Shown piece after piece: positions 1 to 51,626 of a stretch of 51,626 nucleotides of DNA (the stretch's first letter is position 1; each line of letters starts with the position of its first letter). The translations under genes and the position numbers were made by a program. The notes beneath the pieces are model-generated. The model worked only from the letters and a program-made list of their open reading frames with translations. It did not search any database and had not been told where the DNA came from. This DNA comes from a virus: positions 1 to 51,626 of the IMG/VR virus record IMGVR_UViG_3300013131_000060. One strand, given 5' to 3'.

Positions 1-1
1 G

Positions 2-424
2 CCAATCATCATCATCAAGCCGCAAGTCACAGAGCCTCCTGCGCATGATCCAGCCACGCATAAAGCCGTGGAAGTGATGCCAGTTGAAATTGATGGGCAG
101 TGGCAGCAAGCATGGGAACTGCAAGAGCTTCCACCACCACCAATAGTGCCGCGCTGGGTAGATTTCTCAGCCGTCATCATGGCTCTCCCTGCCGCCAATG
201 CCATGCTCGGCGCCGTGCTGCAAGCAGCTCCAGGGCTTTATGGCGGCATGGTAGTGGGGCTGCAGCAGGCCAGCGAAGGAGACAGCAGAGTATTCCTGAA
301 CTCTTGGAACGCCGCCCTTGCCCTGGGACTGATCTCGGCTGAGCTGATCGTCGCCGTGCAGGAAATTGCTGCCGAGTACGACCTGCCAGAAGCCTTTATT
401 GAAGCGTTGGCCCCCGCTGCATGA
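2..424 (+). CDS. C-terminal part of an unknown late phage protein
   Basis: The frame is open from the left edge and no convincing start is seen, so this is the 3' part of a longer gene; an internal GTG lies at 68. The visible 140 residues begin with Pro/Ile-rich linker sequence and a PPPP run, then a helical alanine-rich half with many Trp, Leu and Ala residues. It overlaps the next gene by ATGA, as in a late operon. No family recognised. Its place upstream of the lysis genes suggests a structural or assembly protein at the end of the tail operon (inference). Confidence 0.6.
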   Translation, partial: PIIIIKPQVTEPPAHDPATHKAVEVMPVEIDGQWQQAWELQELPPPPIVPRWVDFSAVIMALPAANAMLGAVLQAAPGLYGGMVVGLQQASEGDSRVFLNSWNAALALGLISAELIVAVQEIAAEYDLPEAFIEALAPAA

Positions 425-675
425 AACCACGCCTACACCTAGTCGGCATATTCCACACCCAGCACACTATTGCATATAGCCACTGCGCATTTACCGGCAA
501 AGCCTTGCGCTTTCCAAAGATGATGAGAGGCCAAGGGTATTACGTAGTGGAATATAGCAATGAAGGATCTGAATCTTCAGCTAATGAGCATGTGATGATG
601 CTCAGCGCCACTGAATTTGAAACTTTATACGGTAGCCGCAAGGATGTCGAAGCATTGTCGCTAGAGCTTGAATGA
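421..675 (+). CDS. Hypothetical protein, 84 aa
   Basis: It is linked to its neighbours by four-base ATGA overlaps at both ends, which argues for translational coupling and a real gene. The protein is soluble, with a His-rich N-terminus and a mixed alpha/beta look. No motif recognised. Confidence 0.6.
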   Translation: MKPRLHLVGIFHTQHTIAYSHCAFTGKALRFPKMMRGQGYYVVEYSNEGSESSANEHVMMLSATEFETLYGSRKDVEALSLELE

Positions 676-923
676 CCATGCAACAACCGCTGCAACTGCT
701 CGCCGCTGCTGGTGCTGTACTTGCGGCCATTGTTGGCACGACACTGACAATCGACAATCGCTACGCAAAGTCCCAGGAGGTACAACAACAGTTTTGCGCT
801 GCCCGTAAGCAGCAACTCCGGGATCGCATTTTCGAGCTAAGCCTAAAAACAAACCCAACAGCCGCAGACAAAGCACTGCGAGAATACCTCAACCAGCAAA
901 TCCGCGACGGCTGTACGCAATAA
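672..923 (+). CDS. Small single-pass membrane protein (spanin- or holin-like)
   Basis: The 83 residues hold one hydrophobic N-terminal segment (about residues 8-26) followed by a charged, helical C-terminal part with two cysteines. This N-in, C-out layout resembles inner-membrane spanins and some holins. It sits upstream of the endolysin among other one-helix proteins, which supports a lysis role, but no diagnostic motif is visible. It could also be an anchored structural helper. Confidence 0.55.
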   Translation: MTMQQPLQLLAAAGAVLAAIVGTTLTIDNRYAKSQEVQQQFCAARKQQLRDRIFELSLKTNPTAADKALREYLNQQIRDGCTQ

Positions 924-939
924 GCAAGGTGCCGCTCAC

Positions 940-1047
940 ATTGAGTACAAACCCGGCCCACCAAAAGTCACCTCAATCGGGCAGGGCCAGCATTCAAGGC
1001 CAAGGCGGCGCGGCCGCAAGAAGTTGCGTGGCCAGGGCAGGGGCTAA
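940..1047 (+). CDS. Small basic protein of the YKPGPPK...RGQGR type, start codon missing
   Basis: In this frame the text reads IEYKPGPPKVTSIGQG, then SRPRRRGRKKLRGQGRG and a stop. From memory, short phage proteins with a YxPGPPK motif and a basic RGQG(K/R) tail are widespread in marine phages; I cannot verify this here. The frame is open back to a stop at 844, yet there is no ATG, GTG or TTG. The coordinates start at an ATT codon as a placeholder. Either an unusual start, a frameshift from the preceding gene, or a gene that lost its start. Confidence 0.4.
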   Translation: MEYKPGPPKVTSIGQGQHSRPRRRGRKKLRGQGRG

Positions 1048-1056
1048 ACTGAAGCC

Positions 1057-1305
1057 ATGATTGAAGTGCTTGCTGCTGTTGCTGGTGCATCCATCTCAGT
1101 GGCGGCGATGGGTGCTATGGGATTTAGCCGCCGCAATGATGAAGCACGCGATGCAGTTATTCGCCTCACCAGCGCAGTCGAGCACATTGCTGCCCAGCTG
1201 GAAGTGCTGCACACTGACATCAAAGATGACCGTAAGGAGACCTTCCAGCGCCTTGGCGTAGTCGAGCAGCGGGTGACTAAACTAGAAGCGCACCCGCGCT
1301 CCTAA
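1057..1305 (+). CDS. Holin-like membrane protein with coiled coil
   Basis: An N-terminal hydrophobic stretch (about residues 2-23, Ala/Gly/Met rich) ends in an Arg-Arg pair and is followed by a long amphipathic helix with heptad spacing, probably a coiled coil. The order resembles XhlA-like haemolysin or small holin partners found next to phage endolysins. The function is inferred from shape and position only. Confidence 0.6.
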   Translation: MIEVLAAVAGASISVAAMGAMGFSRRNDEARDAVIRLTSAVEHIAAQLEVLHTDIKDDRKETFQRLGVVEQRVTKLEAHPRS

Positions 1306-1307
1306 CC

Positions 1308-1448
1308 GTGGAAGTCATCAACCATCCTGCCTTCTGGATCGTTCTTGCTGCTCTCAGTGAGCTGATCGCACTCAGCCCGCTGAAGTCCAATAGCATCATC
1401 CAGCTCATCCTGCAGGCGCTCTACGCCATTAAGCCGGGAAAGCGCTGA
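1308..1448 (+). CDS. Tiny hydrophobic protein, 46 aa, GTG start
   Basis: GTG at 1308 lies two bases after the previous stop. The protein begins VEVINHPAFWIVLAALSELI and ends in a basic KPGKR tail. One amphipathic or membrane-associated helix is likely. Similar very short proteins with a PxFW, ALSE, ALSP pattern recur in cyanophages as I recall. A holin accessory role is a guess from context. Confidence 0.55.
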   Translation: MEVINHPAFWIVLAALSELIALSPLKSNSIIQLILQALYAIKPGKR

Positions 1449-1468
1449 GGCCGAACCTCGGCCTTCCA

Positions 1469-1699
1469 ATGGTGACCCTGTTCACCACCAAGCCGCAGGA
1501 TGCTGAAGCTCGAATGCTCATCAATGAGCACAAGACCTTAGCGTCCATCGACCAGCAGGTGGACGCCTGGCACGCGGCACAACCTGAGCCGCCACCGCCA
1601 AACATCATTGAGCACCCAATTGATGACACCCTGCAGACTGGTGATAGCCGCTTGCTAGGTGGTGCAATGGAAATCAAAGCTCCGTGGAAACGTGATTGA
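1469..1699 (+). CDS. Hypothetical protein, 76 aa
   Basis: The ATG lies 20 bases after the previous stop. The first half is acidic and helical; the middle carries a PEPPPPN run. Its end overlaps the endolysin start region by about 40 bases if the GTG at 1659 is used, or by 11 if the GTG at 1689 is used. No family recognised. Confidence 0.5.
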
Positions 1700-3038
1700 A
1701 ACACCTGTGGGCAAAATTCCAAACGGTAACTACGTCAATCACTACAACCCGAGCAAAGCTCATCACCGAGCTTGGCTTCAGGCCGTACTTGATCGCTTGG
1801 CGGAGCTTGACCCAGAAGCCCTCCAGGAAGGCGGCGAGCTTCGAGACATCTGGAAGGCGGCAGTGGAGACGAAGGCCCCCCTGCTGGCGTCTCCAGTGAC
1901 TACTCCGGCGACTTCTCAGATGATCAGCATGACCCAGGCGACTGCGGTGTTCACCAGAGCCCCCAGGGACAGCCAGCTTGCAGATCTCAACTCCTGCCTG
2001 CAGCGTTTTTTAATTAACACCCCAGCTCGAATTCGCCATTTCTTGGCTCAAGTTGGGCATGAATCCGGTGGATTGCGTTGGATGATGGAGCTGGCCAGCG
2101 GCGACGCTTACGAAGACCGCAAAGATTTGGGGAACGCAAGGCCTGGCGATGGCCCGCGCTACAAAGGCGCTGGCGCAATTCAGCTTACGGGACGCTACAA
2201 CTATCAACAATTTGCTGATTTTATCAAAGATCAAAATGTTATGGATGGGGCGGCCTATGTAGCCAACAAATATCCCTTTACTTCTGCTGGTTTTTGGTGG
2301 CATCTCAATGGCATGAATGCTTATTGCGACTCGGGTGCAACTTGCCGTCAAATATCAGCTCGGGTTAATGGAAGAGACCCAGCAAACGGATTGGCAGATC
2401 GAGAGGCCTACTATGCTCGGGCTGCGGCTGCATTCCCCAATACGCCATCGCAGCCAAGCACTTCTCTTGGCTATGGCAATCCGCTGCAGGTGCCCTGGTA
2501 TGCGCAGATGGACAGCGTTGATCGCAGCCAAGCGGCTCGTATGTGCTTCAGCAGTTCCTGCGCGATGCTCCTGCAGTACCTCAAACCTGGCACATTCATC
2601 GGTTCCAACGGTGACGATCAGTATCTCAAGCGTGTCCAGCAGTACGGCGACACCACTGATGCCGCTGCTCAGCTCAAGGCTTTGAGCAGCTACGGTATCA
2701 AGGCCAAATTCGTGCAGAACGCATCTTTTGCGCTGATCGAACGCCAGATTGCCGTCGGAGTGCCAGTGCCTTGTGGCTTCATCCATCGCGGTCCAGTGGA
2801 GCAACCCACCGGCGGTGGTCACTGGCTGATCGTGGTGGGTCAAGATCCCACGCATTTGATTGTTCACGACCCGTTCGGAGAAGCGAACTTGCTCAGTGGT
2901 GAGTCTCTGGGCGGAGTGGCGCGATTTATGCGCTACAACCGCCTCAATTTCGGCAAGCGCTGGATGGTGGAGCCCATCGGCGGTGGTGCCTATCGCTACG
3001 CCCCTGGCAAAGGCTGGGCAATTATTGCTGAACGCTAA
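1659..3038 (+). CDS. Bifunctional endolysin: GH19-like glycosidase plus C39-like peptidase
   Basis: Residues 1-75 form a leader with a [12 protein letters not shown] motif also common in cyanophage lysis proteins. Residues 90-260 look like a GH19 chitinase/lysozyme fold, with QVGHESGG (Glu135 the likely acid) and [10 protein letters not shown] near 172-182. Residues 270-430 match the papain-like peptidase C39_2 pattern, with Cys296 or Cys301, His388 in [10 protein letters not shown] and Asp404 in HDPFGE. It would cut peptidoglycan glycan strands and probably peptide bonds to release phage. No signal peptide is seen, so a holin would be needed. GTG at 1689 is an alternative start with less overlap. 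Confidence 0.85.
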
Positions 3039-3058
3039 AAACATCACCAAGTTATTGA

Positions 3059-3241
3059 TCAACCTTTGGCGATAATTAAATTTTTCATCACCGCTAACGC
3101 ACGCTCACCGCTAATACATTCGATTACAACATCACGATCAATTACCAACCAACATGCTGAACCACGCACATCGGTGCCAACCGTTACATAAGGCATCAAG
3201 TCGCGTTGCCTAAGCTGTGGCAATCTTTGCTTGCTGGCCAT
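3059..3241 (-). CDS. Hypothetical protein, 60 aa, minus strand
   Basis: The gene converges on the endolysin, with 20 bases between their stops. It starts at an ATG near 3241; an upstream in-frame ATG at 3265 is possible. The protein has a basic N-terminus, then a beta-rich centre and a helical tail. It may be the last gene of the sigma-factor strand. No family recognised. Confidence 0.45.
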   Translation of the reverse strand: MASKQRLPQLRQRDLMPYVTVGTDVRGSACWLVIDRDVVIECISGERALAVMKNLIIAKG

Positions 3242-3292
3242 GGTGTTCTCAACCGTAGTGTGCACCTACAGTTTGCCCAAAGGAAGGCAGCA

Positions 3293-3451
3293 GTGAGCAG
3301 AGAGGACATCCAAGCTCTAATAGAGCAAGCGATCAGACGACATGAATTGCGCGTTGCACTCTGGTCGGGCTTGCTAGGGGCAATTTTACTTTTTGGCACA
3401 TGGCACGCTATTTGGCTGCTGGCTATGGTTAACGCACCCGCGATATATTGA
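3293..3451 (+). CDS. Small membrane protein with strong ribosome site
   Basis: GTG at 3293 is preceded by AGGAAGGCAGCA, one of the clearest Shine-Dalgarno sites in the window. The 52-residue protein has an N-terminal amphipathic helix (REDIQALIEQAIRRHE) and a hydrophobic segment at about residues 23-45. This resembles small phage holin-like proteins. It lies antisense to the intergenic region between the sigma gene and the 3059-3241 gene. Confidence 0.6.
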   Translation: MSREDIQALIEQAIRRHELRVALWSGLLGAILLFGTWHAIWLLAMVNAPAIY

Positions 3452-3522
3452 TGCTGTCAGCGAACTACCGCCTCAGCTGGTTTCGACGTGAGCAACGCGA
3501 CGACTGGCGGCAGCGGGATTAA
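3451..3522 (+). CDS. Possible 23-aa peptide coupled to the upstream gene
   Basis: TGATG overlap couples it to the previous gene. It encodes a short peptide rich in Arg, Asp and Trp that ends just before an A/T-rich hairpin. It may be a real small peptide or the remnant of a longer gene. Nothing else supports it. Confidence 0.3.
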   Translation: MLSANYRLSWFRREQRDDWRQRD

Positions 3523-3541
3523 AATAAAAATAAATCCGATC
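3518..3541 (-). terminator. A/T-rich hairpin at the end of the sigma gene
   Basis: GGATT and AATCC arms flank an AAAATAAAAATA loop, giving a T-rich run on the minus strand just past the sigma stop. It is a weak candidate terminator, possibly acting in both directions. Confidence 0.35.
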
Positions 3542-4461
3542 TAAGGGACTTGACTAGAAAAAAAAGTATTTACGACATATTGAATTTTTTTGATGATATT
3601 TTGTTGTTTTTGGCGGACGGCATGTTTACTGATTCCGCTAGTTTCTGCGATTTCTTTTGCTGAAACAGGTTGGCAGCCAATTCCATACTTTTGCTTGACA
3701 AGCTCTTGCTCTTCTTCTGGCAAAGCGCTGATAATGGTTAAGATAAAGTTTATTTTTTCGAGGCTGTCGTCGTTATCTTCGTCTGACGCGCTTGCTGGAA
3801 TTAGCTCCAGCAACGAAATCTGATCGCCACTTTGGCTTACATTCGAGTCCAAAGAAACAACTACCGAATCAGCAAGCAAGGTTTTTTTTACTTTTTCTAT
3901 GTCCTCTTCCATGTCAATAGCTATCTCAGCGACTGTCGGCTCTTTTTTGAGAATTAACGTCAATTTATCTCTGGTTTCTCTGATTTGCCTTGCTGTTTTC
4001 TGCATATTCGATGGCATTCGAATTGCCTTCTCTTGAGACTCAGTGGCCCTTACTATTCCTTGCCTTATCCACCAGTAGGCGTAAGTGCTGAATTTATATC
4101 CACGACCTGGCTCAAATTTTTCAGATGCTCTGGTCAAACCAATTGCACCTTCTTGAATTAAGTCTTGAATCGTAAGATGAGTTTGCGTTGTTTTAATTTT
4201 TTTTGCAACAGCGACCACGAGCCTCATGTTTGCTGAAATCATTCGACTTCTTGCTCTCAGCCCTCTTTTTATTACTAACCTCGCTTCTGGACTTAAATTT
4301 TTAGTGGAATCAAGAAGATTTTTTTGCGATATTTGTTCATTTAGCCCGTTGTCCCTGAGAATTTTTATCATTTTCTGGATATATCCCCCAAGTATTATCT
4401 CTTCGTCGGATGTCAGCAATGGAACACGAACTATATCTGCTGAATACTCTTCAAGGCTCAT
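3541..4461 (-). CDS. Phage-encoded sigma-70 family factor, group-2 like
   Basis: The 306 residues follow the sigma-70 order: a region 1.2-like VRVPLLTSDEEIILG (residues 11-25), region 2 with MISANMRLVVAVAKKI and LIQEGAIGLTRASEKF (74-116), GYKFSTYAYWWIRQGI (121-136) for promoter melting and -10 contact, region 3 (148-215), and region 4 with AKEIAETSGISKHAVRQ for -35 contact. It should direct host RNA polymerase to chosen promoters. The region 1.2 text resembles cyanobacterial group 2 sigmas, suggesting host origin. It is adenine/thymine-rich compared with the structural genes. It may read late or repeated accessory promoters (inference). Confidence 0.9.
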   Translation of the reverse strand: MSLEEYSADIVRVPLLTSDEEIILGGYIQKMIKILRDNGLNEQISQKNLLDSTKNLSPEARLVIKRGLRARSRMISANMRLVVAVAKKIKTTQTHLTIQDLIQEGAIGLTRASEKFEPGRGYKFSTYAYWWIRQGIVRATESQEKAIRMPSNMQKTARQIRETRDKLTLILKKEPTVAEIAIDMEEDIEKVKKTLLADSVVVSLDSNVSQSGDQISLLELIPASASDEDNDDSLEKINFILTIISALPEEEQELVKQKYGIGCQPVSAKEIAETSGISKHAVRQKQQNIIKKIQYVVNTFFSSQVP

Positions 4462-4619
4462 GGTCGCGCAGTGCTTGCATCCTGTTTTGCTGGCTTTAGC
4501 TTAAGTTTGCTTAGTCTAAAGACGCAGCTTCAGGATCTGCGGATTTGCGCTAGGCACGCAAAAACCCTACAGCGGCAGCGACTCCCGGTCAAGGTGTGAC
4601 GCAGCTGAGCAGCGAAGCT

Positions 4620-4853
4620 CTACAGAAGCTCTAGCTGGCGACGATTCCCGGCTCCAGTGTCAACAAGCAGAGATCTAGTAGAAAGGTGAATTTTAGGAAT
4701 CAAATATTTCTCTCCCCTGAGATAGCACAAGTAATGGGGAAACCTTGACGCAACCTGAGCAATGTCTTCGATTATAAGCAGATCTTCGCCAAAAAATCTA
4801 GCGTAAACGCTGTCTCCAATTCTCAGTTCAGTGCTTTTGTTGAATGCTGACAT
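4620..4853 (-). CDS. Small barrel-like protein, first gene behind a strong promoter
   Basis: The 77-residue protein opens LRIGDSVYARFFGEDLLII, a pattern of short beta strands like an SH3-type barrel. It resembles the minus-strand protein at 41057-41278 (LQVGDFVKIKFENEEFIV), which is also the first gene after a near-consensus promoter. The two may be distant paralogues. Function unknown; an early host-takeover role is a guess from promoter strength and position. Confidence 0.6.
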   Translation of the reverse strand: MSAFNKSTELRIGDSVYARFFGEDLLIIEDIAQVASRFPHYLCYLRGEKYLIPKIHLSTRSLLVDTGAGNRRQLELL

Positions 4854-4879
4854 TCGCTTGGTGAATAGAAAGCTTCAAG

Positions 4880-4908
4880 ATTCTACAGTTTATATGCCGA
4901 GCTGTCAA
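4880..4908 (-). promoter_or_regulatory. Near-consensus sigma-70 promoter, minus strand
   Basis: On the minus strand TTGACA, a 17-base spacer and TAGAAT lie about 20 bases upstream of the ATG at 4853, with a T-rich stretch just before the -35. It should drive the 4853-to-3059 unit including the sigma factor. Likely an early promoter read by host polymerase. The remaining 250 bases up to 5160 hold no gene that I can see. Confidence 0.7.
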
Positions 4909-5159
4909 TAAAATGCAAGAGACCTTCTGCCTGGCACCTGCCACAGGCGAAGAATCCCCACTACTGGCGCTTCACCAGACCCCTCCAGCAGGGCCAGGAA
5001 GAGGCCTGAGGCAGCATTAGGCACTCATTCCTTGGCCAGCAAGGCGGAGGCTCCAGCAGGCGGGTTGACGAGGCATCTCAACGCTTTGCCCTTAATTGCA
5101 CCCGAGTGCCTCCCCCCTGGCTCCCCCATGCTACCATTGGTGCGTTCACCACAGATTTT

Positions 5160-5330
5160 ATGCCAACCCCGCTTCCCCGTCTTGTAGTTGGAATTGAAGA
5201 AAAAACGCGACAAAAGCTGCGTATATTGGCCGCTGCTCACCATCGGAGCATTTCCGGTGAAGTGACAATTGCGCTTGAAGCTTGGCTTGAAAAGCATTTG
5301 GCTGAAATTTCAAATACGCAAGAAAACTGA
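5160..5330 (+). CDS. Ribbon-helix-helix (Arc-like) DNA-binding protein
   Basis: The 56-residue protein has the RHH layout: a short strand (LPRLVVGIE), then helix KTRQKLRILAAAHHRSISG and a second helix ending in EAWLEKHL. RHH dimers usually bind operators and repress. As the first gene of the rightward early cluster it may autoregulate that cluster (inference). The ATG at 5160 was chosen because upstream residues look non-coding. Confidence 0.7.
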   Translation: MPTPLPRLVVGIEEKTRQKLRILAAAHHRSISGEVTIALEAWLEKHLAEISNTQEN

Positions 5331-5349
5331 TTTGCCAGCAGTAAAGCAA

Positions 5350-6177
5350 ATGGCGCGTATTAAGGCTCAGCAGACTTTTACTGCTTTACCAAATTGGATT
5401 ATTGAAAAACAAAAGCGACGGCTTGGTTGGTTGTCTTGTCACGAACTTTGTGTTTTGCTCATTCTCCAGCATTTTGCTAGTGGAGCTGGACAGGGCGATG
5501 ACGTTTTCCCTAGTCAAAGCACTATTGCGGCTTGCGCCGGAATCAGTAAAAGTTCTGTCATCAGGTCGATTGCAGGGCTTGTCGAGAAAAATCTCATAGA
5601 AAAAATTCCGAGATATGATGAACTTGGCCAAAAAACAAATTTATATCGCTTAATGATTTGGGACGGTCTTCCGGTTGGCAACGAGGCTCGCCCCACTCCA
5701 CCCCCCGTGTCAGGGGGACACTACCCCCTGTCAATCGGACAAGCCCCCCATGTCACACAGGAAGGGGCCCCCTGTCAGGGTGACACACGAACAAGAACCA
5801 TTGAACAAGAACCAATGAACAATAAAAACCCCCCTATATCCCCCCAGCAGCCAAAACAGCCTCCAGCAGGGGTAGAACTGCCTGAGTGGCTGAATCCTTA
5901 TCGTGAGCATCTGTTGCAATGGCTTGATAGAAGACAAAAAAAATACAAACTCAAGCCAGAGCTTACAAGTTCAACCATGCGTGCTCTTGAGTATGCAAGG
6001 GATGCTGGAGTTCTTGAATTTTATTGCGAATATGTTTCCGAAAGAAATTGGCAATCACTTGGGTTTGCTGGACACAAGGATACTATTGAGAAACTTGCAA
6101 AAGAAAACGGCATAGCAACTAAAACATTAAATCAAGGCAGACCAGTAATGTCGCCTATCATCTACACTTTGAATTAA
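5350..6177 (+). CDS. Helix-turn-helix replication initiator (lambda O-like)
   Basis: Residues 10-100 form a winged helix of the HTH_36 type, with SQSTIAACAGISKSSVIRSI as the DNA-reading helices and LVEKNLIEKI as the wing. A Pro-rich linker follows, then a C-terminal domain (residues 175-255) that could contact the helicase. Lambda O and similar initiators carry their origin iterons inside their own gene, and here four iterons lie in the linker-coding part. The gene directly abuts the DnaB-type helicase gene. A longer frame begins at 5269 but overlaps the RHH gene, so the ATG at 5350 is preferred. Confidence 0.75.
   Translation: MARIKAQQTFTALPNWIIEKQKRRLGWLSCHELCVLLILQHFASGAGQGDDVFPSQSTIAACAGISKSSVIRSIAGLVEKNLIEKIPRYDELGQKTNLYRLMIWDGLPVGNEARPTPPPVSGGHYPLSIGQAPHVTQEGAPCQGDTRTRTIEQEPMNNKNPPISPQQPKQPPAGVELPEWLNPYREHLLQWLDRRQKKYKLKPELTSSTMRALEYARDAGVLEFYCEYVSERNWQSLGFAGHKDTIEKLAKENGIATKTLNQGRPVMSPIIYTLN
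5701..5850 (+). other. Candidate phage replication origin with four phased iterons
   Basis: TGTCAGGGGGACA (5708), TGTCAATCGGACA (5729), TGTCACACAGGAA (5751) and TGTCAGGGTGACA (5773) start 21, 22 and 22 bases apart, about two helical turns. Each follows a C-rich run, and three share the inverted form TGTCA-N4-GACA. An A-rich stretch with the direct repeat GAACAAGAACCA follows at 5789-5835 and could be the unwinding element. The arrangement matches the lambda-type origin inside an initiator gene. Confidence 0.65.
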
Positions 6178-7611
6178 ATGAGCGAAGAGATTTCTGCAAT
6201 CGTATCCCAGATGAATACTTGGGATACTAATGAGATAGAAGACTCATTTCTTTCGTCTTGTATTTTTTATCTTGAAAATGAACAAGGATCTCCAGCAGGG
6301 CTATGTGAACTTGTAACTCAAGTAGATCAAGAATGGTTTGCCGAAACACACAAGAAAGCGCTTTTTCATATAATAAAGAAAATTGCACTTGATTCGGTCA
6401 AGTCATCTTTAATAGTACCTGGAAGCATTTCTGTGATGGCAGAAAAATTGCTTCTGTCAATGGGCTATCAAGATGAAAGTGAACATGTTGAAGAAGTCGC
6501 AAAGTCTCCTTCGATGTTTTTTAGCATTGAATCTTTCTATTCTGTTATACCTCTCTGGAGGGTTAAGCTTGCAAGAGCAAGCCTTAAGATCAATGCAGAG
6601 AAAATAATTACCATCCTTGCTGGCGTTCCAGATCAAAAAGTCTTTGAAGAAGATATTCCTTCTTTAATAGAAAGTCAGCAAGAGATATGGTTTAACGCTT
6701 CAACTTTTGATAAAAGGGACGACGATTGGCAGTCATCTCTCAATGAGGCACTTTCGCCACTGCCCGGAGATATTGCAATTCCCACTGGTATCAATGTACT
6801 TGATGGAGCGATACAAGGTGGTGTTGCAAAAAGGAATTCACCATATTCAGGTCGGTTGGTGGTGATAGCTGCAAGGCCTGGGATGGGAAAAAGTACATTT
6901 GCAATTCACCTTGCAACCGTGCTGGCCGACACTTACTGCGATGCTGCTTTTTTTAGTTTAGAGATGTCGAAAAAGCAAGTGCAATATAAATCCATTGCAT
7001 GTCTTGATTATATGAATTTGAGCTATCAGAAACAACTTGTCGATCCCATTCGCTCTAACAACCTTAGGCTCAGAACTTATACATCTGCTCAGAGGGCAAG
7101 GCTTGAAAGCTATTCTGATTCTCAGTTAGTAAAAAGATTGCATATTTTTGATACATCTGAAGCTATCGACACAATTTCCGCTAAGATCAGGCTTCTTGCA
7201 AAAACCAGGAAAAATCTTTCCGCTGTTTTCATTGATTACTTGCAACTTGTAGAAGGCTGTTCTGGCGATGCTCAGAATACGGAGGCTTCTAATATAGGTA
7301 ATGTTACGAGAGCTTTGAAAAAACTTGCCACAAACATCGGCATAGATATTTTTCTGCTAAGCCAAGTCAATAGAGGAGTGGAAAACAGAAGCGATAAGAT
7401 GCCCAACATGGCAGACCTTCGCGCTTCTGGTAGGATCGAAGAGGACGCTGATATTGTAATGTTCCTGCTTAGGCCTAATTACTATGACCAGGAAAAAGAT
7501 GAATATGAGATAGCCATTTCTGTTGCCAAAAATAGACATGGAATGTGCGGCACACTCCAATGTTGCATTGACCTTAAAAGTTCTGTTATTTTTGAAAAGT
7601 ATCCCTTGTAA
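6178..7611 (+). CDS. dnaB: Replicative DNA helicase, DnaB family
   Basis: The 477-residue length fits the family. An N-terminal helical domain (1-165) is followed by the RecA-like motor: Walker A ARPGMGKST (232-240), FFSLEMSKKQ (258-267), Walker B AVFIDYLQLV (349-358), LLSQVNRGVE (393-402) and DLRASGRIEEDADIVMFL (413-430). It unwinds the fork as a hexamer. The start directly follows the initiator stop, and the next gene overlaps by TAATG, so the three are probably cotranslated. Confidence 0.93.
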   Translation: MSEEISAIVSQMNTWDTNEIEDSFLSSCIFYLENEQGSPAGLCELVTQVDQEWFAETHKKALFHIIKKIALDSVKSSLIVPGSISVMAEKLLLSMGYQDESEHVEEVAKSPSMFFSIESFYSVIPLWRVKLARASLKINAEKIITILAGVPDQKVFEEDIPSLIESQQEIWFNASTFDKRDDDWQSSLNEALSPLPGDIAIPTGINVLDGAIQGGVAKRNSPYSGRLVVIAARPGMGKSTFAIHLATVLADTYCDAAFFSLEMSKKQVQYKSIACLDYMNLSYQKQLVDPIRSNNLRLRTYTSAQRARLESYSDSQLVKRLHIFDTSEAIDTISAKIRLLAKTRKNLSAVFIDYLQLVEGCSGDAQNTEASNIGNVTRALKKLATNIGIDIFLLSQVNRGVENRSDKMPNMADLRASGRIEEDADIVMFLLRPNYYDQEKDEYEIAISVAKNRHGMCGTLQCCIDLKSSVIFEKYPL

Positions 7612-7874
7612 TGCCGCAGCCTAACTGGACCAGTATTTTTGAAAAGTTTCCAGAACTTGAAAGTCCTGGCTACCAAGAAACTCTTCAAAAAATGAGGAAT
7701 CGGCAGCCTGATTACGAAGCCGATCGACTCAAAGAAAAAATGCAGCAGATCAACAAAGAGAAGCAGAGCGTCAGAGTCAGGAATCGAGCCAAAACTGCTG
7801 CCAAAGAATCAGTGGCTCAAGATAGCGTAGATCCGTTGTTCGGCATCAACAAAGGCCGGGGCAAGAAGCGGTAG
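7611..7874 (+). CDS. Basic helical protein behind the helicase
   Basis: It is coupled to the helicase stop by TAATG. The 87 residues contain a WTSIFEKFPELESPGYQETL segment and a long Lys/Arg-rich helix. Position suggests a helicase partner or loader, but no motif proves it. Its last 66 bases overlap a convergent minus-strand frame. Confidence 0.6.
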   Translation: MPQPNWTSIFEKFPELESPGYQETLQKMRNRQPDYEADRLKEKMQQINKEKQSVRVRNRAKTAAKESVAQDSVDPLFGINKGRGKKR

Positions 7875-7970
7875 GCATTGCGGTGCATTTTCGAGAATTG
7901 TATGACGAATCTTCGCCATATCCTTGAGCAACGCAACAACATCCGCTGGCATTTTTGGCACGCCGTCCAT
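7809..7970 (-). CDS. Possible small protein, 53 aa, minus strand
   Basis: The frame encodes a compact helical peptide (MDGVPKMPADVVALLKDMAK...) with natural amino-acid use. It lies downstream of the 8049-8363 minus gene and converges with the helicase-side gene, overlapping it by 66 bases. Support is composition and context only. Confidence 0.4.
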   Translation of the reverse strand: MDGVPKMPADVVALLKDMAKIRHTILENAPQCLPLLAPAFVDAEQRIYAILSH

Positions 7971-8048
7971 AATCCAATCTTCTGAAGGGGTTTTGCTGCT
8001 GGGCCCGGGCTCTTGCCTTCGGTCCAGCTTTGAAAGCCTAGCGCTTCC

Positions 8049-8363
8049 TCACCACTCCGGCTCTGGCGTGTCGCCAAAGTCCATCCCTGGTGGAACTTCA
8101 AGCAATTCTTCTAATTTTTGTATCTCGATCGCTTGGAAATCAATTGGCGGCATCGGCATTCGGCGGTGCGTTTTTTTGCTGTTGACTGAGCCAGGAAGGC
8201 CATTGACTTCGCAATACCGTTCGTACCAGTCCCGGACCATGCCAGGGTTGACGAAGCCTTGGAGAAGGTTCGCCACTGATGGAGCGTCTTCCCCCTTTTC
8301 AAACAGAAGCTTTGCGGTAATCCGTAAGATTCTGTTTAAGTTGGTGGCCCCTTTCGTGCTCAC
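8049..8363 (-). CDS. Hypothetical protein, 104 aa, minus strand island
   Basis: A balanced amino-acid mix and a long helical N-terminal half (LNRILRITAKLLFEKGEDAP) make this more convincing than the opposing frame. Residues 37-52 (NLLQGFVNPGMVRDWY) may be a helix-turn-helix. It is divergent from the Rad52-like gene, with about 70 bases between starts, as a regulator of that gene might be (inference). Confidence 0.55.
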   Translation of the reverse strand: MSTKGATNLNRILRITAKLLFEKGEDAPSVANLLQGFVNPGMVRDWYERYCEVNGLPGSVNSKKTHRRMPMPPIDFQAIEIQKLEELLEVPPGMDFGDTPEPEW

Positions 8364-8368
8364 AAGGC

Positions 8369-8397
8369 TTGCTGCAAGGTCAACAGCATGATAGACT
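8369..8397 (+). promoter_or_regulatory. Candidate promoter for the recombination genes
   Basis: TTGCTG, a 17-base spacer and TAGACT lie about 39 bases upstream of the Rad52-like ATG. A GGAGC-AGC-GCTCC palindrome follows in the leader at 8417-8429. Sequence match only. Confidence 0.4.
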
Positions 8398-8435
8398 GGC
8401 GGTCGTCAACCAATTCGGAGCAGCGCTCCGCAACT

Positions 8436-9206
8436 ATGAACCCAACAGCTTTTAGCGACAAGCAGCTCCAGGAGCTGCAAGAACCTCTTTCTAGCCAAGC
8501 CGTAAGAACCAGAAGCCAGAGCGGCAGAAATCTTTCCTATATCGAAGGCTGGTACGCAATTAGCGAGGCTAATCGTATCTTTGGCTTTGGTTCTTGGGAT
8601 CAAGAAATCATTGAACTAAAGTGTGTCTCTGAGCGGGAACGCAAGATTGGTCGGGATCAAAAGGCTGGCTGGGGGGTCTCTTATGTCGCCAGCATCCGAG
8701 TAAATGTAAACGGAATCAAAAGGGAAGGTGTTGGCGCCGGCCATGGCATTGACGTTGATCTTGGCCAAGCGCATGAATCTGCAGTCAAGGAGGCCGCAAC
8801 TGATGCAATGAAGCGGGCTCTGATGACCTTCGGCAACCAGTTCGGCCTTGCTTTGTATGACAAAGAACAACGTAACGTAGAAGACAAGCCTCTCAATCTT
8901 GAGCAAGTTTCTCAATCTGAGAAGGTGGCTCAAAAGTTCGCCGATACTTTGTTAGCTAAAATGGAACAAGTCGGAATCAACTCCGATGGCATCAAAACGC
9001 TTAAAGCAATTCTTCAGATCACTGAATTTGAAGATGTAAAGGATTCCCTGCGGCCAAAGCTTCTTGAAAAGCTGACTCCCGAATATGCAGAAAAGCTTAA
9101 TCTTGGGCAAAATACCAAAGGCCATCAAGTAATTCAAATTGTCACAAAGGAGATAGCGCAATCAACCGCAGACTTGCAAAAAGCGGCTAGCGAGGCAATA
9201 GGCTAA
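8436..9206 (+). CDS. Rad52-family single-strand annealing protein
   Basis: Residues 32-60 carry the Rad52 N-terminal signature NLSYIEGWYAISEANRIFGF, followed by GWGVSYVASIRV, GVGAGHGIDVDLGQAHESAVKEAATDAMKRAL and FGNQFGLALYDK. The protein binds single strands and anneals complementary DNA, serving phage recombination and concatemer formation. The C-terminal third is variable and helical. The next gene, a nuclease, overlaps by TAATG, giving an exonuclease-annealase pair as in Red-type systems. ATG 8436 was chosen because residues upstream look non-coding. Confidence 0.88.
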   Translation: MNPTAFSDKQLQELQEPLSSQAVRTRSQSGRNLSYIEGWYAISEANRIFGFGSWDQEIIELKCVSERERKIGRDQKAGWGVSYVASIRVNVNGIKREGVGAGHGIDVDLGQAHESAVKEAATDAMKRALMTFGNQFGLALYDKEQRNVEDKPLNLEQVSQSEKVAQKFADTLLAKMEQVGINSDGIKTLKAILQITEFEDVKDSLRPKLLEKLTPEYAEKLNLGQNTKGHQVIQIVTKEIAQSTADLQKAASEAIG

Positions 9207-10006
9207 TGCCAGGCGAACATTATTTTTACGAAAAAGATGGACTTGAATACGCCAGGATTTCGACAATCCTTGGCGAGACAATGCCACTTTTTCATCCAGA
9301 CAAACACAAGAGTCTGACTTGGTGGCAGAATAATGAGCCAGATGCGCCAGAAATCCTTGCAAGAGGGCAAAAGCGTGGAACTCTAATTCACGCTGAAATT
9401 GAGATGTGCTTGCTTGGAGATCAGTATGTTCATTCAGCTGAAGCGCCTTCAGTTGAAGAATTGATGTCGCATAACATTCCTGGCTATCTCAATTATCTCA
9501 TGCCTCTTCTTGAAGAAATCAAAACGCAAAATGGACCAGACTCTTTATGGCCTGGCCTTGAGCAAAGCAGTTTCATAGTTGAACAGCCTATTTATTGTCG
9601 CCATGGATTTGCTGGCACTCCAGATAATCGATGTTGGTTTGAGGGAAAATACACGGTTTTTGATTGGAAAAGCGCAAGGTCCTGCCTTGAGAAAGGCGTT
9701 CAGAAAAAACCTCGTCCGATCAGTCGCTATTCAGAGGCAAAGGTGCAGCTTGCTTCTTACGTCCTTGGCCACAACATTGAACTTGCTGGTGATGATTTTC
9801 CGCCTATTGAGCAGGCTGCGATTTGTATCTGCTATGACTGGTGCGAACCATTTTTGCACTTAATGTCAATCGAGGAGATCAGAGAAGGCGTTAACGAGTT
9901 TATCGAAAGGTTTGGTGTTTACAAAGAACTTGAAAACTCCGTCTTCCCCAGGCCATTGGCAAAATTAAATCAAAGCGAGTCACTCAATGATTTCAGCGAG
10001 TTTTGA
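9206..10006 (+). CDS. PD-(D/E)XK nuclease (RecB/Cas4-like exonuclease)
   Basis: The family motifs are in order: RGTLIHAEIE (residues 57-66, His62 and Glu66), GTPDNRCWFEGKYTVFDWKSA (Asp140, Asp153 and Lys155 as the metal site), then KVQLASYVLG with Gln and Tyr. Such nucleases resect DNA ends to make single strands for the annealase encoded just upstream. No Fe-S cysteine set is evident, so Cas4 itself is unlikely. Confidence 0.82.
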   Translation: MPGEHYFYEKDGLEYARISTILGETMPLFHPDKHKSLTWWQNNEPDAPEILARGQKRGTLIHAEIEMCLLGDQYVHSAEAPSVEELMSHNIPGYLNYLMPLLEEIKTQNGPDSLWPGLEQSSFIVEQPIYCRHGFAGTPDNRCWFEGKYTVFDWKSARSCLEKGVQKKPRPISRYSEAKVQLASYVLGHNIELAGDDFPPIEQAAICICYDWCEPFLHLMSIEEIREGVNEFIERFGVYKELENSVFPRPLAKLNQSESLNDFSEF

Positions 10007-10385
10007 CGGTTACGTTACGGAACAGCCGTCCATCAAGGAAGGTAATTATGGGAGGTACACCGAAATAACCCTCCGCGTTGCTACTGCTGGCAAGGAGGTT
10101 CATTATGTATCTTCAAGATTTTATGGCAGAAAAATTAGGCCAATTGAAGAATACATTAACAATGGCGATTATATAACAATGTTTGGCTGTGTGACTTCAA
10201 TTAGTGAAAGGCGGAAGGAAGCTGGTGGCGGCAAATACTGTCAAATTTACCTGAAGGATGCTTGTTACACCCTTCCGCCAAAAATGGCTGGTGAAGCGCG
10301 ATTCCGCCCCAGCCTTCCGACTGCCAATCTTGAGGAAAGGCTTGACATTCTTGACTTTGCAGACGATGATGGACCAGAGTTCTAA
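9987..10385 (+). CDS. OB-fold single-strand DNA-binding protein paralogue
   Basis: The first 100 residues have the SSB strand pattern (SFDGYVTEQPSIKEG..., EITLRVAT, VSSRFYG, YITMFGCVTSISER). The tail ends LDFADDDGPEF, an acidic tip like that of SSB proteins. It overlaps the nuclease gene by 20 bases and precedes a second, canonical SSB. The two may divide work or form mixed complexes. Confidence 0.72.
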   Translation: MISASFDGYVTEQPSIKEGNYGRYTEITLRVATAGKEVHYVSSRFYGRKIRPIEEYINNGDYITMFGCVTSISERRKEAGGGKYCQIYLKDACYTLPPKMAGEARFRPSLPTANLEERLDILDFADDDGPEF

Positions 10386-10411
10386 TCTCAACCACAACTT
10401 CTTTACAACAA

Positions 10412-10834
10412 ATGGCATCTTTTAATAACTGCACCTTCAGCGGCAATGTTGGGAGAGATCCTGAGCTTCGTTATTTTGACGATGGCAAAACTGTTGCTAA
10501 TTTCAGCATTGCTGTTGAAGACTACAAAGGTGAAACCATGTGGGTGTCCGTCAAGGTGTGGGGCAAGCCAGCACAGACCATTGCTGACTATGTTCGCAAA
10601 GGTTCTCAGCTAATTGTTAGTGGAGAGCTTCAGCAGGAAACATGGGAAAAGGATGGCGAACAGAAAAGCAAAATGGTTTTGAGGTGCCAAAGTTTCACTT
10701 TTTTGGGCTCCAAAAAAGAAGGAGCTGCCTTTGGGAACGCTTCCGGCGGTGGCAGCCCTAATAGTGGGGCTCGCAAACCAGCCGCCAAGTCCCGCCCAGC
10801 AGCCCCAGTAGAAGAGGAAGAGCTGCCCTTCTAG
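10412..10834 (+). CDS. ssb: Single-strand DNA-binding protein
   Basis: The 140-residue protein has the bacterial SSB fold: NNCTFSGNVGRDPELRYF at the N-terminus, ANFSIAVED, MWVSVKVWGKPAQTIADYVRKGSQLIVSG, a Gly/Pro/Ala-rich linker from about residue 108, and the acidic tip EEEELPF that recruits partner enzymes. It coats single strands at the fork and during recombination. Confidence 0.93.
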   Translation: MASFNNCTFSGNVGRDPELRYFDDGKTVANFSIAVEDYKGETMWVSVKVWGKPAQTIADYVRKGSQLIVSGELQQETWEKDGEQKSKMVLRCQSFTFLGSKKEGAAFGNASGGGSPNSGARKPAAKSRPAAPVEEEELPF

Positions 10835-10845
10835 CAAACAGGGGC

Positions 10846-11034
10846 ATGGCATCGGCTTACATAGCAGCCAATGTCACCCTCTCCTTAGCGCTGACAGGAT
10901 TACTGCTCGGGCCGTGCGGTAATTTCCAGCTTCGTTCTGGCCAGAAGCGCTTAGAGTCTGGAGTCTTGATTGAGATGATGTGGTTCCTGAGTATCCATGC
11001 TCGCTGTGGCATCATCAAGGGTGATCGCCAGTAA
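10846..11034 (+). CDS. Doubtful small protein with hydrophobic N-terminus
   Basis: A 62-residue frame follows SSB by 11 bases. It starts with a hydrophobic stretch (residues 3-23) like a membrane helix or signal sequence. No homology suspected, so it may be non-coding. Confidence 0.3.
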   Translation: MASAYIAANVTLSLALTGLLLGPCGNFQLRSGQKRLESGVLIEMMWFLSIHARCGIIKGDRQ

Positions 11035-11045
11035 GTCCCCTAGCA

Positions 11046-11807
11046 ATGTTAAATAAAAGCGATCCCCATTACGGGGCGATGCTAATTGAACAGGCAAGGC
11101 TTCATCTTGGCACCGTCATGGCGGGCCAAGATTCGGAGCCTTTTTTTATGGCAATGCTTCAGATTGCCGAAGCAAAAGTGTATCTTAAATATACAACTCT
11201 AAAGAACAAAGAAATTGAGTTAAAGGGTATTAAAGACTTTCTCCAAAGCGTTTACTATGGGTTAGGAATTAAAGATCTAAATGGATTCACGGCAAATGTT
11301 GTAAAGTCTTCTCTCAAGGAAAAGTCAAAGAGTAAATACGCACATCAATTTATTAAATGGCTCAGAGAGCAAGATCCTGAATTTCAGTTTCCTCAGGATT
11401 ACTTCGAGTTTCGTCGCATAATGTATATGATCTACTATAATAAAAAGCTACCCAAGAAAACAAAAATTTTATCCTACAGATGGGCGCGATTTATTTACAA
11501 GACAGAGCCCAGCCTTCTCAACGATATTGGCTGGGACAGAAAGTATAAGACAGTCCAAGCTTGTTACTACGGAGAGGGTTTTGAAGAAAAACAGGCAATT
11601 CTGAAGCCTATCAAGACCTATCAGAACCCTACGGATTTCCAGCTTGATCAGCTTTCAGATAGCTTGTACGCGAGGCTTGGCTATGGCAAGGCCAAGCTGT
11701 TAGCATTAAAACTCGTTCGTCGCTGTGAAAGTGAGAATCTATCAGGGTCAGGGAATCCAGAACATGATGATGATTCTTCTGCAGCCGGGGCCGGATGGGA
11801 CGAATGA
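11046..11807 (+). CDS. Hypothetical protein, 253 aa, in the recombination cluster
   Basis: The protein is mostly helical and basic, rich in Lys, Tyr and Phe in its middle part, with a very acidic, Gly/Ser-rich tail (EHDDDSSAAGAGWDE). The acidic end resembles tips that bind other proteins. Its last 44 bases overlap the RusA gene. No domain recognised. Confidence 0.7.
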   Translation: MLNKSDPHYGAMLIEQARLHLGTVMAGQDSEPFFMAMLQIAEAKVYLKYTTLKNKEIELKGIKDFLQSVYYGLGIKDLNGFTANVVKSSLKEKSKSKYAHQFIKWLREQDPEFQFPQDYFEFRRIMYMIYYNKKLPKKTKILSYRWARFIYKTEPSLLNDIGWDRKYKTVQACYYGEGFEEKQAILKPIKTYQNPTDFQLDQLSDSLYARLGYGKAKLLALKLVRRCESENLSGSGNPEHDDDSSAAGAGWDE

Positions 11808-12168
11808 CTGGATCACGCTTCGTCTCGATGGCCCTCTACAGCCCAAGGAACGCCCCAGACAGGGTATGGGCAGGTCGTTTACCTCAGCGAAGTACAGGGC
11901 CTGGCTCAAGGCCGCCCAGGCATCGCTGACGCTGCAATGGGCTGGGTCGCCGCCCCTTGAGTACGCTCTTGCTGGCTTTGAATTTCATGGTCATGGCAGA
12001 TCAGATGTTGACAACTTGCAAGGTGCCGTGCTTGACGCCGCTGTAAAAGCGAATGTTCTAGTAGACGACAAGTGCTCTCGTGTTCCTGGTGGGGTCCAAT
12101 GGTGGCAGTCAGCTCCAACCGACCAGCAGGTTTCATTCCTGTATTTACGCCCCTGGTGGCCTCTTTAA
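11764..12168 (+). CDS. RusA-like Holliday junction resolvase
   Basis: The diagnostic region is SDVDNLQGAVLDA (Asp81, Asp83, Asn84, Asp91) followed by NVLVDDK (Asp101 and Asp102), which makes the metal-binding site of RusA dimers. The N-terminus LDGPLQPKERPRQG fits the family's substrate loop. It cuts four-way junctions, as expected before packaging. An ATG triplet run at 11764 is the preferred start; an upstream ATG at 11725 would add 13 residues inside the previous gene. Confidence 0.88.
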   Translation: MMMILLQPGPDGTNDWITLRLDGPLQPKERPRQGMGRSFTSAKYRAWLKAAQASLTLQWAGSPPLEYALAGFEFHGHGRSDVDNLQGAVLDAAVKANVLVDDKCSRVPGGVQWWQSAPTDQQVSFLYLRPWWPL

Positions 12169-12187
12169 GAAAAGTGAGCCGGTTGGC

Positions 12188-12216
12188 TTGCGCATTTGGA
12201 GATTTCAAGCTACGAT
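12188..12216 (+). promoter_or_regulatory. Candidate promoter for the cyAbrB gene
   Basis: TTGCGC, a 17-base spacer and TACGAT lie between the RusA stop and the regulator's likely start. The -10 text (AGCTACGAT) resembles candidate late sites at 47904 and 49813. Confidence 0.4.
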
Positions 12217-12242
12217 GGGCCAGTCGTCAACGAGTTTTCACG

Positions 12243-12806
12243 TTGCCCCGCCGAAAGAACACCGCTGAAGCGGCTGAACCCACTGTCACCCCCGATCCAA
12301 TGCCTGAAGTTACCGAGAAAAAAGCGCCTGCTACAACCAGTAAGAAGGGAACGCCCGTCTCTCCCGAGATGCTGCTGAAAATCACTTCCGAAATGGAGGG
12401 AGCGCCTATCGACAAGGTTGCCCATGCCTGTGGCTACTATTCAGAGTTCACCACAACTGCCACTGGTGAAGTGGAAGTTCGAGTGGCTACCTCTGATACG
12501 TTTGCTTACATGCAAGCGTTGCTGGCAGCTCAAGGCACCAACCTTGCTCCTCCGATTCGCAGCAATCGTCGCAGCAATCGTCAACCGATCATCAAGATTG
12601 GCAAGACTGGTAACATTGTTGTTGGTGGCCGCTACACCACGATCGCCGGCTTCCCATTTGGCGCCGAGCTTGATTCCCGCGTCCGCATTGAAGCCGAAAA
12701 AGGCAAAATCACTATCTTTGCGGCTGATCCTGACGAGTACGTCTCCTCTGAAGAGCTTGACCTTGACTTTGACGAAACGGATGAGGACAGCGAACTAGAT
12801 CTTTGA
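12243..12806 (+). CDS. cyAbrB-family (AbrB-like) transcriptional regulator
   Basis: Counting from 12243, residues 38-100 match the cyanobacterial AbrB-like pattern: VSPEMLLKITSEMEG, HACGYYSEF, then FAYMQALLAAQGTNL. Residues 115-160 (IKIGKTGNIVVGGRYTTIAG...VRIEAEKGKITIF) form the swapped-hairpin-like DNA-binding part. An acidic tail ends DETDEDSELDL. Cellular cyAbrB proteins control carbon, nitrogen and stress genes and bind DNA broadly. A phage copy could reprogramme the host or regulate phage promoters. Starts at TTG 12243, ATG 12300 or GTG 12174 are all possible. A clean terminator follows. Confidence 0.82.
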   Translation: MPRRKNTAEAAEPTVTPDPMPEVTEKKAPATTSKKGTPVSPEMLLKITSEMEGAPIDKVAHACGYYSEFTTTATGEVEVRVATSDTFAYMQALLAAQGTNLAPPIRSNRRSNRQPIIKIGKTGNIVVGGRYTTIAGFPFGAELDSRVRIEAEKGKITIFAADPDEYVSSEELDLDFDETDEDSELDL

Positions 12807-12828
12807 TTTTTGCTGGCTTTTGTTAATT

Positions 12829-12856
12829 AGCCCCGGATTACACGGGGCTTTTCTTT
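12829..12856 (+). terminator. Rho-independent terminator after the cyAbrB gene
   Basis: GCCCCG, a GATTACA loop and CGGGGC are followed by TTTTCTTTTCCTTTT. It closes the replication and regulator operon. Confidence 0.8.
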
Positions 12857-12866
12857 TCCTTTTGCT

Positions 12867-13265
12867 ATGACACATCTTTCTCAAGCGCTGGAATTTCGCC
12901 GTAAATTTGCACAACCCAGTCTTCATCCAGAGGCTGCGATTAAGTTTGAAGATATTTCCAGGCTTAGTATGCAGCTTGGCTTAATTCAAGAAGAAGCTGA
13001 TGAGTTCAAAGAAGCCATTGAAGAGTGGACGGCTGTGCCCAGCAGGGCAGCAAAGGCCCATGCTCTCAAGGAGCTTGCGGACTTAGTTTATGTTTGCTAT
13101 CAAATGGCGGCTTTTTTGAACGTTGACCTTGAAGCAGCTCTTGACAGGGTTCATGCTTCTAACATGAGCAAACTAGATGACAATGGCAAGCCCATTTACA
13201 ATGCTTCTGGCAAAGTCATGAAAGGACCGAACTACAAAAAGCCTGATTTAACTGACTTATTTTAG
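12867..13265 (+). CDS. MazG-like nucleotide pyrophosphohydrolase
   Basis: The all-alpha NTP-PPase pattern is present: LGLIQEEADEFKEA (Glu42, Glu43, Glu46), ALKELADLVYVCYQ (Glu69, Asp72), and the family tail HASNMSKLDDNGKPIYNASG followed by GKVMKGPNYKKPDL. These enzymes split dNTPs or related nucleotides to the monophosphate. Cyanophage MazG proteins have been linked to nucleotide pool control. Here it pairs with the dNMP kinase at 18042 and the NrdR-like protein. Confidence 0.85.
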   Translation: MTHLSQALEFRRKFAQPSLHPEAAIKFEDISRLSMQLGLIQEEADEFKEAIEEWTAVPSRAAKAHALKELADLVYVCYQMAAFLNVDLEAALDRVHASNMSKLDDNGKPIYNASGKVMKGPNYKKPDLTDLF

Positions 13266-13271
13266 TCAACC

Positions 13272-13493
13272 ATGAGACTATTCAAATCAGCAAAACAGCG
13301 CGTACTCGATTCAGTAAATTTGACTGATCCAGGCAAGCGCGTAGCTAAGCGACTAATGAAAAACGAAGGCTTAGTTTATGAACGATTGTTTAACTATCTG
13401 GGCGAACTGGAAGATCGTTTGGATCAAATCTCCAGCGCCTTAAGAAAAACCCAGCACACACAAACTAATCTTAAATTACCTGAAATCAAATGA
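13272..13493 (+). CDS. Small basic coiled-coil protein, 73 aa
   Basis: The N-terminus LFKSAKQRVLDSVNLTDPGKR closely resembles that of the 48-residue protein at 36464 (FRKSTKERVLNSPALTDSGRR), so a shared module is likely. A helical C-terminal half has heptad spacing. It is joined to the next gene by ATGA. Confidence 0.6.
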   Translation: MRLFKSAKQRVLDSVNLTDPGKRVAKRLMKNEGLVYERLFNYLGELEDRLDQISSALRKTQHTQTNLKLPEIK

Positions 13494-13723
13494 AACTTAT
13501 TGTAATTCTGCTAATGCTTTCAGCGCCATCTATGGCTCAATCTATTGATCCAGTCATGTATGGTCAGCGATTTTGCGAGTTGCGCAAAATGAATGTTGAT
13601 GCTGCTCCAGCCAGAAAGGCGGCAGTTGACTACAGCTTTGATGCGAGCCGTCCAGCGTCTGGCCGTGATGCAGATACATCGGCAGCAGCCAAGTATGTTG
13701 TTGACAATAACTGCCATCAATAG
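13490..13723 (+). CDS. Small secreted or periplasmic protein
   Basis: A signal peptide is evident: MKLIVILLMLSAPSMAQS, cleaved after AMAQ-like MAQ at about residue 17. The mature 60 residues hold two cysteines (in FCELRK and NNCHQ) that could form a disulfide. No family known to me. It could modify the host envelope during infection. Confidence 0.6.
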   Translation: MKLIVILLMLSAPSMAQSIDPVMYGQRFCELRKMNVDAAPARKAAVDYSFDASRPASGRDADTSAAAKYVVDNNCHQ

Positions 13724-13763
13724 CGAAATAGACTTTGACGCTAGATTTGCCGTTGACTCGCAA

Positions 13764-14153
13764 ATGGAGTGCCTCAAAATGTCCTGTGAACGGAGGCCCA
13801 TCGACATCGCCCGAGATCACCTCCCGTTCACCTGCTTGAACTGCGGCGCTAAAGAATTGCGAGTCATTGAAACACGATTTAACAACAACGCGATACGCAG
13901 GCGCAAGCATTGCTTGAGCTGCGGAAACCGTGAGACCACATACGAAATCTCTCAGTTGCGATATAAACAATTACAGGCCGTCGATAAAATTTGCACTATT
14001 CTGCTGGGCGATGATTCAGCGATTGCGAAAGAGCCACGGCTTAATTGCATTAGCTGTAATCATTGGGAACATGGCAAGTGTGGTATGGGCTTCCCTGAAG
14101 CTGGTGGTTTCTTTGCGGATGACTGCGCTTGTTATCAAAAGAGTTTCGTATAA
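13764..14153 (+). CDS. NrdR-like zinc-ribbon protein without ATP cone
   Basis: CLNCGAKELRVIETRF and RRRKHCLSCGNRETTYE form a four-cysteine ribbon like that of NrdR, the repressor of ribonucleotide reductase genes. The ATP-cone domain of NrdR is missing. Instead a second cysteine set (CISCNHWEHGKCG... DDCACY) ends the 129-residue protein. It may bind DNA near nucleotide metabolism genes, though a structural zinc role is equally possible. ATG 13764 or 13779 may be the start. Confidence 0.65.
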   Translation: MECLKMSCERRPIDIARDHLPFTCLNCGAKELRVIETRFNNNAIRRRKHCLSCGNRETTYEISQLRYKQLQAVDKICTILLGDDSAIAKEPRLNCISCNHWEHGKCGMGFPEAGGFFADDCACYQKSFV

Positions 14154-14164
14154 AAAAGCAATTT

Positions 14165-14449
14165 CTAAGGCGGTAGAGGAGTGGAACTCCTAGCTCGAAA
14201 CTTTCTTTCATGCAGGCCGGCTTTTTCTACTTTATAGCGAAGAACGCCAAGCCGAAACATACTAGAGCCGATCATAGCAAAAGAGTTCCCTAGCTCTTTT
14301 TTTGAGCTTTCGTCTAGGCAGGCAATTTTTTGCTCAAGTACGGCTACAAGAGCCTCGAATGATGCTACACACTGATTGATGGCTAGTTCTGTTTTTTTGT
14401 AAGCGCCTAAAATTTCTTCTTCGTCTGGCTGACTTAGTGGCAGGCCCAT
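14165..14449 (-). CDS. Hypothetical helical protein, 94 aa, minus strand
   Basis: The opening MGLPLSQPDEEEILGAYKK and the long amphipathic helices after it look coding. It overlaps the upstream minus frame (14334-14603) by 116 bases. A perfect AGGAGT-GGA-ACTCCT hairpin lies in its last codons (14178-14192). Confidence 0.5.
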   Translation of the reverse strand: MGLPLSQPDEEEILGAYKKTELAINQCVASFEALVAVLEQKIACLDESSKKELGNSFAMIGSSMFRLGVLRYKVEKAGLHERKFRARSSTPLPP

Positions 14450-14603
14450 TGATTCTTTGGATTGTGATTTGAGTCCAATCTGGGTAGGCTTTCTCTAGGT
14501 GCTGAAGAGCAGTTTCGTTGCCTCCCCGCCAATCGCGCAAAACTCCTAGGACAGGGGTATCCCCGCCTCGAAGGATCGTGAATTGGTAAGAAGACGACCT
14601 CAT
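14334..14603 (-). CDS. Hypothetical protein, minus strand, overlapping frame
   Basis: Residues 1-55 (SSYQFTILRGGDTPVLGVLR..., then AYPDWTQITIQRI) look like a small folded beta/alpha protein. The last 35 residues are Arg-rich and run over the next gene in another frame, where they look less natural. A frameshift or an overlapping gene pair could explain this. Confidence 0.4.
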   Translation of the reverse strand: MRSSSYQFTILRGGDTPVLGVLRDWRGGNETALQHLEKAYPDWTQITIQRINGPATKSARRRRNFRRLQKNRTSHQSVCSIIRGSCSRT

Positions 14604-14772
14604 AAGCGGTATCCTATTGCTCGTCGATGTTTTCTGCAAGGTGGCGAGGACAGTAAAGGGAAAGAAGCGATTTCCGTTCAAAATCACTATTGTCCCGCCT
14701 GACCAGCCAGCACCGAAATCACCCTGGATTGGCACTCATCACTGGAAACACAGAGCAATCTATAATATAAAA

Positions 14773-15135
14773 ATGAAGTTATCTATTCAAATCAAAAAAG
14801 CTTCCAGCAGGGCTAAATACAAATGGTATAAACTTTACTGCGTAAGAGGGTATGGCGCTCCAGGTGTCTCTGAGTTTATATGTCCTTACTCCGGCATGGT
14901 TGCAAAAACTGTTGCGCCTCAGGAAGCGGCTTCTCTTCGGAGATACTGGTCTTTATGTGCCAAGAAATCAAAAGAAATGTTGGACTGGCTTAACCTGCTG
15001 GACCCTGCAAAATATTCAACGGGACTCAATAGTTATCTTTTGAGAACTATTGTAGCTACTTACAACATTAAGGAAATAAAAGAATATCAAGAGCGATACC
15101 CTTTCAAAGAAGCAAAACCATGGCAAGAGCTGTAA
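14773..15135 (+). CDS. Hypothetical protein, 120 aa
   Basis: TATAATATAAAA stands just before the ATG, so initiation may be nearly leaderless. The N-terminal part is basic (KLSIQIKKASSRAKYKWYKL) with paired cysteines near CVRGYG and ICPYSG; the rest is helical. It overlaps the next gene by 16 bases. Confidence 0.6.
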   Translation: MKLSIQIKKASSRAKYKWYKLYCVRGYGAPGVSEFICPYSGMVAKTVAPQEAASLRRYWSLCAKKSKEMLDWLNLLDPAKYSTGLNSYLLRTIVATYNIKEIKEYQERYPFKEAKPWQEL

Positions 15136-15659
15136 GGTATCACGAAAAAATCAATAAGCATGGTTGGCCGATGTTTACCGCAAGCCAAACCGATAATCGT
15201 TTTGCATTGTGCAAGAAAGCGTTGTGCCCTGATCGAACATTGCTTGTCAGAATAAAAGATTGCTATGCTTCTGAGTTTGAGATTCAAAAATATTGCAAGC
15301 TAAAATTCCTGTCAGAGGAGTATTTTTCTGAAAATGCAAAAAATTTTTCCCAGCTTGCTTGGGGTGGAATGTACACGATTCACAAGTTTGCTCTTGAAGG
15401 TGCATTCTATCCCTTTGTAAGGTGCATGGAAAAAACAAGGCCAGTCGATAGTGGTGTAATTTGGATTGGAACTCGATACGAGTATCCAAGAATTTACGTT
15501 GACAACCTTGTAGCTAATTGGCTTTGTCCTTACTCGAAAGGAGGTTATGTTATGACAGAGCCATTCGAGCCGCTGTATCGTGTGTTGGATAACTGGTCGC
15601 GGCTGGCAGATCGCTGTCTCTATCCGTGCCTTATGCTACCGCCTGTTCCAGACCTGTAA
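15120..15659 (+). CDS. Hypothetical protein, 179 aa
   Basis: A Cys- and Tyr-rich protein with no family recognised. It contains CLYPC near the end and an IWIGTRYEYPRIYVDN segment. It overlaps the preceding gene and is likely cotranscribed with it. Confidence 0.6.
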   Translation: MARAVRYHEKINKHGWPMFTASQTDNRFALCKKALCPDRTLLVRIKDCYASEFEIQKYCKLKFLSEEYFSENAKNFSQLAWGGMYTIHKFALEGAFYPFVRCMEKTRPVDSGVIWIGTRYEYPRIYVDNLVANWLCPYSKGGYVMTEPFEPLYRVLDNWSRLADRCLYPCLMLPPVPDL

Positions 15660-15690
15660 AATAAGTTTTGTTATGAATCGCCAATTCGGC

Positions 15691-15719
15691 TTGCTATAGG
15701 CCCAGCGTTTTGATAGGAT
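15691..15719 (+). promoter_or_regulatory. Candidate promoter
   Basis: TTGCTA, a 17-base spacer and TAGGAT lie 24 bases before the ATG at 15743. Same -35 text as repeated module B. Confidence 0.5.
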
Positions 15720-15742
15720 GCCTAGGTCCACTTAAACCAGTC

Positions 15743-16282
15743 ATGCCTCAGCAAACCAGCGACCCCCTCCCGAGCCAAGCCGAACGCGAACGCTTTGATC
15801 ACTACTTGTTCAATTTTCATGACAAGATGATGATTGAAGCTGAAACTGAAGTTCAACAAAATTGGACATCAGTTGCGCTTGACGACAAGTATGCGCTTTC
15901 ATGTGTTCCTGAAGACCATGTTTTCATCTGGATTCTCAAGCCAGAGGGTTCTCATTTTATTGAAACTTTCTGCAGACTAGGCGCTCGTGAATACTACATT
16001 CAAGCAGCACAAGAAAAAAAGCTTAGCGCATTTGAAGCTTTTTTTATTCGGTGCCAAGATTATTTCGTAAAATTCAGAAACAAGTACAACCCAACAAAAT
16101 ACAAGTATTATGTAATGATTAACAAAGACGCACCCTATGGTGGAAAGATGATTCCTTCCAGTTTCGATGAAATGCTGGACCTTGCATTTGTTAAGCAGCT
16201 TAAGTGGACGGATTGTGGCATACAGCCAACTGGGAAGGCCTATCCCCAATGGGAAACCCAATGGGTTGGAACTGAAAACTGA
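15743..16282 (+). CDS. Hypothetical protein, 179 aa
   Basis: A soluble protein with an acidic first third, a helical centre (KKLSAFEAFFIRCQDYFVK) and a Trp-rich end. No motif recognised. Start chosen just downstream of a promoter-like sequence. Confidence 0.6.
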   Translation: MPQQTSDPLPSQAERERFDHYLFNFHDKMMIEAETEVQQNWTSVALDDKYALSCVPEDHVFIWILKPEGSHFIETFCRLGAREYYIQAAQEKKLSAFEAFFIRCQDYFVKFRNKYNPTKYKYYVMINKDAPYGGKMIPSSFDEMLDLAFVKQLKWTDCGIQPTGKAYPQWETQWVGTEN

Positions 16283-16311
16283 TGACTCGTATCTCTGCTG
16301 GACGGCAAAGC

Positions 16312-16339
16312 TTGACAGATGCCCAGTCCGCTCTATAAG
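16312..16339 (+). promoter_or_regulatory. Candidate sigma-70 promoter
   Basis: TTGACA, a 16-base spacer and TATAAG precede the ATG at 16380 by about 40 bases. Confidence 0.55.
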
Positions 16340-16379
16340 ATTGATAAGCTGCAAGACAGCGCTACATCCATTCACTGCT

Positions 16380-16544
16380 ATGACACCTAAATTCCCCCTT
16401 GTGGACAATATGCGTCGGTATGGCGGCAATTTCATATCGAAACTTGCTGATGCCATGGTCGCCGCAGATCCAAAAAATTACAAGATACTTCTTGACGCTT
16501 TCCCTCACTACGTTAAAGAGTACACCGAATTTCCTAAAGGCTGA
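16380..16544 (+). CDS. Small phage protein, MRRYGG...FPHYVKEY type
   Basis: The 54-residue protein contains MRRYGGNFISKLADAM and LLDAFPHYVKEY. Short proteins with a (R/H)YGGSF pattern, a helix and AFPE/Y recur in many phages without a known function (family memory). It is four bases from the next gene. Confidence 0.6.
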   Translation: MTPKFPLVDNMRRYGGNFISKLADAMVAADPKNYKILLDAFPHYVKEYTEFPKG

Positions 16545-16548
16545 ACCA

Positions 16549-16896
16549 ATGACTTTCAACACTGTTGATCAAGCGCTTGCAGCTTGCGAAGCTGCGGGCT
16601 ATCAACCTCGTTCGCATGTTACTGGCCTAGGCGAGCAGACCTACTGGGTGCATCTTCCCGGCTTTGACCGAGGCCTCTGTTACTGGAGCGATGCCCAGTT
16701 CCTGGGCTGGGCCAATGCCTACTGGCGTCTGCTGGAGATCGAAAAGATTCGCCACCAGGCTGGCTGGGAAGAGCTGCAGGAGGAAGACTCTCCTGTGGGC
16801 CTGGAGGGCTGGCACGCGCCCTGTGGCACCCATGAGGACGCTTGGCGCGAGCTAGGCCGTCTCATGCCAGAGGAGGAGGCCCTGGCCGCTGCCTGA
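16549..16896 (+). CDS. Hypothetical protein, 115 aa
   Basis: An acidic, Trp-rich, mostly helical protein with markedly higher G+C than its upstream neighbours. It begins TFNTVDQALAACEAAGYQPR. No family known. A GCCCGG-N7-CCGGGC hairpin at 16911-16929 follows it. Confidence 0.6.
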   Translation: MTFNTVDQALAACEAAGYQPRSHVTGLGEQTYWVHLPGFDRGLCYWSDAQFLGWANAYWRLLEIEKIRHQAGWEELQEEDSPVGLEGWHAPCGTHEDAWRELGRLMPEEEALAAA

Positions 16897-16910
16897 CCCC
16901 ACCACCGCCC

Positions 16911-16929
16911 GCCCGGAGCGCATCCGGGC
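16911..16929 (+). terminator. G+C-rich hairpin without T run
   Basis: GCCCGG, loop AGCGCAT, CCGGGC. It may be a weak terminator or an RNA processing site. No T tract follows. Confidence 0.35.
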
Positions 16930-16991
16930 ATCACTCGTCAATTCTGGCAAAATTAGCCATCAAAAACTCAATTCGACAAAAAATTTTCCCC

Positions 16992-17180
16992 ATGATTGAC
17001 TGGATTATTGAGCAATGCAATCGGCTTCAACTGCGCAGCCAGCAATGGAAATTTCATCGTCAGAAAGCAAAGTTACTTTCAACTTGTGATTTGAAGTACC
17101 ATGCTGCTGGCCATGGCCACAATGCTCAGCTCGTCAAAGCCTGCAGGAATGAATTGAGGAATCGTCAATGGACACTGTAA
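16992..17180 (+). CDS. Small basic protein, 62 aa
   Basis: A basic helical protein (IIEQCNRLQLRSQQWKFHRQ) with His-rich centre HAAGHGHNAQ. It overlaps the next gene by 13 bases. Confidence 0.5.
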   Translation: MIDWIIEQCNRLQLRSQQWKFHRQKAKLLSTCDLKYHAAGHGHNAQLVKACRNELRNRQWTL

Positions 17181-17443
17181 TTCAAGTCAAAGGATTGAAT
17201 TGGCCAGCAAAGCAGGGACCGCATACAACTTTGCTGGGGCCTGTAAACAATCTTGGCAAATTTCGTTGGTACTACGGCTTCTTCTCTTCTATGGACAGGT
17301 GCCTTAACCTGAGGTGCGTCAAGGTAAATCACTTGCTTGAGGTAATCGCTATCGGCAAGCTTGACAACCTGTCTGTTGAAGTTTGTCGAAAGCAAAAATC
17401 TCGTTTAATTGCTGAATGTATCAGAAAAGCGCAGTCTCTTTAA
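17168..17443 (+). CDS. Hypothetical protein, 91 aa
   Basis: Mixed alpha/beta, basic C-terminal helix. It is coupled to the next gene by TAATG. No motif recognised. Confidence 0.5.
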   Translation: MDTVIQVKGLNWPAKQGPHTTLLGPVNNLGKFRWYYGFFSSMDRCLNLRCVKVNHLLEVIAIGKLDNLSVEVCRKQKSRLIAECIRKAQSL

Positions 17444-17583
17444 TGAAAAGCTATTCAGTGACCTTTGGCCATGCAACTTTTAACGTTGTTGCCTCCAGTC
17501 TTTCTGCGGCTATTAAGTGTGCAAAAGAGTTGGCTGGCCCTGGAGCGGTTTTCTTGTCTTGCATCCAACAGGGTGAGTGGTAG
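17443..17583 (+). CDS. Small protein, 46 aa
   Basis: It follows by TAATG overlap. The sequence SYSVTFGHATFNVVASSLSA then a helix and FLSCIQQGEW looks like a small beta-alpha-beta unit. The pattern of a strand pair followed by a SAAIKCAKEL-like helix is common in tiny phage proteins. Confidence 0.5.
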   Translation: MKSYSVTFGHATFNVVASSLSAAIKCAKELAGPGAVFLSCIQQGEW

Positions 17584-17619
17584 GATGGGTCTGCTCAACT
17601 ACAAGGCCACATTCACGCC

Positions 17620-18039
17620 ATGATACAAGGATACGACAACTGGAAGCTTGATTGCCCCAGAGAACTGGATTGGGAGCTTGAACCCGTCCAGGAAGCTGTT
17701 GGCATGGAGCACGGTATTTTTGCTTGGCAGGTTTTTTGCCAAACTCAAAGACAGAACATGGTTTCTGGCTGGGCCTGGGAGACCTGCAAGAAAGGGCCAT
17801 TCACCACGCTTGGTAGCAAGTTGCTGTTTTGGCTTAGGTTAGCTGAAGCTAAACTCAAGAACTTAGATTTGCCCATTCAAGCTGCCAGCTTGAAATGCGT
17901 AGATAACATCGACCAAGACTATCTTGATGCTTGCACTGAGATAGAAAACACTTGGTTTGATCCGTTTTTCTATTCGAGCACTAGACCAGTGCAAGAGTCA
18001 GACTTTGCAATTAACTTCTACATATACGAAGCGACTTAA
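17620..18039 (+). CDS. Hypothetical protein, 139 aa
   Basis: An acidic, Trp-rich soluble protein with no recognised motif. It stands two bases from the dNMP kinase gene and is likely in the same transcript. Confidence 0.6.
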   Translation: MIQGYDNWKLDCPRELDWELEPVQEAVGMEHGIFAWQVFCQTQRQNMVSGWAWETCKKGPFTTLGSKLLFWLRLAEAKLKNLDLPIQAASLKCVDNIDQDYLDACTEIENTWFDPFFYSSTRPVQESDFAINFYIYEAT

Positions 18040-18041
18040 CA

Positions 18042-18578
18042 ATGAGAAACATTGCTTTTTGGTCGTCTACACCCCAGCAAGGCAAGAGCACTGCTGCAAA
18101 ATTCTTGGTAGACAACTTTGATTACATGAAGATCTCATTTGCAGATCCTCTCAGATTTATGATTGAGAGATTGCTTCACTCTAGTGGATATTCTTACAAT
18201 GAAATTCATTGGTTTTTGAATGAAGGCAAAGAACAAAACATTGAAGTTCTTGGCGCTAGCTACAGGCACCTTGCCAGAACACTTGGAACTGAGTGGGGAC
18301 GGAATCTCATTGATCCTGATATATGGGTAAGAATTGCTGAACAAAAGATCATTCATGCACAAACTTTAATTTGCATTGATGATGTTAGGTTTCCGAATGA
18401 ACTAAGATTGCTTCGCTATTACGATTTTAAGTTAGTTAAAATTGTGCGCAATACTTTTAGGGAAGATAGCCATTCATCGGACGTTCTTTTGCGAGATTTT
18501 CACGAATGGGATTTTGTAGTTGAAAACAATGGCACTTTAGAGGAGCTGTGCACGACTATTCAAGTCATTGCATCGTAA
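18042..18578 (+). CDS. Deoxynucleoside monophosphate kinase-like P-loop protein
   Basis: The start shows a P-loop (SSTPQQGKSTAAKFL, residues 8-22), then ISFADPLRFMIERLL, RTLGTEWGRNLIDPDIWV and ICIDDVRFPNE. This order is that of phage T4 gp1-like dNMP kinases, which phosphorylate dNMPs for DNA synthesis. It fits with the MazG-like and NrdR-like genes in nucleotide control. The length of 178 residues is slightly short for the family. Confidence 0.82.
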   Translation: MRNIAFWSSTPQQGKSTAAKFLVDNFDYMKISFADPLRFMIERLLHSSGYSYNEIHWFLNEGKEQNIEVLGASYRHLARTLGTEWGRNLIDPDIWVRIAEQKIIHAQTLICIDDVRFPNELRLLRYYDFKLVKIVRNTFREDSHSSDVLLRDFHEWDFVVENNGTLEELCTTIQVIAS

Positions 18579-18579
18579 G

Positions 18580-18822
18580 ATGGAATTTACTAACTTTGAG
18601 AAGCGACTTTTACTTGTAGCACTAAAATTTTTTTACAAAGCTGGTCCACACTTTATTTCAATGTTGTGGGATGGAGGCTCTCCACCTAGAAGAAGCGATT
18701 GGGAAGAATGTCAAACGCGGATTAAAAAGCTCTACAAACAAATTAAAGAAAACATTGATGACGGTTGCATCCCAAAGCCTAAGGCTTGCCGAGATCACGT
18801 TCGCAAGCAATCAAAAGTTTAG
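18580..18822 (+). CDS. Small basic helical protein, 80 aa
   Basis: It begins one base after the kinase stop. The C-terminal half is Lys/Arg-rich with RIKKLYKQIKENIDDG. It overlaps the next, zinc-binding frame by 65 bases. Confidence 0.5.
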   Translation: MEFTNFEKRLLLVALKFFYKAGPHFISMLWDGGSPPRRSDWEECQTRIKKLYKQIKENIDDGCIPKPKACRDHVRKQSKV

Positions 18823-18988
18823 ATACGTTTACACTGTTGGAGGTTTTAAGATTTGCAGTAAATGTTGCGGAACAGAGCGAAAAAGATTTGCACTTGATTC
18901 GCTTTGGTTTATTAAAGCTGACAATGTAAACAAAACACCTTACACATTAAAGTGTGACCACTGTGGTGATTCCATTGTGCCAAGATAA
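18758..18988 (+). CDS. Small zinc-ribbon protein
   Basis: ICSKCCGTE and LKCDHCGD provide two CxxC knuckles about 35 residues apart, a typical zinc ribbon. The exact start is uncertain; ATG 18758 overlaps the previous gene. It is the last gene before the first repeated promoter module. Confidence 0.5.
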   Translation: MTVASQSLRLAEITFASNQKFRYVYTVGGFKICSKCCGTERKRFALDSLWFIKADNVNKTPYTLKCDHCGDSIVPR

Positions 18989-19210
18989 AGCTTAAAGATT
19001 GCATATTCACTATCGCGCAACATTGCGAGGTACGATTAAAAGTTGTGGGATTGGGCGGGAACTTTGCTGGCAAGCGGCTCGCCTACTTTACTGTTACAGT
19101 CAGCTAACTTATCAGAGCTGTTCGCTTGCATATCTGGGGCTGGCATGGTATTGTGGATCTGTCGGGGAGCTTACAGGCAAACCGGCTGTCAACCCTACAC
19201 TTTACAGGCT
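18989..19210 (+). promoter_or_regulatory. Repeated promoter module A
   Basis: In order: TTCACTATCGCGCAA (19006), a G+C-rich hairpin stretch, GTTACAG (19093) with AGCTAAC, TTGCAT (-35, 19126), a 17-base spacer ending TGG, and TATTGT (-10, 19149). At the predicted transcript start a hairpin opens: GTCGG (19161-19165) with CCGGC (19182-19186), loop containing CTTACAG. GTTACAG begins exactly 33 bases before the -35, as in modules B to E. It should drive 19211-22471. Confidence 0.75.
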
Positions 19211-19600
19211 ATGCCAGCTACAGTTTGCGACACTTCGCCAGCAGTGCAAAAGTTGCTCAAGCAACTTCCGAGCTTGCGCCAAGAGCTTTATGGGTTACTT
19301 GTTGCTATTAAAAAGAATGAAGACTGGCCTGCCTTGCGTCAAGACTTCTATGACTTTGATCCGAGCGATCCTGTTCCTTACGTTTACGTGACTATTGGCT
19401 GCACCTTCGACTTTGACGAAAGCTGCATTACCTGGAGCTTCCAAACTGGAGACAACAGCTTCACTGGTGGAGCTTACGGGCATCCCGAATGGTTTACGAC
19501 TTCGCTGTTTAGCCGCAGCAACTGCAAGGATATTGCCAAAGATCTCATAAACGAGATTGAAGGTCGTATCTATGAGCTTCAATCCTACCAAGCAGTCTGA
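19211..19600 (+). CDS. Hypothetical protein, 129 aa, first gene of accessory operon A
   Basis: An acidic protein with YVYVTIGCTFDFDES and WSFQTGDNSFTGGAYGHPEW, suggesting a beta-rich centre. The ATG is preceded by CTACACTTTACAGGCT rather than a ribosome site. No family recognised. Confidence 0.6.
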   Translation: MPATVCDTSPAVQKLLKQLPSLRQELYGLLVAIKKNEDWPALRQDFYDFDPSDPVPYVYVTIGCTFDFDESCITWSFQTGDNSFTGGAYGHPEWFTTSLFSRSNCKDIAKDLINEIEGRIYELQSYQAV

Positions 19601-19603
19601 ACT

Positions 19604-20035
19604 ATGAATCCATCACTTCAACAGCTTGCAGAAACTTTGCTCTGGTCCTCATCTGATATTGATGCACCAGATGATGACACTTCGCTTGATGAGTATTCAG
19701 TTCACGACATTGACACTGAATCATTGAGCAAACTGCACCAGAACTTCCAGGCTTTTGTCGATAAAGCCGAGGCTGAGATCACCAAGGTCAAAGGCTCTGA
19801 TTGGGTTTTCATTGATGACTTCTATACAGGCTCTGCTTCTGGTGGCTTTTACCTTGAGCATGACTACATCCTGACTGTGAATGGTCATGGTTGCGGCTTC
19901 TGGGAAGAGTTTGACTGGGAGCCTGAAGTTGGCAGAATCCTCACTGAACTTGCACATCAAGAGAAGGAGATTCATTGCTTCACCAACCATGTAGATCATG
20001 GTCGAAATGGCAAAGTTTACCTTGAGTTTGGCTAA
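19604..20035 (+). CDS. Phage protein with NGHGxGFW motif
   Basis: The centre reads FYLEHDYILTVNGHGCGFWE, the hallmark of a widespread phage family usually written HDFWLTRNGHGAGFWD, followed by GKVYLEF at the end. The N-terminal 45 residues are acidic. The family has no known function to my knowledge. Confidence 0.65.
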   Translation: MNPSLQQLAETLLWSSSDIDAPDDDTSLDEYSVHDIDTESLSKLHQNFQAFVDKAEAEITKVKGSDWVFIDDFYTGSASGGFYLEHDYILTVNGHGCGFWEEFDWEPEVGRILTELAHQEKEIHCFTNHVDHGRNGKVYLEFG

Positions 20036-20054
20036 TTTTACACGCTGAGGTATT

Positions 20055-20519
20055 ATGTCTTACACTGCATTTTCGGCTACAGCTACTTGCAAAATTGAAG
20101 GCTTTAAGTCTGCTGAGGAGCTTGCATTATCTATTTACGACTACCTAGTGAATCATCCCGATGAGACACCAGAAAGCTTGGATGATGATAACATGGATTC
20201 AGATGATGTGGTAAATGCTATCAGTAGCTACCTTAAGATCAATTGCATTTTCGGCTACAGCTACTTGGGGTCAAAGCTTACTATTAGCTATGACACAGAG
20301 AATAGCGACAACTATGCAAGTGATGTTTTCGACTTTCTGACATCGCATCTTGCAATGCTGCAATCGTCATACTTTATGACAGTTAACTGGAACTGCCTAG
20401 ATAGTCGTACTGGCTCCAGCGGTGGCACCCAGTATCTTGACAGAAAAGGTGACATCATTGACATTGATGTCATACTTACTACTCACTTTGAGCGCATAAA
20501 CTTTATTGAGGCTGAATGA
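20055..20519 (+). CDS. Hypothetical acidic protein, 154 aa
   Basis: A strongly acidic, Ser/Thr-rich protein. The DNA TTGCATTTTCGGCTACAGCTACTTG occurs twice inside the gene, near 20067 and 20243, apart from a few bases, so part of it may be a duplication. It overlaps the next gene by ATGA. Confidence 0.6.
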   Translation: MSYTAFSATATCKIEGFKSAEELALSIYDYLVNHPDETPESLDDDNMDSDDVVNAISSYLKINCIFGYSYLGSKLTISYDTENSDNYASDVFDFLTSHLAMLQSSYFMTVNWNCLDSRTGSSGGTQYLDRKGDIIDIDVILTTHFERINFIEAE

Positions 20520-20734
20520 TGATTTCCGATACAATGTATGCCAAAGCCAAAAAGCTTTTAGACGAAGATTGCTGGGCTGAGTACAGACGGGCTAATCCAA
20601 AACCATTAAATCCGACATCGGGCAAGCCTAAACCTTGGACAACGCCACAGCGATGCTTAGATCTTATTGCTGCACTTAATAAAGGCGACGCAGAACAAGT
20701 TGCAGCCATTATGATGTATCAATTTTACTATTAA
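20516..20734 (+). CDS. Hypothetical protein, 72 aa
   Basis: Starts in an ATGATG overlap with the preceding stop. Contains a Pro-rich middle (NPKPLNPTSGKPKPW) between two helices. No family recognised. Confidence 0.55.
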   Translation: MMISDTMYAKAKKLLDEDCWAEYRRANPKPLNPTSGKPKPWTTPQRCLDLIAALNKGDAEQVAAIMMYQFYY

Positions 20735-20750
20735 ATAACAACAACGTGCT

Positions 20751-20951
20751 ATGTTTCACTCGTTACTTCAATTCACCACTCCGCAGATGATGGATCAACT
20801 CGAAATGTTGTCTGCTCGTGAGCAACTCATGGAAGACATCGACTGTATTGTTGATGAATACTTCCAAGAGTATGGCATCACACACGACCCTGAACTTGTC
20901 AAGGTATTGTGTGATGCTATCTGCAAACTCTTTCCCACCCAATCTAAATGA
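20751..20951 (+). CDS. Small acidic helical protein, 66 aa
   Basis: Three predicted helices, acidic. It is preceded by TAAATAACAACAACGTGCT, and the next gene by the similar TTAAATAACAACA, a repeated A-rich leader within this operon. Confidence 0.5.
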   Translation: MFHSLLQFTTPQMMDQLEMLSAREQLMEDIDCIVDEYFQEYGITHDPELVKVLCDAICKLFPTQSK

Positions 20952-20975
20952 CTGACCTTTGCTTAAATAACAACA

Positions 20976-21137
20976 ATGACTAAACGTTGGCAGCTTACCT
21001 GGTTGTATCGAGATGACAAAAACAACATCCAGCATGGAAAGCTTGAAGCCGATGACTATAGCTGGCTACATGAGCAAGCCATGAGGCTAAAATCTGAAGG
21101 CTGCTTAAACATCCTTGCATCTCTAGCTAGAAAATGA
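20976..21137 (+). CDS. Small protein, 53 aa
   Basis: ATG follows AAATAACAACA. The protein opens TKRWQLTWLYRDDKNNIQHG and ends with a helix. The form (two strands and a helix) is common in phage accessory regions. The stop overlaps the next ATG. Confidence 0.55.
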   Translation: MTKRWQLTWLYRDDKNNIQHGKLEADDYSWLHEQAMRLKSEGCLNILASLARK

Positions 21138-21400
21138 ACCGTCCTATTGGCTACCTGCAACAGCACATGCTTGATTTTTGCAAGCGTTATCCTGGACTAC
21201 ACTATATTGCTTCTGACGCTGAAACGGTAAAGGTTGCTCGCTCTCTTGAGAAGCGCGGCTTGCTGCACATCACAGATTGCGGAATGGCCGATGCTCGTGG
21301 CAGATCGGTGCTGATGGTCTCCTACGTTGAACCAGGGACGTTGCCAGACCCTGCCAGCAGCTCTAAGGAGACACATCCTACCCTGCTGGCGAGGGACTAA
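21134..21400 (+). CDS. Small winged-helix-like protein, 88 aa
   Basis: YLQQHMLDFCKRYPGLHYI..VARSLEKRGLLHITD fits a winged helix: a recognition helix followed by a GLLxI wing. It could be a DNA-binding regulator; the evidence is weak. Confidence 0.5.
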   Translation: MNRPIGYLQQHMLDFCKRYPGLHYIASDAETVKVARSLEKRGLLHITDCGMADARGRSVLMVSYVEPGTLPDPASSSKETHPTLLARD

Positions 21401-21455
21401 CAACTTTCGACATCAAAGCCGCCTTGCTGGCGATTTCTGCCTTATAGCTTGAGAC

Positions 21456-21938
21456 ATGGGAAAACCAAGGAATCCATATCGGTTTACAAGAAAAGAGACA
21501 ATCGAAAGATTGCAGTCTACAAAGAGCTACCTTGGAAACAAGGAGCGCCTTGCGTTTATGCAGGCTGAGAGTATCTATGTTCCAGCAGGTTACAAGCCGA
21601 ATGATGATGAAAGCTTTTATGCAGCACCAAGACTTACACAGTTTGACGTTCAATGTTTAGTAGACAGTACCGAAGCTTATTGCAACTACAACTGGAGAAC
21701 AGATCGCAAATTCAATGCACTTAATGCGATTGAGTTTACAGAACTGAAGTTCCGCAAGGGAGCTTCCATTGGAGAGTCTGTAGTTATTGTCTTTTATCCA
21801 TGGAAGGATGAAGACAAGGTTTCAAAAGTTGCTACTTTGTGGCTTGGTACTTGGCACCATACTCCGCTTGTTGCTTGGAGTGATGGTTCCAATATTAGGA
21901 CTGAATTTCTTCCCGAGTACATCGACCTTGTTCATTGA
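21456..21938 (+). CDS. Hypothetical protein, 160 aa
   Basis: A basic N-terminal 30 residues (RFTRKETIERLQSTKSYLG) lead to a beta-rich remainder with many Trp and Tyr. No family recognised. Its TGA overlaps the next ATG by one base. Confidence 0.55.
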   Translation: MGKPRNPYRFTRKETIERLQSTKSYLGNKERLAFMQAESIYVPAGYKPNDDESFYAAPRLTQFDVQCLVDSTEAYCNYNWRTDRKFNALNAIEFTELKFRKGASIGESVVIVFYPWKDEDKVSKVATLWLGTWHHTPLVAWSDGSNIRTEFLPEYIDLVH

Positions 21939-22471
21939 TGCAAAATTTACTACTTGAAGTTAAAAGTGTTCGCCGTTGCGAAGGCGGGCATACTTGCAAT
22001 CTTAGTGCCAATGGCCGCAAGGTTGCGTTTATTGCACCTGGGATCTTTGAGTGGACAAATTATTCAAAGAAGGTAGATGTTCTTACTTGGTTCGCTAGCA
22101 GGAACAAGACAAAAATTAAAGAGATTCAGCCAGTTGAGCTGAAGCAAGGGTGGGAATCAAAGATTCCAGATTACAAGATGGACGATGCAAGATATGAGAT
22201 TACTGAAACAGCTTTGCATGAATGGATTCAGTTACACTTTGTAGCTTATGAGATTACACAAAGATGTAAGACTACCTTAATGACGTTAGGCAGCAAAGGA
22301 GAGATTCTTGATTGGGGGATTGCACCTGGAAGTAAAGCTGACGCCTTGAAGCGTGTTGCTGCTAGCAGCCTTAGCTCTAAGTTATTGAATGGACTTTCCA
22401 CCTGTGAGCTTGTTAAGATCATGGAAGAGAAGCTGGAAGTCAAAAGGTTGCAAGCTCCTGTTGTGGAGTGA
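21938..22471 (+). CDS. Hypothetical protein, 177 aa, last gene of operon A
   Basis: Beta-rich first half, helical second half (SKADALKRVAASSLSSKLL). No motif recognised. Followed by promoter module B. Confidence 0.55.
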   Translation: MQNLLLEVKSVRRCEGGHTCNLSANGRKVAFIAPGIFEWTNYSKKVDVLTWFASRNKTKIKEIQPVELKQGWESKIPDYKMDDARYEITETALHEWIQLHFVAYEITQRCKTTLMTLGSKGEILDWGIAPGSKADALKRVAASSLSSKLLNGLSTCELVKIMEEKLEVKRLQAPVVE

Positions 22472-22638
22472 GTTTGCACCCAGCCCCCGCCAAACCTTAC
22501 AAAAGCCCCCAAAAATTACCGTTACAGTCTGCTAACTTTGCAGAACTTTCGACTTGCTAAAAGCAGGCTGCCATGGTATAATAGGTGCGCTGGGGAAGTT
22601 ACAGCCTCAGCTTGTCCTAACTTTACAGGTTACAGACT
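22472..22638 (+). promoter_or_regulatory. Repeated promoter module B
   Basis: GTTACAGTCTGCTAAC (22521), then TTGCTA (-35, 22554), a 17-base spacer ending CCATGG and TATAAT (-10, 22577). A hairpin GCTGGGG/CCTCAGC (22589-22595 and 22605-22611) starts at the predicted +1 with AAGTTACAG as loop. The CACTATC element of the other copies is missing. Drives 22639-25289. Confidence 0.78.
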
Positions 22639-22962
22639 ATGAAGTTTCAGGTTGACGACATCGAGCTTGACTTTGAGATGGAGCACGCATTACAGGCTAT
22701 GGAAACCGGAATCTGCGTCAAGGTCACTCAGAAGCTTGATGGCAATGGCAATCGAGTTTGCACCGCAGTTCACAAACGTGACAGCCAGACAGCTTGGAGA
22801 TTGCGACTCCAAACCAAAGATCCAATGGAGGCACTTACGGCTTGGATTGAGAGATTTACCGGCAAAGCATCCGGTGGCTTTATTGCTGACTTCAAGGTTG
22901 CAGCCCGTGGGGCAGACCATGAAGGCTACTACTACGTTCTTGTCGTTACTGATTACAACTGA
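22639..22962 (+). CDS. Hypothetical protein, 107 aa
   Basis: The ATG follows CTTTACAGGTTACAGACT. A beta-rich protein with a basic middle. The stop overlaps the next ATG. No family recognised. Confidence 0.55.
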   Translation: MKFQVDDIELDFEMEHALQAMETGICVKVTQKLDGNGNRVCTAVHKRDSQTAWRLRLQTKDPMEALTAWIERFTGKASGGFIADFKVAARGADHEGYYYVLVVTDYN

Positions 22963-23225
22963 TGACTTTCCTAGAGTTTATTGATTCAGCCAAAAAACTG
23001 ACACCTTCTGAGTTTTATGCCAGCAAGATTGCAGTTGATAATGGAATTGATTCAAGCTGGTGGCCAGAGTTTAGTCCTTCTTCTTTCCTTGTTCTTGCTG
23101 AACATGCTTGGATTGCGGTGTTTCCTGGTAAAGCTTATACGTTGATTGAAAGGGAAGAGCATACTGGAAGAATCTCTGAGCTTACACGAATACTTTACAA
23201 GTGGTTTAGCGAGGACTCGCAATGA
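22962..23225 (+). CDS. Hypothetical protein, 87 aa
   Basis: Helical ends around a Trp/Ser-rich centre (SSWWPEFSPSSFLV). Coupled to both neighbours by overlaps. Confidence 0.55.
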   Translation: MTFLEFIDSAKKLTPSEFYASKIAVDNGIDSSWWPEFSPSSFLVLAEHAWIAVFPGKAYTLIEREEHTGRISELTRILYKWFSEDSQ

Positions 23226-23389
23226 CATTCCAGAAAGCCAAGACTTTGTTTGCCGAACGCTTCAGGTTTGATCTTAAAGACAGGCCCGAAGCCGCTGAAG
23301 CATGGTGCATCTTCATTGATATCTTGCACTGTGAAGGCAAGATTACAGATCAACAAGTTCAGTCTTGGGACAATCCATTTTACTCCTGA
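23222..23389 (+). CDS. Small protein, 55 aa
   Basis: ATGA overlap with the gene before it. The pattern EAWCIFIDILHCEGKITDQQ followed by WDNPF is a common short phage motif (AEAWxxYxDxLxxxGxITxxQxxxWxNPF). Function unknown. Confidence 0.55.
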   Translation: MTFQKAKTLFAERFRFDLKDRPEAAEAWCIFIDILHCEGKITDQQVQSWDNPFYS

Positions 23390-23394
23390 AACAC

Positions 23395-23982
23395 ATGTCT
23401 GAAACATTTGAGATTGATGATTACACCATCAAGATTGAGCAAGACGACAGCTATTTTAATCCAAGAACTGATTACGACAATGTTGGCAAGATGGTTTGCT
23501 GGCACAGACGTTACGACCTTGGAGATGAGCAGCCCACATGCTCCCTCAGCGAGTATCTACATAAAATGATGTGGGAACGAGAATACAAGTTGCATCGTAA
23601 GTGGGTTCCTGACGACATCAAAGAAAAGGACTTACAGGCTTACATTGACAAGCACTTTGTTGTTCTGCCACTTTACCTGTATGACCATAGTGGCTTGTCA
23701 ATAAGCACTGGACCTTTTGGTTGCCCATGGGACAGTGGCCAAGTTGGATTTATTTACGTTGAAAGCGAAAGCAAGGAGTATGGCGATCTTGAGGCTGGAC
23801 TGAAAGGAGAGGTTGAAGTCTACGATCAATACTTGCGTGGTGATGTTTGGGGCTACATCATTGAAGCTCCAGATGGTGAAATCATTGATTCTTGCTGGGG
23901 ATTTTATGGGTTTAACAACTGCAAGTCAGAGGCAGAGCACATTGTTTCTGGCTATCCCAAACAGCTTGCACTTTGCACTTAG
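23395..23982 (+). CDS. Conserved phage protein, DHSGLSIST...CPWDSGQVG family
   Basis: Marks of a widespread phage family are clear: DNVGKMVCWHRRYDLGD (residues 30-46), LPLYLYDHSGLSISTGPF, CPWDSGQVGFIYV, then YDQYLRGDVWGYII and SCWGFYG. I know the family from many phages and mobile elements but no proven role. The 195 residues look full length. Confidence 0.75.
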   Translation: MSETFEIDDYTIKIEQDDSYFNPRTDYDNVGKMVCWHRRYDLGDEQPTCSLSEYLHKMMWEREYKLHRKWVPDDIKEKDLQAYIDKHFVVLPLYLYDHSGLSISTGPFGCPWDSGQVGFIYVESESKEYGDLEAGLKGEVEVYDQYLRGDVWGYIIEAPDGEIIDSCWGFYGFNNCKSEAEHIVSGYPKQLALCT

Positions 23983-24023
23983 GCTTGCAAAGTTTAATTT
24001 CTAACACTTCGCTCAACACAAAC

Positions 24024-24230
24024 ATGGCACGCTACACCCATTACTTTAACGTTTGCATCTCAAACTCTTTTGAGAGTGACATTGAAGACTTTGACGATGC
24101 TTTTGATGAGTTTATTGATGGCTTTGAGGACATTGACGCTAAAAGGAGGGAGCTTTTGCATACAGACGAGTCTACAACTTCTCTGATGAAAGGCATCATT
24201 TACAGCCAGACTGACGATCATCAGCCATGA
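24024..24230 (+). CDS. Small acidic protein, 68 aa
   Basis: A run of Asp, Glu and Phe (ESDIEDFDDAFDEFIDGFED) gives a strongly negative helix, possibly a DNA mimic (speculative). ATGA overlap with the next gene. Confidence 0.5.
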   Translation: MARYTHYFNVCISNSFESDIEDFDDAFDEFIDGFEDIDAKRRELLHTDESTTSLMKGIIYSQTDDHQP

Positions 24231-24511
24231 ACTTCAACTCTATTGAATACACTGTGCCAGCTCACTGGCTATCGGCAATCATCAACGGTGATGAAACATC
24301 GTTTGATTACTACGATGATCCGAAAGATTACAGAGCCTACAAAGGTTTCTGTGAATACGAGGTTAAAGATGCAACCGTGGAGGTTGTCAGTGAAGAGCCT
24401 TACTTTGATTCTTTCCACGATGCGAGAGGCTACGGCGTGCTTCCTTGTAACGTTGTAGATTGCATCTTTCATTACCCAGTAACCACCCAGGCTGAACTTT
24501 TTGCAGACTGA
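24227..24511 (+). CDS. Phage accessory protein, HWxSAIINGD family
   Basis: YTVPAHWLSAIINGDETSFD at the start and EEPYFDSFHDARGYGVLPCN later match a known small phage protein type with the hallmark HWASALINGD. The function is not known to me. Confidence 0.65.
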   Translation: MNFNSIEYTVPAHWLSAIINGDETSFDYYDDPKDYRAYKGFCEYEVKDATVEVVSEEPYFDSFHDARGYGVLPCNVVDCIFHYPVTTQAELFAD

Positions 24512-24514
24512 ACC

Positions 24515-25033
24515 ATGAAAACAAAACAGCCAAGCTACTGGTGCATTGAAAACATTGGAGACGTTGATCCAATGGAGGACGGAGGCGGCTTCGTCCTAGT
24601 TGACAGGACTGGAGTTTACGATCCTGAGCTTCTGATCTTGGACGTTGATGACAACTACAAGTACGAGCTAACTTCTATCGAGCTGGAGCCACTTATCAGA
24701 ATCAAGGCTGAAGATGGCTTCCACGGCCTGTCAGATAACAAGTTTCATCCAGAGCTGCCAGCGTGGTTCGGTGATGTCAAGAACTTACAGGCTATTGCCG
24801 ACTATTCGGGCAGGCCATACTATGCCCTGCTGGACAGCTTTCTTTCAGGTTGCCCCGTAGAGCGTGCACTTGCATACATGGATGCTGTAAGGTATTTTGG
24901 AGCCGAGAATTTCAATAGTGAGCCTAGGGAGCTTACACACAAAAAGGCAAAGACTCTGTGTGATACAATGCTTGCTCAAATCAAAAAATCAAAAGCTTGG
25001 CATCAATGGTATGGAATCAACTACAATGAATGA
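24515..25033 (+). CDS. Hypothetical protein, 172 aa
   Basis: Residues 85-135 contain PAWFGDVKNLQAIADYSGRP and a helical ALLDSFLSG segment, faintly like small anti-restriction proteins; I do not claim this. Its end overlaps the next start by 8 bases. Confidence 0.55.
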   Translation: MKTKQPSYWCIENIGDVDPMEDGGGFVLVDRTGVYDPELLILDVDDNYKYELTSIELEPLIRIKAEDGFHGLSDNKFHPELPAWFGDVKNLQAIADYSGRPYYALLDSFLSGCPVERALAYMDAVRYFGAENFNSEPRELTHKKAKTLCDTMLAQIKKSKAWHQWYGINYNE

Positions 25034-25289
25034 ACCTAAGAGCTTTCAGTGGCTACGTTCTATCCACAAGGCTACAGCTTATGACAAGAGGACTCAGCTT
25101 ACATTTTCTATTATCCACAATGTAGATTCCAGTTCAATCGAGGATAAGTTTACCTACCGCTGCGCAGACAGTAATCGTAGATTGATTTTTGATCGCAAGA
25201 TAAACTTTGCACTTGCAATTGTAATTGTTAACTCTTGGGAGGGAGAAATCAAAGTTGAAGAAAAAATTAGCAGAAAAGTTACAGGTTAA
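25026..25289 (+). CDS. Hypothetical protein, 87 aa, last gene of operon B
   Basis: A basic, beta-rich protein. Its last codons (AAAGTTACAGGTTAA) already consist of the heptamer word found in the following non-coding module. Confidence 0.5.
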   Translation: MNEPKSFQWLRSIHKATAYDKRTQLTFSIIHNVDSSSIEDKFTYRCADSNRRLIFDRKINFALAIVIVNSWEGEIKVEEKISRKVTG

Positions 25290-25510
25290 AGGTTGTAAGT
25301 TCACTATCGCATTTTGATTAGTCTGCCAGCTTGCGGGTGCCTTCGGCAACCTTGCAGGCAAAACCGGGGGCAACCTTACTGTTACAGCGTGCTAACCTTG
25401 CAGGACCTTGGGCTTGACTTCTGCAAGATTCTGTGGTATTATGGATCAGGTCGGGGAAGTTATAGGCTGAGCCCCGGCCAAGTTCACACCTTACACCTCA
25501 CGCCTTACAC
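25290..25510 (+). promoter_or_regulatory. Repeated promoter module C
   Basis: TTCACTATCGC (25304), a G+C-rich hairpin stretch, GTTACAG (25381) with GTGCTAAC, TTGACT (-35, 25414), a 17-base spacer ending TGTGG and TATTAT (-10, 25437). GGTCGGGG (25449) pairs with CCCCGGCC (25472) over 8 pairs, starting at the predicted +1, with AAGTTATAGGCTGAG as loop. Drives 25511-28759. Confidence 0.82.
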
Positions 25511-25813
25511 ATGAACAGCATCTACTCTCATGCTTGCAGGTTGGTCAGCAACTTTGACTTTGTTAAAGTTCAGAAGATGATGGCAGCAGTTGATTGGAAG
25601 TGGGGTGGACCCTACATGAATGGAGAGTTTGGACTTCCAACGATTGATGCTATGGAAGCAAACGCCATGAGCCTGATCCTTGAAGCTCACAGGCTGGACA
25701 CCAATACTTCGGCCGGTGGCTTTGAGGCTTACTGGATCCGACAAGGACAAGTTGCAGGTTACACGGGCAATGGCTATATCGGACTTCGGTTCATCGGAGC
25801 CCAGTATTACTGA
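25511..25813 (+). CDS. Conserved small phage protein, 100 aa
   Basis: The pattern FDFVKVQKMMAAVDWKW, PTIDAMEANAMSLI and TSAGGFEAYW matches a phage family seen as MxALDWxW...PTxEELxxxA...STGGFxA. Function unknown. The ATG follows CTCACGCCTTACAC. Confidence 0.65.
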   Translation: MNSIYSHACRLVSNFDFVKVQKMMAAVDWKWGGPYMNGEFGLPTIDAMEANAMSLILEAHRLDTNTSAGGFEAYWIRQGQVAGYTGNGYIGLRFIGAQYY

Positions 25814-25848
25814 GTTTCAACTTTCAACCATCCACTCGCTACTTCGCT

Positions 25849-26046
25849 GTGACTACTTACAAGACAGTTCTTTTCCGCTTCAATGGCAACAACCGTACAC
25901 TTAAGCGCGGTTTAACCTTGGAAGAAGCGCAGACAATTTGCAAACATTCTGATTCCAGTTCAAGTACTTGCACCAATAGGGCGAGACTTGACAGGTACGG
26001 ACGCGACAACAGCAATCCGTGGTTTATTGGTTACACGGAGGAGTGA
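25849..26046 (+). CDS. Phage protein, TLEEAQxIC...SSxTC type
   Basis: GTG start. LKRGLTLEEAQTICKHSDSS followed by STCTNRARL and WFIGYTEE matches a short family frequent in phage genomes. Function unknown. The stop overlaps the next ATG. Confidence 0.62.
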   Translation: MTTYKTVLFRFNGNNRTLKRGLTLEEAQTICKHSDSSSSTCTNRARLDRYGRDNSNPWFIGYTEE

Positions 26047-26237
26047 TGGCTTACACCTTAACCCCTGACGAGCTTGAAGCCAAGTGGGGCAGCCGTGAAG
26101 ATGGCCACCCAATCTTTACACGTTTAGTCCACAGGGCTTGCTTGCTTAATGGTCGAACTTTAGAGACTGATTACTGGAAGTGGGTTTCTGATAGGTCTGG
26201 CTATACAGTCTGGACACCGGAAACTGGCTGGACTTGA
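26046..26237 (+). CDS. Small protein, 63 aa, YWxWV type
   Basis: FTRLVHRACLLNGRTLETDY then WKWVSDR fits a short phage family often found beside the TLEEAQ family. Function unknown. Confidence 0.58.
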   Translation: MAYTLTPDELEAKWGSREDGHPIFTRLVHRACLLNGRTLETDYWKWVSDRSGYTVWTPETGWT

Positions 26238-26248
26238 TCACACCTTGC

Positions 26249-26274
26249 AAGTTTGACAGAGTACCGGAAACTGT
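26249..26274 (+). repeat. 26-bp direct repeat, copy 1
   Basis: AAGTTTGACAGAGTACCGGA then AACTGT, identical to 26942-26967. It lies 25 bases before the gene at 26299. Part of an inverted form (ACAG...CTGT). Confidence 0.8.
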
Positions 26275-26298
26275 TGCGCAAATCCTACACTTTCTGCC

Positions 26299-26931
26299 AT
26301 GAGCGACTTGGTTTACTACAAAGAGCTTCCAAATTACTTTGAGCCACCTGAACCCGCTAGGGCAGTAAAGCCACAGGCTAAACCATTGTGCCAAGGACTT
26401 GCAACTGCGCCAGTTCCAGTTGAACCTTTGATGGCCTGTACTAAATGCAAAGGTGCAGGGCATACACTGAGCGATGGCTTTAGTTACACGTTGGAGGATG
26501 GAACTCGCAGGCATGTGCCAACAAAGTGGAAAACTTGCAGCTTTTGCGATGGAGCTGGATGGTTCCATGCTCCAGACCTTGCACCATTGGTGAAGGCGGT
26601 TACAGGACGCAAGCCCCGCACCTTGCGTTCCAAGAGGCCAGACGACACACGTTCCTACTATGTGTGGCGACTTGCAAGGTTCCACGGTGGCAAGGATGTT
26701 TGCTTGCCTATGGGTGCAGAGATGGACATTGCAGGCGATCCCTACAGGGATGTACTTGATGAGCTTGCAAGGTTGATTGCCAAGACTTACTTTGGCAGCG
26801 GCAACTTTGGAGCTGCAAGGTGGCAGCAGGCAATGTATGGAAGCCACAGCTTCGATGATCTGCCGCCACACCTTGACGGTCCAGTTTATGACAGCGACAA
26901 GCCACTAGAAGAAATGCTGGAGACTGTGTGA
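26299..26931 (+). CDS. Zinc-finger phage protein, DnaJ-like CxxCxGxG repeats
   Basis: CTKCKGAGH and CSFCDGAGW form a DnaJ-type zinc knuckle pair (residues 47-95). The second half, SYYVWRLARFHGGKDVCLPM, then MDIAGDPYRDVLDELARLIAK and FGAARWQQAMYG, matches a conserved phage family often annotated as chaperone-like. It may aid protein folding or bind nucleic acid; the role is unproven. Strong heptamer content in the third quarter. Confidence 0.7.
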   Translation: MSDLVYYKELPNYFEPPEPARAVKPQAKPLCQGLATAPVPVEPLMACTKCKGAGHTLSDGFSYTLEDGTRRHVPTKWKTCSFCDGAGWFHAPDLAPLVKAVTGRKPRTLRSKRPDDTRSYYVWRLARFHGGKDVCLPMGAEMDIAGDPYRDVLDELARLIAKTYFGSGNFGAARWQQAMYGSHSFDDLPPHLDGPVYDSDKPLEEMLETV

Positions 26932-26941
26932 TCCAGTAGGG

Positions 26942-26970
26942 AAGTTTGACAGAGTACCGGAAACTGTCAA
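26942..26970 (+). repeat. 26-bp direct repeat, copy 2, with TTGACAG/CTGTCAA arms
   Basis: This copy is followed by CAA, so TTGACAG and CTGTCAA form 7-bp arms around AGTACCGGAAA. It could be an operator or a hairpin in the leader of the gene at 27004. Confidence 0.8.
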
Positions 26971-27003
26971 CCATCCACCTTACACTTTGCTTGCTTACTT
27001 GCT

Positions 27004-27201
27004 ATGTACTACGCCAAATGCTGCTACCCAGGAACCTTAGAGGTTTTTGCCACCAACTATCCAGATGCTATCAAAGAAGCACAAGATCTTGCTGATACTT
27101 ACAGGTGCAAGACACAGGTTATTCCTGCTGGCCAAGATGATCCAATTTACGAGACAACACCTCGCAGCTCAATCTTTGATTTGTGGGAGGATGAAGAATG
27201 A
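27004..27201 (+). CDS. Small protein, 65 aa
   Basis: YYAKCCYPGTLEVFATNYPD then AIKEAQDLADTY has the beta-helix form of small phage proteins. Acidic end. ATGA overlap with the next gene. Confidence 0.55.
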   Translation: MYYAKCCYPGTLEVFATNYPDAIKEAQDLADTYRCKTQVIPAGQDDPIYETTPRSSIFDLWEDEE

Positions 27202-27374
27202 AGCACCAAACTTGGAAGCCTGCCACCAAGGTTGATCTTGTCAGTTTGGAGGATCGACTTCCTGCTGACAAGAAGGTTGTTACAACCTGGTTTCCAGGCC
27301 GTGGGGCTTGCTACATGATTGTTGATTGCAGCAAGCCACACTTTAAGACCAGCAGACCAAAAGTTATTTACTGA
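27198..27374 (+). CDS. Small protein, 58 aa
   Basis: Coupled to its neighbours. Basic, with a WFPGRGACYMIVDCSKP segment. No family recognised. Confidence 0.5.
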   Translation: MKHQTWKPATKVDLVSLEDRLPADKKVVTTWFPGRGACYMIVDCSKPHFKTSRPKVIY

Positions 27375-27375
27375 G

Positions 27376-28002
27376 ATGTACGACCTTATAATTTTAGATG
27401 ACGAAGGTAACTGGAAGGTTATCGAGTCTGCCCTAACCTACGAAGATGCGGACTACAAGCTAGATGTTTACACCGACCAGTTTCCACACGCAATCGCTGA
27501 CATTATCCCCACTGCAACTGACACGGCACTCACAATGACACAGCTTACAACCTGTATTTTCGACCCCAAGCCTTCAGCTTACAGCACTGGTATTTACAGT
27601 TTCATGGTTCCAGGCCCAACCCCAGACGTTCTGGTCTGCCAGTTCGGAGGCGAGACGTTGGGGGAGCTGAAGGCACAGGGCAAAGTTTCACCAGAGGCGT
27701 TCCTGTGCCCCTGGGAGGAGGCTTCAGCTCACAGCCGAGACCTTGCACGCGAAAGGTTGTGCAAAGGCCCTCAGAGGATCACAGAGCAACGTTGGTGGGA
27801 GCTACTTGAGGTGTTGTTCCCTGCACGCTGGGAGCAACAGGTTGGAGGCAACAAGGACCATGAAGTGTTCATGATGCCTGAATGTATCACCAGCACACTT
27901 TACACGTTTGGAGTTCGGATTGGTGAGGAATACTTCACCATCAACGAAGACTACGACATCCCGGCTTCCAGGCTGATTGAAGCTTGCATGAAGGTTCAAT
28001 GA
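27376..28002 (+). CDS. Phage protein with DUF1419-like C-terminal part
   Basis: Residues 150-205, ITEQRWWELLEVLFPARWEQ, HEVFMMPECITSTLY and RIGEEYFTINED, resemble the DUF1419-type pattern RxxWWEMLEVLPPxxW...GxYxTFxD known from phages and plasmids. The N-terminal part is unrelated to anything I know. Function unknown. Confidence 0.62.
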   Translation: MYDLIILDDEGNWKVIESALTYEDADYKLDVYTDQFPHAIADIIPTATDTALTMTQLTTCIFDPKPSAYSTGIYSFMVPGPTPDVLVCQFGGETLGELKAQGKVSPEAFLCPWEEASAHSRDLARERLCKGPQRITEQRWWELLEVLFPARWEQQVGGNKDHEVFMMPECITSTLYTFGVRIGEEYFTINEDYDIPASRLIEACMKVQ

Positions 28003-28280
28003 TGGAGGCTGCAACTGCCAGGGATTATCTGCGTAATCTTGCACGTTCCACCGATGACTTTACAACTAAGTGGGTCATTGATGGAATCTTCTGGGCTGAT
28101 GAATCTTGCAGGATCGGCGGAACCTTAAGTCTTGCACTTAGGGACGCTGATGCTGAAGGTGGCAGATTGCTACTTCAGCACTTGCTGGATTCAGGTGTGA
28201 CTACACAGGCTGAAGTTCCCAGGTTCTTGAACACATACTATCATACCTGCTTAAAGTTTCTCAGACCAATCAAAGACTGA
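27999..28280 (+). CDS. Helical protein, 93 aa
   Basis: Starts within the preceding stop. An amphipathic helical protein with a GGRLLLQHLLDSG segment. No motif recognised. A hairpin follows its stop. Confidence 0.55.
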   Translation: MMEAATARDYLRNLARSTDDFTTKWVIDGIFWADESCRIGGTLSLALRDADAEGGRLLLQHLLDSGVTTQAEVPRFLNTYYHTCLKFLRPIKD

Positions 28281-28292
28281 TTCTTGCACTTT

Positions 28293-28315
28293 GCCATCCT
28301 CCAGGATGGCTTTCT
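28293..28315 (+). terminator. Hairpin GCCATCC-TCCA-GGATGGC
   Basis: A perfect 7-bp stem with a 4-base loop is followed by TTTCT. A weak terminator or attenuator inside operon C. Confidence 0.5.
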
Positions 28316-28354
28316 GCAGGATTCATTCCCTGCTTCGATCCTGCATCTTTAATC

Positions 28355-28759
28355 ATGACACTTGATTTTGAAAACTTTACAGTTGTCAGCACTGATGGTA
28401 GTTCATGCGACATTGATACTGCTTATCTTGTAAATTCCGGTCTTGTTGTTGGCACGACACATGCTGAACGCAGCCAGCTTGCGGTTGACAAGGGCGTGAA
28501 ACTACTTGACATTCTGCAAGATGATGAACCACCGTTCGTCAGCAAGCATGTAATGTACGAGATTGAAGCCTGGACTTACGATGATGACAGGCCAGAGTTT
28601 CAATATTTGGTTCCGATGCACTCCGGCAACTTCTGGATGGTTGATTGTTGGATCGTAGACGAAGAAGGTAACGTGCATCCAGATTACAACGTTGCTGGTG
28701 TGCCAGTTGCAACTGGGAACTTTGTTGCTGTTAGCGATAGTCCACGAATTATGGATTGA
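28355..28759 (+). CDS. Hypothetical acidic protein, 134 aa, last gene of operon C
   Basis: A beta-rich acidic protein with DCWIVDEEGNVHPDYNVAGV near the end. No family recognised. Confidence 0.55.
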   Translation: MTLDFENFTVVSTDGSSCDIDTAYLVNSGLVVGTTHAERSQLAVDKGVKLLDILQDDEPPFVSKHVMYEIEAWTYDDDRPEFQYLVPMHSGNFWMVDCWIVDEEGNVHPDYNVAGVPVATGNFVAVSDSPRIMD

Positions 28760-29018
28760 AGGTTAAACGTTACAGTTTCACTATCCCGCAACTTTACACG
28801 TTATGAGACTGAAACTAAAAGGCTGGGTGTTGGGGCGGGCCTGAGTTTACAGGCAAGCCGTCCCCAACCTTGCAAGAAGCCCTAAAAGTTGATATGACAG
28901 TTTGCTAACTTTACAGGCAATCGGGCTTGACTTATTAGTAGTTTCGTGGTATCATAGGTCAGCAGGGGAGTTTACAGCTTGCCCTGCTTTACACCTTACA
29001 CTTTGCAGTTTACACGCT
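28760..29018 (+). promoter_or_regulatory. Repeated promoter module D
   Basis: TTCACTATCCCGCAAC (28777), a GTTGGGG...CCCCAAC stem upstream, ATGACAG (28894) with TTTGCTAAC, TTGACT (-35, 28927), a 17-base spacer ending CGTGG and TATCAT (-10, 28950). AGCAGGG (28961) and CCCTGCT (28982) make a hairpin at the predicted +1 with a TTTACAG loop. The ATG follows CTTACACTTTGCAGTTTACACGCT. Drives 29019-31283. Confidence 0.82.
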
Positions 29019-29426
29019 ATGGCTACGCTTGCTGACATTGTTGCAGATTGCACCCCAGAGCTTGAGTGGAAAGACTCAAGCCGGTGGGCTACACCCCACC
29101 CAAACGATTTTTACACTTCGGAGATTAAAGGTTATCACAGCGCAGAGCTTACCGAATACCTGAGCTTCCACGTTAGTGGGATGCAGCTCATACTCTGCAA
29201 AAAGACGTGCCACTTCGATGGCACAGTTGAGACACTCTACTACAACATGGGGGAGTTTACAGAACCCATTGTCAGCTGTCTGTCACAGCTTAAAGATACT
29301 GCTGAGAGAATCAAGGAGTATGCAGCCTACGTGGTTGAAAGTTACAGGAAGCATTGTGACTTTCGGAGTTGCCCGAGCTTTGAGCTTATTGATGACGTAG
29401 ACGAGAACTTCAATCCTATTTACTGA
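29019..29426 (+). CDS. Hypothetical protein, 135 aa, first gene of operon D
   Basis: An acidic protein with a beta-rich centre (LSFHVSGMQLILCKKTCHFD) and a helical end. No family recognised. Confidence 0.58.
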   Translation: MATLADIVADCTPELEWKDSSRWATPHPNDFYTSEIKGYHSAELTEYLSFHVSGMQLILCKKTCHFDGTVETLYYNMGEFTEPIVSCLSQLKDTAERIKEYAAYVVESYRKHCDFRSCPSFELIDDVDENFNPIY

Positions 29427-29457
29427 GCTTCAACTGTAAACCCTGCATTTTACGGCC

Positions 29458-29841
29458 ATGACGACCACAGCTACAAGGTTCAAGCCTGTCACTCTGGACA
29501 CTCCAGAGTATGCCATCAAGATGACGCGCAACACCTTCAAAGAAATCTTTGGAGGTGAGCCCAGAGACATTGGAGTTGAAACTAAGCACCTTGGCTGGCA
29601 CCCTAGTTGGTACAACTTACAGCTTCCGTGCATTAAGCGCCACTGGGAAGACAAAGGTTACGGCAGCAATGTTGTTGCCGTTACTTTCTACGGCAAACGC
29701 AGTCTGTATAGGTTGCAAGAGGAAGGTTACTGGCTTGCTGGTAGGTGCAAGGTTCAAGGCAAGGAAGTGAATGGTTACACGTCCGACATTATGGTAGACG
29801 TTGAAGGTAGTCTTTACACGGTTGTAGTTATCTCCATCTGA
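29458..29841 (+). CDS. Hypothetical protein, 127 aa
   Basis: The N-terminus (TLDTPEYAIKMTRNTFKEIF) is helical; the rest is beta-rich with GYWLAGRCKVQGKEVNGYTS. No family recognised. Preceded by TGCATTTTACGGCC. Confidence 0.55.
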   Translation: MTTTATRFKPVTLDTPEYAIKMTRNTFKEIFGGEPRDIGVETKHLGWHPSWYNLQLPCIKRHWEDKGYGSNVVAVTFYGKRSLYRLQEEGYWLAGRCKVQGKEVNGYTSDIMVDVEGSLYTVVVISI

Positions 29842-29862
29842 GCACGCACTTCAGTCTGTATC

Positions 29863-30045
29863 ATGAATCTTCCAGTTTTGACTACAGTGTTTGAAGTTTT
29901 CTACGCTGCAGCTTACCCCACATATCCTGGGGAACAAAGGTCACAGCTTTTCTCCACCAAGGATGAAGCTGACAGGATGCAAGCTTTCTATGAAAGCTGT
30001 GGTTCCAAATCTTACATCAAAGAACGCACCTTAAACCGGCTATGA
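29863..30045 (+). CDS. Small protein, 60 aa
   Basis: Form strand-strand-helix: VFEVFYAAAYPT, then LFSTKDEADRMQAFYESCG. Coupled by an ATGA overlap to the next gene. Confidence 0.52.
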   Translation: MNLPVLTTVFEVFYAAAYPTYPGEQRSQLFSTKDEADRMQAFYESCGSKSYIKERTLNRL

Positions 30046-30218
30046 AAAAACTTTACGGCTTTCTTCAAGTTCGTATCATTGTTGAGGTAGATGATACGTT
30101 TACAGACACTGACATTGCATCAACCTCTTTCATTGAAGACTATGAGTTTGTTGCTGTAGACGGAGCTTCTTTCGTCGATACTGAAATTGTAGACTTTGAC
30201 ATTACAGATTCAAAGTGA
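30042..30218 (+). CDS. Small acidic protein, 58 aa
   Basis: MKKLYGFLQVRIIVEVDDTF followed by a very acidic stretch. A single beta hairpin and helix likely. The form is similar to a family of short phage proteins with a xVxVxVxxxxF strand. Confidence 0.52.
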   Translation: MKKLYGFLQVRIIVEVDDTFTDTDIASTSFIEDYEFVAVDGASFVDTEIVDFDITDSK

Positions 30219-30430
30219 TGACCGAACTTCCCACCATCAGGCAAAAGCTTCCAAGCTTCCAGCGTGTTGCTTTTCATGGTCAGGCTGTGACCGTAGAACG
30301 TACACCTGACAGTCCTACAGGTTTCTGCGTTACAGGTTGGGAGCAGGGGCTGCCAGTTGCAAGGCGGCCCATTACAGGTTCCGCCCTGCTGGATCTTCTT
30401 ACACGTTACCCCCATACGCTTCATGTTTGA
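30218..30430 (+). CDS. Small protein, 70 aa, dense in heptamer words
   Basis: Its DNA carries CCTACAG, GTTACAG, ATTACAG and CTTACAC within about 100 bases. The protein is beta-rich (QRVAFHGQAVTVERTPDSPT). GTG at 30215 is an alternative start. Confidence 0.52.
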   Translation: MTELPTIRQKLPSFQRVAFHGQAVTVERTPDSPTGFCVTGWEQGLPVARRPITGSALLDLLTRYPHTLHV

Positions 30431-30680
30431 TCCCTACAAGACTGGCTCTCCAGCATGGAGAGTAGTTTCAACTTTTACAATGCTGAAGGTTATCGCCATC
30501 GGCAAGATGATGAAGTTGATGGCTGCTATTTTCCAGGCTATTGATGCGGAGCCTGGAGAGAATATGTTGAAGGATAGTGTTGCAGCTATCTTTTGCTGGT
30601 CAGAGGATCAGTTTGTACTTTGCAAGCTTAAACTTATTAAGCTTGGTTTTATTCAACTCATTGAGGACACTGAATCATGA
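30423..30680 (+). CDS. Small protein, 85 aa
   Basis: Basic helical protein overlapping both neighbours. Contains MLKVIAIGKMMKLMAAIFQA, amphipathic rather than a clear membrane segment. Confidence 0.5.
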   Translation: MFDPYKTGSPAWRVVSTFTMLKVIAIGKMMKLMAAIFQAIDAEPGENMLKDSVAAIFCWSEDQFVLCKLKLIKLGFIQLIEDTES

Positions 30681-31090
30681 AACAAGAGATCAAAGCTAAG
30701 TGGTTGCAGGCTCTACGGAGTGGAGAGTACAGGCAAGGACGCTACACTTTGCGAACCTCCAACAATAGCTTTTGCTGTTTGGGGGTTCTTTGTGATCTTT
30801 ACAACAAAGAGGATAGAGGCTTTTGGAAGTGGGAGTATTGCAATAATGGAGCTTATAGTTTAGTTGATAAAAATGGGAATTACTTTGAAGAGACCCAGCT
30901 TCCGTGGTCTGTGATGGAGTGGGCAGGATTAAATGAACATAATCCGAGTGTGAATGTTGCGAGAAGCGATGATTCAGCTTCTAGCTTGTACGATAAAGAG
31001 GGATGTTTTGAAGCTACAACGTTGATAGTGCTGAATGATGCAGGAGAGACTTTTAACCGTATTGCTGACATTATTGAAGATCAACTTTAA
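30677..31090 (+). CDS. Conserved phage protein, FCCLGVLCDLY family
   Basis: IKAKWLQALRSGEYRQGRYT, NNSFCCLGVLCDLYNK, PWSVMEWAGL and TLIVLNDAGETFNRIADIIE match a very common phage family with constant motifs KxxWxxALRSGxYxQ and CCLGVLC. No function is known to me. The 137 residues look complete. Confidence 0.75.
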   Translation: MKQEIKAKWLQALRSGEYRQGRYTLRTSNNSFCCLGVLCDLYNKEDRGFWKWEYCNNGAYSLVDKNGNYFEETQLPWSVMEWAGLNEHNPSVNVARSDDSASSLYDKEGCFEATTLIVLNDAGETFNRIADIIEDQL

Positions 31091-31094
31091 CACT

Positions 31095-31283
31095 ATGGCA
31101 AACGTTCTCACTGGTAATCAGATTGATGCTTACAGAGCAAAGGTTCTGTTATCTGCTTTGAAGCTAGAGATTCTGGGAATGAAGCGTAAAGGCAGAAGTG
31201 CTTATAGTATTATTAAGAGTGAGTTTAACCTTAAAGGTAATCGTCAATCAGTTTACGATCAGCTTAAGTTGATTACAGGTTAA
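31095..31283 (+). CDS. Small helix-turn-helix-like protein, 62 aa
   Basis: SAYSIIKSEFNLKGNRQSVYDQL looks like a helix-turn-helix. It is the last gene of operon D and directly precedes a strong terminator. Confidence 0.55.
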   Translation: MANVLTGNQIDAYRAKVLLSALKLEILGMKRKGRSAYSIIKSEFNLKGNRQSVYDQLKLITG

Positions 31284-31304
31284 ATCCCAAGGTTTTAATG
31301 TTTT

Positions 31305-31336
31305 AGCCGGTAGCTGAAAGGTTGCCGGCTTTTTTA
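31305..31336 (+). terminator. Rho-independent terminator of operon D
   Basis: AGCCGGTA and TGCCGGCT (one wobble pair) around a 10-base loop, then TTTTTT. Near-identical in design to the terminator at 32343. Confidence 0.85.
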
Positions 31337-31736
31337 TGTTTATATAATCTTATAGGTTATAAGTTATAGATTAAAGGTTACAGTCACTATCTCGGTGCAA
31401 GGTTACAGGTTACAGGTTGGCGTAGAACTTTCTGGTCGGCCCCCAACCTTACAAATAGGCCAAGAAGTTACTGTTACGGGTTGCAAACTTTACAGGGCCA
31501 TGGGGTTGACATATTGGGCTTTGCCGTGGTATCATGGTTGAGCTGGAGAGGTTGCAAACTTCTCCTGAGCTTACAGGTTACACCTTAAAGCTCAAAGCTT
31601 GGTAGTTGCTAAAGCTACTGACTCTACTTTGTAGAGTCGTCACTGCTCTAACCGCAAGCTTTTCGGACCTTGCAGGTTATCAGGTTCGGGGGTCGGCCTT
31701 CCGGCCCCCACTTTGCACTTTGCACTTTTAGCTATT
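31337..31736 (+). promoter_or_regulatory. Repeated promoter module E plus long leader
   Basis: GTCACTATCTCGG (31383), GGTTACAGGTTACAGGTTGG, GTTACGG (31473) with GTTGCAAAC, TTGACA (-35, 31506), an 18-base spacer ending CGTGG and TATCAT (-10, 31530). GGAGAGGTT (31545) pairs with AACTTCTCC (31557) over nine pairs. The leader further holds GACTCTAC-TTT-GTAGAGTC (near 31620) and a GGGGGTCGG/CCGGCCCCC hairpin before the ATG at 31737. This stretch has no gene. Confidence 0.8.
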
Positions 31737-31976
31737 ATGGCTATCTACTTCGCGTCCAGCAACCTAGATGTTGCAATTGGAAGTAACAAGAGCGCAGTTC
31801 GCAGGTTTGCAAAGCGTCTGCGGTTTGCGGGGTTGGATTTGCAGTTTGGATGCTGCAACCGTCAAACTTTTGCCAACCCCGAAAGTTTCAAGAGGGAGTT
31901 TGGAGTCTCCTTGATCCACGACTTGGATCAAAAGTTGATTTTCAGACCGGACTTCTCAGTAGTTCGCAGCTTCTGA
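31737..31976 (+). CDS. Small basic protein, 79 aa
   Basis: Begins MAIYFASSNLDVAIGSNKSA, then a basic helix (VRRFAKRLRF) and CCNRQTF. No family recognised. Preceded by CACTTTGCACTTTGCAC. Confidence 0.55.
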   Translation: MAIYFASSNLDVAIGSNKSAVRRFAKRLRFAGLDLQFGCCNRQTFANPESFKREFGVSLIHDLDQKLIFRPDFSVVRSF

Positions 31977-32040
31977 GCTGCACTCTGTAGTTTGCAGGAG
32001 TTCCGGAAACCTGCACTTTCCACTTTGCACTATTGACACG

Positions 32041-32316
32041 ATGCAAGCTGTTGTTCGCAGGGGGAACCCTGCATTTGCCCGCCCCCAACGTCCAAAGTTT
32101 GAACTTTGGGCCTGTTACTTTGACAGGCTGGGGCCTACAGGTGAAGAAAGATGGGGACTGATTCTAGTGACTGAAGTAAGGTCTGACCTTGTAGCCACAA
32201 TTCAGAACTTTGCAAGGCTCAAGGAGTTTGTCAGGGATCGGCATGTTGAAGAAACGGGCCGCTATCTTCCAGCCGAAAGGTTTGAGATTATTGAGACCGA
32301 GATTCGACAAGTCTAG
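32041..32316 (+). CDS. Hypothetical protein, 91 aa
   Basis: A basic protein, beta-rich centre (ERWGLILVTEVRSDLVATIQ). No family recognised. Preceded by CACTTTCCACTTTGCAC and followed by a terminator. Confidence 0.55.
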   Translation: MQAVVRRGNPAFARPQRPKFELWACYFDRLGPTGEERWGLILVTEVRSDLVATIQNFARLKEFVRDRHVEETGRYLPAERFEIIETEIRQV

Positions 32317-32342
32317 GTAAATCTTACAGCTTAAGGTCTTTT

Positions 32343-32374
32343 AGCCGGTAGTCTGCGGATTACCGGCTTTTTTT
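32343..32374 (+). terminator. Rho-independent terminator of operon E
   Basis: AGCCGGTA, ten-base loop, TACCGGCT and a seven-T run. The stem is perfect over eight pairs. Confidence 0.9.
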
Positions 32375-32448
32375 GTCTACATGACTTTACAGGTTACAGC
32401 CACCAGGTGGAAAATTCGTGGTAGGATTTTAGAACTTGAACCTCCCAG

Positions 32449-33183
32449 ATGAATCGCTCCGACTTTGAAGACCTGGATAAAATGGCTAGTAGCTTGAAAG
32501 GTGAACTGAATGAGTATGGAGAATTAGAGGATGATAGTTTTGAGGATACTGTTAATGATGTTTTAGAGAGTGAAGACTTTATAGAAGAAGAGCTTCAAGG
32601 TAACACCCCAAATACTCAAGATAAAACAATCGCGTTACAGGATACCCCCACTACTAACTCCTCCGCCCCTACCTCTACTTCTTGGTCTAAAAGATCATAT
32701 CTTGCACCTAATGAAACGGATAAAGAATTTGAAATGTTCAAAATTTACTGTATGTATGGTGGGGGAAGATCACTCCAATATATCTCAAATGTATCGCACG
32801 CTACACCCAGTACACTATACAAGCTCAGTATCAAGAATAGCTGGAAACGTAGAACAGAAGATTATGACAGGGCACAGCTTGTAAACAAACTGAAACAAGT
32901 ACAAACATCTAAGCATGAACTACACATTCGGAAGCTTGAAGTTTATCGTGAAGAGCAGGAAGCTTTAGGTAAGCAGCTAACGCTGAATGCTGCACGTATC
33001 TCGTTCCTTGCAAACTCTGCACTAGCAAGAATGCTAGATGAAGATAAACAGCTAGATGCAAGAGATTTACCAGGAATGTTAAATGTTGCAGCTAAACTGG
33101 CTGATGTTGGGAAGAATCTACAAAGTACATCACTTGGTGTTGATAACTTATTAGCTGCTATTGAGGAAGCTGAAGGTGAGTAG
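32449..33183 (+). CDS. Possible terminase small subunit (HTH protein)
   Basis: Residues 1-75 are very acidic. Residues 92-145 (FEMFKIYCMYGGGRSLQYIS..., then SIKNSWKRRTEDYDRAQL) follow the pattern of phage small terminases: a helix-turn-helix ending with the W-x-RR-x-x-x-YD motif. A long coiled coil and an oligomerisation-like end follow. If correct it binds packaging DNA with the large subunit, although that gene is 10 kb away. A transcription regulator is an alternative. A TAGGAT box preceded by CGTGG at 32422 resembles the module -10s. Confidence 0.5.
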   Translation: MNRSDFEDLDKMASSLKGELNEYGELEDDSFEDTVNDVLESEDFIEEELQGNTPNTQDKTIALQDTPTTNSSAPTSTSWSKRSYLAPNETDKEFEMFKIYCMYGGGRSLQYISNVSHATPSTLYKLSIKNSWKRRTEDYDRAQLVNKLKQVQTSKHELHIRKLEVYREEQEALGKQLTLNAARISFLANSALARMLDEDKQLDARDLPGMLNVAAKLADVGKNLQSTSLGVDNLLAAIEEAEGE

Positions 33184-33376
33184 TGAGGGTGTCCACCCTG
33201 TCTCCCGCACCCTGCTGGGAGTGACTTAAGAGAGTGAATAATGAGACCGTCAAAACAGCCCAGTCATGCCAAGGAGTTTCAACCGCGTATTGCACGGTTT
33301 TTAAGCCGGAATAGTAGAGGGTAGACCTTGGATCTGTGCTACCATACCTGTACGGTTACAGTTCAAACCCCTTGGT
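33184..33376 (+). promoter_or_regulatory. Leader region of the RepL-like gene
   Basis: No gene seen. Holds AGGGTG-TC-CACCCT and CTCCC/GGGAG hairpins and a weak promoter candidate (TTGGAT, 17 bases, TACGGT) before the ATG at 33377. Confidence 0.35.
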
Positions 33377-33904
33377 ATGACTCAATTCAGTCAAAACGGT
33401 ACAACAATGTACCAAAACGCCCCTGGCTACGACCCAGACCTTGATGATTCAGACTTCAAAGATAAAGATGGACAAGGCTTCATTCTTTTATACAAGTCTG
33501 GAGTTACAAGTTTGACCAAGATGGTTACAGAAGGAAAGCTGCTGAACAGGGATATTAGAGTTTTACTTGTTTATATTCACCATGTAGATTGGAGGAACGG
33601 ACGTTGCAGGTTGACGGTTCAGAAAGCAGCTGAGATCATCGGATACAAAGTTGCTACCTTGCAGACTTGTGTTAAAAGGTTGAAGAAAGTCGGCTTGCTG
33701 GTTCCCATTAAAGATAGCAAGACTGGCGAAAGACTACTTATTGTCAGTCCTTACATAATAAAGGTTGGGTCAAGTCAAAGTAGAGGATACTTGGCCAAAC
33801 TTTACCATGAGGCAATTGCAGAGAATGAACCCTGGAAGTCGCACCCTACACTTTCCCCTGCTGGCGATGACTTAGAAGATCCAGGCTGGGCTGATAAACT
33901 TTAA
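33377..33904 (+). CDS. Winged-helix protein, RepL-like initiator or regulator
   Basis: Residues 45-130 form a winged helix: LNRDIRVLLVYIHHVDWRNG, LTVQKAAEIIGYKVATLQTC as the reading helix, VKRLKKVGLLVPIKD and LLIVSPYIIKVG as the wing. This is the layout of RepL-type plasmid replication proteins and of some phage regulators. The adjacent kilobase of repeats and palindromes downstream is what a replication or partition site might look like (inference). The C-terminus is Pro/Asp-rich and disordered. Confidence 0.55.
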   Translation: MTQFSQNGTTMYQNAPGYDPDLDDSDFKDKDGQGFILLYKSGVTSLTKMVTEGKLLNRDIRVLLVYIHHVDWRNGRCRLTVQKAAEIIGYKVATLQTCVKRLKKVGLLVPIKDSKTGERLLIVSPYIIKVGSSQSRGYLAKLYHEAIAENEPWKSHPTLSPAGDDLEDPGWADKL

Positions 33905-34049
33905 ACCTTACACCTTACACGTTACAGTCACTATCCCGGCGCGAGGTTACACTTTACACCTTGCGCCAGTCTCATCTATCTTACGGGCAGTGATCTTACT
34001 GCTAGTCTCAGCGAGACTTTACAGGAAAACGGCCCTGTCATAGCAAAGC

Positions 34050-34103
34050 TTTTTCACGATTTATAATTTTCACGAATCCTGAAAATTGCAAAATCGTGAA
34101 AAA
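34050..34103 (+). repeat. Nested perfect palindrome
   Basis: Outer 13-bp arms TTTTTCACGATTT (34050-34062) and its complement (34091-34103) enclose inner 8-bp arms AATTTTCA (34065-34072) and TGAAAATT (34080-34087) with a 7-base loop. TTTTCACGA also recurs as a direct repeat. It suits a dimeric DNA-binding protein or cruciform. No T run follows, so not a simple terminator. Confidence 0.85.
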
Positions 34104-34200
34104 CTCTTGCGCTGCAATGAGTCTCAGCGGCGGCCATTCATTCAACCTTACGTTATTCACTTTACAGGTTGCCGCGGCCATTCATTCATTCAGCCCAGGA

Positions 34201-34298
34201 CCATTCAGTTTACACATTAAGCCATTCACTTTAGACCATTCACCCTAAGCCATTCACTTTAGACCATTCACTTTAGACCATTCACTTTAGGCCATTCA
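34201..34298 (+). repeat. CCATTCA array, 14-base spacing
   Basis: CCATTCA starts at 34201, 34222, 34236, 34250, 34264, 34278 and 34292. The spacing is 21 once and then exactly 14, with CTTTAGA or CCCTAAG words between. Confidence 0.9.
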
Positions 34299-34341
34299 TC
34301 TTAAACCTTACGCCATTTATCCTACACGCTAAAGGCCACAC

Positions 34342-34460
34342 GTTACATGTTACATGCTACACCCTACACCTTGCACCCTACACCTTGCACGTTGCACCTT
34401 GCACGCTGCACGCTGCACGTTGCACGTTGCAGGTTGCAGGTTGCAGGTTGCAGGTTGCAG
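34342..34460 (+). repeat. Tandem heptamer array, 17 units
   Basis: Seventeen consecutive 7-mers run without a break: GTTACAT twice, GCTACAC, CCTACAC, CTTGCAC, CCTACAC, CTTGCAC, GTTGCAC, CTTGCAC, GCTGCAC twice, GTTGCAC, then GTTGCAG five times. Consensus (G/C)(T/C)T(A/G)CA(C/G/T). The organisation is like the short tandemly repeated heptamers known from filamentous cyanobacteria, though with a different word. Confidence 0.92.
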
Positions 34461-34483
34461 GTGCTACAATGAAGGATGGACCC

Positions 34484-34870
34484 TACAGGTTACAAGCTAC
34501 AAGCTTATAGGTTACAGGTTACAGGTTCTACTATAAACCTATAGTTTACAGTTTATAAGCTTATAGTCTCTACTAGATACCTTATAGGCTAAAACTTGCA
34601 AGTTAAAGCATAGACTTAAACTTTACAGTTTATAAGTTTATAGTTTACAGGTTGCAAGCTTATAGGTTCAATCCTGGAAACCTACTATAAGTTTATAGTT
34701 TGCAAAATATAAGTTTATAGGTTCAATCAGTTTATAGAAAGGTAAGCTTATAGGTTCTACGCTATAAACTTATAAGTTGCAGGTTGCAAGTTTATAGGTT
34801 AAATCCTGGAAAGTTAATGTTCACTATCCCGCAACTTGCAAGTTATAGCATAAGCCTATATCTTGCAAGT
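34484..34870 (+). repeat. A/T-rich heptamer-like words
   Basis: Interspersed GTTACAG, GTTTATA, GCTTATA and GGTTCAATC words, with repeated TTATAGGTT(C/A). Many are inverted relative to each other (TATAAAC...GTTTATA), allowing foldback structures. Confidence 0.7.
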
Positions 34871-34989
34871 TGCGCAAAGTATAATTGTTACGATTGCCAC
34901 GTATCAGGCCAGCGACCCGCGCAGCTTGCAGATTCCCGAGTTAATATGGATGCAAGCGGGGAACCTGTTACCCCCGCAACCCACAAGCC

Positions 34990-35598
34990 ATGGCCACCAT
35001 CACCCGCAAACCCGCCGCCCTCGAGCCCGAGCCCTCCGATCCCAATGACAGCATGCTTGTCTCGGTCGAGCAGCTGCTAGCACTGGCCAGCGCCGCTGCA
35101 TCGACCCGTAAATTGGCCACCGCCAAAGTCACCTACACACCGGCCACCTGGGCGCCGGCCGTCATGGCCGCCGCCGCCGCCTTGCCAATACCGATCAAGC
35201 TACCGACCCAATACCCGGTAAAAGGTCCCGGCGCCCAGCTCAACCCAGCCGCCTGGGTTGCGGCGCCCAAAGACCTCACTGGGCTGGATCATCCAGCCTG
35301 CCCAGCCAGGCGCAATGACCCCTTACTAGCAGCCATCAGAGCTGCGCTACTCAATGACTGGCACGGCCATGCCCTGCACCGGGGGACCAGCGCCGCCGAT
35401 GGGGGAGTCCTGCCTCTCTCCGTTCTGTTCATGGTGCTGGCGACCCAGCCCAGCCAGCAGAAGGCCCGCCGGTGGGCCCAGATCCTCCACGGGAGTGGGC
35501 AGACCAACGTATTGGCCCAGGTGGCCAACGTGGCGGCGCGGTTTGTAGTCTGCCGTCCCGAAGGAATCACCCTGGTTCGGGACTTCTACGCTCAGTAG
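34990..35598 (+). CDS. Hypothetical protein, 202 aa, unusually G+C-rich
   Basis: The gene is much richer in G+C than the flanking DNA. Ala/Pro-rich N-terminal half, then a helical domain (HPACPARRNDPLLAAIRAAL... SVLFMVLATQPSQQKARRWA) ending in FVVCRPEGITLVRDFYAQ. No family recognised. The composition suggests separate acquisition. A strong hairpin follows. Confidence 0.6.
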   Translation: MATITRKPAALEPEPSDPNDSMLVSVEQLLALASAAASTRKLATAKVTYTPATWAPAVMAAAAALPIPIKLPTQYPVKGPGAQLNPAAWVAAPKDLTGLDHPACPARRNDPLLAAIRAALLNDWHGHALHRGTSAADGGVLPLSVLFMVLATQPSQQKARRWAQILHGSGQTNVLAQVANVAARFVVCRPEGITLVRDFYAQ

Positions 35599-35608
35599 GT
35601 TGTACCTT

Positions 35609-35636
35609 GACCCGGTAGGCTCCACCCTACCGGGTC
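35609..35636 (+). terminator. Strong hairpin GACCCGGTAGG/CCTACCGGGTC
   Basis: An 11-bp stem with a short loop directly after the 34990-35598 gene. No long T run follows, so termination efficiency is uncertain. Confidence 0.65.
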
Positions 35637-35689
35637 CCACCTTACATCTTAAAGGTTAGATGGGGTAACCAGCGCCTAGCGGCAAGCAT

Positions 35690-35880
35690 GTACTCCCCCT
35701 CCCCCCGAAATTTTTTCCCCCATTTCCCAAAATTTTTTCCCCCATTTCCCGATTCCTCCGCTCTTTACACTTATCTTAACCTACACATTTCTCAGCTATT
35801 TTTCCTACTTTATCCCCCACCTTTTCTCACACCTAGTTTAATTTATTTATCCTCCCATCAACGGCTGTAATATCGCCCCC
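35690..35880 (+). repeat. Polypyrimidine tract with tandem repeat
   Basis: About 190 bases that are nearly all C and T in long stretches. Two 22-bp tandem copies (35707-35728 and 35729-35750) share AAATTTTTTCCCCCATTTCC. No gene here despite an open frame. Could form triplex DNA or a pyrimidine-rich RNA. Confidence 0.8.
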
Positions 35881-35955
35881 CTTCGGGACCTGATCTGTTC
35901 GCCTTGAACGATTGCTTGGTTCAGCGAGACATTACTCCCACTGCTGGCGAACTGC

Positions 35956-35994
35956 TTGACGGACTCCCGATGTAGTGGGATAATTAAGGAGTCC
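35956..35994 (+). promoter_or_regulatory. Promoter flanked by a 7-bp inverted repeat
   Basis: TTGACG, a 17-base spacer and GATAAT. GGACTCC (35961-35967) and GGAGTCC (35988-35994) bracket the -10, as an operator might. It lies about 36 bases before the ATG at 36030. Confidence 0.6.
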
Positions 35995-36029
35995 ACTGAT
36001 ACTTCCGCTATTTAAGAGACACCATTCTG

Positions 36030-36431
36030 ATGACTGACATCACACCACCCCGCGAGCTGATCAGCCAATGGCTGGATGAGTTTTACGATCCGGCCGCGCC
36101 ATCTGGCATAATCCCAGATGAGTTAACCATACACATCGTCACCCAAGCCGCTCAATGGGGTGCTGACCAGGAGTTGGATGCGTGCGTGAAGTGGTCGATT
36201 GATAATCAGCACCCGAGGTGGGCCGCTGCGGTGCAGGCCGCCCGCCGCCCCAAGCCGCCGAGCTTGAACGAAATCAAACTGACTTCTGGCGACGAAATTG
36301 TTCGTATTACGCCAGAAGGTTTTCATTACAAAGAACAGCTAATCGAAGACGCTGGGGAATGCCATCGCTTGCTGGTGGATTTCTTGCGTCGCACCATGCC
36401 TGAAACCAATTGGAAACACGCCAATGACTGA
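36030..36431 (+). CDS. Cyanophage-type hypothetical protein, 133 aa
   Basis: PPRELISQWLDEF, AAQWGADQELDACVKW and AARRPKPPSLNEI resemble a set of small proteins I associate with picocyanobacterial phages (AARWGADQELEACCEWL). Function unknown. First gene of a rightward cluster of similar small genes. Confidence 0.65.
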   Translation: MTDITPPRELISQWLDEFYDPAAPSGIIPDELTIHIVTQAAQWGADQELDACVKWSIDNQHPRWAAAVQAARRPKPPSLNEIKLTSGDEIVRITPEGFHYKEQLIEDAGECHRLLVDFLRRTMPETNWKHAND

Positions 36432-36463
36432 CCTCAATCAATCACCCCATTGCACATTGCGTC

Positions 36464-36610
36464 ATGTTTAGAAAGTCAACTAAAGAACGTGTTCTCAACT
36501 CACCAGCGCTGACCGATTCAGGGCGGCGTTTGGTGTCACCAGCCCCAGCCCTAGTGAAAGCGACTAATGACCCTACCTATTCAAGGAAAACAAATGCCCT
36601 GCTTAAATGA
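36464..36610 (+). CDS. Small basic protein, 48 aa, related to the 13272 gene
   Basis: MFRKSTKERVLNSPALTDSG then RRLVSPAP shares a KSxKxRVLxSxxLTDxGxR module with the protein at 13272-13493. Overlaps the next gene by 17 bases. Confidence 0.45.
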   Translation: MFRKSTKERVLNSPALTDSGRRLVSPAPALVKATNDPTYSRKTNALLK

Positions 36611-36788
36611 ATCCACAATCTTGCAACTGCCCAAGTATTCCAGTTGGAAGTGCTATATGTTTGGCAGTTCCGACGGCAATGGATTTACTTATACCCCGGT
36701 TGAGGGCAAGGTTCCAAATCGCTTCGTCCGTTGGATGATGAAAGTTTGCTTCGCCTGCACCTGGGTGTACGCCGAACCCGAGCAGTGA
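36594..36788 (+). CDS. Small protein, 64 aa
   Basis: ATG 36594 has AAGGA at a good distance, which favours it over the ATG at 36567. Beta-rich with two late cysteines. No family recognised. Confidence 0.5.
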   Translation: MPCLNESTILQLPKYSSWKCYMFGSSDGNGFTYTPVEGKVPNRFVRWMMKVCFACTWVYAEPEQ

Positions 36789-36802
36789 AAACGATTAACC
36801 CC

Positions 36803-36979
36803 ATGAACATTGAACAAGCCAAAGCCGCCAAGTCCGAGCTTGACTCAGGAATTGCCGAGCTACTAAATAAGTTTACGGAGAACACTGGGTTGGCTGTCGA
36901 GTACGTCAGTCTTGAGGACCGCTTAAAAATGGGGGGATCGATTAGCTATGTCGTTTCAACAGATGTCAAGTTACGTTAA
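36803..36979 (+). CDS. Small protein, 58 aa
   Basis: Helix (IEQAKAAKSELDSGIAELLN) then strands. Coupled to the next gene by TAATG. Similar to short cyanophage proteins with a helix and VEYVS-like strand. Confidence 0.5.
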   Translation: MNIEQAKAAKSELDSGIAELLNKFTENTGLAVEYVSLEDRLKMGGSISYVVSTDVKLR

Positions 36980-37257
36980 TGGAAAGGACTAACCCCACCC
37001 CACTTTCACCCGCTGCACTCGCTGTGTGGGAAGCGTTTAACCAAGACGAAGCCGGTGTATTCGTGGACTACGGCGACAAGCTCGCCGCTGCCATTCGCGC
37101 TGCTGCGGATCAGGTGGTGCCAGAGCATTACGACCCTCCCCGTGAAGGGTCATACCCGGAAGCGGGAGCATTTGTTGATGGCAAGTGCGTCCGCAACGAA
37201 GACGCTCGCTACCAACTCCTCGCCATCGCCGCCGAGCTGGAGGGCGCCAATGACTGA
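36979..37257 (+). CDS. Cyanophage-type small protein, 92 aa
   Basis: LSPAALAVWEAFNQ, YGDKLAAAIRAAADQVVPEH and ARYQLLAIAAELEG look like a family frequent in picocyanobacteria and their phages. Function unknown. Confidence 0.6.
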   Translation: MERTNPTPLSPAALAVWEAFNQDEAGVFVDYGDKLAAAIRAAADQVVPEHYDPPREGSYPEAGAFVDGKCVRNEDARYQLLAIAAELEGAND

Positions 37258-37438
37258 CTCCACCCGCGACCTGCTGATCCGCCTAGCAAGCCACATGGCT
37301 TACATGCAAGGCCAACTTGAGGCCCACCACCCGTGGGATGATCTTGAGGACTACTACTGGTATCGAGAGAGCATTGCGCTGCGCGAAAAGGTGCAGCAAC
37401 ACCTAGCCACCATCACCACGAAGACGACTGATGACTGA
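37250..37438 (+). CDS. Small acidic helical protein, 62 aa
   Basis: ATGACTGACTC overlaps the previous stop. Helical with DLEDYYWYRESIALREKVQQ. Same MTD start as its neighbours. Confidence 0.55.
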   Translation: MTDSTRDLLIRLASHMAYMQGQLEAHHPWDDLEDYYWYRESIALREKVQQHLATITTKTTDD

Positions 37439-37484
37439 TTGGAAAGCGCTGTGCGTTGAGCTGCTTAATGGCCTAGATAAGTAG
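37431..37484 (+). pseudogene. Truncated MTDWxALCxELL gene remnant
   Basis: Only 17 codons, MTDWKALCVELLNGLDK, before a stop. The start matches the opening of a longer family that I recall from Synechococcus phages (MTDWRALCAELLxALD). The rest is replaced by the convergent minus-strand gene, so a recombination joint is likely here. Confidence 0.45.
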
Positions 37485-37692
37485 CAGCATCTCGACCACT
37501 TTTAGTCAGCAAATTTTTCACTACCTGCTGGTACTTTGCAGGTAAATCTTTCAAATCTTTTTTGTGAATTGCCGTGTGACCGCGACGTAGCAGTTCGGCA
37601 TGGTACATGAACTGTCCATAAGCGGGGCTGCGCTCTGGGATATTTGCGCGGGCGTAACGCTCTAGCTTGCTGGCGGAACTCTTAAGGCTCAT
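37465..37692 (-). CDS. Small basic protein, 75 aa, minus strand
   Basis: Basic, helical; last gene of the leftward operon. It overlaps the SLOG-like gene's stop by four bases. No family recognised. Confidence 0.55.
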   Translation of the reverse strand: MSLKSSASKLERYARANIPERSPAYGQFMYHAELLRRGHTAIHKKDLKDLPAKYQQVVKNLLTKSGRDAATYLGH

Positions 37693-38090
37693 GTCAGTAC
37701 CACTCGATACTTAAGATCATAGCTCTTGCAAAGCTTGATCATCGAAGCGCTTCCCTTGGAGCTACCATCCCAGAAAATGACAGCATGAGTGGCGTATTTT
37801 GCCATCTGCTCATTCCTGATATATCCAGCGCGTTTGCCATGAGTATCCCAGTCTGCTGGAAATCTTTCAATCGGCAGCCCTCGAATTTTTGCATACCGCT
37901 CACCAAGCTGATCAGCACCCCTTGCAGTGCCACTGACAATTTGCGTTGCCTGATGGCTGCCAATATAGAAATCAAGCTTGGTTTCAAGTAGCAAATAATC
38001 ATCAAAATCGCGAGAACCTGCGACGATTATTCTCATCATCTCGTTTCTGTGGTGCTGGCGAAGGTGAGCAAGAAACTCGGGCTCAATCAT
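37689..38090 (-). CDS. SLOG-type (YspA/YpsA-related) Rossmann protein
   Basis: MRIIVAGSRDFDDYLLLETK, IVSGTARGADQLGERYAKIR, IERFPADW, AGYIRNEQMAKYATHAVIFW and GSASMIKL are typical of the DUF2493/YspA-like group in the SLOG superfamily, which may bind nucleotide ligands. Such genes are frequent in phages; a role in nucleotide sensing or defence is speculative. Start overlaps the upstream stop; an internal ATG near 38039 is possible. Confidence 0.8.
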   Translation of the reverse strand: MIEPEFLAHLRQHHRNEMMRIIVAGSRDFDDYLLLETKLDFYIGSHQATQIVSGTARGADQLGERYAKIRGLPIERFPADWDTHGKRAGYIRNEQMAKYATHAVIFWDGSSKGSASMIKLCKSYDLKYRVVLT

Positions 38091-38476
38091 TGATCATCGG
38101 ATGAATTAAGAAAAATGCGGTCAAAAGATCTTGTAGCAATTTCTTGTCTTCCAGTGTCTGTGTAGTACATTGCGATTAACTGGGCAAGATCTTCTTGAAG
38201 GTGTCTGGTGGCAGTAACTTTAGTAAAACTTGCCAAGCACTGTCCCAGCATATTTGGCGGGATCAACTTAAAGCGATGCTCATCAATTTCCTCCCATTGA
38301 TCGAGTCCATCCAGCTTTTTTATTTCCCCGCCGCTGACTATTCCCAGATTTACCAGTCGCAGCAATGTGCCAACGAGCCAAATTGTAATAATCAATGCGT
38401 ATGTTTCTGCGGCAGTAGAATGGTTAAACCGCTTTTGCAAGTAATTTGCAAATTGCTCTGGTGTTCTGCCTGTCAT
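38087..38476 (-). CDS. Hypothetical protein, 129 aa
   Basis: One hydrophobic stretch (LIITIWLVGTLLRLVNLGIV) near residues 28-47, otherwise soluble and helical. Four-base overlaps on both sides tie it to the operon. Confidence 0.55.
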   Translation of the reverse strand: MTGRTPEQFANYLQKRFNHSTAAETYALIITIWLVGTLLRLVNLGIVSGGEIKKLDGLDQWEEIDEHRFKLIPPNMLGQCLASFTKVTATRHLQEDLAQLIAMYYTDTGRQEIATRSFDRIFLNSSDDQ

Positions 38477-38724
38477 TCGCTCTCCTTATCGTAGAGAAAC
38501 TCAATACGTGCTTTGGAGCGGCCGAAACCTGCAAATTTTTCAATTTCAAGCCCAAGCGCTTCGACCTGATCTTCTGTTGGGTAAATTACAGCCTCAACCC
38601 TGATCGGTTTATCTGCATGAACTATCAGCTCAAGTGATTTAACGAGCAGTCCTTCCAGACCAAGTGCATTTGCGATGCGTTGGGCGACTTCCGATTGCCC
38701 GGTGATAAGCATTTTGTTAGGCAT
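38473..38724 (-). CDS. Hypothetical protein, 83 aa
   Basis: PNKMLITGQSEVAQRIANAL, then LELIVHADKPIRVEAVIYPT. An alpha/beta protein. The start overlaps the end of the primase-like gene; a longer start at 38772 is less likely. Confidence 0.5.
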   Translation of the reverse strand: MPNKMLITGQSEVAQRIANALGLEGLLVKSLELIVHADKPIRVEAVIYPTEDQVEALGLEIEKFAGFGRSKARIEFLYDKESE

Positions 38725-39322
38725 GGCTGGCAGTTTCTTCTGGCATCTTAATAATGCCACGTTCTGTTTCAAATTGCAAGATAATTGAGCAGGCTAGATC
38801 ATAGTTGACCGATGCGTAAATTGCCCAGCGCTTTGAATAAAGCCGCTGTTTTGACTCCGCTGGCGAAAACCCTTCGTCATCAGTAGTCTGACCTGCAAGC
38901 TCCAGCAGCAAGAAGCGCTCAAGCTCTGAATGCTTGTAATTGACAGTGGGCTGCTTTGGCAGTGGCGTCGGGCATTTAATGGCTGGTTCAAACGGAAGTC
39001 CGTTGTAATAGCGCTCAATTTGCTGAATTGCTTCTTTGAACGTCCAGCCTCTTAGGCGCATCAGGAGATCAATGCCATTACCTCCACCACCTTGCTGGTT
39101 TTTTCCTCCACAATGGGAGCAGTACCAGCCAGCGGGGCCTTCATCGCTTATCCAACGGTAGCGATCAGTTCCTCCGCAACACGGGCAAGAGAGGTGTTTG
39201 CCGCTCAGATAATGCTCCTGGAGGCCGCCGATTGCTCGCAGTAGATGGGGCCACTGACCCGAGACTTTGGCCAGTACTTCCCAAGAGCGTTTCGGCTTGG
39301 GAGTTGTAAGATCAAAGTTCAT
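38717..39322 (-). CDS. Primase zinc-binding domain protein
   Basis: LSCPCCGGTDRYRWISDE and WYCSHCGGKN form the four-cysteine zinc ribbon of phage/DnaG-type primases, followed by GNGIDLLMRLRGWTFKEAIQ as in P4-alpha or CHC2 primases. There is no TOPRIM or helicase domain within the 201 residues. The catalytic part may be supplied elsewhere, or the protein may be a helper that reads templates. Confidence 0.75.
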   Translation of the reverse strand: MNFDLTTPKPKRSWEVLAKVSGQWPHLLRAIGGLQEHYLSGKHLSCPCCGGTDRYRWISDEGPAGWYCSHCGGKNQQGGGGNGIDLLMRLRGWTFKEAIQQIERYYNGLPFEPAIKCPTPLPKQPTVNYKHSELERFLLLELAGQTTDDEGFSPAESKQRLYSKRWAIYASVNYDLACSIILQFETERGIIKMPEETASHA

Positions 39323-40833
39323 GCGAAGTTTTGCGGAAGCCAATCCTCGTAGACCGGAGGAGTTCTGTGCCAAAAACTGAAAGACCCTTTTACTGCCTGT
39401 TCAATTCTTAAGTTGAGGCGATCCTCAATTGCTCTGTCAATTTTTCCGTTGCAATAGCCGACGATTTGATCAGCCTTGACCAATAAATCTGAAATCCATT
39501 GCTGGTCGTCGCGCATCATTCTTTTAGTATGAAACGTTACGCCAAACATTATCTCAAGCCGCTCTTTCTTGAAACAGAAGATTGCATACTCGCCCTTCTT
39601 AATTCTTTCATGATAATAGAAAGCGCAATTGCGCATTACACTGGCATAGTCACGCAACTCTTTCGTTCCTGCTGGATAACACAGTGAATACTCTTCATCG
39701 CTAAAGTTTTCTGCCAAAGTTTTGCAGAATTGCATTGGGGCTTCGTCTTGATCAAATTCATAGTTAGCGAAATTGTTTTTACCTCTTCTTGGCCTGAGTG
39801 CAGTGAGGGCGTCGTGCAGCTCTCTTATGGTTTTGTACTGAATTTCAAGAACATTAAATCCATCGTTTCCATTGAGCTGCTCAATCATCGCAAATGTGTC
39901 GTTCGTGATGCTTCTGCCTTGGTGATTGGCAATAAGTCTGCGAATCGATTCGACAGACAAGGGATCAAAGACTCTCATTTGCTTTGCTGTTAATTTTTTT
40001 TCTGAGTATTCAAAATAATCTCCATCGTCAATCGCGCAGTGTATTGGTACTCCATTGGCATCGGTGGCTGGGGCTTCATTTAACAGTTCAAGAAATTTTT
40101 GCGCTTCATCAAGTGAGCGATTGATTCGCAGATATTTGGCAATCTTTAAGATTGTCTGAGATCCGCTTGGGAATCTTTTAATCGCTCCATACAACAATCT
40201 TTTGCTTGCCTTGCCTTTGGTTCGCAGCGCAAGCTTAAGCGGGTCATCTAATACAAATTCGCCAACCGAAAGCTGTTGCAATACTTTCTCGTCAAAACCA
40301 AATGCTCCTGGATAGCACAACTGCACCATCAGGGAAAAAGGATCGCCGCTAAGGCCGCGCAACGAAATTCCTTGTCGCCGCAGAAAGGCCCTCAGAAATA
40401 TCAGCAGGCGTTGCTCCTGGGCCTTGTAGAGGCCCCGCTCAAAAGCTGCGGTTCTTGGGTTTTTACGAGCACGCTCTTGCTCCCTGCACAGGGCCCCCAG
40501 CTTGCTGCGCATGTGGTTAGGAGATGCAGTTCGCACCCCTGCTGGTCGGCCTAGCAAGCTATAGAAAATGAACCTTCTGTCCCCCGACTTAAGCGTTCGG
40601 ATTTGCAATTTGTATTTGAAGTAATCTTGAAACTCTGTTTTGCCGGACCATTCCCGACCCCTGTAGCGACAGGAAAAAGTAATTCCGTTTTCGTGCTCAA
40701 AAGCATGGAGGCTGGAGCCACACGATGAATGCCTGCCTCCGCTTTCAGTCGGCTTAAGCCCCTTCCGAAATGAGGCTATCTTCTTGTAGGCAACGTAATT
40801 TTTCTTTTTTTGAGCTGGAAGCTGATTGAACAT
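39319..40833 (-). CDS. PcfJ-like protein
   Basis: Residues 400-480 hold the PcfJ-type pattern: ELRDYASVMRNCAFYYHERI, KKGEYAIFCFKKERLEIMFG and QIVGYCNGKID. PcfJ-like proteins occur on conjugative plasmids and in phages without a clear biochemical role. The N-terminal 300 residues are basic, with a possible cysteine pair early on. It overlaps the primase-zinc gene by ATGA, suggesting joint work. Confidence 0.65.
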   Translation of the reverse strand: MFNQLPAQKKKNYVAYKKIASFRKGLKPTESGGRHSSCGSSLHAFEHENGITFSCRYRGREWSGKTEFQDYFKYKLQIRTLKSGDRRFIFYSLLGRPAGVRTASPNHMRSKLGALCREQERARKNPRTAAFERGLYKAQEQRLLIFLRAFLRRQGISLRGLSGDPFSLMVQLCYPGAFGFDEKVLQQLSVGEFVLDDPLKLALRTKGKASKRLLYGAIKRFPSGSQTILKIAKYLRINRSLDEAQKFLELLNEAPATDANGVPIHCAIDDGDYFEYSEKKLTAKQMRVFDPLSVESIRRLIANHQGRSITNDTFAMIEQLNGNDGFNVLEIQYKTIRELHDALTALRPRRGKNNFANYEFDQDEAPMQFCKTLAENFSDEEYSLCYPAGTKELRDYASVMRNCAFYYHERIKKGEYAIFCFKKERLEIMFGVTFHTKRMMRDDQQWISDLLVKADQIVGYCNGKIDRAIEDRLNLRIEQAVKGSFSFWHRTPPVYEDWLPQNFA

Positions 40834-40853
40834 AGTAATAGATAGAAATAAAA

Positions 40854-41060
40854 TTACTGGAAAGGAAAGTCGTCCTGCTCAGACCAGTGAATTAAAGCTG
40901 TAATTGCAAGCGCAGCTGCAAGCACGAAGGCAACCAAGGCTTGCACAAAGCCAAGATACACATAAACAGCTATGCTGACGAATGAGATCAGCATTGCAGC
41001 AAAAACAAAACTTGCCGTCATTATTAGCGTGGCTCCAAGTAAACGAAGAAAACGCTTCAT
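40854..41060 (-). CDS. Small membrane protein, two helices
   Basis: Two hydrophobic segments (about residues 10-32 and 34-57) with a basic start and acidic end. It overlaps its upstream neighbour by four bases. It could be an early membrane-active protein or a holin. Confidence 0.6.
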   Translation of the reverse strand: MKRFLRLLGATLIMTASFVFAAMLISFVSIAVYVYLGFVQALVAFVLAAALAITALIHWSEQDDFPFQ

Positions 41061-41278
41061 TCTGCTGCAGCCAGACTGATAAGAAATCCAGTGGACTCGT
41101 CAATCCACATCTGCTTTGATTTCCAGCGATCGTCTATAATATGAAATCTTACGCCATTCGATAGCAGTACATAATTGCCAATACGTGACTGCACAGATAC
41201 AATAAATTCCTCATTTTCAAACTTAATTTTTACAAAATCTCCGACCTGTAAGACTGGTCGATCCTTGGTTGGCTGCAT
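41057..41278 (-). CDS. Small barrel-like protein, first gene of the leftward operon
   Basis: LQVGDFVKIKFENEEFIVSV then VLLSNGVRFHII gives a small beta barrel. Resembles the protein at 4620-4853 in position and pattern. Confidence 0.58.
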   Translation of the reverse strand: MQPTKDRPVLQVGDFVKIKFENEEFIVSVQSRIGNYVLLSNGVRFHIIDDRWKSKQMWIDESTGFLISLAAAE

Positions 41279-41301
41279 AGCGGCTGAGTAATAGCTGGTC
41301 C

Positions 41302-41330
41302 ATATTAGGCCTCAGCCGACCTACTGTCAA
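41302..41330 (-). promoter_or_regulatory. Near-consensus sigma-70 promoter, minus strand
   Basis: TTGACA, a 17-base spacer and TAATAT on the minus strand, about 24 bases before the ATG at 41278. Drives the 41278-to-37465 operon. Confidence 0.7.
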
Positions 41331-41371
41331 GCAATTGGCAGCTCTTGACAAATCTTTTTTTTGGCAGCAAA

Positions 41372-41599
41372 ATGCTTGCAAGCAATTTACTTGCTATTGC
41401 AATGCCAGTTTGGATCAACGATCGCCTGCCCACCCAGCAGGATGGCGATCTGCACGGAATGGTGCTCTGGGGCAAGCATGATGGCCTGCTGATGCCTTGG
41501 GGTGGCGTCAGGATTCACGAGTGGTGGGCTCGTTCTTTGGCCTGGCAGGGGCCGCAGATGACAGCCTTGGAGACTCCTCGTGGAGGTCAGTCGCTATGA
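41372..41599 (+). CDS. Cyanophage-type small protein, 75 aa
   Basis: WINDRLPTQQDGDLHGMVLW and WWARSLAW fit a small family with WI..RLPT..DGD that I recall from cyanobacterial phages. Possible plus promoter TTGACA at 41345, with a poor -10. Overlaps the next gene by ATGA. Confidence 0.6.
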   Translation: MLASNLLAIAMPVWINDRLPTQQDGDLHGMVLWGKHDGLLMPWGGVRIHEWWARSLAWQGPQMTALETPRGGQSL

Positions 41600-42612
41600 C
41601 CCGCATCAAAGTTCCAGAAGTCCTTGCGTTTGTCCAAAAGTCTTCTTATCAAAAGCTGCGTCAACACGTTCAAGAAGCCGAGATAGATGCTCAATTTCTT
41701 TCAAAATGTGACGAGATGCTTAATGCCTACGCATCTCCTCGTAATTACATAGATTGGAATGAATATACAAAAGTATGCCTTCTTGCTGGCTGCGCAAAAA
41801 GCATGGAAGCAAGTTTTTTCGAGGGAGATATTCGTGGTGCGATTTCTTGCATAGCATTTCGATCTGCGATTTTATCAAAAGCTTGCGCCAGATATTTAGG
41901 GGAACAAATCATAGAATCTTTCGCCCAGACCTCGCTTCCAGAGCTGCCGCCAGAAGTAGTTGAAGTTTTGCCTTACGTTCATTTGATGTTGCCTCGCAAC
42001 ACTGTCTATGACGTAGAAGGCGACGAGGTGGTTTCTATTTTAGTTCAATCAGGCGACCTTTATGCTGACAAGCTAAACGAAGAGAATCGAGCTATTGCTA
42101 AAACTTTCTTTCCAAAAGAAAAGCTCGCTCCGCAAGAGCTAATGGGTGCTAAAGGCCTGCAGATAGTAACTTTTACTAAAAACGGCATGGACGTATTTCA
42201 GGAATTTATTACTCCTGATGCGAAAGGATGGCACGAATCGAACGTAAAATCTACCGGCGAATCTAAGTACGAATCAGCCAGCACTGAAAAAATAATCAGA
42301 ATTGCTGTCAACTCTTTATTAGTGCATCTTTATGAGCCAGAGTTAATTACAACAGATTCCAAACCCGTCACCAAGGGAATGGGCTTTTCTGGCAAAAGTA
42401 AGCCTCCGCTTTCCCCCACTTGGATTGGCAAGACCTTCCGCAACACAACCGAGCGCCATCGCCCCAAGGCACAAGATTCAACGCGTGGCAATGTTAGATC
42501 CCATTGGCGGCGGGGCCATTGGCATAGCGTTTGCGTTGGACCGAAGAGAAGCGAAAGGCGCGTTCAATGGTTTAAGCCTGTTTACGTCAATCCCTTGGTG
42601 GAAACTGATTGA
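41596..42612 (+). CDS. Phage protein with HWRRGHW...GPxRxxRxxWFxP C-terminal motif
   Basis: The last 60 residues (PTWIGKTFRN..., SHWRRGHWHSVCVGPKRSER, then WFKPVYVN) match a module found at the end of many phage and actinobacterial proteins of unknown role. The first 230 residues are helical and unrecognised. First long gene before the packaging genes. Confidence 0.65.
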   Translation: MTRIKVPEVLAFVQKSSYQKLRQHVQEAEIDAQFLSKCDEMLNAYASPRNYIDWNEYTKVCLLAGCAKSMEASFFEGDIRGAISCIAFRSAILSKACARYLGEQIIESFAQTSLPELPPEVVEVLPYVHLMLPRNTVYDVEGDEVVSILVQSGDLYADKLNEENRAIAKTFFPKEKLAPQELMGAKGLQIVTFTKNGMDVFQEFITPDAKGWHESNVKSTGESKYESASTEKIIRIAVNSLLVHLYEPELITTDSKPVTKGMGFSGKSKPPLSPTWIGKTFRNTTERHRPKAQDSTRGNVRSHWRRGHWHSVCVGPKRSERRVQWFKPVYVNPLVETD

Positions 42613-42671
42613 TTTGATTTGTCGCTTTGGCGGAGCCGCTGTAGCATGGGAGAGTCGCCTTAAGACCTCTC

Positions 42672-43004
42672 GTGATTAAAGATAATCAAGGGCAAGTCTT
42701 AATCTTAAGAAAGAAAATTCAAGTCTGTAGTTTCTGGTACAGCCTTTCCGGCACGACCGGCTTACTTGCGATTGGCTTGATTCCTTTGTCTATTCTTCTT
42801 GGCAATAAACTTCTCGGTTTCTGTGCATTCTCTTGGATTGCTGGAAGCTTTTTTGCTTTCATGGCATCAACGTCAAAAGCAAAGCGTAATGAGCTGGAAG
42901 ATGAAATCTGCGACATTGAAGCGCTCAGGTACTTGGAGGTGTCGCTAAAAAATGCCCCGCGTCAATCAATTCAGACTGGCTTCGGTCCAATCGGTTTGAA
43001 CTAA
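42672..43004 (+). CDS. Membrane protein, 110 aa, two helices
   Basis: GTG start. Hydrophobic segments at about residues 24-43 and 46-65 form a helical hairpin followed by a charged helix. No family recognised. Confidence 0.55.
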   Translation: MIKDNQGQVLILRKKIQVCSFWYSLSGTTGLLAIGLIPLSILLGNKLLGFCAFSWIAGSFFAFMASTSKAKRNELEDEICDIEALRYLEVSLKNAPRQSIQTGFGPIGLN

Positions 43005-43007
43005 ATC

Positions 43008-43202
43008 ATGGAGCCGCTAGAGCTTACAGCTTCTCAAAAGTTTGAAATTGAAAAATTCTCAAGAATTATCGACGCTACGGAAGACATCGCTGCATTAAAG
43101 ATCATTGCCAAGCAACTGCTCCACGTTTGGATGACGCAAAAAGCTGCTACTGTCTGGGTAATGAAGCAAGCTATGCCTATCCCACCAATTTGTCATGATT
43201 GA
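43008..43202 (+). CDS. Short helical protein, possibly NblA-like
   Basis: PLELTASQKFEIEKFSRIID then ALKIIAKQLLHVWMTQKA and VMKQAM gives two helices in 64 residues. The opening (LTxxQxFExxxxxxxI) and size resemble NblA, the adaptor that triggers phycobilisome breakdown and is carried by some freshwater cyanophages. A separate picocyanobacterial family of similar shape also exists as I recall, so this is tentative. Confidence 0.45.
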   Translation: MEPLELTASQKFEIEKFSRIIDATEDIAALKIIAKQLLHVWMTQKAATVWVMKQAMPIPPICHD

Positions 43203-43359
43203 ATGTTGGCTGACGCTACAGATTGATCTCCAGAGAACGATAGATGTTCGCGTAAGTGGAAACAGTCTTGCCGAAATAGCCGACAGCTATAAAGAAAAGG
43301 ATGGCCTAAAAGTCATACTTGTTAGGCCTTGCCACAGATCAGAGGACTCCAATGCCTGA
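43195..43359 (+). CDS. Small protein, 54 aa
   Basis: Starts inside the previous gene's end and overlaps the next start. MIECWLTLQIDLQRTIDVRV then SLAEIADSY suggests two strands and a helix. Confidence 0.5.
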   Translation: MIECWLTLQIDLQRTIDVRVSGNSLAEIADSYKEKDGLKVILVRPCHRSEDSNA

Positions 43360-43642
43360 GAAAATCTTTCCTACTCTGCTGGCTGAATTTTTAGCTTTGC
43401 TGCAAAAACGAAATATCAAAGCTCCGCTATCCATTGAGCTGGTCAATAAAGAAGAAGCACTCAAAATTGTTCAGGAAGTTTGTAGCGCGGGATTTTTTCT
43501 AGTGGCTCCTGATTATGATTCTGTAACGCAAGATATTCAATCTGGCGCATTGAATAAATTTTTGTTGCTGGGCATTGAGTTTTATTGGTCAGCCGAAACT
43601 CTCCCGCCCTGGGTCCCGTCTCGCCTGAAGCTGGTGTCCTAG
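43352..43642 (+). CDS. Hypothetical protein, 96 aa
   Basis: Alpha/beta protein directly before the terminase gene. No motif recognised. A small terminase cannot be excluded, but no DNA-binding motif is visible. Confidence 0.55.
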   Translation: MPEKIFPTLLAEFLALLQKRNIKAPLSIELVNKEEALKIVQEVCSAGFFLVAPDYDSVTQDIQSGALNKFLLLGIEFYWSAETLPPWVPSRLKLVS

Positions 43643-43646
43643 GGAA

Positions 43647-45050
43647 ATGCCAGCGCGTTCAAGATCTTCTGCTTACGCCGATCGGGCAGCGGTTAGCAGC
43701 CTGGGCCTCTTGGCGGATGCTGCAATTTTGCAAAAGTTAAAGCGTAGGGCGAATTCAAGCTTTGACGTGCAAGCAGCTGAAGCAAGAATGATTGAAGACC
43801 TGCTTCCCTATCAGAGAGACTTTGCCACTGACTTTAGTCATAAGTACGTGGGCTTTTGTGGTGGCTATGGCTCAGGCAAAACTTATACGTTAGCCGTGAA
43901 GCAATTGTTACTATGTTTTCGCTCGCAGGGCTTTACACATCTTTTCCTTGAGCCTACCATCCCTTTGATTGACGACGTTGCGCTGCCAACGTGGAACATG
44001 CTATTAGAAAAGTATAGCATCCCCCACACTTTTAAGGTTTCTCCCAGGCCTGTTTTTAAGCTTTTTTTGCCCGGAGGGGAGACGCCAGTTCTTTTGCGTT
44101 CGATGGAGAACTATGAGCGACTGATTGGTGTTAACGCAGCAAGCATTGCTTCAGATGAAACAGATACGACACGTCAAGAGATTGCAGAAAAAGCGATGAT
44201 CAGGTTGCAGGGTCGTGTTCGCGTCGGCAACTGCCCTCAAATTGCTGCAGCTTCTACGCCAGAGGGCTACGGCTTTATGTACACTTTTTTTGAAGAGCAG
44301 AAGGCAGACAATAAAAAGCTGTATCGAGGAAAGTCGGAAGACAATCCATACCTTGACAAAGGCTTTGTTGAAGACCTTAAAAGCAAGTATCATCCTCAAC
44401 TTGTTAAAGCCTATCTCAACGGTGAGTTCGTTAATCTTGAGTCTGCCACAGTCTTTTACGAATTCAATAGAGAGAAACACACGACTGGCGTTTTCCTGCC
44501 TCAGCCTCTTGAGAGAATTGTGTTCGGCGCTGACTTTAACGTTGGGCAATGCCACGCCGTATATGGAGTTGTCAGAGCTGGTTCAAAGGGGCAGGAGCTT
44601 CATTGTTTTGCCGAATCTAAGGTTTCAGATACATTCGCGCTGGTAGCGCACCTCCAGCAGAAGTATCCTCGTCACTTAGCAGCGGGCCTGGTTACTTGCT
44701 ACCCGGATGCCAGCGGTTCTCATGATTCCACGTCTTCAACGCAAAGCGATCATGAGATACTCAGAGCTGCTGGCGTAAAAGTTGTAGCCGAACGCAAGAA
44801 CCCTTACATTGCCGAAACACTTGCTCACGCCAACGTTCACATGCACCGCAACCTGGTGTTGATTAACGCTACTACGTGCCACGAAACGATTAACGCTGCA
44901 GAGCGCTGGTCGTATGACTCGAAGACCTTGAAGCCTTCCAAGGGTGGAACGGCTGATTATTCACACTGCGGAGATGCGCTTAGGTATTTGATTTGGCAAG
45001 TCTTTCCTCGTGCTGGAGGCAGAGTTGGTCATGGTGGTCGTTGGAGGTGA
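43647..45050 (+). CDS. terL: Terminase large subunit
   Basis: ATPase: GGYGSGKTY (Walker A, residues 72-80) and ASIASDETDT (Walker B, 166-174), with AASTPEGYGF as the coupling motif. Nuclease: GADFNVG (Asp296), YPDASG (Asp354) and HCGDALRYL near the end. It cuts concatemers and pumps DNA into the head. 467 residues is the normal length. The gene stands four bases after its upstream neighbour. Confidence 0.93.
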   Translation: MPARSRSSAYADRAAVSSLGLLADAAILQKLKRRANSSFDVQAAEARMIEDLLPYQRDFATDFSHKYVGFCGGYGSGKTYTLAVKQLLLCFRSQGFTHLFLEPTIPLIDDVALPTWNMLLEKYSIPHTFKVSPRPVFKLFLPGGETPVLLRSMENYERLIGVNAASIASDETDTTRQEIAEKAMIRLQGRVRVGNCPQIAAASTPEGYGFMYTFFEEQKADNKKLYRGKSEDNPYLDKGFVEDLKSKYHPQLVKAYLNGEFVNLESATVFYEFNREKHTTGVFLPQPLERIVFGADFNVGQCHAVYGVVRAGSKGQELHCFAESKVSDTFALVAHLQQKYPRHLAAGLVTCYPDASGSHDSTSSTQSDHEILRAAGVKVVAERKNPYIAETLAHANVHMHRNLVLINATTCHETINAAERWSYDSKTLKPSKGGTADYSHCGDALRYLIWQVFPRAGGRVGHGGRWR

Positions 45051-45117
45051 TACACTTGCTGGGCACCAACGGCTTCCCTTCGGCGGGCACGACAAAAAGT
45101 CGTTGAAACTTTGTTTG

Positions 45118-45145
45118 AAGGCTTTGAAGAAATTCAAGGCCTTTG
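45118..45145 (+). terminator. Terminator between terminase and portal
   Basis: AAGGCTTTGAA and TTCAAGGCCTT (one wobble pair) with a GAAA loop and short T run. A smaller ACGAC/GTCGT hairpin lies just before it. Confidence 0.7.
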
Positions 45146-45183
45146 TGCATTGCTAGGATATATTGACCCAGTGGCGTAGTTCC

Positions 45184-46857
45184 GTGCCTTCGATCGACGT
45201 TCCTAATTCGATTATCCTGGGCGCAGATGATCTGCCCATTCCTTTTGATAGAAGGCAGCCAGAGACAGAAAAGGTTTATGCTGAAGTCACTGACGTAGAC
45301 GCATATTCAATCGACCAAGCAGAACAAGTTTCAAGAATTCTGCCTATCAGATTCTGCACGCTGCCAGAATTTTATCTTGATGAAGCGATAGACGGTTACA
45401 TTCCGAAAGATTATCAAGAAAATCCTGAAAGCTATAACGTTCGCAAGACGCGAGCGATGACCTGCTTTGAACCTTTCTATTCACACTATGTAGATATTAT
45501 TGTTGGTACGGCTTTGAGGAAGGGCGTAATTCTTCCCCAAGAGGTAACAGAAGAATGGAGGAGCTTTTTTGATAATGTAAATCTTGAAGGAAAGTCAATT
45601 ACGTCTTTTGCTAAGACTCTTTTTACAGAGGCGCTGAATGGTGGCGTTGCCGGCCTGATGGCTGACTACCCCAGAGTCAATACTGCAGATAAAGTGCTTC
45701 AACGCAGGATGGGGTTGAGGCCATATTTCACTATTATTAAGGTTGACGATATTCTTGACTGTCGCCATGAAAATGGTGCTGTTACGATCAATGGAATTAC
45801 GTCCTATGAAACCAAAGTCGTTTATCTAAGGATTAAGTCAGAGATCAGAAGGGCTAGTGCTATAAATGAGCATTACGAAGAAGTGGTGCCTACAGTTGTT
45901 GTTTATGACATTCCAGAAGAAGGCTCGAATGTGCGAGTTCGAGTTTACGAAAAAAGCGTTTCCGGCCATCCCCATGAATACTTTTTGCCGGAGAATAACG
46001 AAACCTATCTTTCGATTGACTACATTCCTTTTGTGCCTTGCTACGGCGGGAAAGAAGAGGCTTTCTGCCGGGCAAGGCCTTTGCTATTTGACATTGCAAG
46101 GCTGAATCTTCATCATTGGGCGACTTCCTCTGATCTCGCCGAAACAATCCACCTGAATTCATCTCCACTTTTGACTGGCACTGGCGTCAGACCAGACGAT
46201 GAAATTTATGCTGGCTCTGGTCGCAGCCTGTTCAGCCAAAATGAAAATGCAAGATTTGGGATGGTGTCGCCTGGCATGGATGGCGCTGAGACAACGTTAA
46301 AGGAACTCGCTCGAATCGAAAGCGCAATGGACCGTCTCGCTGCTATTGCAATTGCCCCAGGCAAGAGTCAGGTAGAGTCGGGCTTCGCCAAACTTCTCGA
46401 TAGATCGCAGTCAGACTCTCAGCTTGCTGTTTTGATTGGATCGTTGCAAGATTGCTTTAACAGGGCGCTTTGGTATGCCTCTGGTTATAGGGCTGACGCT
46501 TATCCTCAAATAAAGATTACGATTAGCAAGAACTTTATTCCCGCTAAACTTCATAGTCAGCAAGTTATGGCCATCAGCTCTCTCTATAAGGATTCTGAAG
46601 CGATTCCTGTCGGCACCTTCCTTGAGATGCTTGAAGCCGGCGAAATGTTTGAGGGTATGCATGACTTCAATATCAAAGCACTTCTCGATAAGATGGGGCT
46701 GACTGGTTCCGAGCGAAGGTCGGAAATTGTCAAGCCAGCCTCGCCTCGGGAAGACGTCAATCGCCGTCTGTACGTCCAAAACGATGCCGAGGAATCAGCT
46801 GGCAGCTCGTTTGAGGGAGAACCGTCCGAACCGATGGATGAAGAAAGCGAATCTTGA
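45184..46857 (+). CDS. Portal protein (DUF4055-like)
   Basis: About 557 residues. PLLFDIARLNLHHWATSSDL, SPLLTGTGVRP, FGMVSPGMDGAETTLKELAR and SAMDRLAAIAIAPG match the DUF4055 phage portal family. A dodecamer would form the DNA entry ring in the head. It lies between large terminase and scaffold as expected. Start: GTG 45184 preferred; TTG 45163 would add seven residues. Confidence 0.82.
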   Translation: MPSIDVPNSIILGADDLPIPFDRRQPETEKVYAEVTDVDAYSIDQAEQVSRILPIRFCTLPEFYLDEAIDGYIPKDYQENPESYNVRKTRAMTCFEPFYSHYVDIIVGTALRKGVILPQEVTEEWRSFFDNVNLEGKSITSFAKTLFTEALNGGVAGLMADYPRVNTADKVLQRRMGLRPYFTIIKVDDILDCRHENGAVTINGITSYETKVVYLRIKSEIRRASAINEHYEEVVPTVVVYDIPEEGSNVRVRVYEKSVSGHPHEYFLPENNETYLSIDYIPFVPCYGGKEEAFCRARPLLFDIARLNLHHWATSSDLAETIHLNSSPLLTGTGVRPDDEIYAGSGRSLFSQNENARFGMVSPGMDGAETTLKELARIESAMDRLAAIAIAPGKSQVESGFAKLLDRSQSDSQLAVLIGSLQDCFNRALWYASGYRADAYPQIKITISKNFIPAKLHSQQVMAISSLYKDSEAIPVGTFLEMLEAGEMFEGMHDFNIKALLDKMGLTGSERRSEIVKPASPREDVNRRLYVQNDAEESAGSSFEGEPSEPMDEESES

Positions 46858-46888
46858 GCTACACTTCAGATAGTTACACTTTCATTCC

Positions 46889-47722
46889 GTGCCTTTTGAA
46901 GCCATTGATCTGAGTCCTGAAGAGCTGCAAGCCAAGCTGCAAGAAAGTGAAGCGAAGTTGCAAGCGCTGGAACGTGCAAAAATGGGCCTGCAGGCTGATC
47001 TAGTGAAACGCAAGGGTGTCGAGCGTCTCGCCAAGGCTGTTGGCATTGATTTAGATGCCGAGGATGCTGAAGACCAGATTGCTGCATTGCTGGCGGCCAA
47101 GGCTACCCCTGAGCCCATCTCTGCTGCCCCTGGCGCCCCTGCGGCCCCTGTCTCCCAGGCAAGCGAGCCAGCGCCTACTGGAACGCCCTCTAGCGCCGTA
47201 GAAGAGGCCATGCGTGCCCAGCTTGCCTCGATGCAGAAGCAGATGGACAAGCTGAACGAAAAGCTTCAGCAAACCGAGAAAGAGAAGCAACAAGAGCGCA
47301 AGGCCAGGCTTGAAGAATTCAAGCGCTCGGTGGTATTGCAAGAGCTAGAGAAAGCTGGCTGCAAGCGTCCTGCCCATGTTTACGCACTGCAAGGGCAGCA
47401 GTTTCGACTTTTAGACGACAACGAAACCGTTGTTTATGGTCCTGAGGAAAATCCGGTTAATGTTTCCGATGCAGTGAGCAATCTTGAAAAAGATGACGAA
47501 TACTCAATTTACTTTCCAGGCGTTGTAGCTTCTGGCTCTGGGCTTCCCACTTCTCGTTCTTCGATGCCGGTAAATGACAACCCTTTCATGAAGTCAACGG
47601 CGAACGCCACCAAGGCCGCTGAAATCATTGGCCGTGATAAAGCTTATGCGCAACGACTTGTGCAGCAAGCTCGCGCTCGCGGTGATCTTGATCCGATTCT
47701 TGCTCGGGCAGTTGGCTATTGA
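46889..47722 (+). CDS. Capsid scaffold-like protein
   Basis: GTG start. Long coiled coil at both ends of a Pro/Ala-rich linker (residues 72-105), rich in Glu, Lys and Gln; C-terminal basic helix. Position between portal and capsid and the coiled-coil make-up fit a scaffold. The middle part (VYALQGQQFRLLDDNETVVY) is a small folded domain seen in other cyanophage scaffolds. Confidence 0.7.
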   Translation: MPFEAIDLSPEELQAKLQESEAKLQALERAKMGLQADLVKRKGVERLAKAVGIDLDAEDAEDQIAALLAAKATPEPISAAPGAPAAPVSQASEPAPTGTPSSAVEEAMRAQLASMQKQMDKLNEKLQQTEKEKQQERKARLEEFKRSVVLQELEKAGCKRPAHVYALQGQQFRLLDDNETVVYGPEENPVNVSDAVSNLEKDDEYSIYFPGVVASGSGLPTSRSSMPVNDNPFMKSTANATKAAEIIGRDKAYAQRLVQQARARGDLDPILARAVGY

Positions 47723-47960
47723 TCTGCTAAGATTTGCGAACGGGCCCGGCATCGCCGGGCTGGTATCCAGACCCCCTCTCCGTGTCACTGGTTCGGGGTC
47801 TGGCAGAACAGGAAGGGTCCCGGGTGGCACCGGGGCCCTTTCGCCTTTTCAGGCGTTCAGGTAAAGCGGGAGGGAGCAACGATGTCGCGCCCTTTTTCTT
47901 GGCTACGATTTCTCCATACCTCTGCGACTGCTTCCAATGCCCGCCAATAGCTCCTACCTG
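47723..47960 (+). other. Hairpin-rich gap between scaffold and basic protein cluster
   Basis: No convincing gene. Holds GCCCGG-CATCG-CCGGGC, CCAGACCCC/GGGGTCTGG, and GGGTCCCGG/CCGGGGCCC followed by T-rich sequence (47808-47842), then CTTTTTCTTGGCTACGATTT (47892-47911), a candidate -10 element repeated at 49801. Confidence 0.6.
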
Positions 47961-48035
47961 ATGGCTGCCAACAAAGGTAAAAAGAAAAAGCCGAAGGCTG
48001 GCAAAAAGGAAGTGAAAAAGGGAATGAAGAAATGA
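47961..48035 (+). CDS. Lys-rich peptide, 24 aa
   Basis: MAANKGKKKKPKAGKKEVKK then GMKK. Overlaps the next ATG. So basic that DNA or RNA binding is likely. Confidence 0.5.
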   Translation: MAANKGKKKKPKAGKKEVKKGMKK

Positions 48036-48202
48036 AGACAAAGAACTTGCCAACGGACAAAGCTTTGTACTCCCGCGTCAAGGCTGAGGCCAAGCGCAAG
48101 TTCAAAGTTTATCCAAGCGCTTATGCAAATGGCTGGTTAGTGCGTGAATATAAAAAACGTGGTGGCAAATACCGTACATCCACGGTGAAAGGTAATGGCT
48201 GA
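48032..48202 (+). CDS. Basic protein of the KVYPSAYANGWLVREYKKRGG type
   Basis: LYSRVKAEAKRKFKVYPSAY then ANGWLVREYKKRGGKY matches a highly conserved short family (often DUF5872-like) found in marine phages and giant viruses. No function known. Part of a run of five basic genes. Confidence 0.7.
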   Translation: MKTKNLPTDKALYSRVKAEAKRKFKVYPSAYANGWLVREYKKRGGKYRTSTVKGNG

Positions 48203-48452
48203 TAAACCACGAGGAGGTCTTGATAGATGGTTTGCTGAGAAATGGGTTGACATCAAGACTGGCAAGCCTTGCGGCAGAAAATCTGGTGAAAAACGTAAAG
48301 GTTATCCAGCGTGCAGGCCAACAAAGCGCGTCTCGGCTCAAACACCCAAAACCGCATCAGAGCTTTCCGAAAAAGAAAAGAAAAAGTTTAAGCGGGAAAA
48401 GACAAGTTCAAAGAAAATCGGCTACCAGCATAAACGCAAGAAGCGTCGCTAG
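48195..48452 (+). CDS. Basic protein, GGLDRWFAEKWVDIKTGKPCGR type
   Basis: WFAEKWVDIKTGKPCGRKSG and YPACRPTKRVS are strongly conserved across aquatic viruses as I recall. Two cysteines. About one third Lys/Arg. Confidence 0.7.
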   Translation: MADKPRGGLDRWFAEKWVDIKTGKPCGRKSGEKRKGYPACRPTKRVSAQTPKTASELSEKEKKKFKREKTSSKKIGYQHKRKKRR

Positions 48453-48461
48453 TGTTTTGCC

Positions 48462-48764
48462 ATGGCACCGAAGCCCCTTAAAAACAAGCGCAGAACCGCT
48501 GCTTTCTATGCGAGCAATCCAGAAGCCCGCAAGAAGAAAGCCGCTTATGACAAAAAATATCACTCTACGCCAGAGCGCAGAAAGTACAGAGCTGAGCTTT
48601 CAAGAGAGCGTAGGGCTCGGGGAATTGCTGGTAAAGGCGGCGATGATCTAAGCCATACCGCAAGCGGTGGCTTCACAAGAGAGAGTCCTTCTGTTAATAG
48701 GGCGAGGCAAGGAAGTGGCGACAATCGCAGGCTGGCGTCCAGCAGGCGCAGGACACGTCGCTAG
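48462..48764 (+). CDS. Basic protein, YHSTPERRKYRAEL type
   Basis: AAYDKKYHSTPERRKYRAEL then DLSHTASGGFTRESPSVNRA match a phage family of unknown role present near head genes in many cyanophages. 100 residues, Arg-rich tail. Confidence 0.68.
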   Translation: MAPKPLKNKRRTAAFYASNPEARKKKAAYDKKYHSTPERRKYRAELSRERRARGIAGKGGDDLSHTASGGFTRESPSVNRARQGSGDNRRLASSRRRTRR

Positions 48765-48788
48765 GCTGTTTCTATCAGCCACGAGGCC

Positions 48789-49121
48789 ATGGCAGTTCCT
48801 GAGCGCGTTAAAAGCAAGATGAAAGAGCTTGGGCTTTCGGGAGTTAACAAGCCCAAGAAGACTCCTGGCCACGCTACCAAGTCTCATGTAGTGATGGCAA
48901 AAGAAGGGGATACCTATAAGGTGATTCGCTTCGGCCAGCAAGGAGTTGAGGGCGCTGGCAGCAATCCCAAGACAAAGGCGGAGAAAGCAAGGCGCAGGAG
49001 CTACTATGCAAGACACAATGCACAGGGCAAGCCTACAACTAAGCTAACTGCAAAATACTGGAGTCATACGACAAAATGGACTATAATTTTATTTCTCACA
49101 TCTTGCAATCATTTCCTTTAA
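48789..49121 (+). CDS. Basic protein, KVIRFGQQGVxGAG type, with added tail
   Basis: SHVVMAKEGDTYKVIRFGQQ, GVEGAG and KARRRSYYARH mark a widespread phage family that normally ends near YWxxxxKW. Here the frame runs 13 hydrophobic residues further (TIILFLTSCNHFL) into the end of the convergent minus gene, suggesting loss of the original stop. Confidence 0.7.
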   Translation: MAVPERVKSKMKELGLSGVNKPKKTPGHATKSHVVMAKEGDTYKVIRFGQQGVEGAGSNPKTKAEKARRRSYYARHNAQGKPTTKLTAKYWSHTTKWTIILFLTSCNHFL

Positions 49122-49331
49122 TTCAGTCACGTATCGCCTCAGTTCTTCAGCTTTCGCCAAATGCCATCTATCAAAAGTTTTGAAATATAATTCATTGTGA
49201 TTGTCAATACCCTTTAAGCATTGGTGAATCAGTTCGTTCCATTTTTCTCTGGCTGGCGTATTCCAAGTCCGCTTTTCCATAGCCTTAGCAATTGTTTGAT
49301 TGTATTTTAGCTTTGGTTTTTTGTCAGGCAT
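49089..49331 (-). CDS. Minus-strand gene inside the head operon
   Basis: An 80-residue Lys-rich helical protein against the direction of all head genes. It overlaps the previous gene's tail by 33 bases. Probably a later insertion (moron-like). Function unknown. Confidence 0.55.
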   Translation of the reverse strand: MPDKKPKLKYNQTIAKAMEKRTWNTPAREKWNELIHQCLKGIDNHNELYFKTFDRWHLAKAEELRRYVTELKEMIARCEK

Positions 49332-49382
49332 CGAAGATGCCGAGTCAGCCTTAGACTTCCCTTAGAGCCACGCCTCAATCCA

Positions 49383-49682
49383 ATGACCGTCTCCGGTGCC
49401 TACCGCTCTTCCACGAACATGCGTGGCGGGCAATCTGCAACTGCAGTTGATGAGATCCTGACCTCCATCGTTCTCTGCACTCGCGGCATGAAGAACTGGA
49501 CCTTCATTCTGCCCGATGCCTTCACCAAGGCCCAGCTTGATGAGCTGCTTCCCGCTGCCCCCACGGTCACCGGAACCAAGATCATCACCTACACCGGAAC
49601 TGCTGGCTACACTGCGATGACTGGTGGCGAGCGGACTGCCATGGTGGCCGCCTTTCTTGCGAAGGGCTACACCCTCAACTGA
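49383..49682 (+). CDS. Hypothetical protein between scaffold and capsid, 99 aa
   Basis: Beta-rich protein with Thr/Ala/Gly-rich sequence (TGTKIITYTGTAGYTAMTGG). G+C-rich codons like the capsid gene suggest high expression. Could be a small head protein such as a decoration protein. Confidence 0.58.
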   Translation: MTVSGAYRSSTNMRGGQSATAVDEILTSIVLCTRGMKNWTFILPDAFTKAQLDELLPAAPTVTGTKIITYTGTAGYTAMTGGERTAMVAAFLAKGYTLN

Positions 49683-49781
49683 TTTGTATCGCAAATCGCA
49701 AGTTTGCATTTTCTTGATTTGAACATTATTGCTTGTGACAAAGCTTCGATTTATTTAGTTTGAAGCTGTCATGAGACGCAG

Positions 49782-49807
49782 GCCGGGAGTGAGACCCCGG
49801 CTTTTTT
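49782..49807 (+). terminator. Terminator before the capsid gene
   Basis: GCCGGG, 8-base loop, CCCGGC and six T. Followed at once by CTTGGCTACTATTTGGATG, the repeated -10-like element. Confidence 0.8.
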
Positions 49808-49824
49808 CTTGGCTACTATTTGGA
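49801..49824 (+). promoter_or_regulatory. Candidate late promoter element, copy 2
   Basis: CTTTTTTCTTGGCTACTATT repeats CTTTTTCTTGGCTACGATTT at 47892, each sitting between a terminator and a head gene. TAC(G/T)AT may act as a -10 without a standard -35. Confidence 0.35.
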
Positions 49825-49903
49825 TGAGAGAGGCAGTGCCTCGCAGCAAGGACAGCAGTGCTGTGAAGCTGAACCGCAAATTCGTTCCCTCGCTCCCAAG
49901 ACA

Positions 49904-50905
49904 ATGCTTCTCGCAGGCGTTCCCCTTATTCCTGAACTCTTCCTCGATTACCAGCAGGAAGAAATCCGCGACAAAAATGCTCTGGTGACTTCTGGCCTGA
50001 TGGTCACGAATCCCGCTATCCAAGCTGAATTCGTCAAAGGCGGCAAGACTATCGACCTGCCTTTCTATGGCGACTTGACCGGTGATTCGGAGATTGATTC
50101 CGACACCGTGGCTTCTACCCCCACGGAAATTGCTGGCGATCTGCAGGTTGGCGTTCGCAACATGCGCCGGAAATCCTGGAAGTCCAGCGACCTTGCTGCT
50201 GACCTTTCTGGCAGCGATCCTGCTCAGGCTATTGCCCGCAGCACCGGTCGTTACTGGATTCGTGACATGCAAGTCGTGACTCGCAACATCCTGAACGGTC
50301 TGTTTGGCACTGGCGGCCCTCTTGCTACCAGCCACGCCGTTGGTGGCCCTACCTCTCAGCTTTCCCAGAGTTTGATGGTGGATAGCATCGCCAAGCTTGG
50401 TGATGCTGGCGATGAGCTGACTGGCGCGATGATGCATTCCGCTGTGTATTACGCGTTGATGAAGCTGGACCTGATTGTTCCTGCTTCGAGCACTTCTCAG
50501 CTTGACACCCGTCTGTCTGCTGAGTCGTTGGAGAAAGGCACCTATTTGGGTCGCCCGGTTTTCGTTGATGACCGGCTGCCTTTCGAGACCACCGGTGGTG
50601 GCCCTGGTGGCGGCGGTGCTACCAACCTGCCGATCTATCACACCTTCTTCTTCGGCCCTGGCGCTTTTGCCTATGCAACTGCTCCCGCCAAGAACCCCGT
50701 TGAGACTGATCGGGACAAGTTCCTGGGTATTGATTTTCTGATCAACCGCACCCACTACCTTGTTCACCCGAACGGCATTAGCTGGAGGGGCAACTCTGCC
50801 GCTGCTGCTCCCAGCAACGCTGAGCTTGCAACTCCTGCCAACTGGGTCAAGGTGTTTGATGATGACCGCAACATTCGGATCACCCAGATGCGTTGCTACA
50901 TCTGA
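49904..50905 (+). CDS. Major capsid protein
   Basis: VPLIPELFLDYQQEEIRDKN, LVTSGLMVTNPAI, KTIDLPFYGDLTGDSEID, MRRKSWKSSDLAADLSGSDP, LGDAGDELTGAMMHSAVYYA and YLGRPVFVDDRLPF follow the coat protein family of many siphoviruses. 333 residues from ATG 49904; the longer open frame upstream looks non-coding. The gene has the strongest codon bias of the window. Confidence 0.85.
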   Translation: MLLAGVPLIPELFLDYQQEEIRDKNALVTSGLMVTNPAIQAEFVKGGKTIDLPFYGDLTGDSEIDSDTVASTPTEIAGDLQVGVRNMRRKSWKSSDLAADLSGSDPAQAIARSTGRYWIRDMQVVTRNILNGLFGTGGPLATSHAVGGPTSQLSQSLMVDSIAKLGDAGDELTGAMMHSAVYYALMKLDLIVPASSTSQLDTRLSAESLEKGTYLGRPVFVDDRLPFETTGGGPGGGGATNLPIYHTFFFGPGAFAYATAPAKNPVETDRDKFLGIDFLINRTHYLVHPNGISWRGNSAAAAPSNAELATPANWVKVFDDDRNIRITQMRCYI

Positions 50906-50924
50906 TCTGATACCTGAGATCATG

Positions 50925-50945
50925 GCCCCGGTTCGCCGGGGCTTT
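50925..50945 (+). terminator. Hairpin after the capsid gene
   Basis: GCCCCGG-TTCG-CCGGGGC with a stable tetraloop, followed by only three T. May act as partial terminator or mRNA stabiliser so capsid message exceeds downstream genes. Confidence 0.7.
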
Positions 50946-50965
50946 CAACTATTTGGTAACAAACA

Positions 50966-51163
50966 ATGAGTGCTGGTACTTTCAGAATGCGGCGCGAGGC
51001 CGTAGAACTTGCGGTTGCTGAGGCTGCCGCTGCCAAGGAGACTGAACCGGCCCATGAGATACCGGCCGTGAAGACCGCTGTTGAGGCCCCTGAGGCCCCT
51101 GGGTCAGCTTCTGTGGCCACCGTGGCCAAGCCTAAACCCAAGGCCCCTTCTCGGGCCTCCTGA
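50966..51163 (+). CDS. Small Ala/Pro-rich head gene product
   Basis: 65 residues: an amphipathic helix (MRREAVELAVAEAAAAKE) then a disordered Ala/Pro/Lys tail. Lies between capsid and connector. Function unknown. Confidence 0.55.
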   Translation: MSAGTFRMRREAVELAVAEAAAAKETEPAHEIPAVKTAVEAPEAPGSASVATVAKPKPKAPSRAS

Positions 51164-51176
51164 ACGAGGATGAGCC

Positions 51177-51626
51177 ATGGCTTTTGTATCGACACTGGGG
51201 GCGAGCGACGCCAACTCGTACTTGTCGGTAGCGAAGGCCACGACTTTGCTGAGTGATTTGCCAGCAAGCTCTGGCGTTGCAGCTTGGCTGACGCTGACAA
51301 CCACTCAGAAAGAGCAGAGTCTGGTTGCTGCAACAATGGCAATCAATCCCTTGCATTGGAAGGGACAGCCTGCAGCAAGTGACCAAAGCTTAGCTTGGCC
51401 AAGGCGCATTATTGCTGACTACTATTACGCCCCCGAAGACGAGCTTCCTATTGATTTTGAGATTGGGGTTGCCTACATGGCGGCCTTTCTTGGCACTAAT
51501 GGCGGCTATACAGGAATTCCTGATTTTGATGGCGGAGCCAAGAGATACAAAAACAGCGAATACGAAGAAGTTGAGCTTGGTCGCGGAGATCTCAGGGTTA
51601 AGTTCAAGTCCACGGAAATGTCTCAA
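51177..51626 (+). CDS. Head-tail connector-like protein (DnaT-like), cut by the window
   Basis: The ATG follows GAGGATGAG, a good ribosome site. DANSYLSVAKATTLLSDLPA, QKEQSLVAATMAINPLHWKG and LAWPRR match the phage adaptor family listed as DnaT-like, which plugs the portal ring. The frame runs through the right edge, at least 150 codons. Confidence 0.75.
   Translation, partial: MAFVSTLGASDANSYLSVAKATTLLSDLPASSGVAAWLTLTTTQKEQSLVAATMAINPLHWKGQPAASDQSLAWPRRIIADYYYAPEDELPIDFEIGVAYMAAFLGTNGGYTGIPDFDGGAKRYKNSEYEEVELGRGDLRVKFKSTEMSQ

Follow-up and report, generated by a model that had tools for sequence, protein, structure and literature searches.

Where on its genome does an uncultured phage start to replicate, and can the site be recognised within a coding sequence? 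The window, that is, the whole 51,626-nucleotide stretch analysed here (IMG/VR virus record IMGVR_UViG_3300013131_000060), raises this question because a reading of its sequence alone had proposed a lambda-style origin, with phased iterons lying in the linker-coding part of a replication initiator gene beside a DnaB gene in a cyanophage. The phage context of that proposal is supported by two genes: the sigma factor encoded in the window is most similar to its counterparts in Synechococcus phages S-CBS3, S-CBS1 and KBS-S-2A, and the terminase is closest to those of KBS-S-2A and S-H1, so that a cyanophage is likely. The sigma factor gene (3541-4461, minus strand) encodes an RNA polymerase sigma with ~37% identity to the S-CBS3 group 2 sigma factor.

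An initiator gene adjoining a replicative helicase gene

The genes and gene parts on which the analysis turns are as follows.

5350..6177, plus strand: initiator gene, an open reading frame for an HTH_36 winged helix, a disordered linker and a C-terminal helical domain
5545..5565, plus strand: recognition-helix stretch S-K-S-S-V-I-R (residues 66-72), placed in the predicted winged helix, which covaries with the iteron half-site in relatives
6178..7611, plus strand: DnaB-like replicative helicase gene, directly downstream of the initiator gene (Pfam DnaB_C, 3.6e-57; PHROG DnaB-like, 1.2e-54)

The 275-aa product of the initiator gene matched Pfam HTH_36 (PF13730; E 9e-8, 32.2 bits, above the curated cut-off of 25 bits), and its best PHROG was a replication initiation protein (5.9e-15). 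Phage_rep_O (PF04492), the family matched by lambda O, P22 gp18 and the initiator of locus L225, gave no match at E<1, and RepA_N (PF06970) was absent from the Pfam matches. AlphaFold2 placed a winged helix at residues 15-101, followed by a linker (107-178) without structure and predicted to be disordered. The nearest solved fold of the N-terminal domain was the DnaD N-domain (2V79), with the plasmid RepA N-domains 4PT7 and 5KBJ lower in the list. The C-terminal domain, for which the model was poor (pLDDT mostly below 50), had no match to a known helicase loader. The adjoining DnaB-like helicase is presumably the partner loaded at the origin; no P gene was seen in the window, where the DnaB-like gene is the phage's own.

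Four phased iterons within the linker

The sequence-only reading had counted four TGTCA iterons at steps of 21-22 bases, three of them of the form TGTCA-N4-GACA, and both counts were confirmed.

5707..5721, plus strand: iteron 1, GTGTCAGGGGGACAC
5728..5742, plus strand: iteron 2, CTGTCAATCGGACAA
5750..5764, plus strand: iteron 3, ATGTCACACAGGAAG, with a degenerate right arm; the equivalent in relative L006 is a perfect palindrome
5772..5786, plus strand: iteron 4, CTGTCAGGGTGACAC

The TGTCA motifs start at 5708, 5729, 5751 and 5773 (steps of 21, 22 and 22), and sites 1, 2 and 4 are TGTC-N5-GACA palindromes, while site 3 (TGTCACACAGGAA) is without the right arm. These three are the only TGTC-N5-GACA in the 51.6-kb window. 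The iterons encode residues 120-146, within the predicted disordered stretch, and, given the winged helix at 15-101 and the unstructured residues 107-178 of the AlphaFold2 model, the repeats fall exactly within the linker. We looked for three features of lambda- and P22-type intragenic origins. Of these, at least three phased iterons between the N- and C-terminal domains of the initiator are present; palindromic iterons fitting a dimer account for three of the four sites here and all four in L006, which we counted as sufficient; and an A-rich unwinding tract lies beside the iterons at 5787-5828.

When the gene was re-coded synonymously, the frequency per trial of three palindromes within 100 bp was 1.5e-4 and that of four TGTCA was 5e-5; permutation of codons within the gene gave 3e-4 and 4.5e-4, respectively. 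These values are optimistic because the motif was chosen after being seen, and we therefore place the weight on independent tests, namely codon frames, conservation, a DNA-first scan and covariation. An open scan of the window for any gapped palindrome with 4-bp arms, in three copies within 120 bp, returned the iteron cluster, an A/T run at 10.7 kb and repeats at 34.4-34.8 kb, compared with two matches in total in ten Markov shuffles of the window.

The same palindrome recurs in initiators of three families

We scanned IMG/VR by DNA only, with no protein information, for two TGTCA-N4-GACA motifs 6-14 bp apart. This returned at least 119 loci; an open reading frame for an HTH initiator covered the motif in 84 of the 119 matches listed, among which the steps peaked at 22 and 23 bp. 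With permuted arms (TCTGA-N4-CAGA), 0 of 120 loci lay in an initiator, this being a single control whose matches came mainly from one conserved coding stretch. Reduction at 60% identity left a nonredundant set of 45 genes. The window belongs to the resulting TGTC-N5-GACA class, defined by at least two TGTCA-N4-GACA at steps of 20-24 bp in the linker of an HTH initiator. Judged by eye, the recognition helix carries Arg at its seventh position in all 43 readable genes of the nonredundant set, nearly always as S-x-x-[TSAVN]-x-x-R.

Most matches of the scan encode HTH_36 initiators, L225 encodes a Phage_rep_O protein, and L181 (Staphylococcus agnetis), found in a scan of genome contigs, encodes a RepA_N initiator with four TGTCAAAACGACA at 23-bp steps; the palindrome thus recurs in three Pfam families. 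The helix of L181 departs from the Arg rule. In that locus the iteron region spans 5577-5658 and is followed by tandem AATGATACTGATATT repeats. As a signal in genome contigs at large, the paired motif was rejected, since only four of 118 loci had an HTH initiator and the spacings were broadly spread, as expected of mostly chance matches. The iterons had initially been described as unrelated. This holds with respect to the CCCTC-N5-GAGGG of lambda, but they are not private to this phage: many viruses, coliphage mEp554 among them, carry the same palindrome in the linkers of their initiators.

An adjoining A-rich tract and the case for an origin

Two further elements follow the iterons.

5787..5828, plus strand: A-rich presumed unwinding element, with 14-mers GAACAAGAACCATT (5789) and GAACAAGAACCAAT (5803) and a partial third (5817)
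5828..5845, plus strand: C-rich double box ACCCCCCTATATCCCCCC

The A-rich stretch that had been noticed after the iterons is real and consists of tandem 14-mers (GAACAAGAACCAAT, 5789-5822, 2.4 copies, 95% match). It is conserved at 38 of 44 positions in L006 and kept in L007 despite differing iterons. Across the 45 nonredundant initiators, A makes up 40-44% of the 40 bases that follow the last iteron, compared with 23-32% of flanking stretches, and the tract has a 12-13-bp periodicity (z 5.4 and 3.8; 41-45 nonredundant initiators) that was not found upstream or further downstream in the same set. Several unrelated initiators (L020, P22 as L457, L051 and L121) have, as the window does, a C-rich double box of the form ACCCCC-T-rich-CCCCC immediately downstream of their A-rich tract, and mEp554 carries a similar one in the corresponding position; in P22 and L121 a G run after the box could pair with it. 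As a general element the box was rejected, since the difference between 3 of 41 at this place and 0 and 1 for control stretches was not significant.

Taken with the phase and fixed geometry of the repeats, their independence of reading frame, their conservation and the helix covariation in relatives, the tract makes an intragenic origin of the lambda style, set in the linker-coding part of the initiator gene, the best reading of the locus: positions 5707-5828 very probably are the replication origin of the phage, placed inside the coding sequence of its own initiator, and would operate through initiator binding, melting and helicase loading. By analogy with lambda O (PMC7466680) and pSK41 Rep (PMC5703833), from which we draw the mechanism, the iterons would be docking sites of the initiator encoded by the same gene, and dimers of its N-terminal winged helix would bind the four palindromes, each of 15 bp with 5-bp half-sites around a 5-bp spacer. 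Steps of 21-22 bp put the sites on one face of the helix, so that the dimers may stack cooperatively into one nucleoprotein body; this body would strain and melt the adjoining A-rich 14-mer tract, whereupon the C-terminal domain would bring in the DnaB-like helicase from the next gene.

The cumulative GC skew reaches its lowest value at 5864 and its highest at 33794, which fits an origin at ~5.8 kb. Gene direction and the C-rich iteron region both sharpen this minimum, and we take it as supporting evidence; since the IMG/VR contig may be a fragment, a second origin elsewhere is possible. Close to the skew maximum (33.8 kb), the stretch 34222-34800, where no long open reading frame is obvious, is densely packed with tandem repeats of 7, 14 and 21 bp (CCATTCACTTTAGA, CACGTTG, TTATAGGTTACAGG-like) and could be a terminus, packaging or regulatory region.

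The repeats might instead serve the initiator in autorepression or copy control, as an operator or incompatibility determinant, with replication starting elsewhere. Several sequence and fold relatives of the initiator HTH are MarR-type repressors, which bind palindromes, and binding sites alone are no proof of an origin. However, the repeats lie ~360 bp into the gene, a look for coding-strand promoter-like sites around the iterons gave none above shuffles, the repeated A-rich tract follows the iterons across the class, and the same layout is a proven origin in lambda and pSK41. We consider this explanation improbable.

Reading frames and conservation point to selection on the DNA

The linker is C-rich and predicted to be disordered, as would suit a proline-rich, low-complexity segment in which iteron-like coding repeats arose by chance or by tandem duplication at the protein level. 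Yet the four iterons lie in frames 1, 1, 2 and 0, thereby using all three codon frames, and are read as VSGGH, LSIGQ, VTQEG and CQGDT. The five repeats of relative L005 again occupy all three frames, and L468, an enterobacterial relative of mEp554, has six perfect palindromes in frames 2, 1, 2, 1, 2 and 1 at steps of 23, 22, 23, 22 and 23. At least two frames are used in 41 of the 45 nonredundant TGTCA initiator genes, in which steps of 20-24 bp are most commonly 22 and 23; 20 of 86 steps are divisible by three, fewer than expected (p 0.001 against 2/5; 0.05 against 1/3). Compared with L006, 34 of 36 iteron bases are identical, against 37 of 66 other linker bases. Together with the synonymous shuffles (p about 1e-4) and the recovery of the same motif in unrelated linkers by a search of DNA only, these frames and steps, mostly not multiples of three, leave the low-complexity explanation very little probability. 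The iterons are repeats of the DNA and not of the protein, and because the linker is unstructured, DNA signals can be written into its codons in any frame.

Recognition helix and iteron change together

If the iterons are read by the initiator, the two should differ together among relatives. Relatives of the initiator of Prochlorococcus phage MED4-184 were gathered by protein only. Helices of the form S[RK]S[ST]VIR or SPRTVIR were accompanied by TGTCA/TGACA repeats in 23 of 23 unique linkers, as against one of 46 with other helices (p 2e-17, not corrected for kinship). The other helices have partners of their own: SRDKVIK pairs with GTCGT-N5-ACGAC, CRTKVIH with GTTCA-N5-TGAAC, CRSKVIH with GTGTA-N5-TACAC, SRRKVIK with GTGCA-N5-TGCAC and GRNKVVK with GTATC-type sites, while a Bacillus smithii plasmid gene combines helix HRRTAIK with GTGAA-N5-TTCAC. 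The iterons of P-HS2/MED4-184, which infects Prochlorococcus, are GTTCA-N5-TGAAC. The Bacillus plasmid protein, used as a query for related loci, gave no matches. Among the palindromes of the relatives, spacers of odd length (5, 7) show strong enrichment and even ones do not, indicating that the palindrome frame is constant.

A tree built from the C-terminal domain shows at least nine changes of helix class. Three pairs are independent on well-supported branches, and in two to three of them the iterons changed with the helix, never the opposite; this kinship-corrected count is too small for significance alone. Within the clade of the window, L007, L489 and L490 have helix SRNSAIK and repeats CAGTCCACCACAGAGACC... 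(GTSCA-type iterons in L007), with the A-rich tract and C-terminal domain nearly the same. Relatives with the gene and no repeats would have spoken against an origin, and the opposite was seen: those without TGTCA carry other repeats at this place, together with another recognition helix.

Some changes are finer. In the enterobacterial relatives of mEp554, six TGTC-N5-GACA accompany helix SKSTAMR (L468), and SKRTAMR has mostly TGAC/GTCA half-sites (L467); an independent shift of this kind is seen in the cyanophage pair SRSSVIR/SPRTVIR. A rule that Arg at helix position 3 always means TGAC was rejected, as it holds in L467 and L437/L440 while SRR- and SER-type helices elsewhere keep TGTC. The mEpimmI-like prophages L469-L486 have the C-terminal initiator region of mEp554 behind an unrelated N-domain, and their repeats (GGTCATGA) differ too; here again N-domain and iterons have been swapped together.

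Short palindromes are used by many DNA-binding proteins, and the sites could belong to another protein (a host factor, or one for partition or recombination) and lie in the initiator gene incidentally, but a palindrome that changes with the recognition helix of its own gene, across several families, makes this highly unlikely.

More tentatively, and as no better than a fair possibility, we suggest that phage and plasmid initiators share a recognition code, in which a few helix residues would set the half-sites while their arrangement, two stretches of 5 bp separated by 5 bp, stays fixed. In such a code S[RK]S[ST]VIR would read GTGTC, SRDKVIK GTCGT, CRTKVIH GTTCA, CRSKVIH GTGTA and SRRKVIK GTGCA; the TGTC class would span initiators of the HTH_36, Phage_rep_O and RepA_N families among viruses that infect many hosts; and N-domain and origin would move as one block.

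Comparison with known intragenic origins

Origins with iterons inside the initiator gene are a known kind, represented by lambda, P22, phage L, pSK41 and pPR9, and the initiators of lambda, P22 and L each appear to bind different iterons inside their own coding regions (PMC8022706). The earlier comparison with lambda ori in gene O was right as to an intragenic origin in the linker, but the closest described layout is that of P22 and not lambda O/P. As in the window, the P22 initiator gene (gene 18) has an internal origin and is directly followed by a DnaB-like helicase gene (gene 12); its iterons are palindromes of the same 5+N5+5 geometry (TTACC-AGATC-GGTAA), and two A-rich 14-mers precede a C-rich box, ACCCCCTTACCCCC. 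It differs in iteron sequence and in having a Phage_rep_O (PF04492) rather than an HTH_36 initiator. Lambda ori likewise has four mid-gene iterons in the linker of O and then an A-rich tract (PMC7466680), and its imperfect palindromes, CCCTC-AAAAC-GAGGG, fit the 5+N5+5 frame; unlike in the window, the initiator is of the Phage_rep_O family, P brings the host DnaB and the iterons are unrelated.

The O-like gene of coliphage mEp554 (mEpimmI group) shares with the window an HTH_36 initiator, the same palindrome (GTGTCAGAGAGACAC or GTGTCACAGTGACAC, four copies at steps of about 22-23 bp), an A-rich tract and a C-rich box. Its recognition helix is SKSTAMR, compared with SKSSVIR here, and its C-terminal domain and gene order differ. 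The paper on mEpimmI-group phages makes no mention of iterons or an origin (PMC11893012).

In the staphylococcal RepA_N plasmids pSK41 and pPR9 the origin, with its Rep boxes, also lies centrally in rep; the N-domain binds the boxes, the central part is a dispensable linker, and in pPR9, which replicates, N-domain and origin have been exchanged naturally for an HTH_36-like version (PMC5703833). They differ from the window in being plasmids, in initiator family and in their iterons; those of pPR9, a repeated CCGTTTACTGAAAATCCGGATACGG, were ruled out as examples of the 5+N5+5 frame. Gene 18 of Salmonella phage L is followed by a DnaB-type helicase gene (PMC8022706). By inspection its repeats, TGTCCAACGGA, were rejected as members of the same class, being direct repeats without the TGTC-N5-GACA palindrome.

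In the open-access literature, which our search chiefly covered, neither the TGTC-N5-GACA class nor the covariation between helix and half-site was found described. The shared palindrome and the covarying helix are the part worth pursuing. Annotated phage origins are rare outside a few model phages, and if phased palindromes in initiator linkers mark origins, the sequence of many uncultured viruses would suffice to read theirs. With the pairs of helix and half-site that nature supplies, the long-standing question of how an initiator selects its origin would become testable residue by residue, and this choice also bears on which replicons can coexist.

Follow-up and report, generated by a model that had tools for sequence, protein, structure and literature searches.

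Genes and promoter modules of the accessory region

The analysed window (IMG/VR record IMGVR_UViG_3300013131_000060, 51,626 nucleotides) belongs to an uncultured phage family whose hosts are probably cyanobacteria. Matches point to a Gp13-like capsid, a cyanosiphovirus-type terminase and a cyanosiphovirus-type sigma factor. Megablast against annotated phages found no similar DNA, and the terminase was not found when bacterial genomes were searched for it. A long stretch of small genes, which also includes the genes for the small terminase subunit and for a winged-helix RepL-like protein, occupies the middle of the window (Table 1). Pfam and PHROG searches assigned almost no function to its accessory genes.

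Within this region five modules (A-E) were located at the positions given by the first-pass annotation. The claimed lock of 33 bases between the start of the operator and the -35 box is exact in all five. The operator opens with GTTACAG in A, B and C, while ATGACAG (D) and GTTACGG (E) are variants of the kind that had been allowed for. The promoter part is of the sigma-70 type, with TTG(A/C) at -35 and a TG-preceded TATNNT at -10, separated by 17 bases in A-D and by 18 in E, as described before. In a generic sigma-70 scan (17.5 kb, 30 hits), modules E, B, C and D were the top four, with E first. The upstream site (TGTTACRGNNNGCTAACTT..MAG) covers about 23 bp, from approximately -68 to -46 relative to the predicted start, and reads TGTTAC-N5-GCTAACTT in pattern form. 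A symmetric palindrome GTTA-N8-TAAC was considered and rejected: only the outer four bases are symmetric, and the site is called asymmetric because the invariant inner positions C19 and G25/C26 break the symmetry. The modules lie 50-240 bases ahead of the start codons and most likely serve as promoters for five to six operons of small accessory genes that follow one another.

A degenerate sixth module (G) has equivalents in two related records (G013_9982 and G003_2182), ahead of the same gene family, f51. CACTATC boxes accompany four modules, as had been noted, and module B is without one; their distances to the -35 box are 118 (A), 112 (C), 148 (D) and 121 (E) bases, a range of 112-148 in place of the proposed 80-125 or so. 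Owing to the sixth module at 34,887 and the CACTATC boxes at 33,929 and 34,822, the region reaches approximately 35 kb, so that the regulon of about 13 kb ending at 31.7 kb, as first suggested, was drawn too short.

Table 1. Positions of modules, hairpins, boxes and genes in the window.
Feature	Position	Strand	Details
Region of module-controlled operons	19200-34900	+	About 25-30 small genes, function mostly unknown
CACTATC box upstream of A	19008-19014	+	
G+C-rich hairpin before A	~19052-19086	+	Comparable to that before D
Module A	19093-19186	+	Operator 19093-19115; -35 TTGCAT 19126-19131; -10 TATTGT 19149-19154
Leader hairpin A	19161-19186	+	Operon opened at ATG 19211
Module B	22521-22611	+	Operator 22521-22543; -35 TTGCTA 22554-22559; -10 TATAAT 22577-22582
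Leader hairpin B	22589-22611	+	Operon opened at ATG 22639
CACTATC box	25302-25308	+	
Module C	25381-25479	+	Operator 25381-25403; -35 TTGACT 25414-25419; -10 TATTAT 25437-25442
Leader hairpin C	25449-25479	+	Operon opened at ATG 25511
CACTATC box	28779-28785	+	
G+C-rich hairpin	28829-28868	+	Between CACTATC and operator D; from folding
Module D	28894-28988	+	Operator 28894-28916; -35 TTGACT 28927-28932; -10 TATCAT 28950-28955
Leader hairpin D	28961-28988	+	Operon opened at ATG 29019
Intrinsic-terminator-like hairpin	31305-31338	+	TTTTTT tail; ends D operon, just upstream of module E
CACTATC box	31385-31391	+	
Module E	31473-31572	+	Operator 31473-31495; -35 TTGACA 31506-31511; -10 TATCAT 31530-31535
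Leader hairpin E	31540-31572	+	Leader reaches ATG 31737
Intrinsic-terminator-like hairpin	32343-32376	+	T tail; ends E operon
Terminase small subunit gene	32449-33183		Inside the region
Winged-helix RepL-like protein gene	33377-33904		Inside the region
CACTATC box	33929-33935	+	
Non-coding array	34150-34800	+	Degenerate heptamers and CCATTCA 14-mer repeat; periodicity peak
CACTATC box	34822-34828	+	
Degenerate module G	34887-34977	+	Operator-like GTTACGATTGCCACGTATCAGG 34887-34908; -35/-10 poor
Leader hairpin G	34956-34977	+	GCGGGG..CCCCGC; before gene 34990-35598

Hairpins at the predicted RNA 5' ends and between operons

Each module leader can fold into a compensated hairpin that starts at about +1, the predicted RNA 5' end, a conserved feature which the earlier reading had missed. 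The stems are paired in 92.5-100% of cells, changes on both sides occur in all four slots tested, and pairing collapses when the hairpin is slid as a control. Folding of 27 leaders gave a mean z of -1.76, with individual A- and B-type leaders often folding no better than their own shuffles. Since each alignment has 4-6 sequences, pair-count controls reached significance in slot B alone. A search of the window against Rfam 15 yielded no match at the gathering threshold.

Further stem-loops lie upstream of the modules. Strong hairpins precede A and D, the former being followed by T-rich sequence in its slot-A equivalents of G030 and G012, and intrinsic-terminator-like hairpins with almost identical stems close the D and E operons. 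No clear structure of this kind was seen before B.

Conservation of the modules in related phages

In total 28 distinct module copies were found in 13 related IMG/VR records, two of which are near-duplicates of each other. One degenerate copy excepted, the copies scored 25-72, compared with at most 17 on reversed sequence. The 33-base spacing is conserved in these phages at the same gene junctions, which upholds the claim of one repeated promoter module ahead of accessory clusters. The junction of module A (f29/f20) is kept in G012, G022, G025, G026 and G030, that of B (f22/f40) in G012, G013, G022, G025 and G029 with near-equivalents in G009/G028 and G030, that of C (after f42) in G012, G013, G022 and G025, and that of D (before f71) in G013 and G025, with a D-type module in G012. 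No module was detected in the relatives G031 and G016; as G031 retains the gene cluster, the module is not essential to it.

On a tree of the modules, slot needs six changes, which is the minimum, and genome needs 20, with a mean identity of 0.67 within slots versus 0.58 within genomes. Since the copies cluster by slot and not by genome, they were not recently copied, and recent mobility or gene conversion is unsupported. On these comparisons, the modules are best described as old, inherited operon promoters.

A seven-nucleotide periodicity in the module-controlled region

The module-controlled genes display a sense-strand periodicity of 7 nt (TTRCASS; synonymous-shuffle z = 22), which the protein code does not explain. 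The signal spans coding and non-coding DNA, beginning near the first module and ending at the 34.8-kb array, and rises towards the repeats at 34.2-34.8 kb. Its density is held while about 70% of the sites turn over between relatives, and at the same locus of a module-less relative a period of 4 with the unit TGAC/CTGA replaces the heptad. Tentatively, and with a probability well short of even, the modules might be the visible portion of a nucleic-acid code that extends across the region, either a binding register for a phage protein assembling along transcripts or DNA, or a new process, tied to the locus, by which short oligonucleotide repeats are seeded into genes. If confirmed, a 7-nt (elsewhere 4-nt) periodicity in protein-coding DNA would be a signal matched to no described mechanism.

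Proposed function of the modules

The modules are probably early promoters for the host sigma factor that share a single activator-type site and carry a 5' hairpin by which the mRNA is stabilised. They would be read early by the RNA polymerase of the host carrying its main sigma factor, and one DNA-binding protein on the -68 to -46 site, an activator position, would aid polymerase binding, so that the operons fire together. The slot-specific -35 hexamers (TTGCAT, TTGCTA, TTGACA/T) may set relative strength, the 5' hairpin may shield each mRNA from 5'-end-dependent decay of the RNase E type, and the upstream hairpins and terminators could insulate each operon from the preceding one.

Chance alignment, in a region that is rich in repeats and full of GTTACAG-like heptamers, has next to no probability as an explanation of the modules. 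GTTACAG by itself is a poor test of chance, since the window contains 21 occurrences where four are expected, a five-fold excess with 20 of the 21 on one strand, and related heptamers fill the region; however, spacing, promoter and hairpin are kept in diverged phages at orthologous junctions, and the reversed-sequence control is almost empty. Across some 1 Mb of related records, all 18 occurrences of the core GTTAC-N5-GCTAAC fall within modules, compared with a single one on reversed sequence, and TCACTATC.CGCA occurs 16 times, 14 of them at modules, with none on reversed sequence. The composite module is thus far beyond chance, and the conservation tests rule out a chance repetition of GTTACAG. 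We regard it as improbable, too, that the modules resemble T4 PeSLs in being mobile and recombinogenic cassettes, chiefly providing homology for the shuffling of accessory clusters with promoter activity as a secondary role. Several similar copies per genome and the differing first genes behind B and C would suit such cassettes, as would G012, in which a D-type module is joined directly to the E gene and both the D cluster and module E are absent, as expected for inter-module recombination. The grouping by slot argues against it, as does a deletion in G022 whose ends do not lie at modules. As early promoters, the modules put about 25-30 small genes, the majority without a known function, under one design, and a phage lineage so far represented by metagenome contigs only gains a defined, testable regulon.

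Candidate regulators of the shared site

One activator or repressor may serve all modules, the activator role being favoured because the whole of the shared site is upstream of the -35 box. A phage-encoded activator or repressor from the early or replication operon is a plausible occupant of the site, at a probability only a little below even. A search of 84,980 bacterial and archaeal species genomes for the whole composite, site and promoter together, gave no match, and the proteins encoded by the phage include RHH, AbrB-like, zinc-ribbon and winged-helix ones. Among the candidates named in the first-pass annotation, the RHH protein is not favoured, as its predicted DNA-contacting strand differs between phages sharing the same site, nor are the AbrB-like and sigma proteins as specific regulators, whose genes also occur in module-less relatives. 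The gene at 17620-18039 occurs in every module-bearing record covering its locus and is missing from G031 and G016, but its product has no Pfam or PHROG hit and no recognisable DNA-binding domain. A host regulator, either RpaB (redox/light) or a LysR-type carbon regulator such as CmpR, through which the phage regulon would track the state of the host, is on balance an unlikely occupant. RpaB activates from -66 to -45 (PMC13421787), a range that overlaps the module site, the first half of which is GTTACA-like, and the CmpR-type LysR motif TTA-N7/8-TAA (PMC13249358) fits, as TTA-N8-TAA, 19 of 29 modules compared with 1% of random 55-nt stretches. However, this is a weak motif of six bases that does not account for the invariant inner C, G and C, and GCTAAC differs from KTTACA at invariant positions. 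Of the classical sites known from cyanobacteria, those for NtcA, CRP and LexA, CIRCE, the Pho box and HLR1 were each found in none of the 29 modules, HLR1 neither as KTTACAWW-N2-KTTACAWW nor in the relaxed form TTACA-N5-TTACA. The position-locked site offers a means of fishing for the regulator.

Comparison with known systems

Like HLR1/RpaB promoters of cyanobacteria (PMC13421787), the modules have their site upstream, at an activator position, with a first half that is GTTACA-like; they differ in that the second half-site KTTACAWW is missing in 29/29 modules. In cluster K mycobacteriophages the SAS, 13 bp long (GGGATAGGAGCCC), sits at translation starts, and a part in initiating translation has been suggested for it (PMC3203893). 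Together with the ESAS it resembles the modules in that the motif recurs in a set orientation, in part with inverted repeats, ahead of a subset of genes, and is confined to the non-structural genome half. The modules, in contrast, are complete promoters whose upstream site is locked in position; they are situated well ahead of the start codons, and the SAS motif is not part of their consensus.

Hairpins at the 5' terminus of the mRNA are known from E. coli ompA and phage T7 transcripts. The likeness lies in a stem-loop at, or a few bases from, the predicted 5' end; here, however, all copies retain GGGGARNYTRYAGSC whereas the stem arms co-change, and the function is putative.

By analogy, the closest known kind are the PeSLs (promoter early stem-loops) of T4-like phages, reportedly described by Arbiol et al. 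in 2010 and Comeau et al. in 2014. PeSLs (PMC4503421) resemble the modules in that several host-type early promoters, here of the sigma-70 type, are combined with a stem-loop, here strong before A and D but not clear before B, and separate groups of small, non-essential genes within an early region that is plastic. The G012 junction suggests loss of a cassette at a module, but slot-wise inheritance and the G022 deletion do not fit cassette shuffling. PeSLs belong to T4-like myoviruses and are recently shuffled, whereas the phage studied here has a Gp13-like capsid and is not T4-like, its copies are old and slot-specific, and its modules have, besides the upstream hairpin, a second one where the RNA is predicted to begin, as well as an upstream site at a fixed distance. 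The modules would thereby show PeSL-like logic outside T4-like phages.

A conserved promoter module in the phage and its relatives

The 51,626-bp IMG/VR virus record encodes a DnaB helicase, an SSB, a terminase, a terminase small subunit, a Gp13-like capsid protein and a group-2-type sigma factor. The terminase shares 35-38% identity with those of cyanophages KBS-S-2A, S-H1 and P-HS2, which are among its nearest named relatives and distant, and the sigma factor 37% with that of S-CBS3; from these distant matches we infer that the phage is siphovirus-like and infects Synechococcus/Cyanobium-type cyanobacteria. The sigma-70-type factor (3541-4461, -) has its closest matches in the cyanosiphoviruses S-CBS3 and S-CBS1. 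Further genes encode a protein with an NrdR-type zinc ribbon (13593-14153, +), a YspA-related SLOG-family protein (37689-38090, -) and a small FitA/Arc-like RHH protein (5160-5330, +), the last immediately upstream of the replication operon and present, with divergent sequence, in all relatives examined. Record G024 (3300013132_000200) is the same phage, with identical modules and gene order.

The first-pass annotation had described five promoter modules (A-E). Rechecking of window coordinates placed all five where claimed, with exactly 33 bases from operator to -35 in each and -35/-10 spacers of 17, 17, 17, 17 and 18, while the CACTATC box, claimed 80-125 bases before the -35, was measured at 112-148. 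The heptamer GTTACAG occurs 21 times in the window where 4 are expected, with 20 of the 21 on a single strand, and therefore proves little alone. The composite GTTAC-N5-GCTAAC, by contrast, occurs 18 times in approximately 1 Mb of related records, exclusively within modules, and once in the reversed sequence, which speaks against the random matches that would have undermined the proposal. Among the 30 hits of a generic promoter scan, modules E, B, C and D ranked highest.

The annotation had also proposed seeking the 33-base spacing in related phages, and the unit was indeed found there. A two-block profile detected 28 distinct modules in 13 of 30 IMG/VR records (the G028 copy is a near-duplicate of that in G009; G024 was omitted as the same phage), with one copy, G022_27079, having 34 bases in place of 33. 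Scores were 25-72, bar one degenerate copy at 16, compared to a reversed-sequence best of 17; they are descriptive because most copies from the relatives went into the profile itself, and an earlier scan made from the window's five copies only had already found the relatives' modules. The module is real and conserved, and it is probably an early promoter.

Promoter anatomy and leader hairpin

Column conservation in 25 modules gave the consensus TTAYTGTTACRGNNNGCTAACTTNNMAGG - N8 - GCTTG(A/C) - TGGTATNATNGG with a spacer of 17, alignment columns T16, A18, C19, C26, A28, A29, C30, T32 and G37 being invariant. With transcription predicted to start 7 bases past the -10, the conserved site spans -68 to -46. 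This position, clear of the core promoter, makes an activator more likely than a repressor as the protein that would bind there. The pattern TCACTATC.CGCA had 16 matches, 14 of them at modules, and 0 on the reversed sequence; the CACTATC box was absent from all slot-B modules examined. A G+C-rich hairpin lies upstream of A and of D; in G012 and G030 its slot-A copy is followed by a T-rich stretch.

Near +1, almost all leaders carry GYCGGGGARNYTRYAGSC or a closely related variant. When the leaders of each slot were aligned without gaps, the share of stem cells that paired was 100% for B, 97.5% for D, 92.5% for C and 92.7% for A, dropping to 13-64% on sliding by 1-3 columns. Changes occurred on both sides of the stem in each of these slots, and one D pair is A-U, G-C or C-G across phages. 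Only slot B was clearly above letter shuffles, as the alignments have 4-6 rows each. The mean folding z over 27 leaders was -1.76, and individual A and B leaders were often not below their own shuffles. A 5'-terminal stem is a known means of slowing RNase E-type decay.

Modules are inherited by slot

Every module sits at a fixed gene junction (slot). In the module tree, slot required 6 changes (the minimum) and genome 20; strongly supported single branches were few, as expected from 116 columns. The -35 is likewise largely slot-fixed: A has TTGCAT (TTGCGT in G022), the closer B copies have TTGCTA, and C and D share TTGAC. In G012 the D cluster and module E are both gone, and a single D-type module remains directly upstream of E's gene; the loss in G022 has no modules at its ends. 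The modules are old, inherited operon promoters, and the operons behind them probably form, as judged from sequence, one regulon.

Features of the module region (window coordinates unless a related record is named; module positions are operator starts; f-numbers are gene families)
Feature	Position	Context	Basis
Module A	19093	junction f29 / f20	gene-family maps
Module B	22521	junction f22 / f40	gene-family maps
Module C	25381	after f42, in most before f59	gene-family maps
Module D	28894	junction f50/f82 then f71	gene-family maps
Module E	31473	junction f95 / f117	gene-family maps
Degenerate sixth module	34,887; G013_9982; G003_2182	before f51	gene-family maps
Terminator-like site	31,305	closes D operon; stem almost identical to next
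Terminator-like site	32,343	closes E operon
Non-coding stretch, ~1 kb	33905-34989	between RepL-like gene and gene 34990
Period-4 region of G031	loci L098-L100, flipped 31-46 kb		lag analysis

A heptad periodicity coextensive with the modules

Sense-strand TTRCASS heptamers (TTACAGG, TTGCACC and others) occur at high density between about 18 kb and 35 kb and only thinly in the rest of the window; within 18000-35000 they are spaced at 7 nt in both coding and non-coding DNA. The same region gave this signal in G009, G012, G013, G022, G025, G029 and G030. Predicted genes contain 75 heptamers, in all three frames, versus 24 in synonymous-codon shuffles (maximum 35 in 300), and 43/81 pairs are separated by multiples of 7. 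For 137 regulon genes pooled from 8 phages, lag-7 identity exceeded synonymous shuffles by 2.9% (z = 22). In 249 other genes the excess was 0.9% (z = 9.9), and lags such as 8 and 10 were also raised, indicating a small general component.

When 30 records were scanned in 3-kb windows, non-codon lag scores above 4.5 in module-bearing records were period 7 in the module region only (of these, G026 and G027 either stop before it or lack sufficient length); the others were a period-4 signal in G031 and a single, marginal period-5 signal in G016, adjoining the gene for its terminase small subunit. Many module-region genes have orthologs in G031, arranged in the same order; this record has no module by profile scan and no lag-7 signal over synonymous shuffles (z = -1.1). 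Its lag-4 signal (z = 8.4, TGAC/CTGA) peaks at the same place, just past f43, where the period-7 signal climbs towards an array between f43 and f51 (34.2-34.8 kb in the window) and ends. The non-coding stretch there holds a CCATTCA 14-mer repeat, the heptamer array and two CACTATC boxes. Similar CCATTCA-rich DNA with CACTATCC lies downstream of the same RepL-like gene in G031 and G016. The stretch could be an origin, a packaging site or a recombination site.

Orthologs share about 30% (19-40%) of TTRCASS sites at broadly similar densities. The signal therefore seems maintained or regenerated, beyond mere inheritance, via selection or a mutational process. The periodicity has the same boundaries as the modules; it is a more surprising discovery than the promoter cassette and merits separate study.

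The palindromic hexamers GATATC, TTCGAA, AGTACT, GCATGC, ATGCAT and ATCGAT are nearly absent from module-region coding DNA of seven phages versus synonymous shuffles, which suggests restriction-site avoidance.

Candidate regulators and known systems

Modules were scored with the known motif patterns of NtcA, CRP, LexA, CIRCE and Pho. These sites and HLR1 (pattern from PMC13421787) were each found in 0/29 modules, and the CmpR-type TTA-N7/8-TAA (PMC13249358) fitted 19/29 against a background of 1%. Among phage proteins, the RHH protein is not favoured, since its predicted contact strand differs between phages with the same operator, nor are the AbrB-like and sigma factors, both encoded by module-less relatives. 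Gene 17620-18039 is the only candidate tracking module presence, as judged from two negative records, of which G016 is truncated at the region.

RpaB activates from -66 to -45 (PMC13421787); the position of the module site fits this range, but its sequence does not fit RpaB promoters. The module most resembles the promoter early stem-loop (PeSL) of T4-like phages and can be regarded as a variant, PeSL-like promoter cassette.
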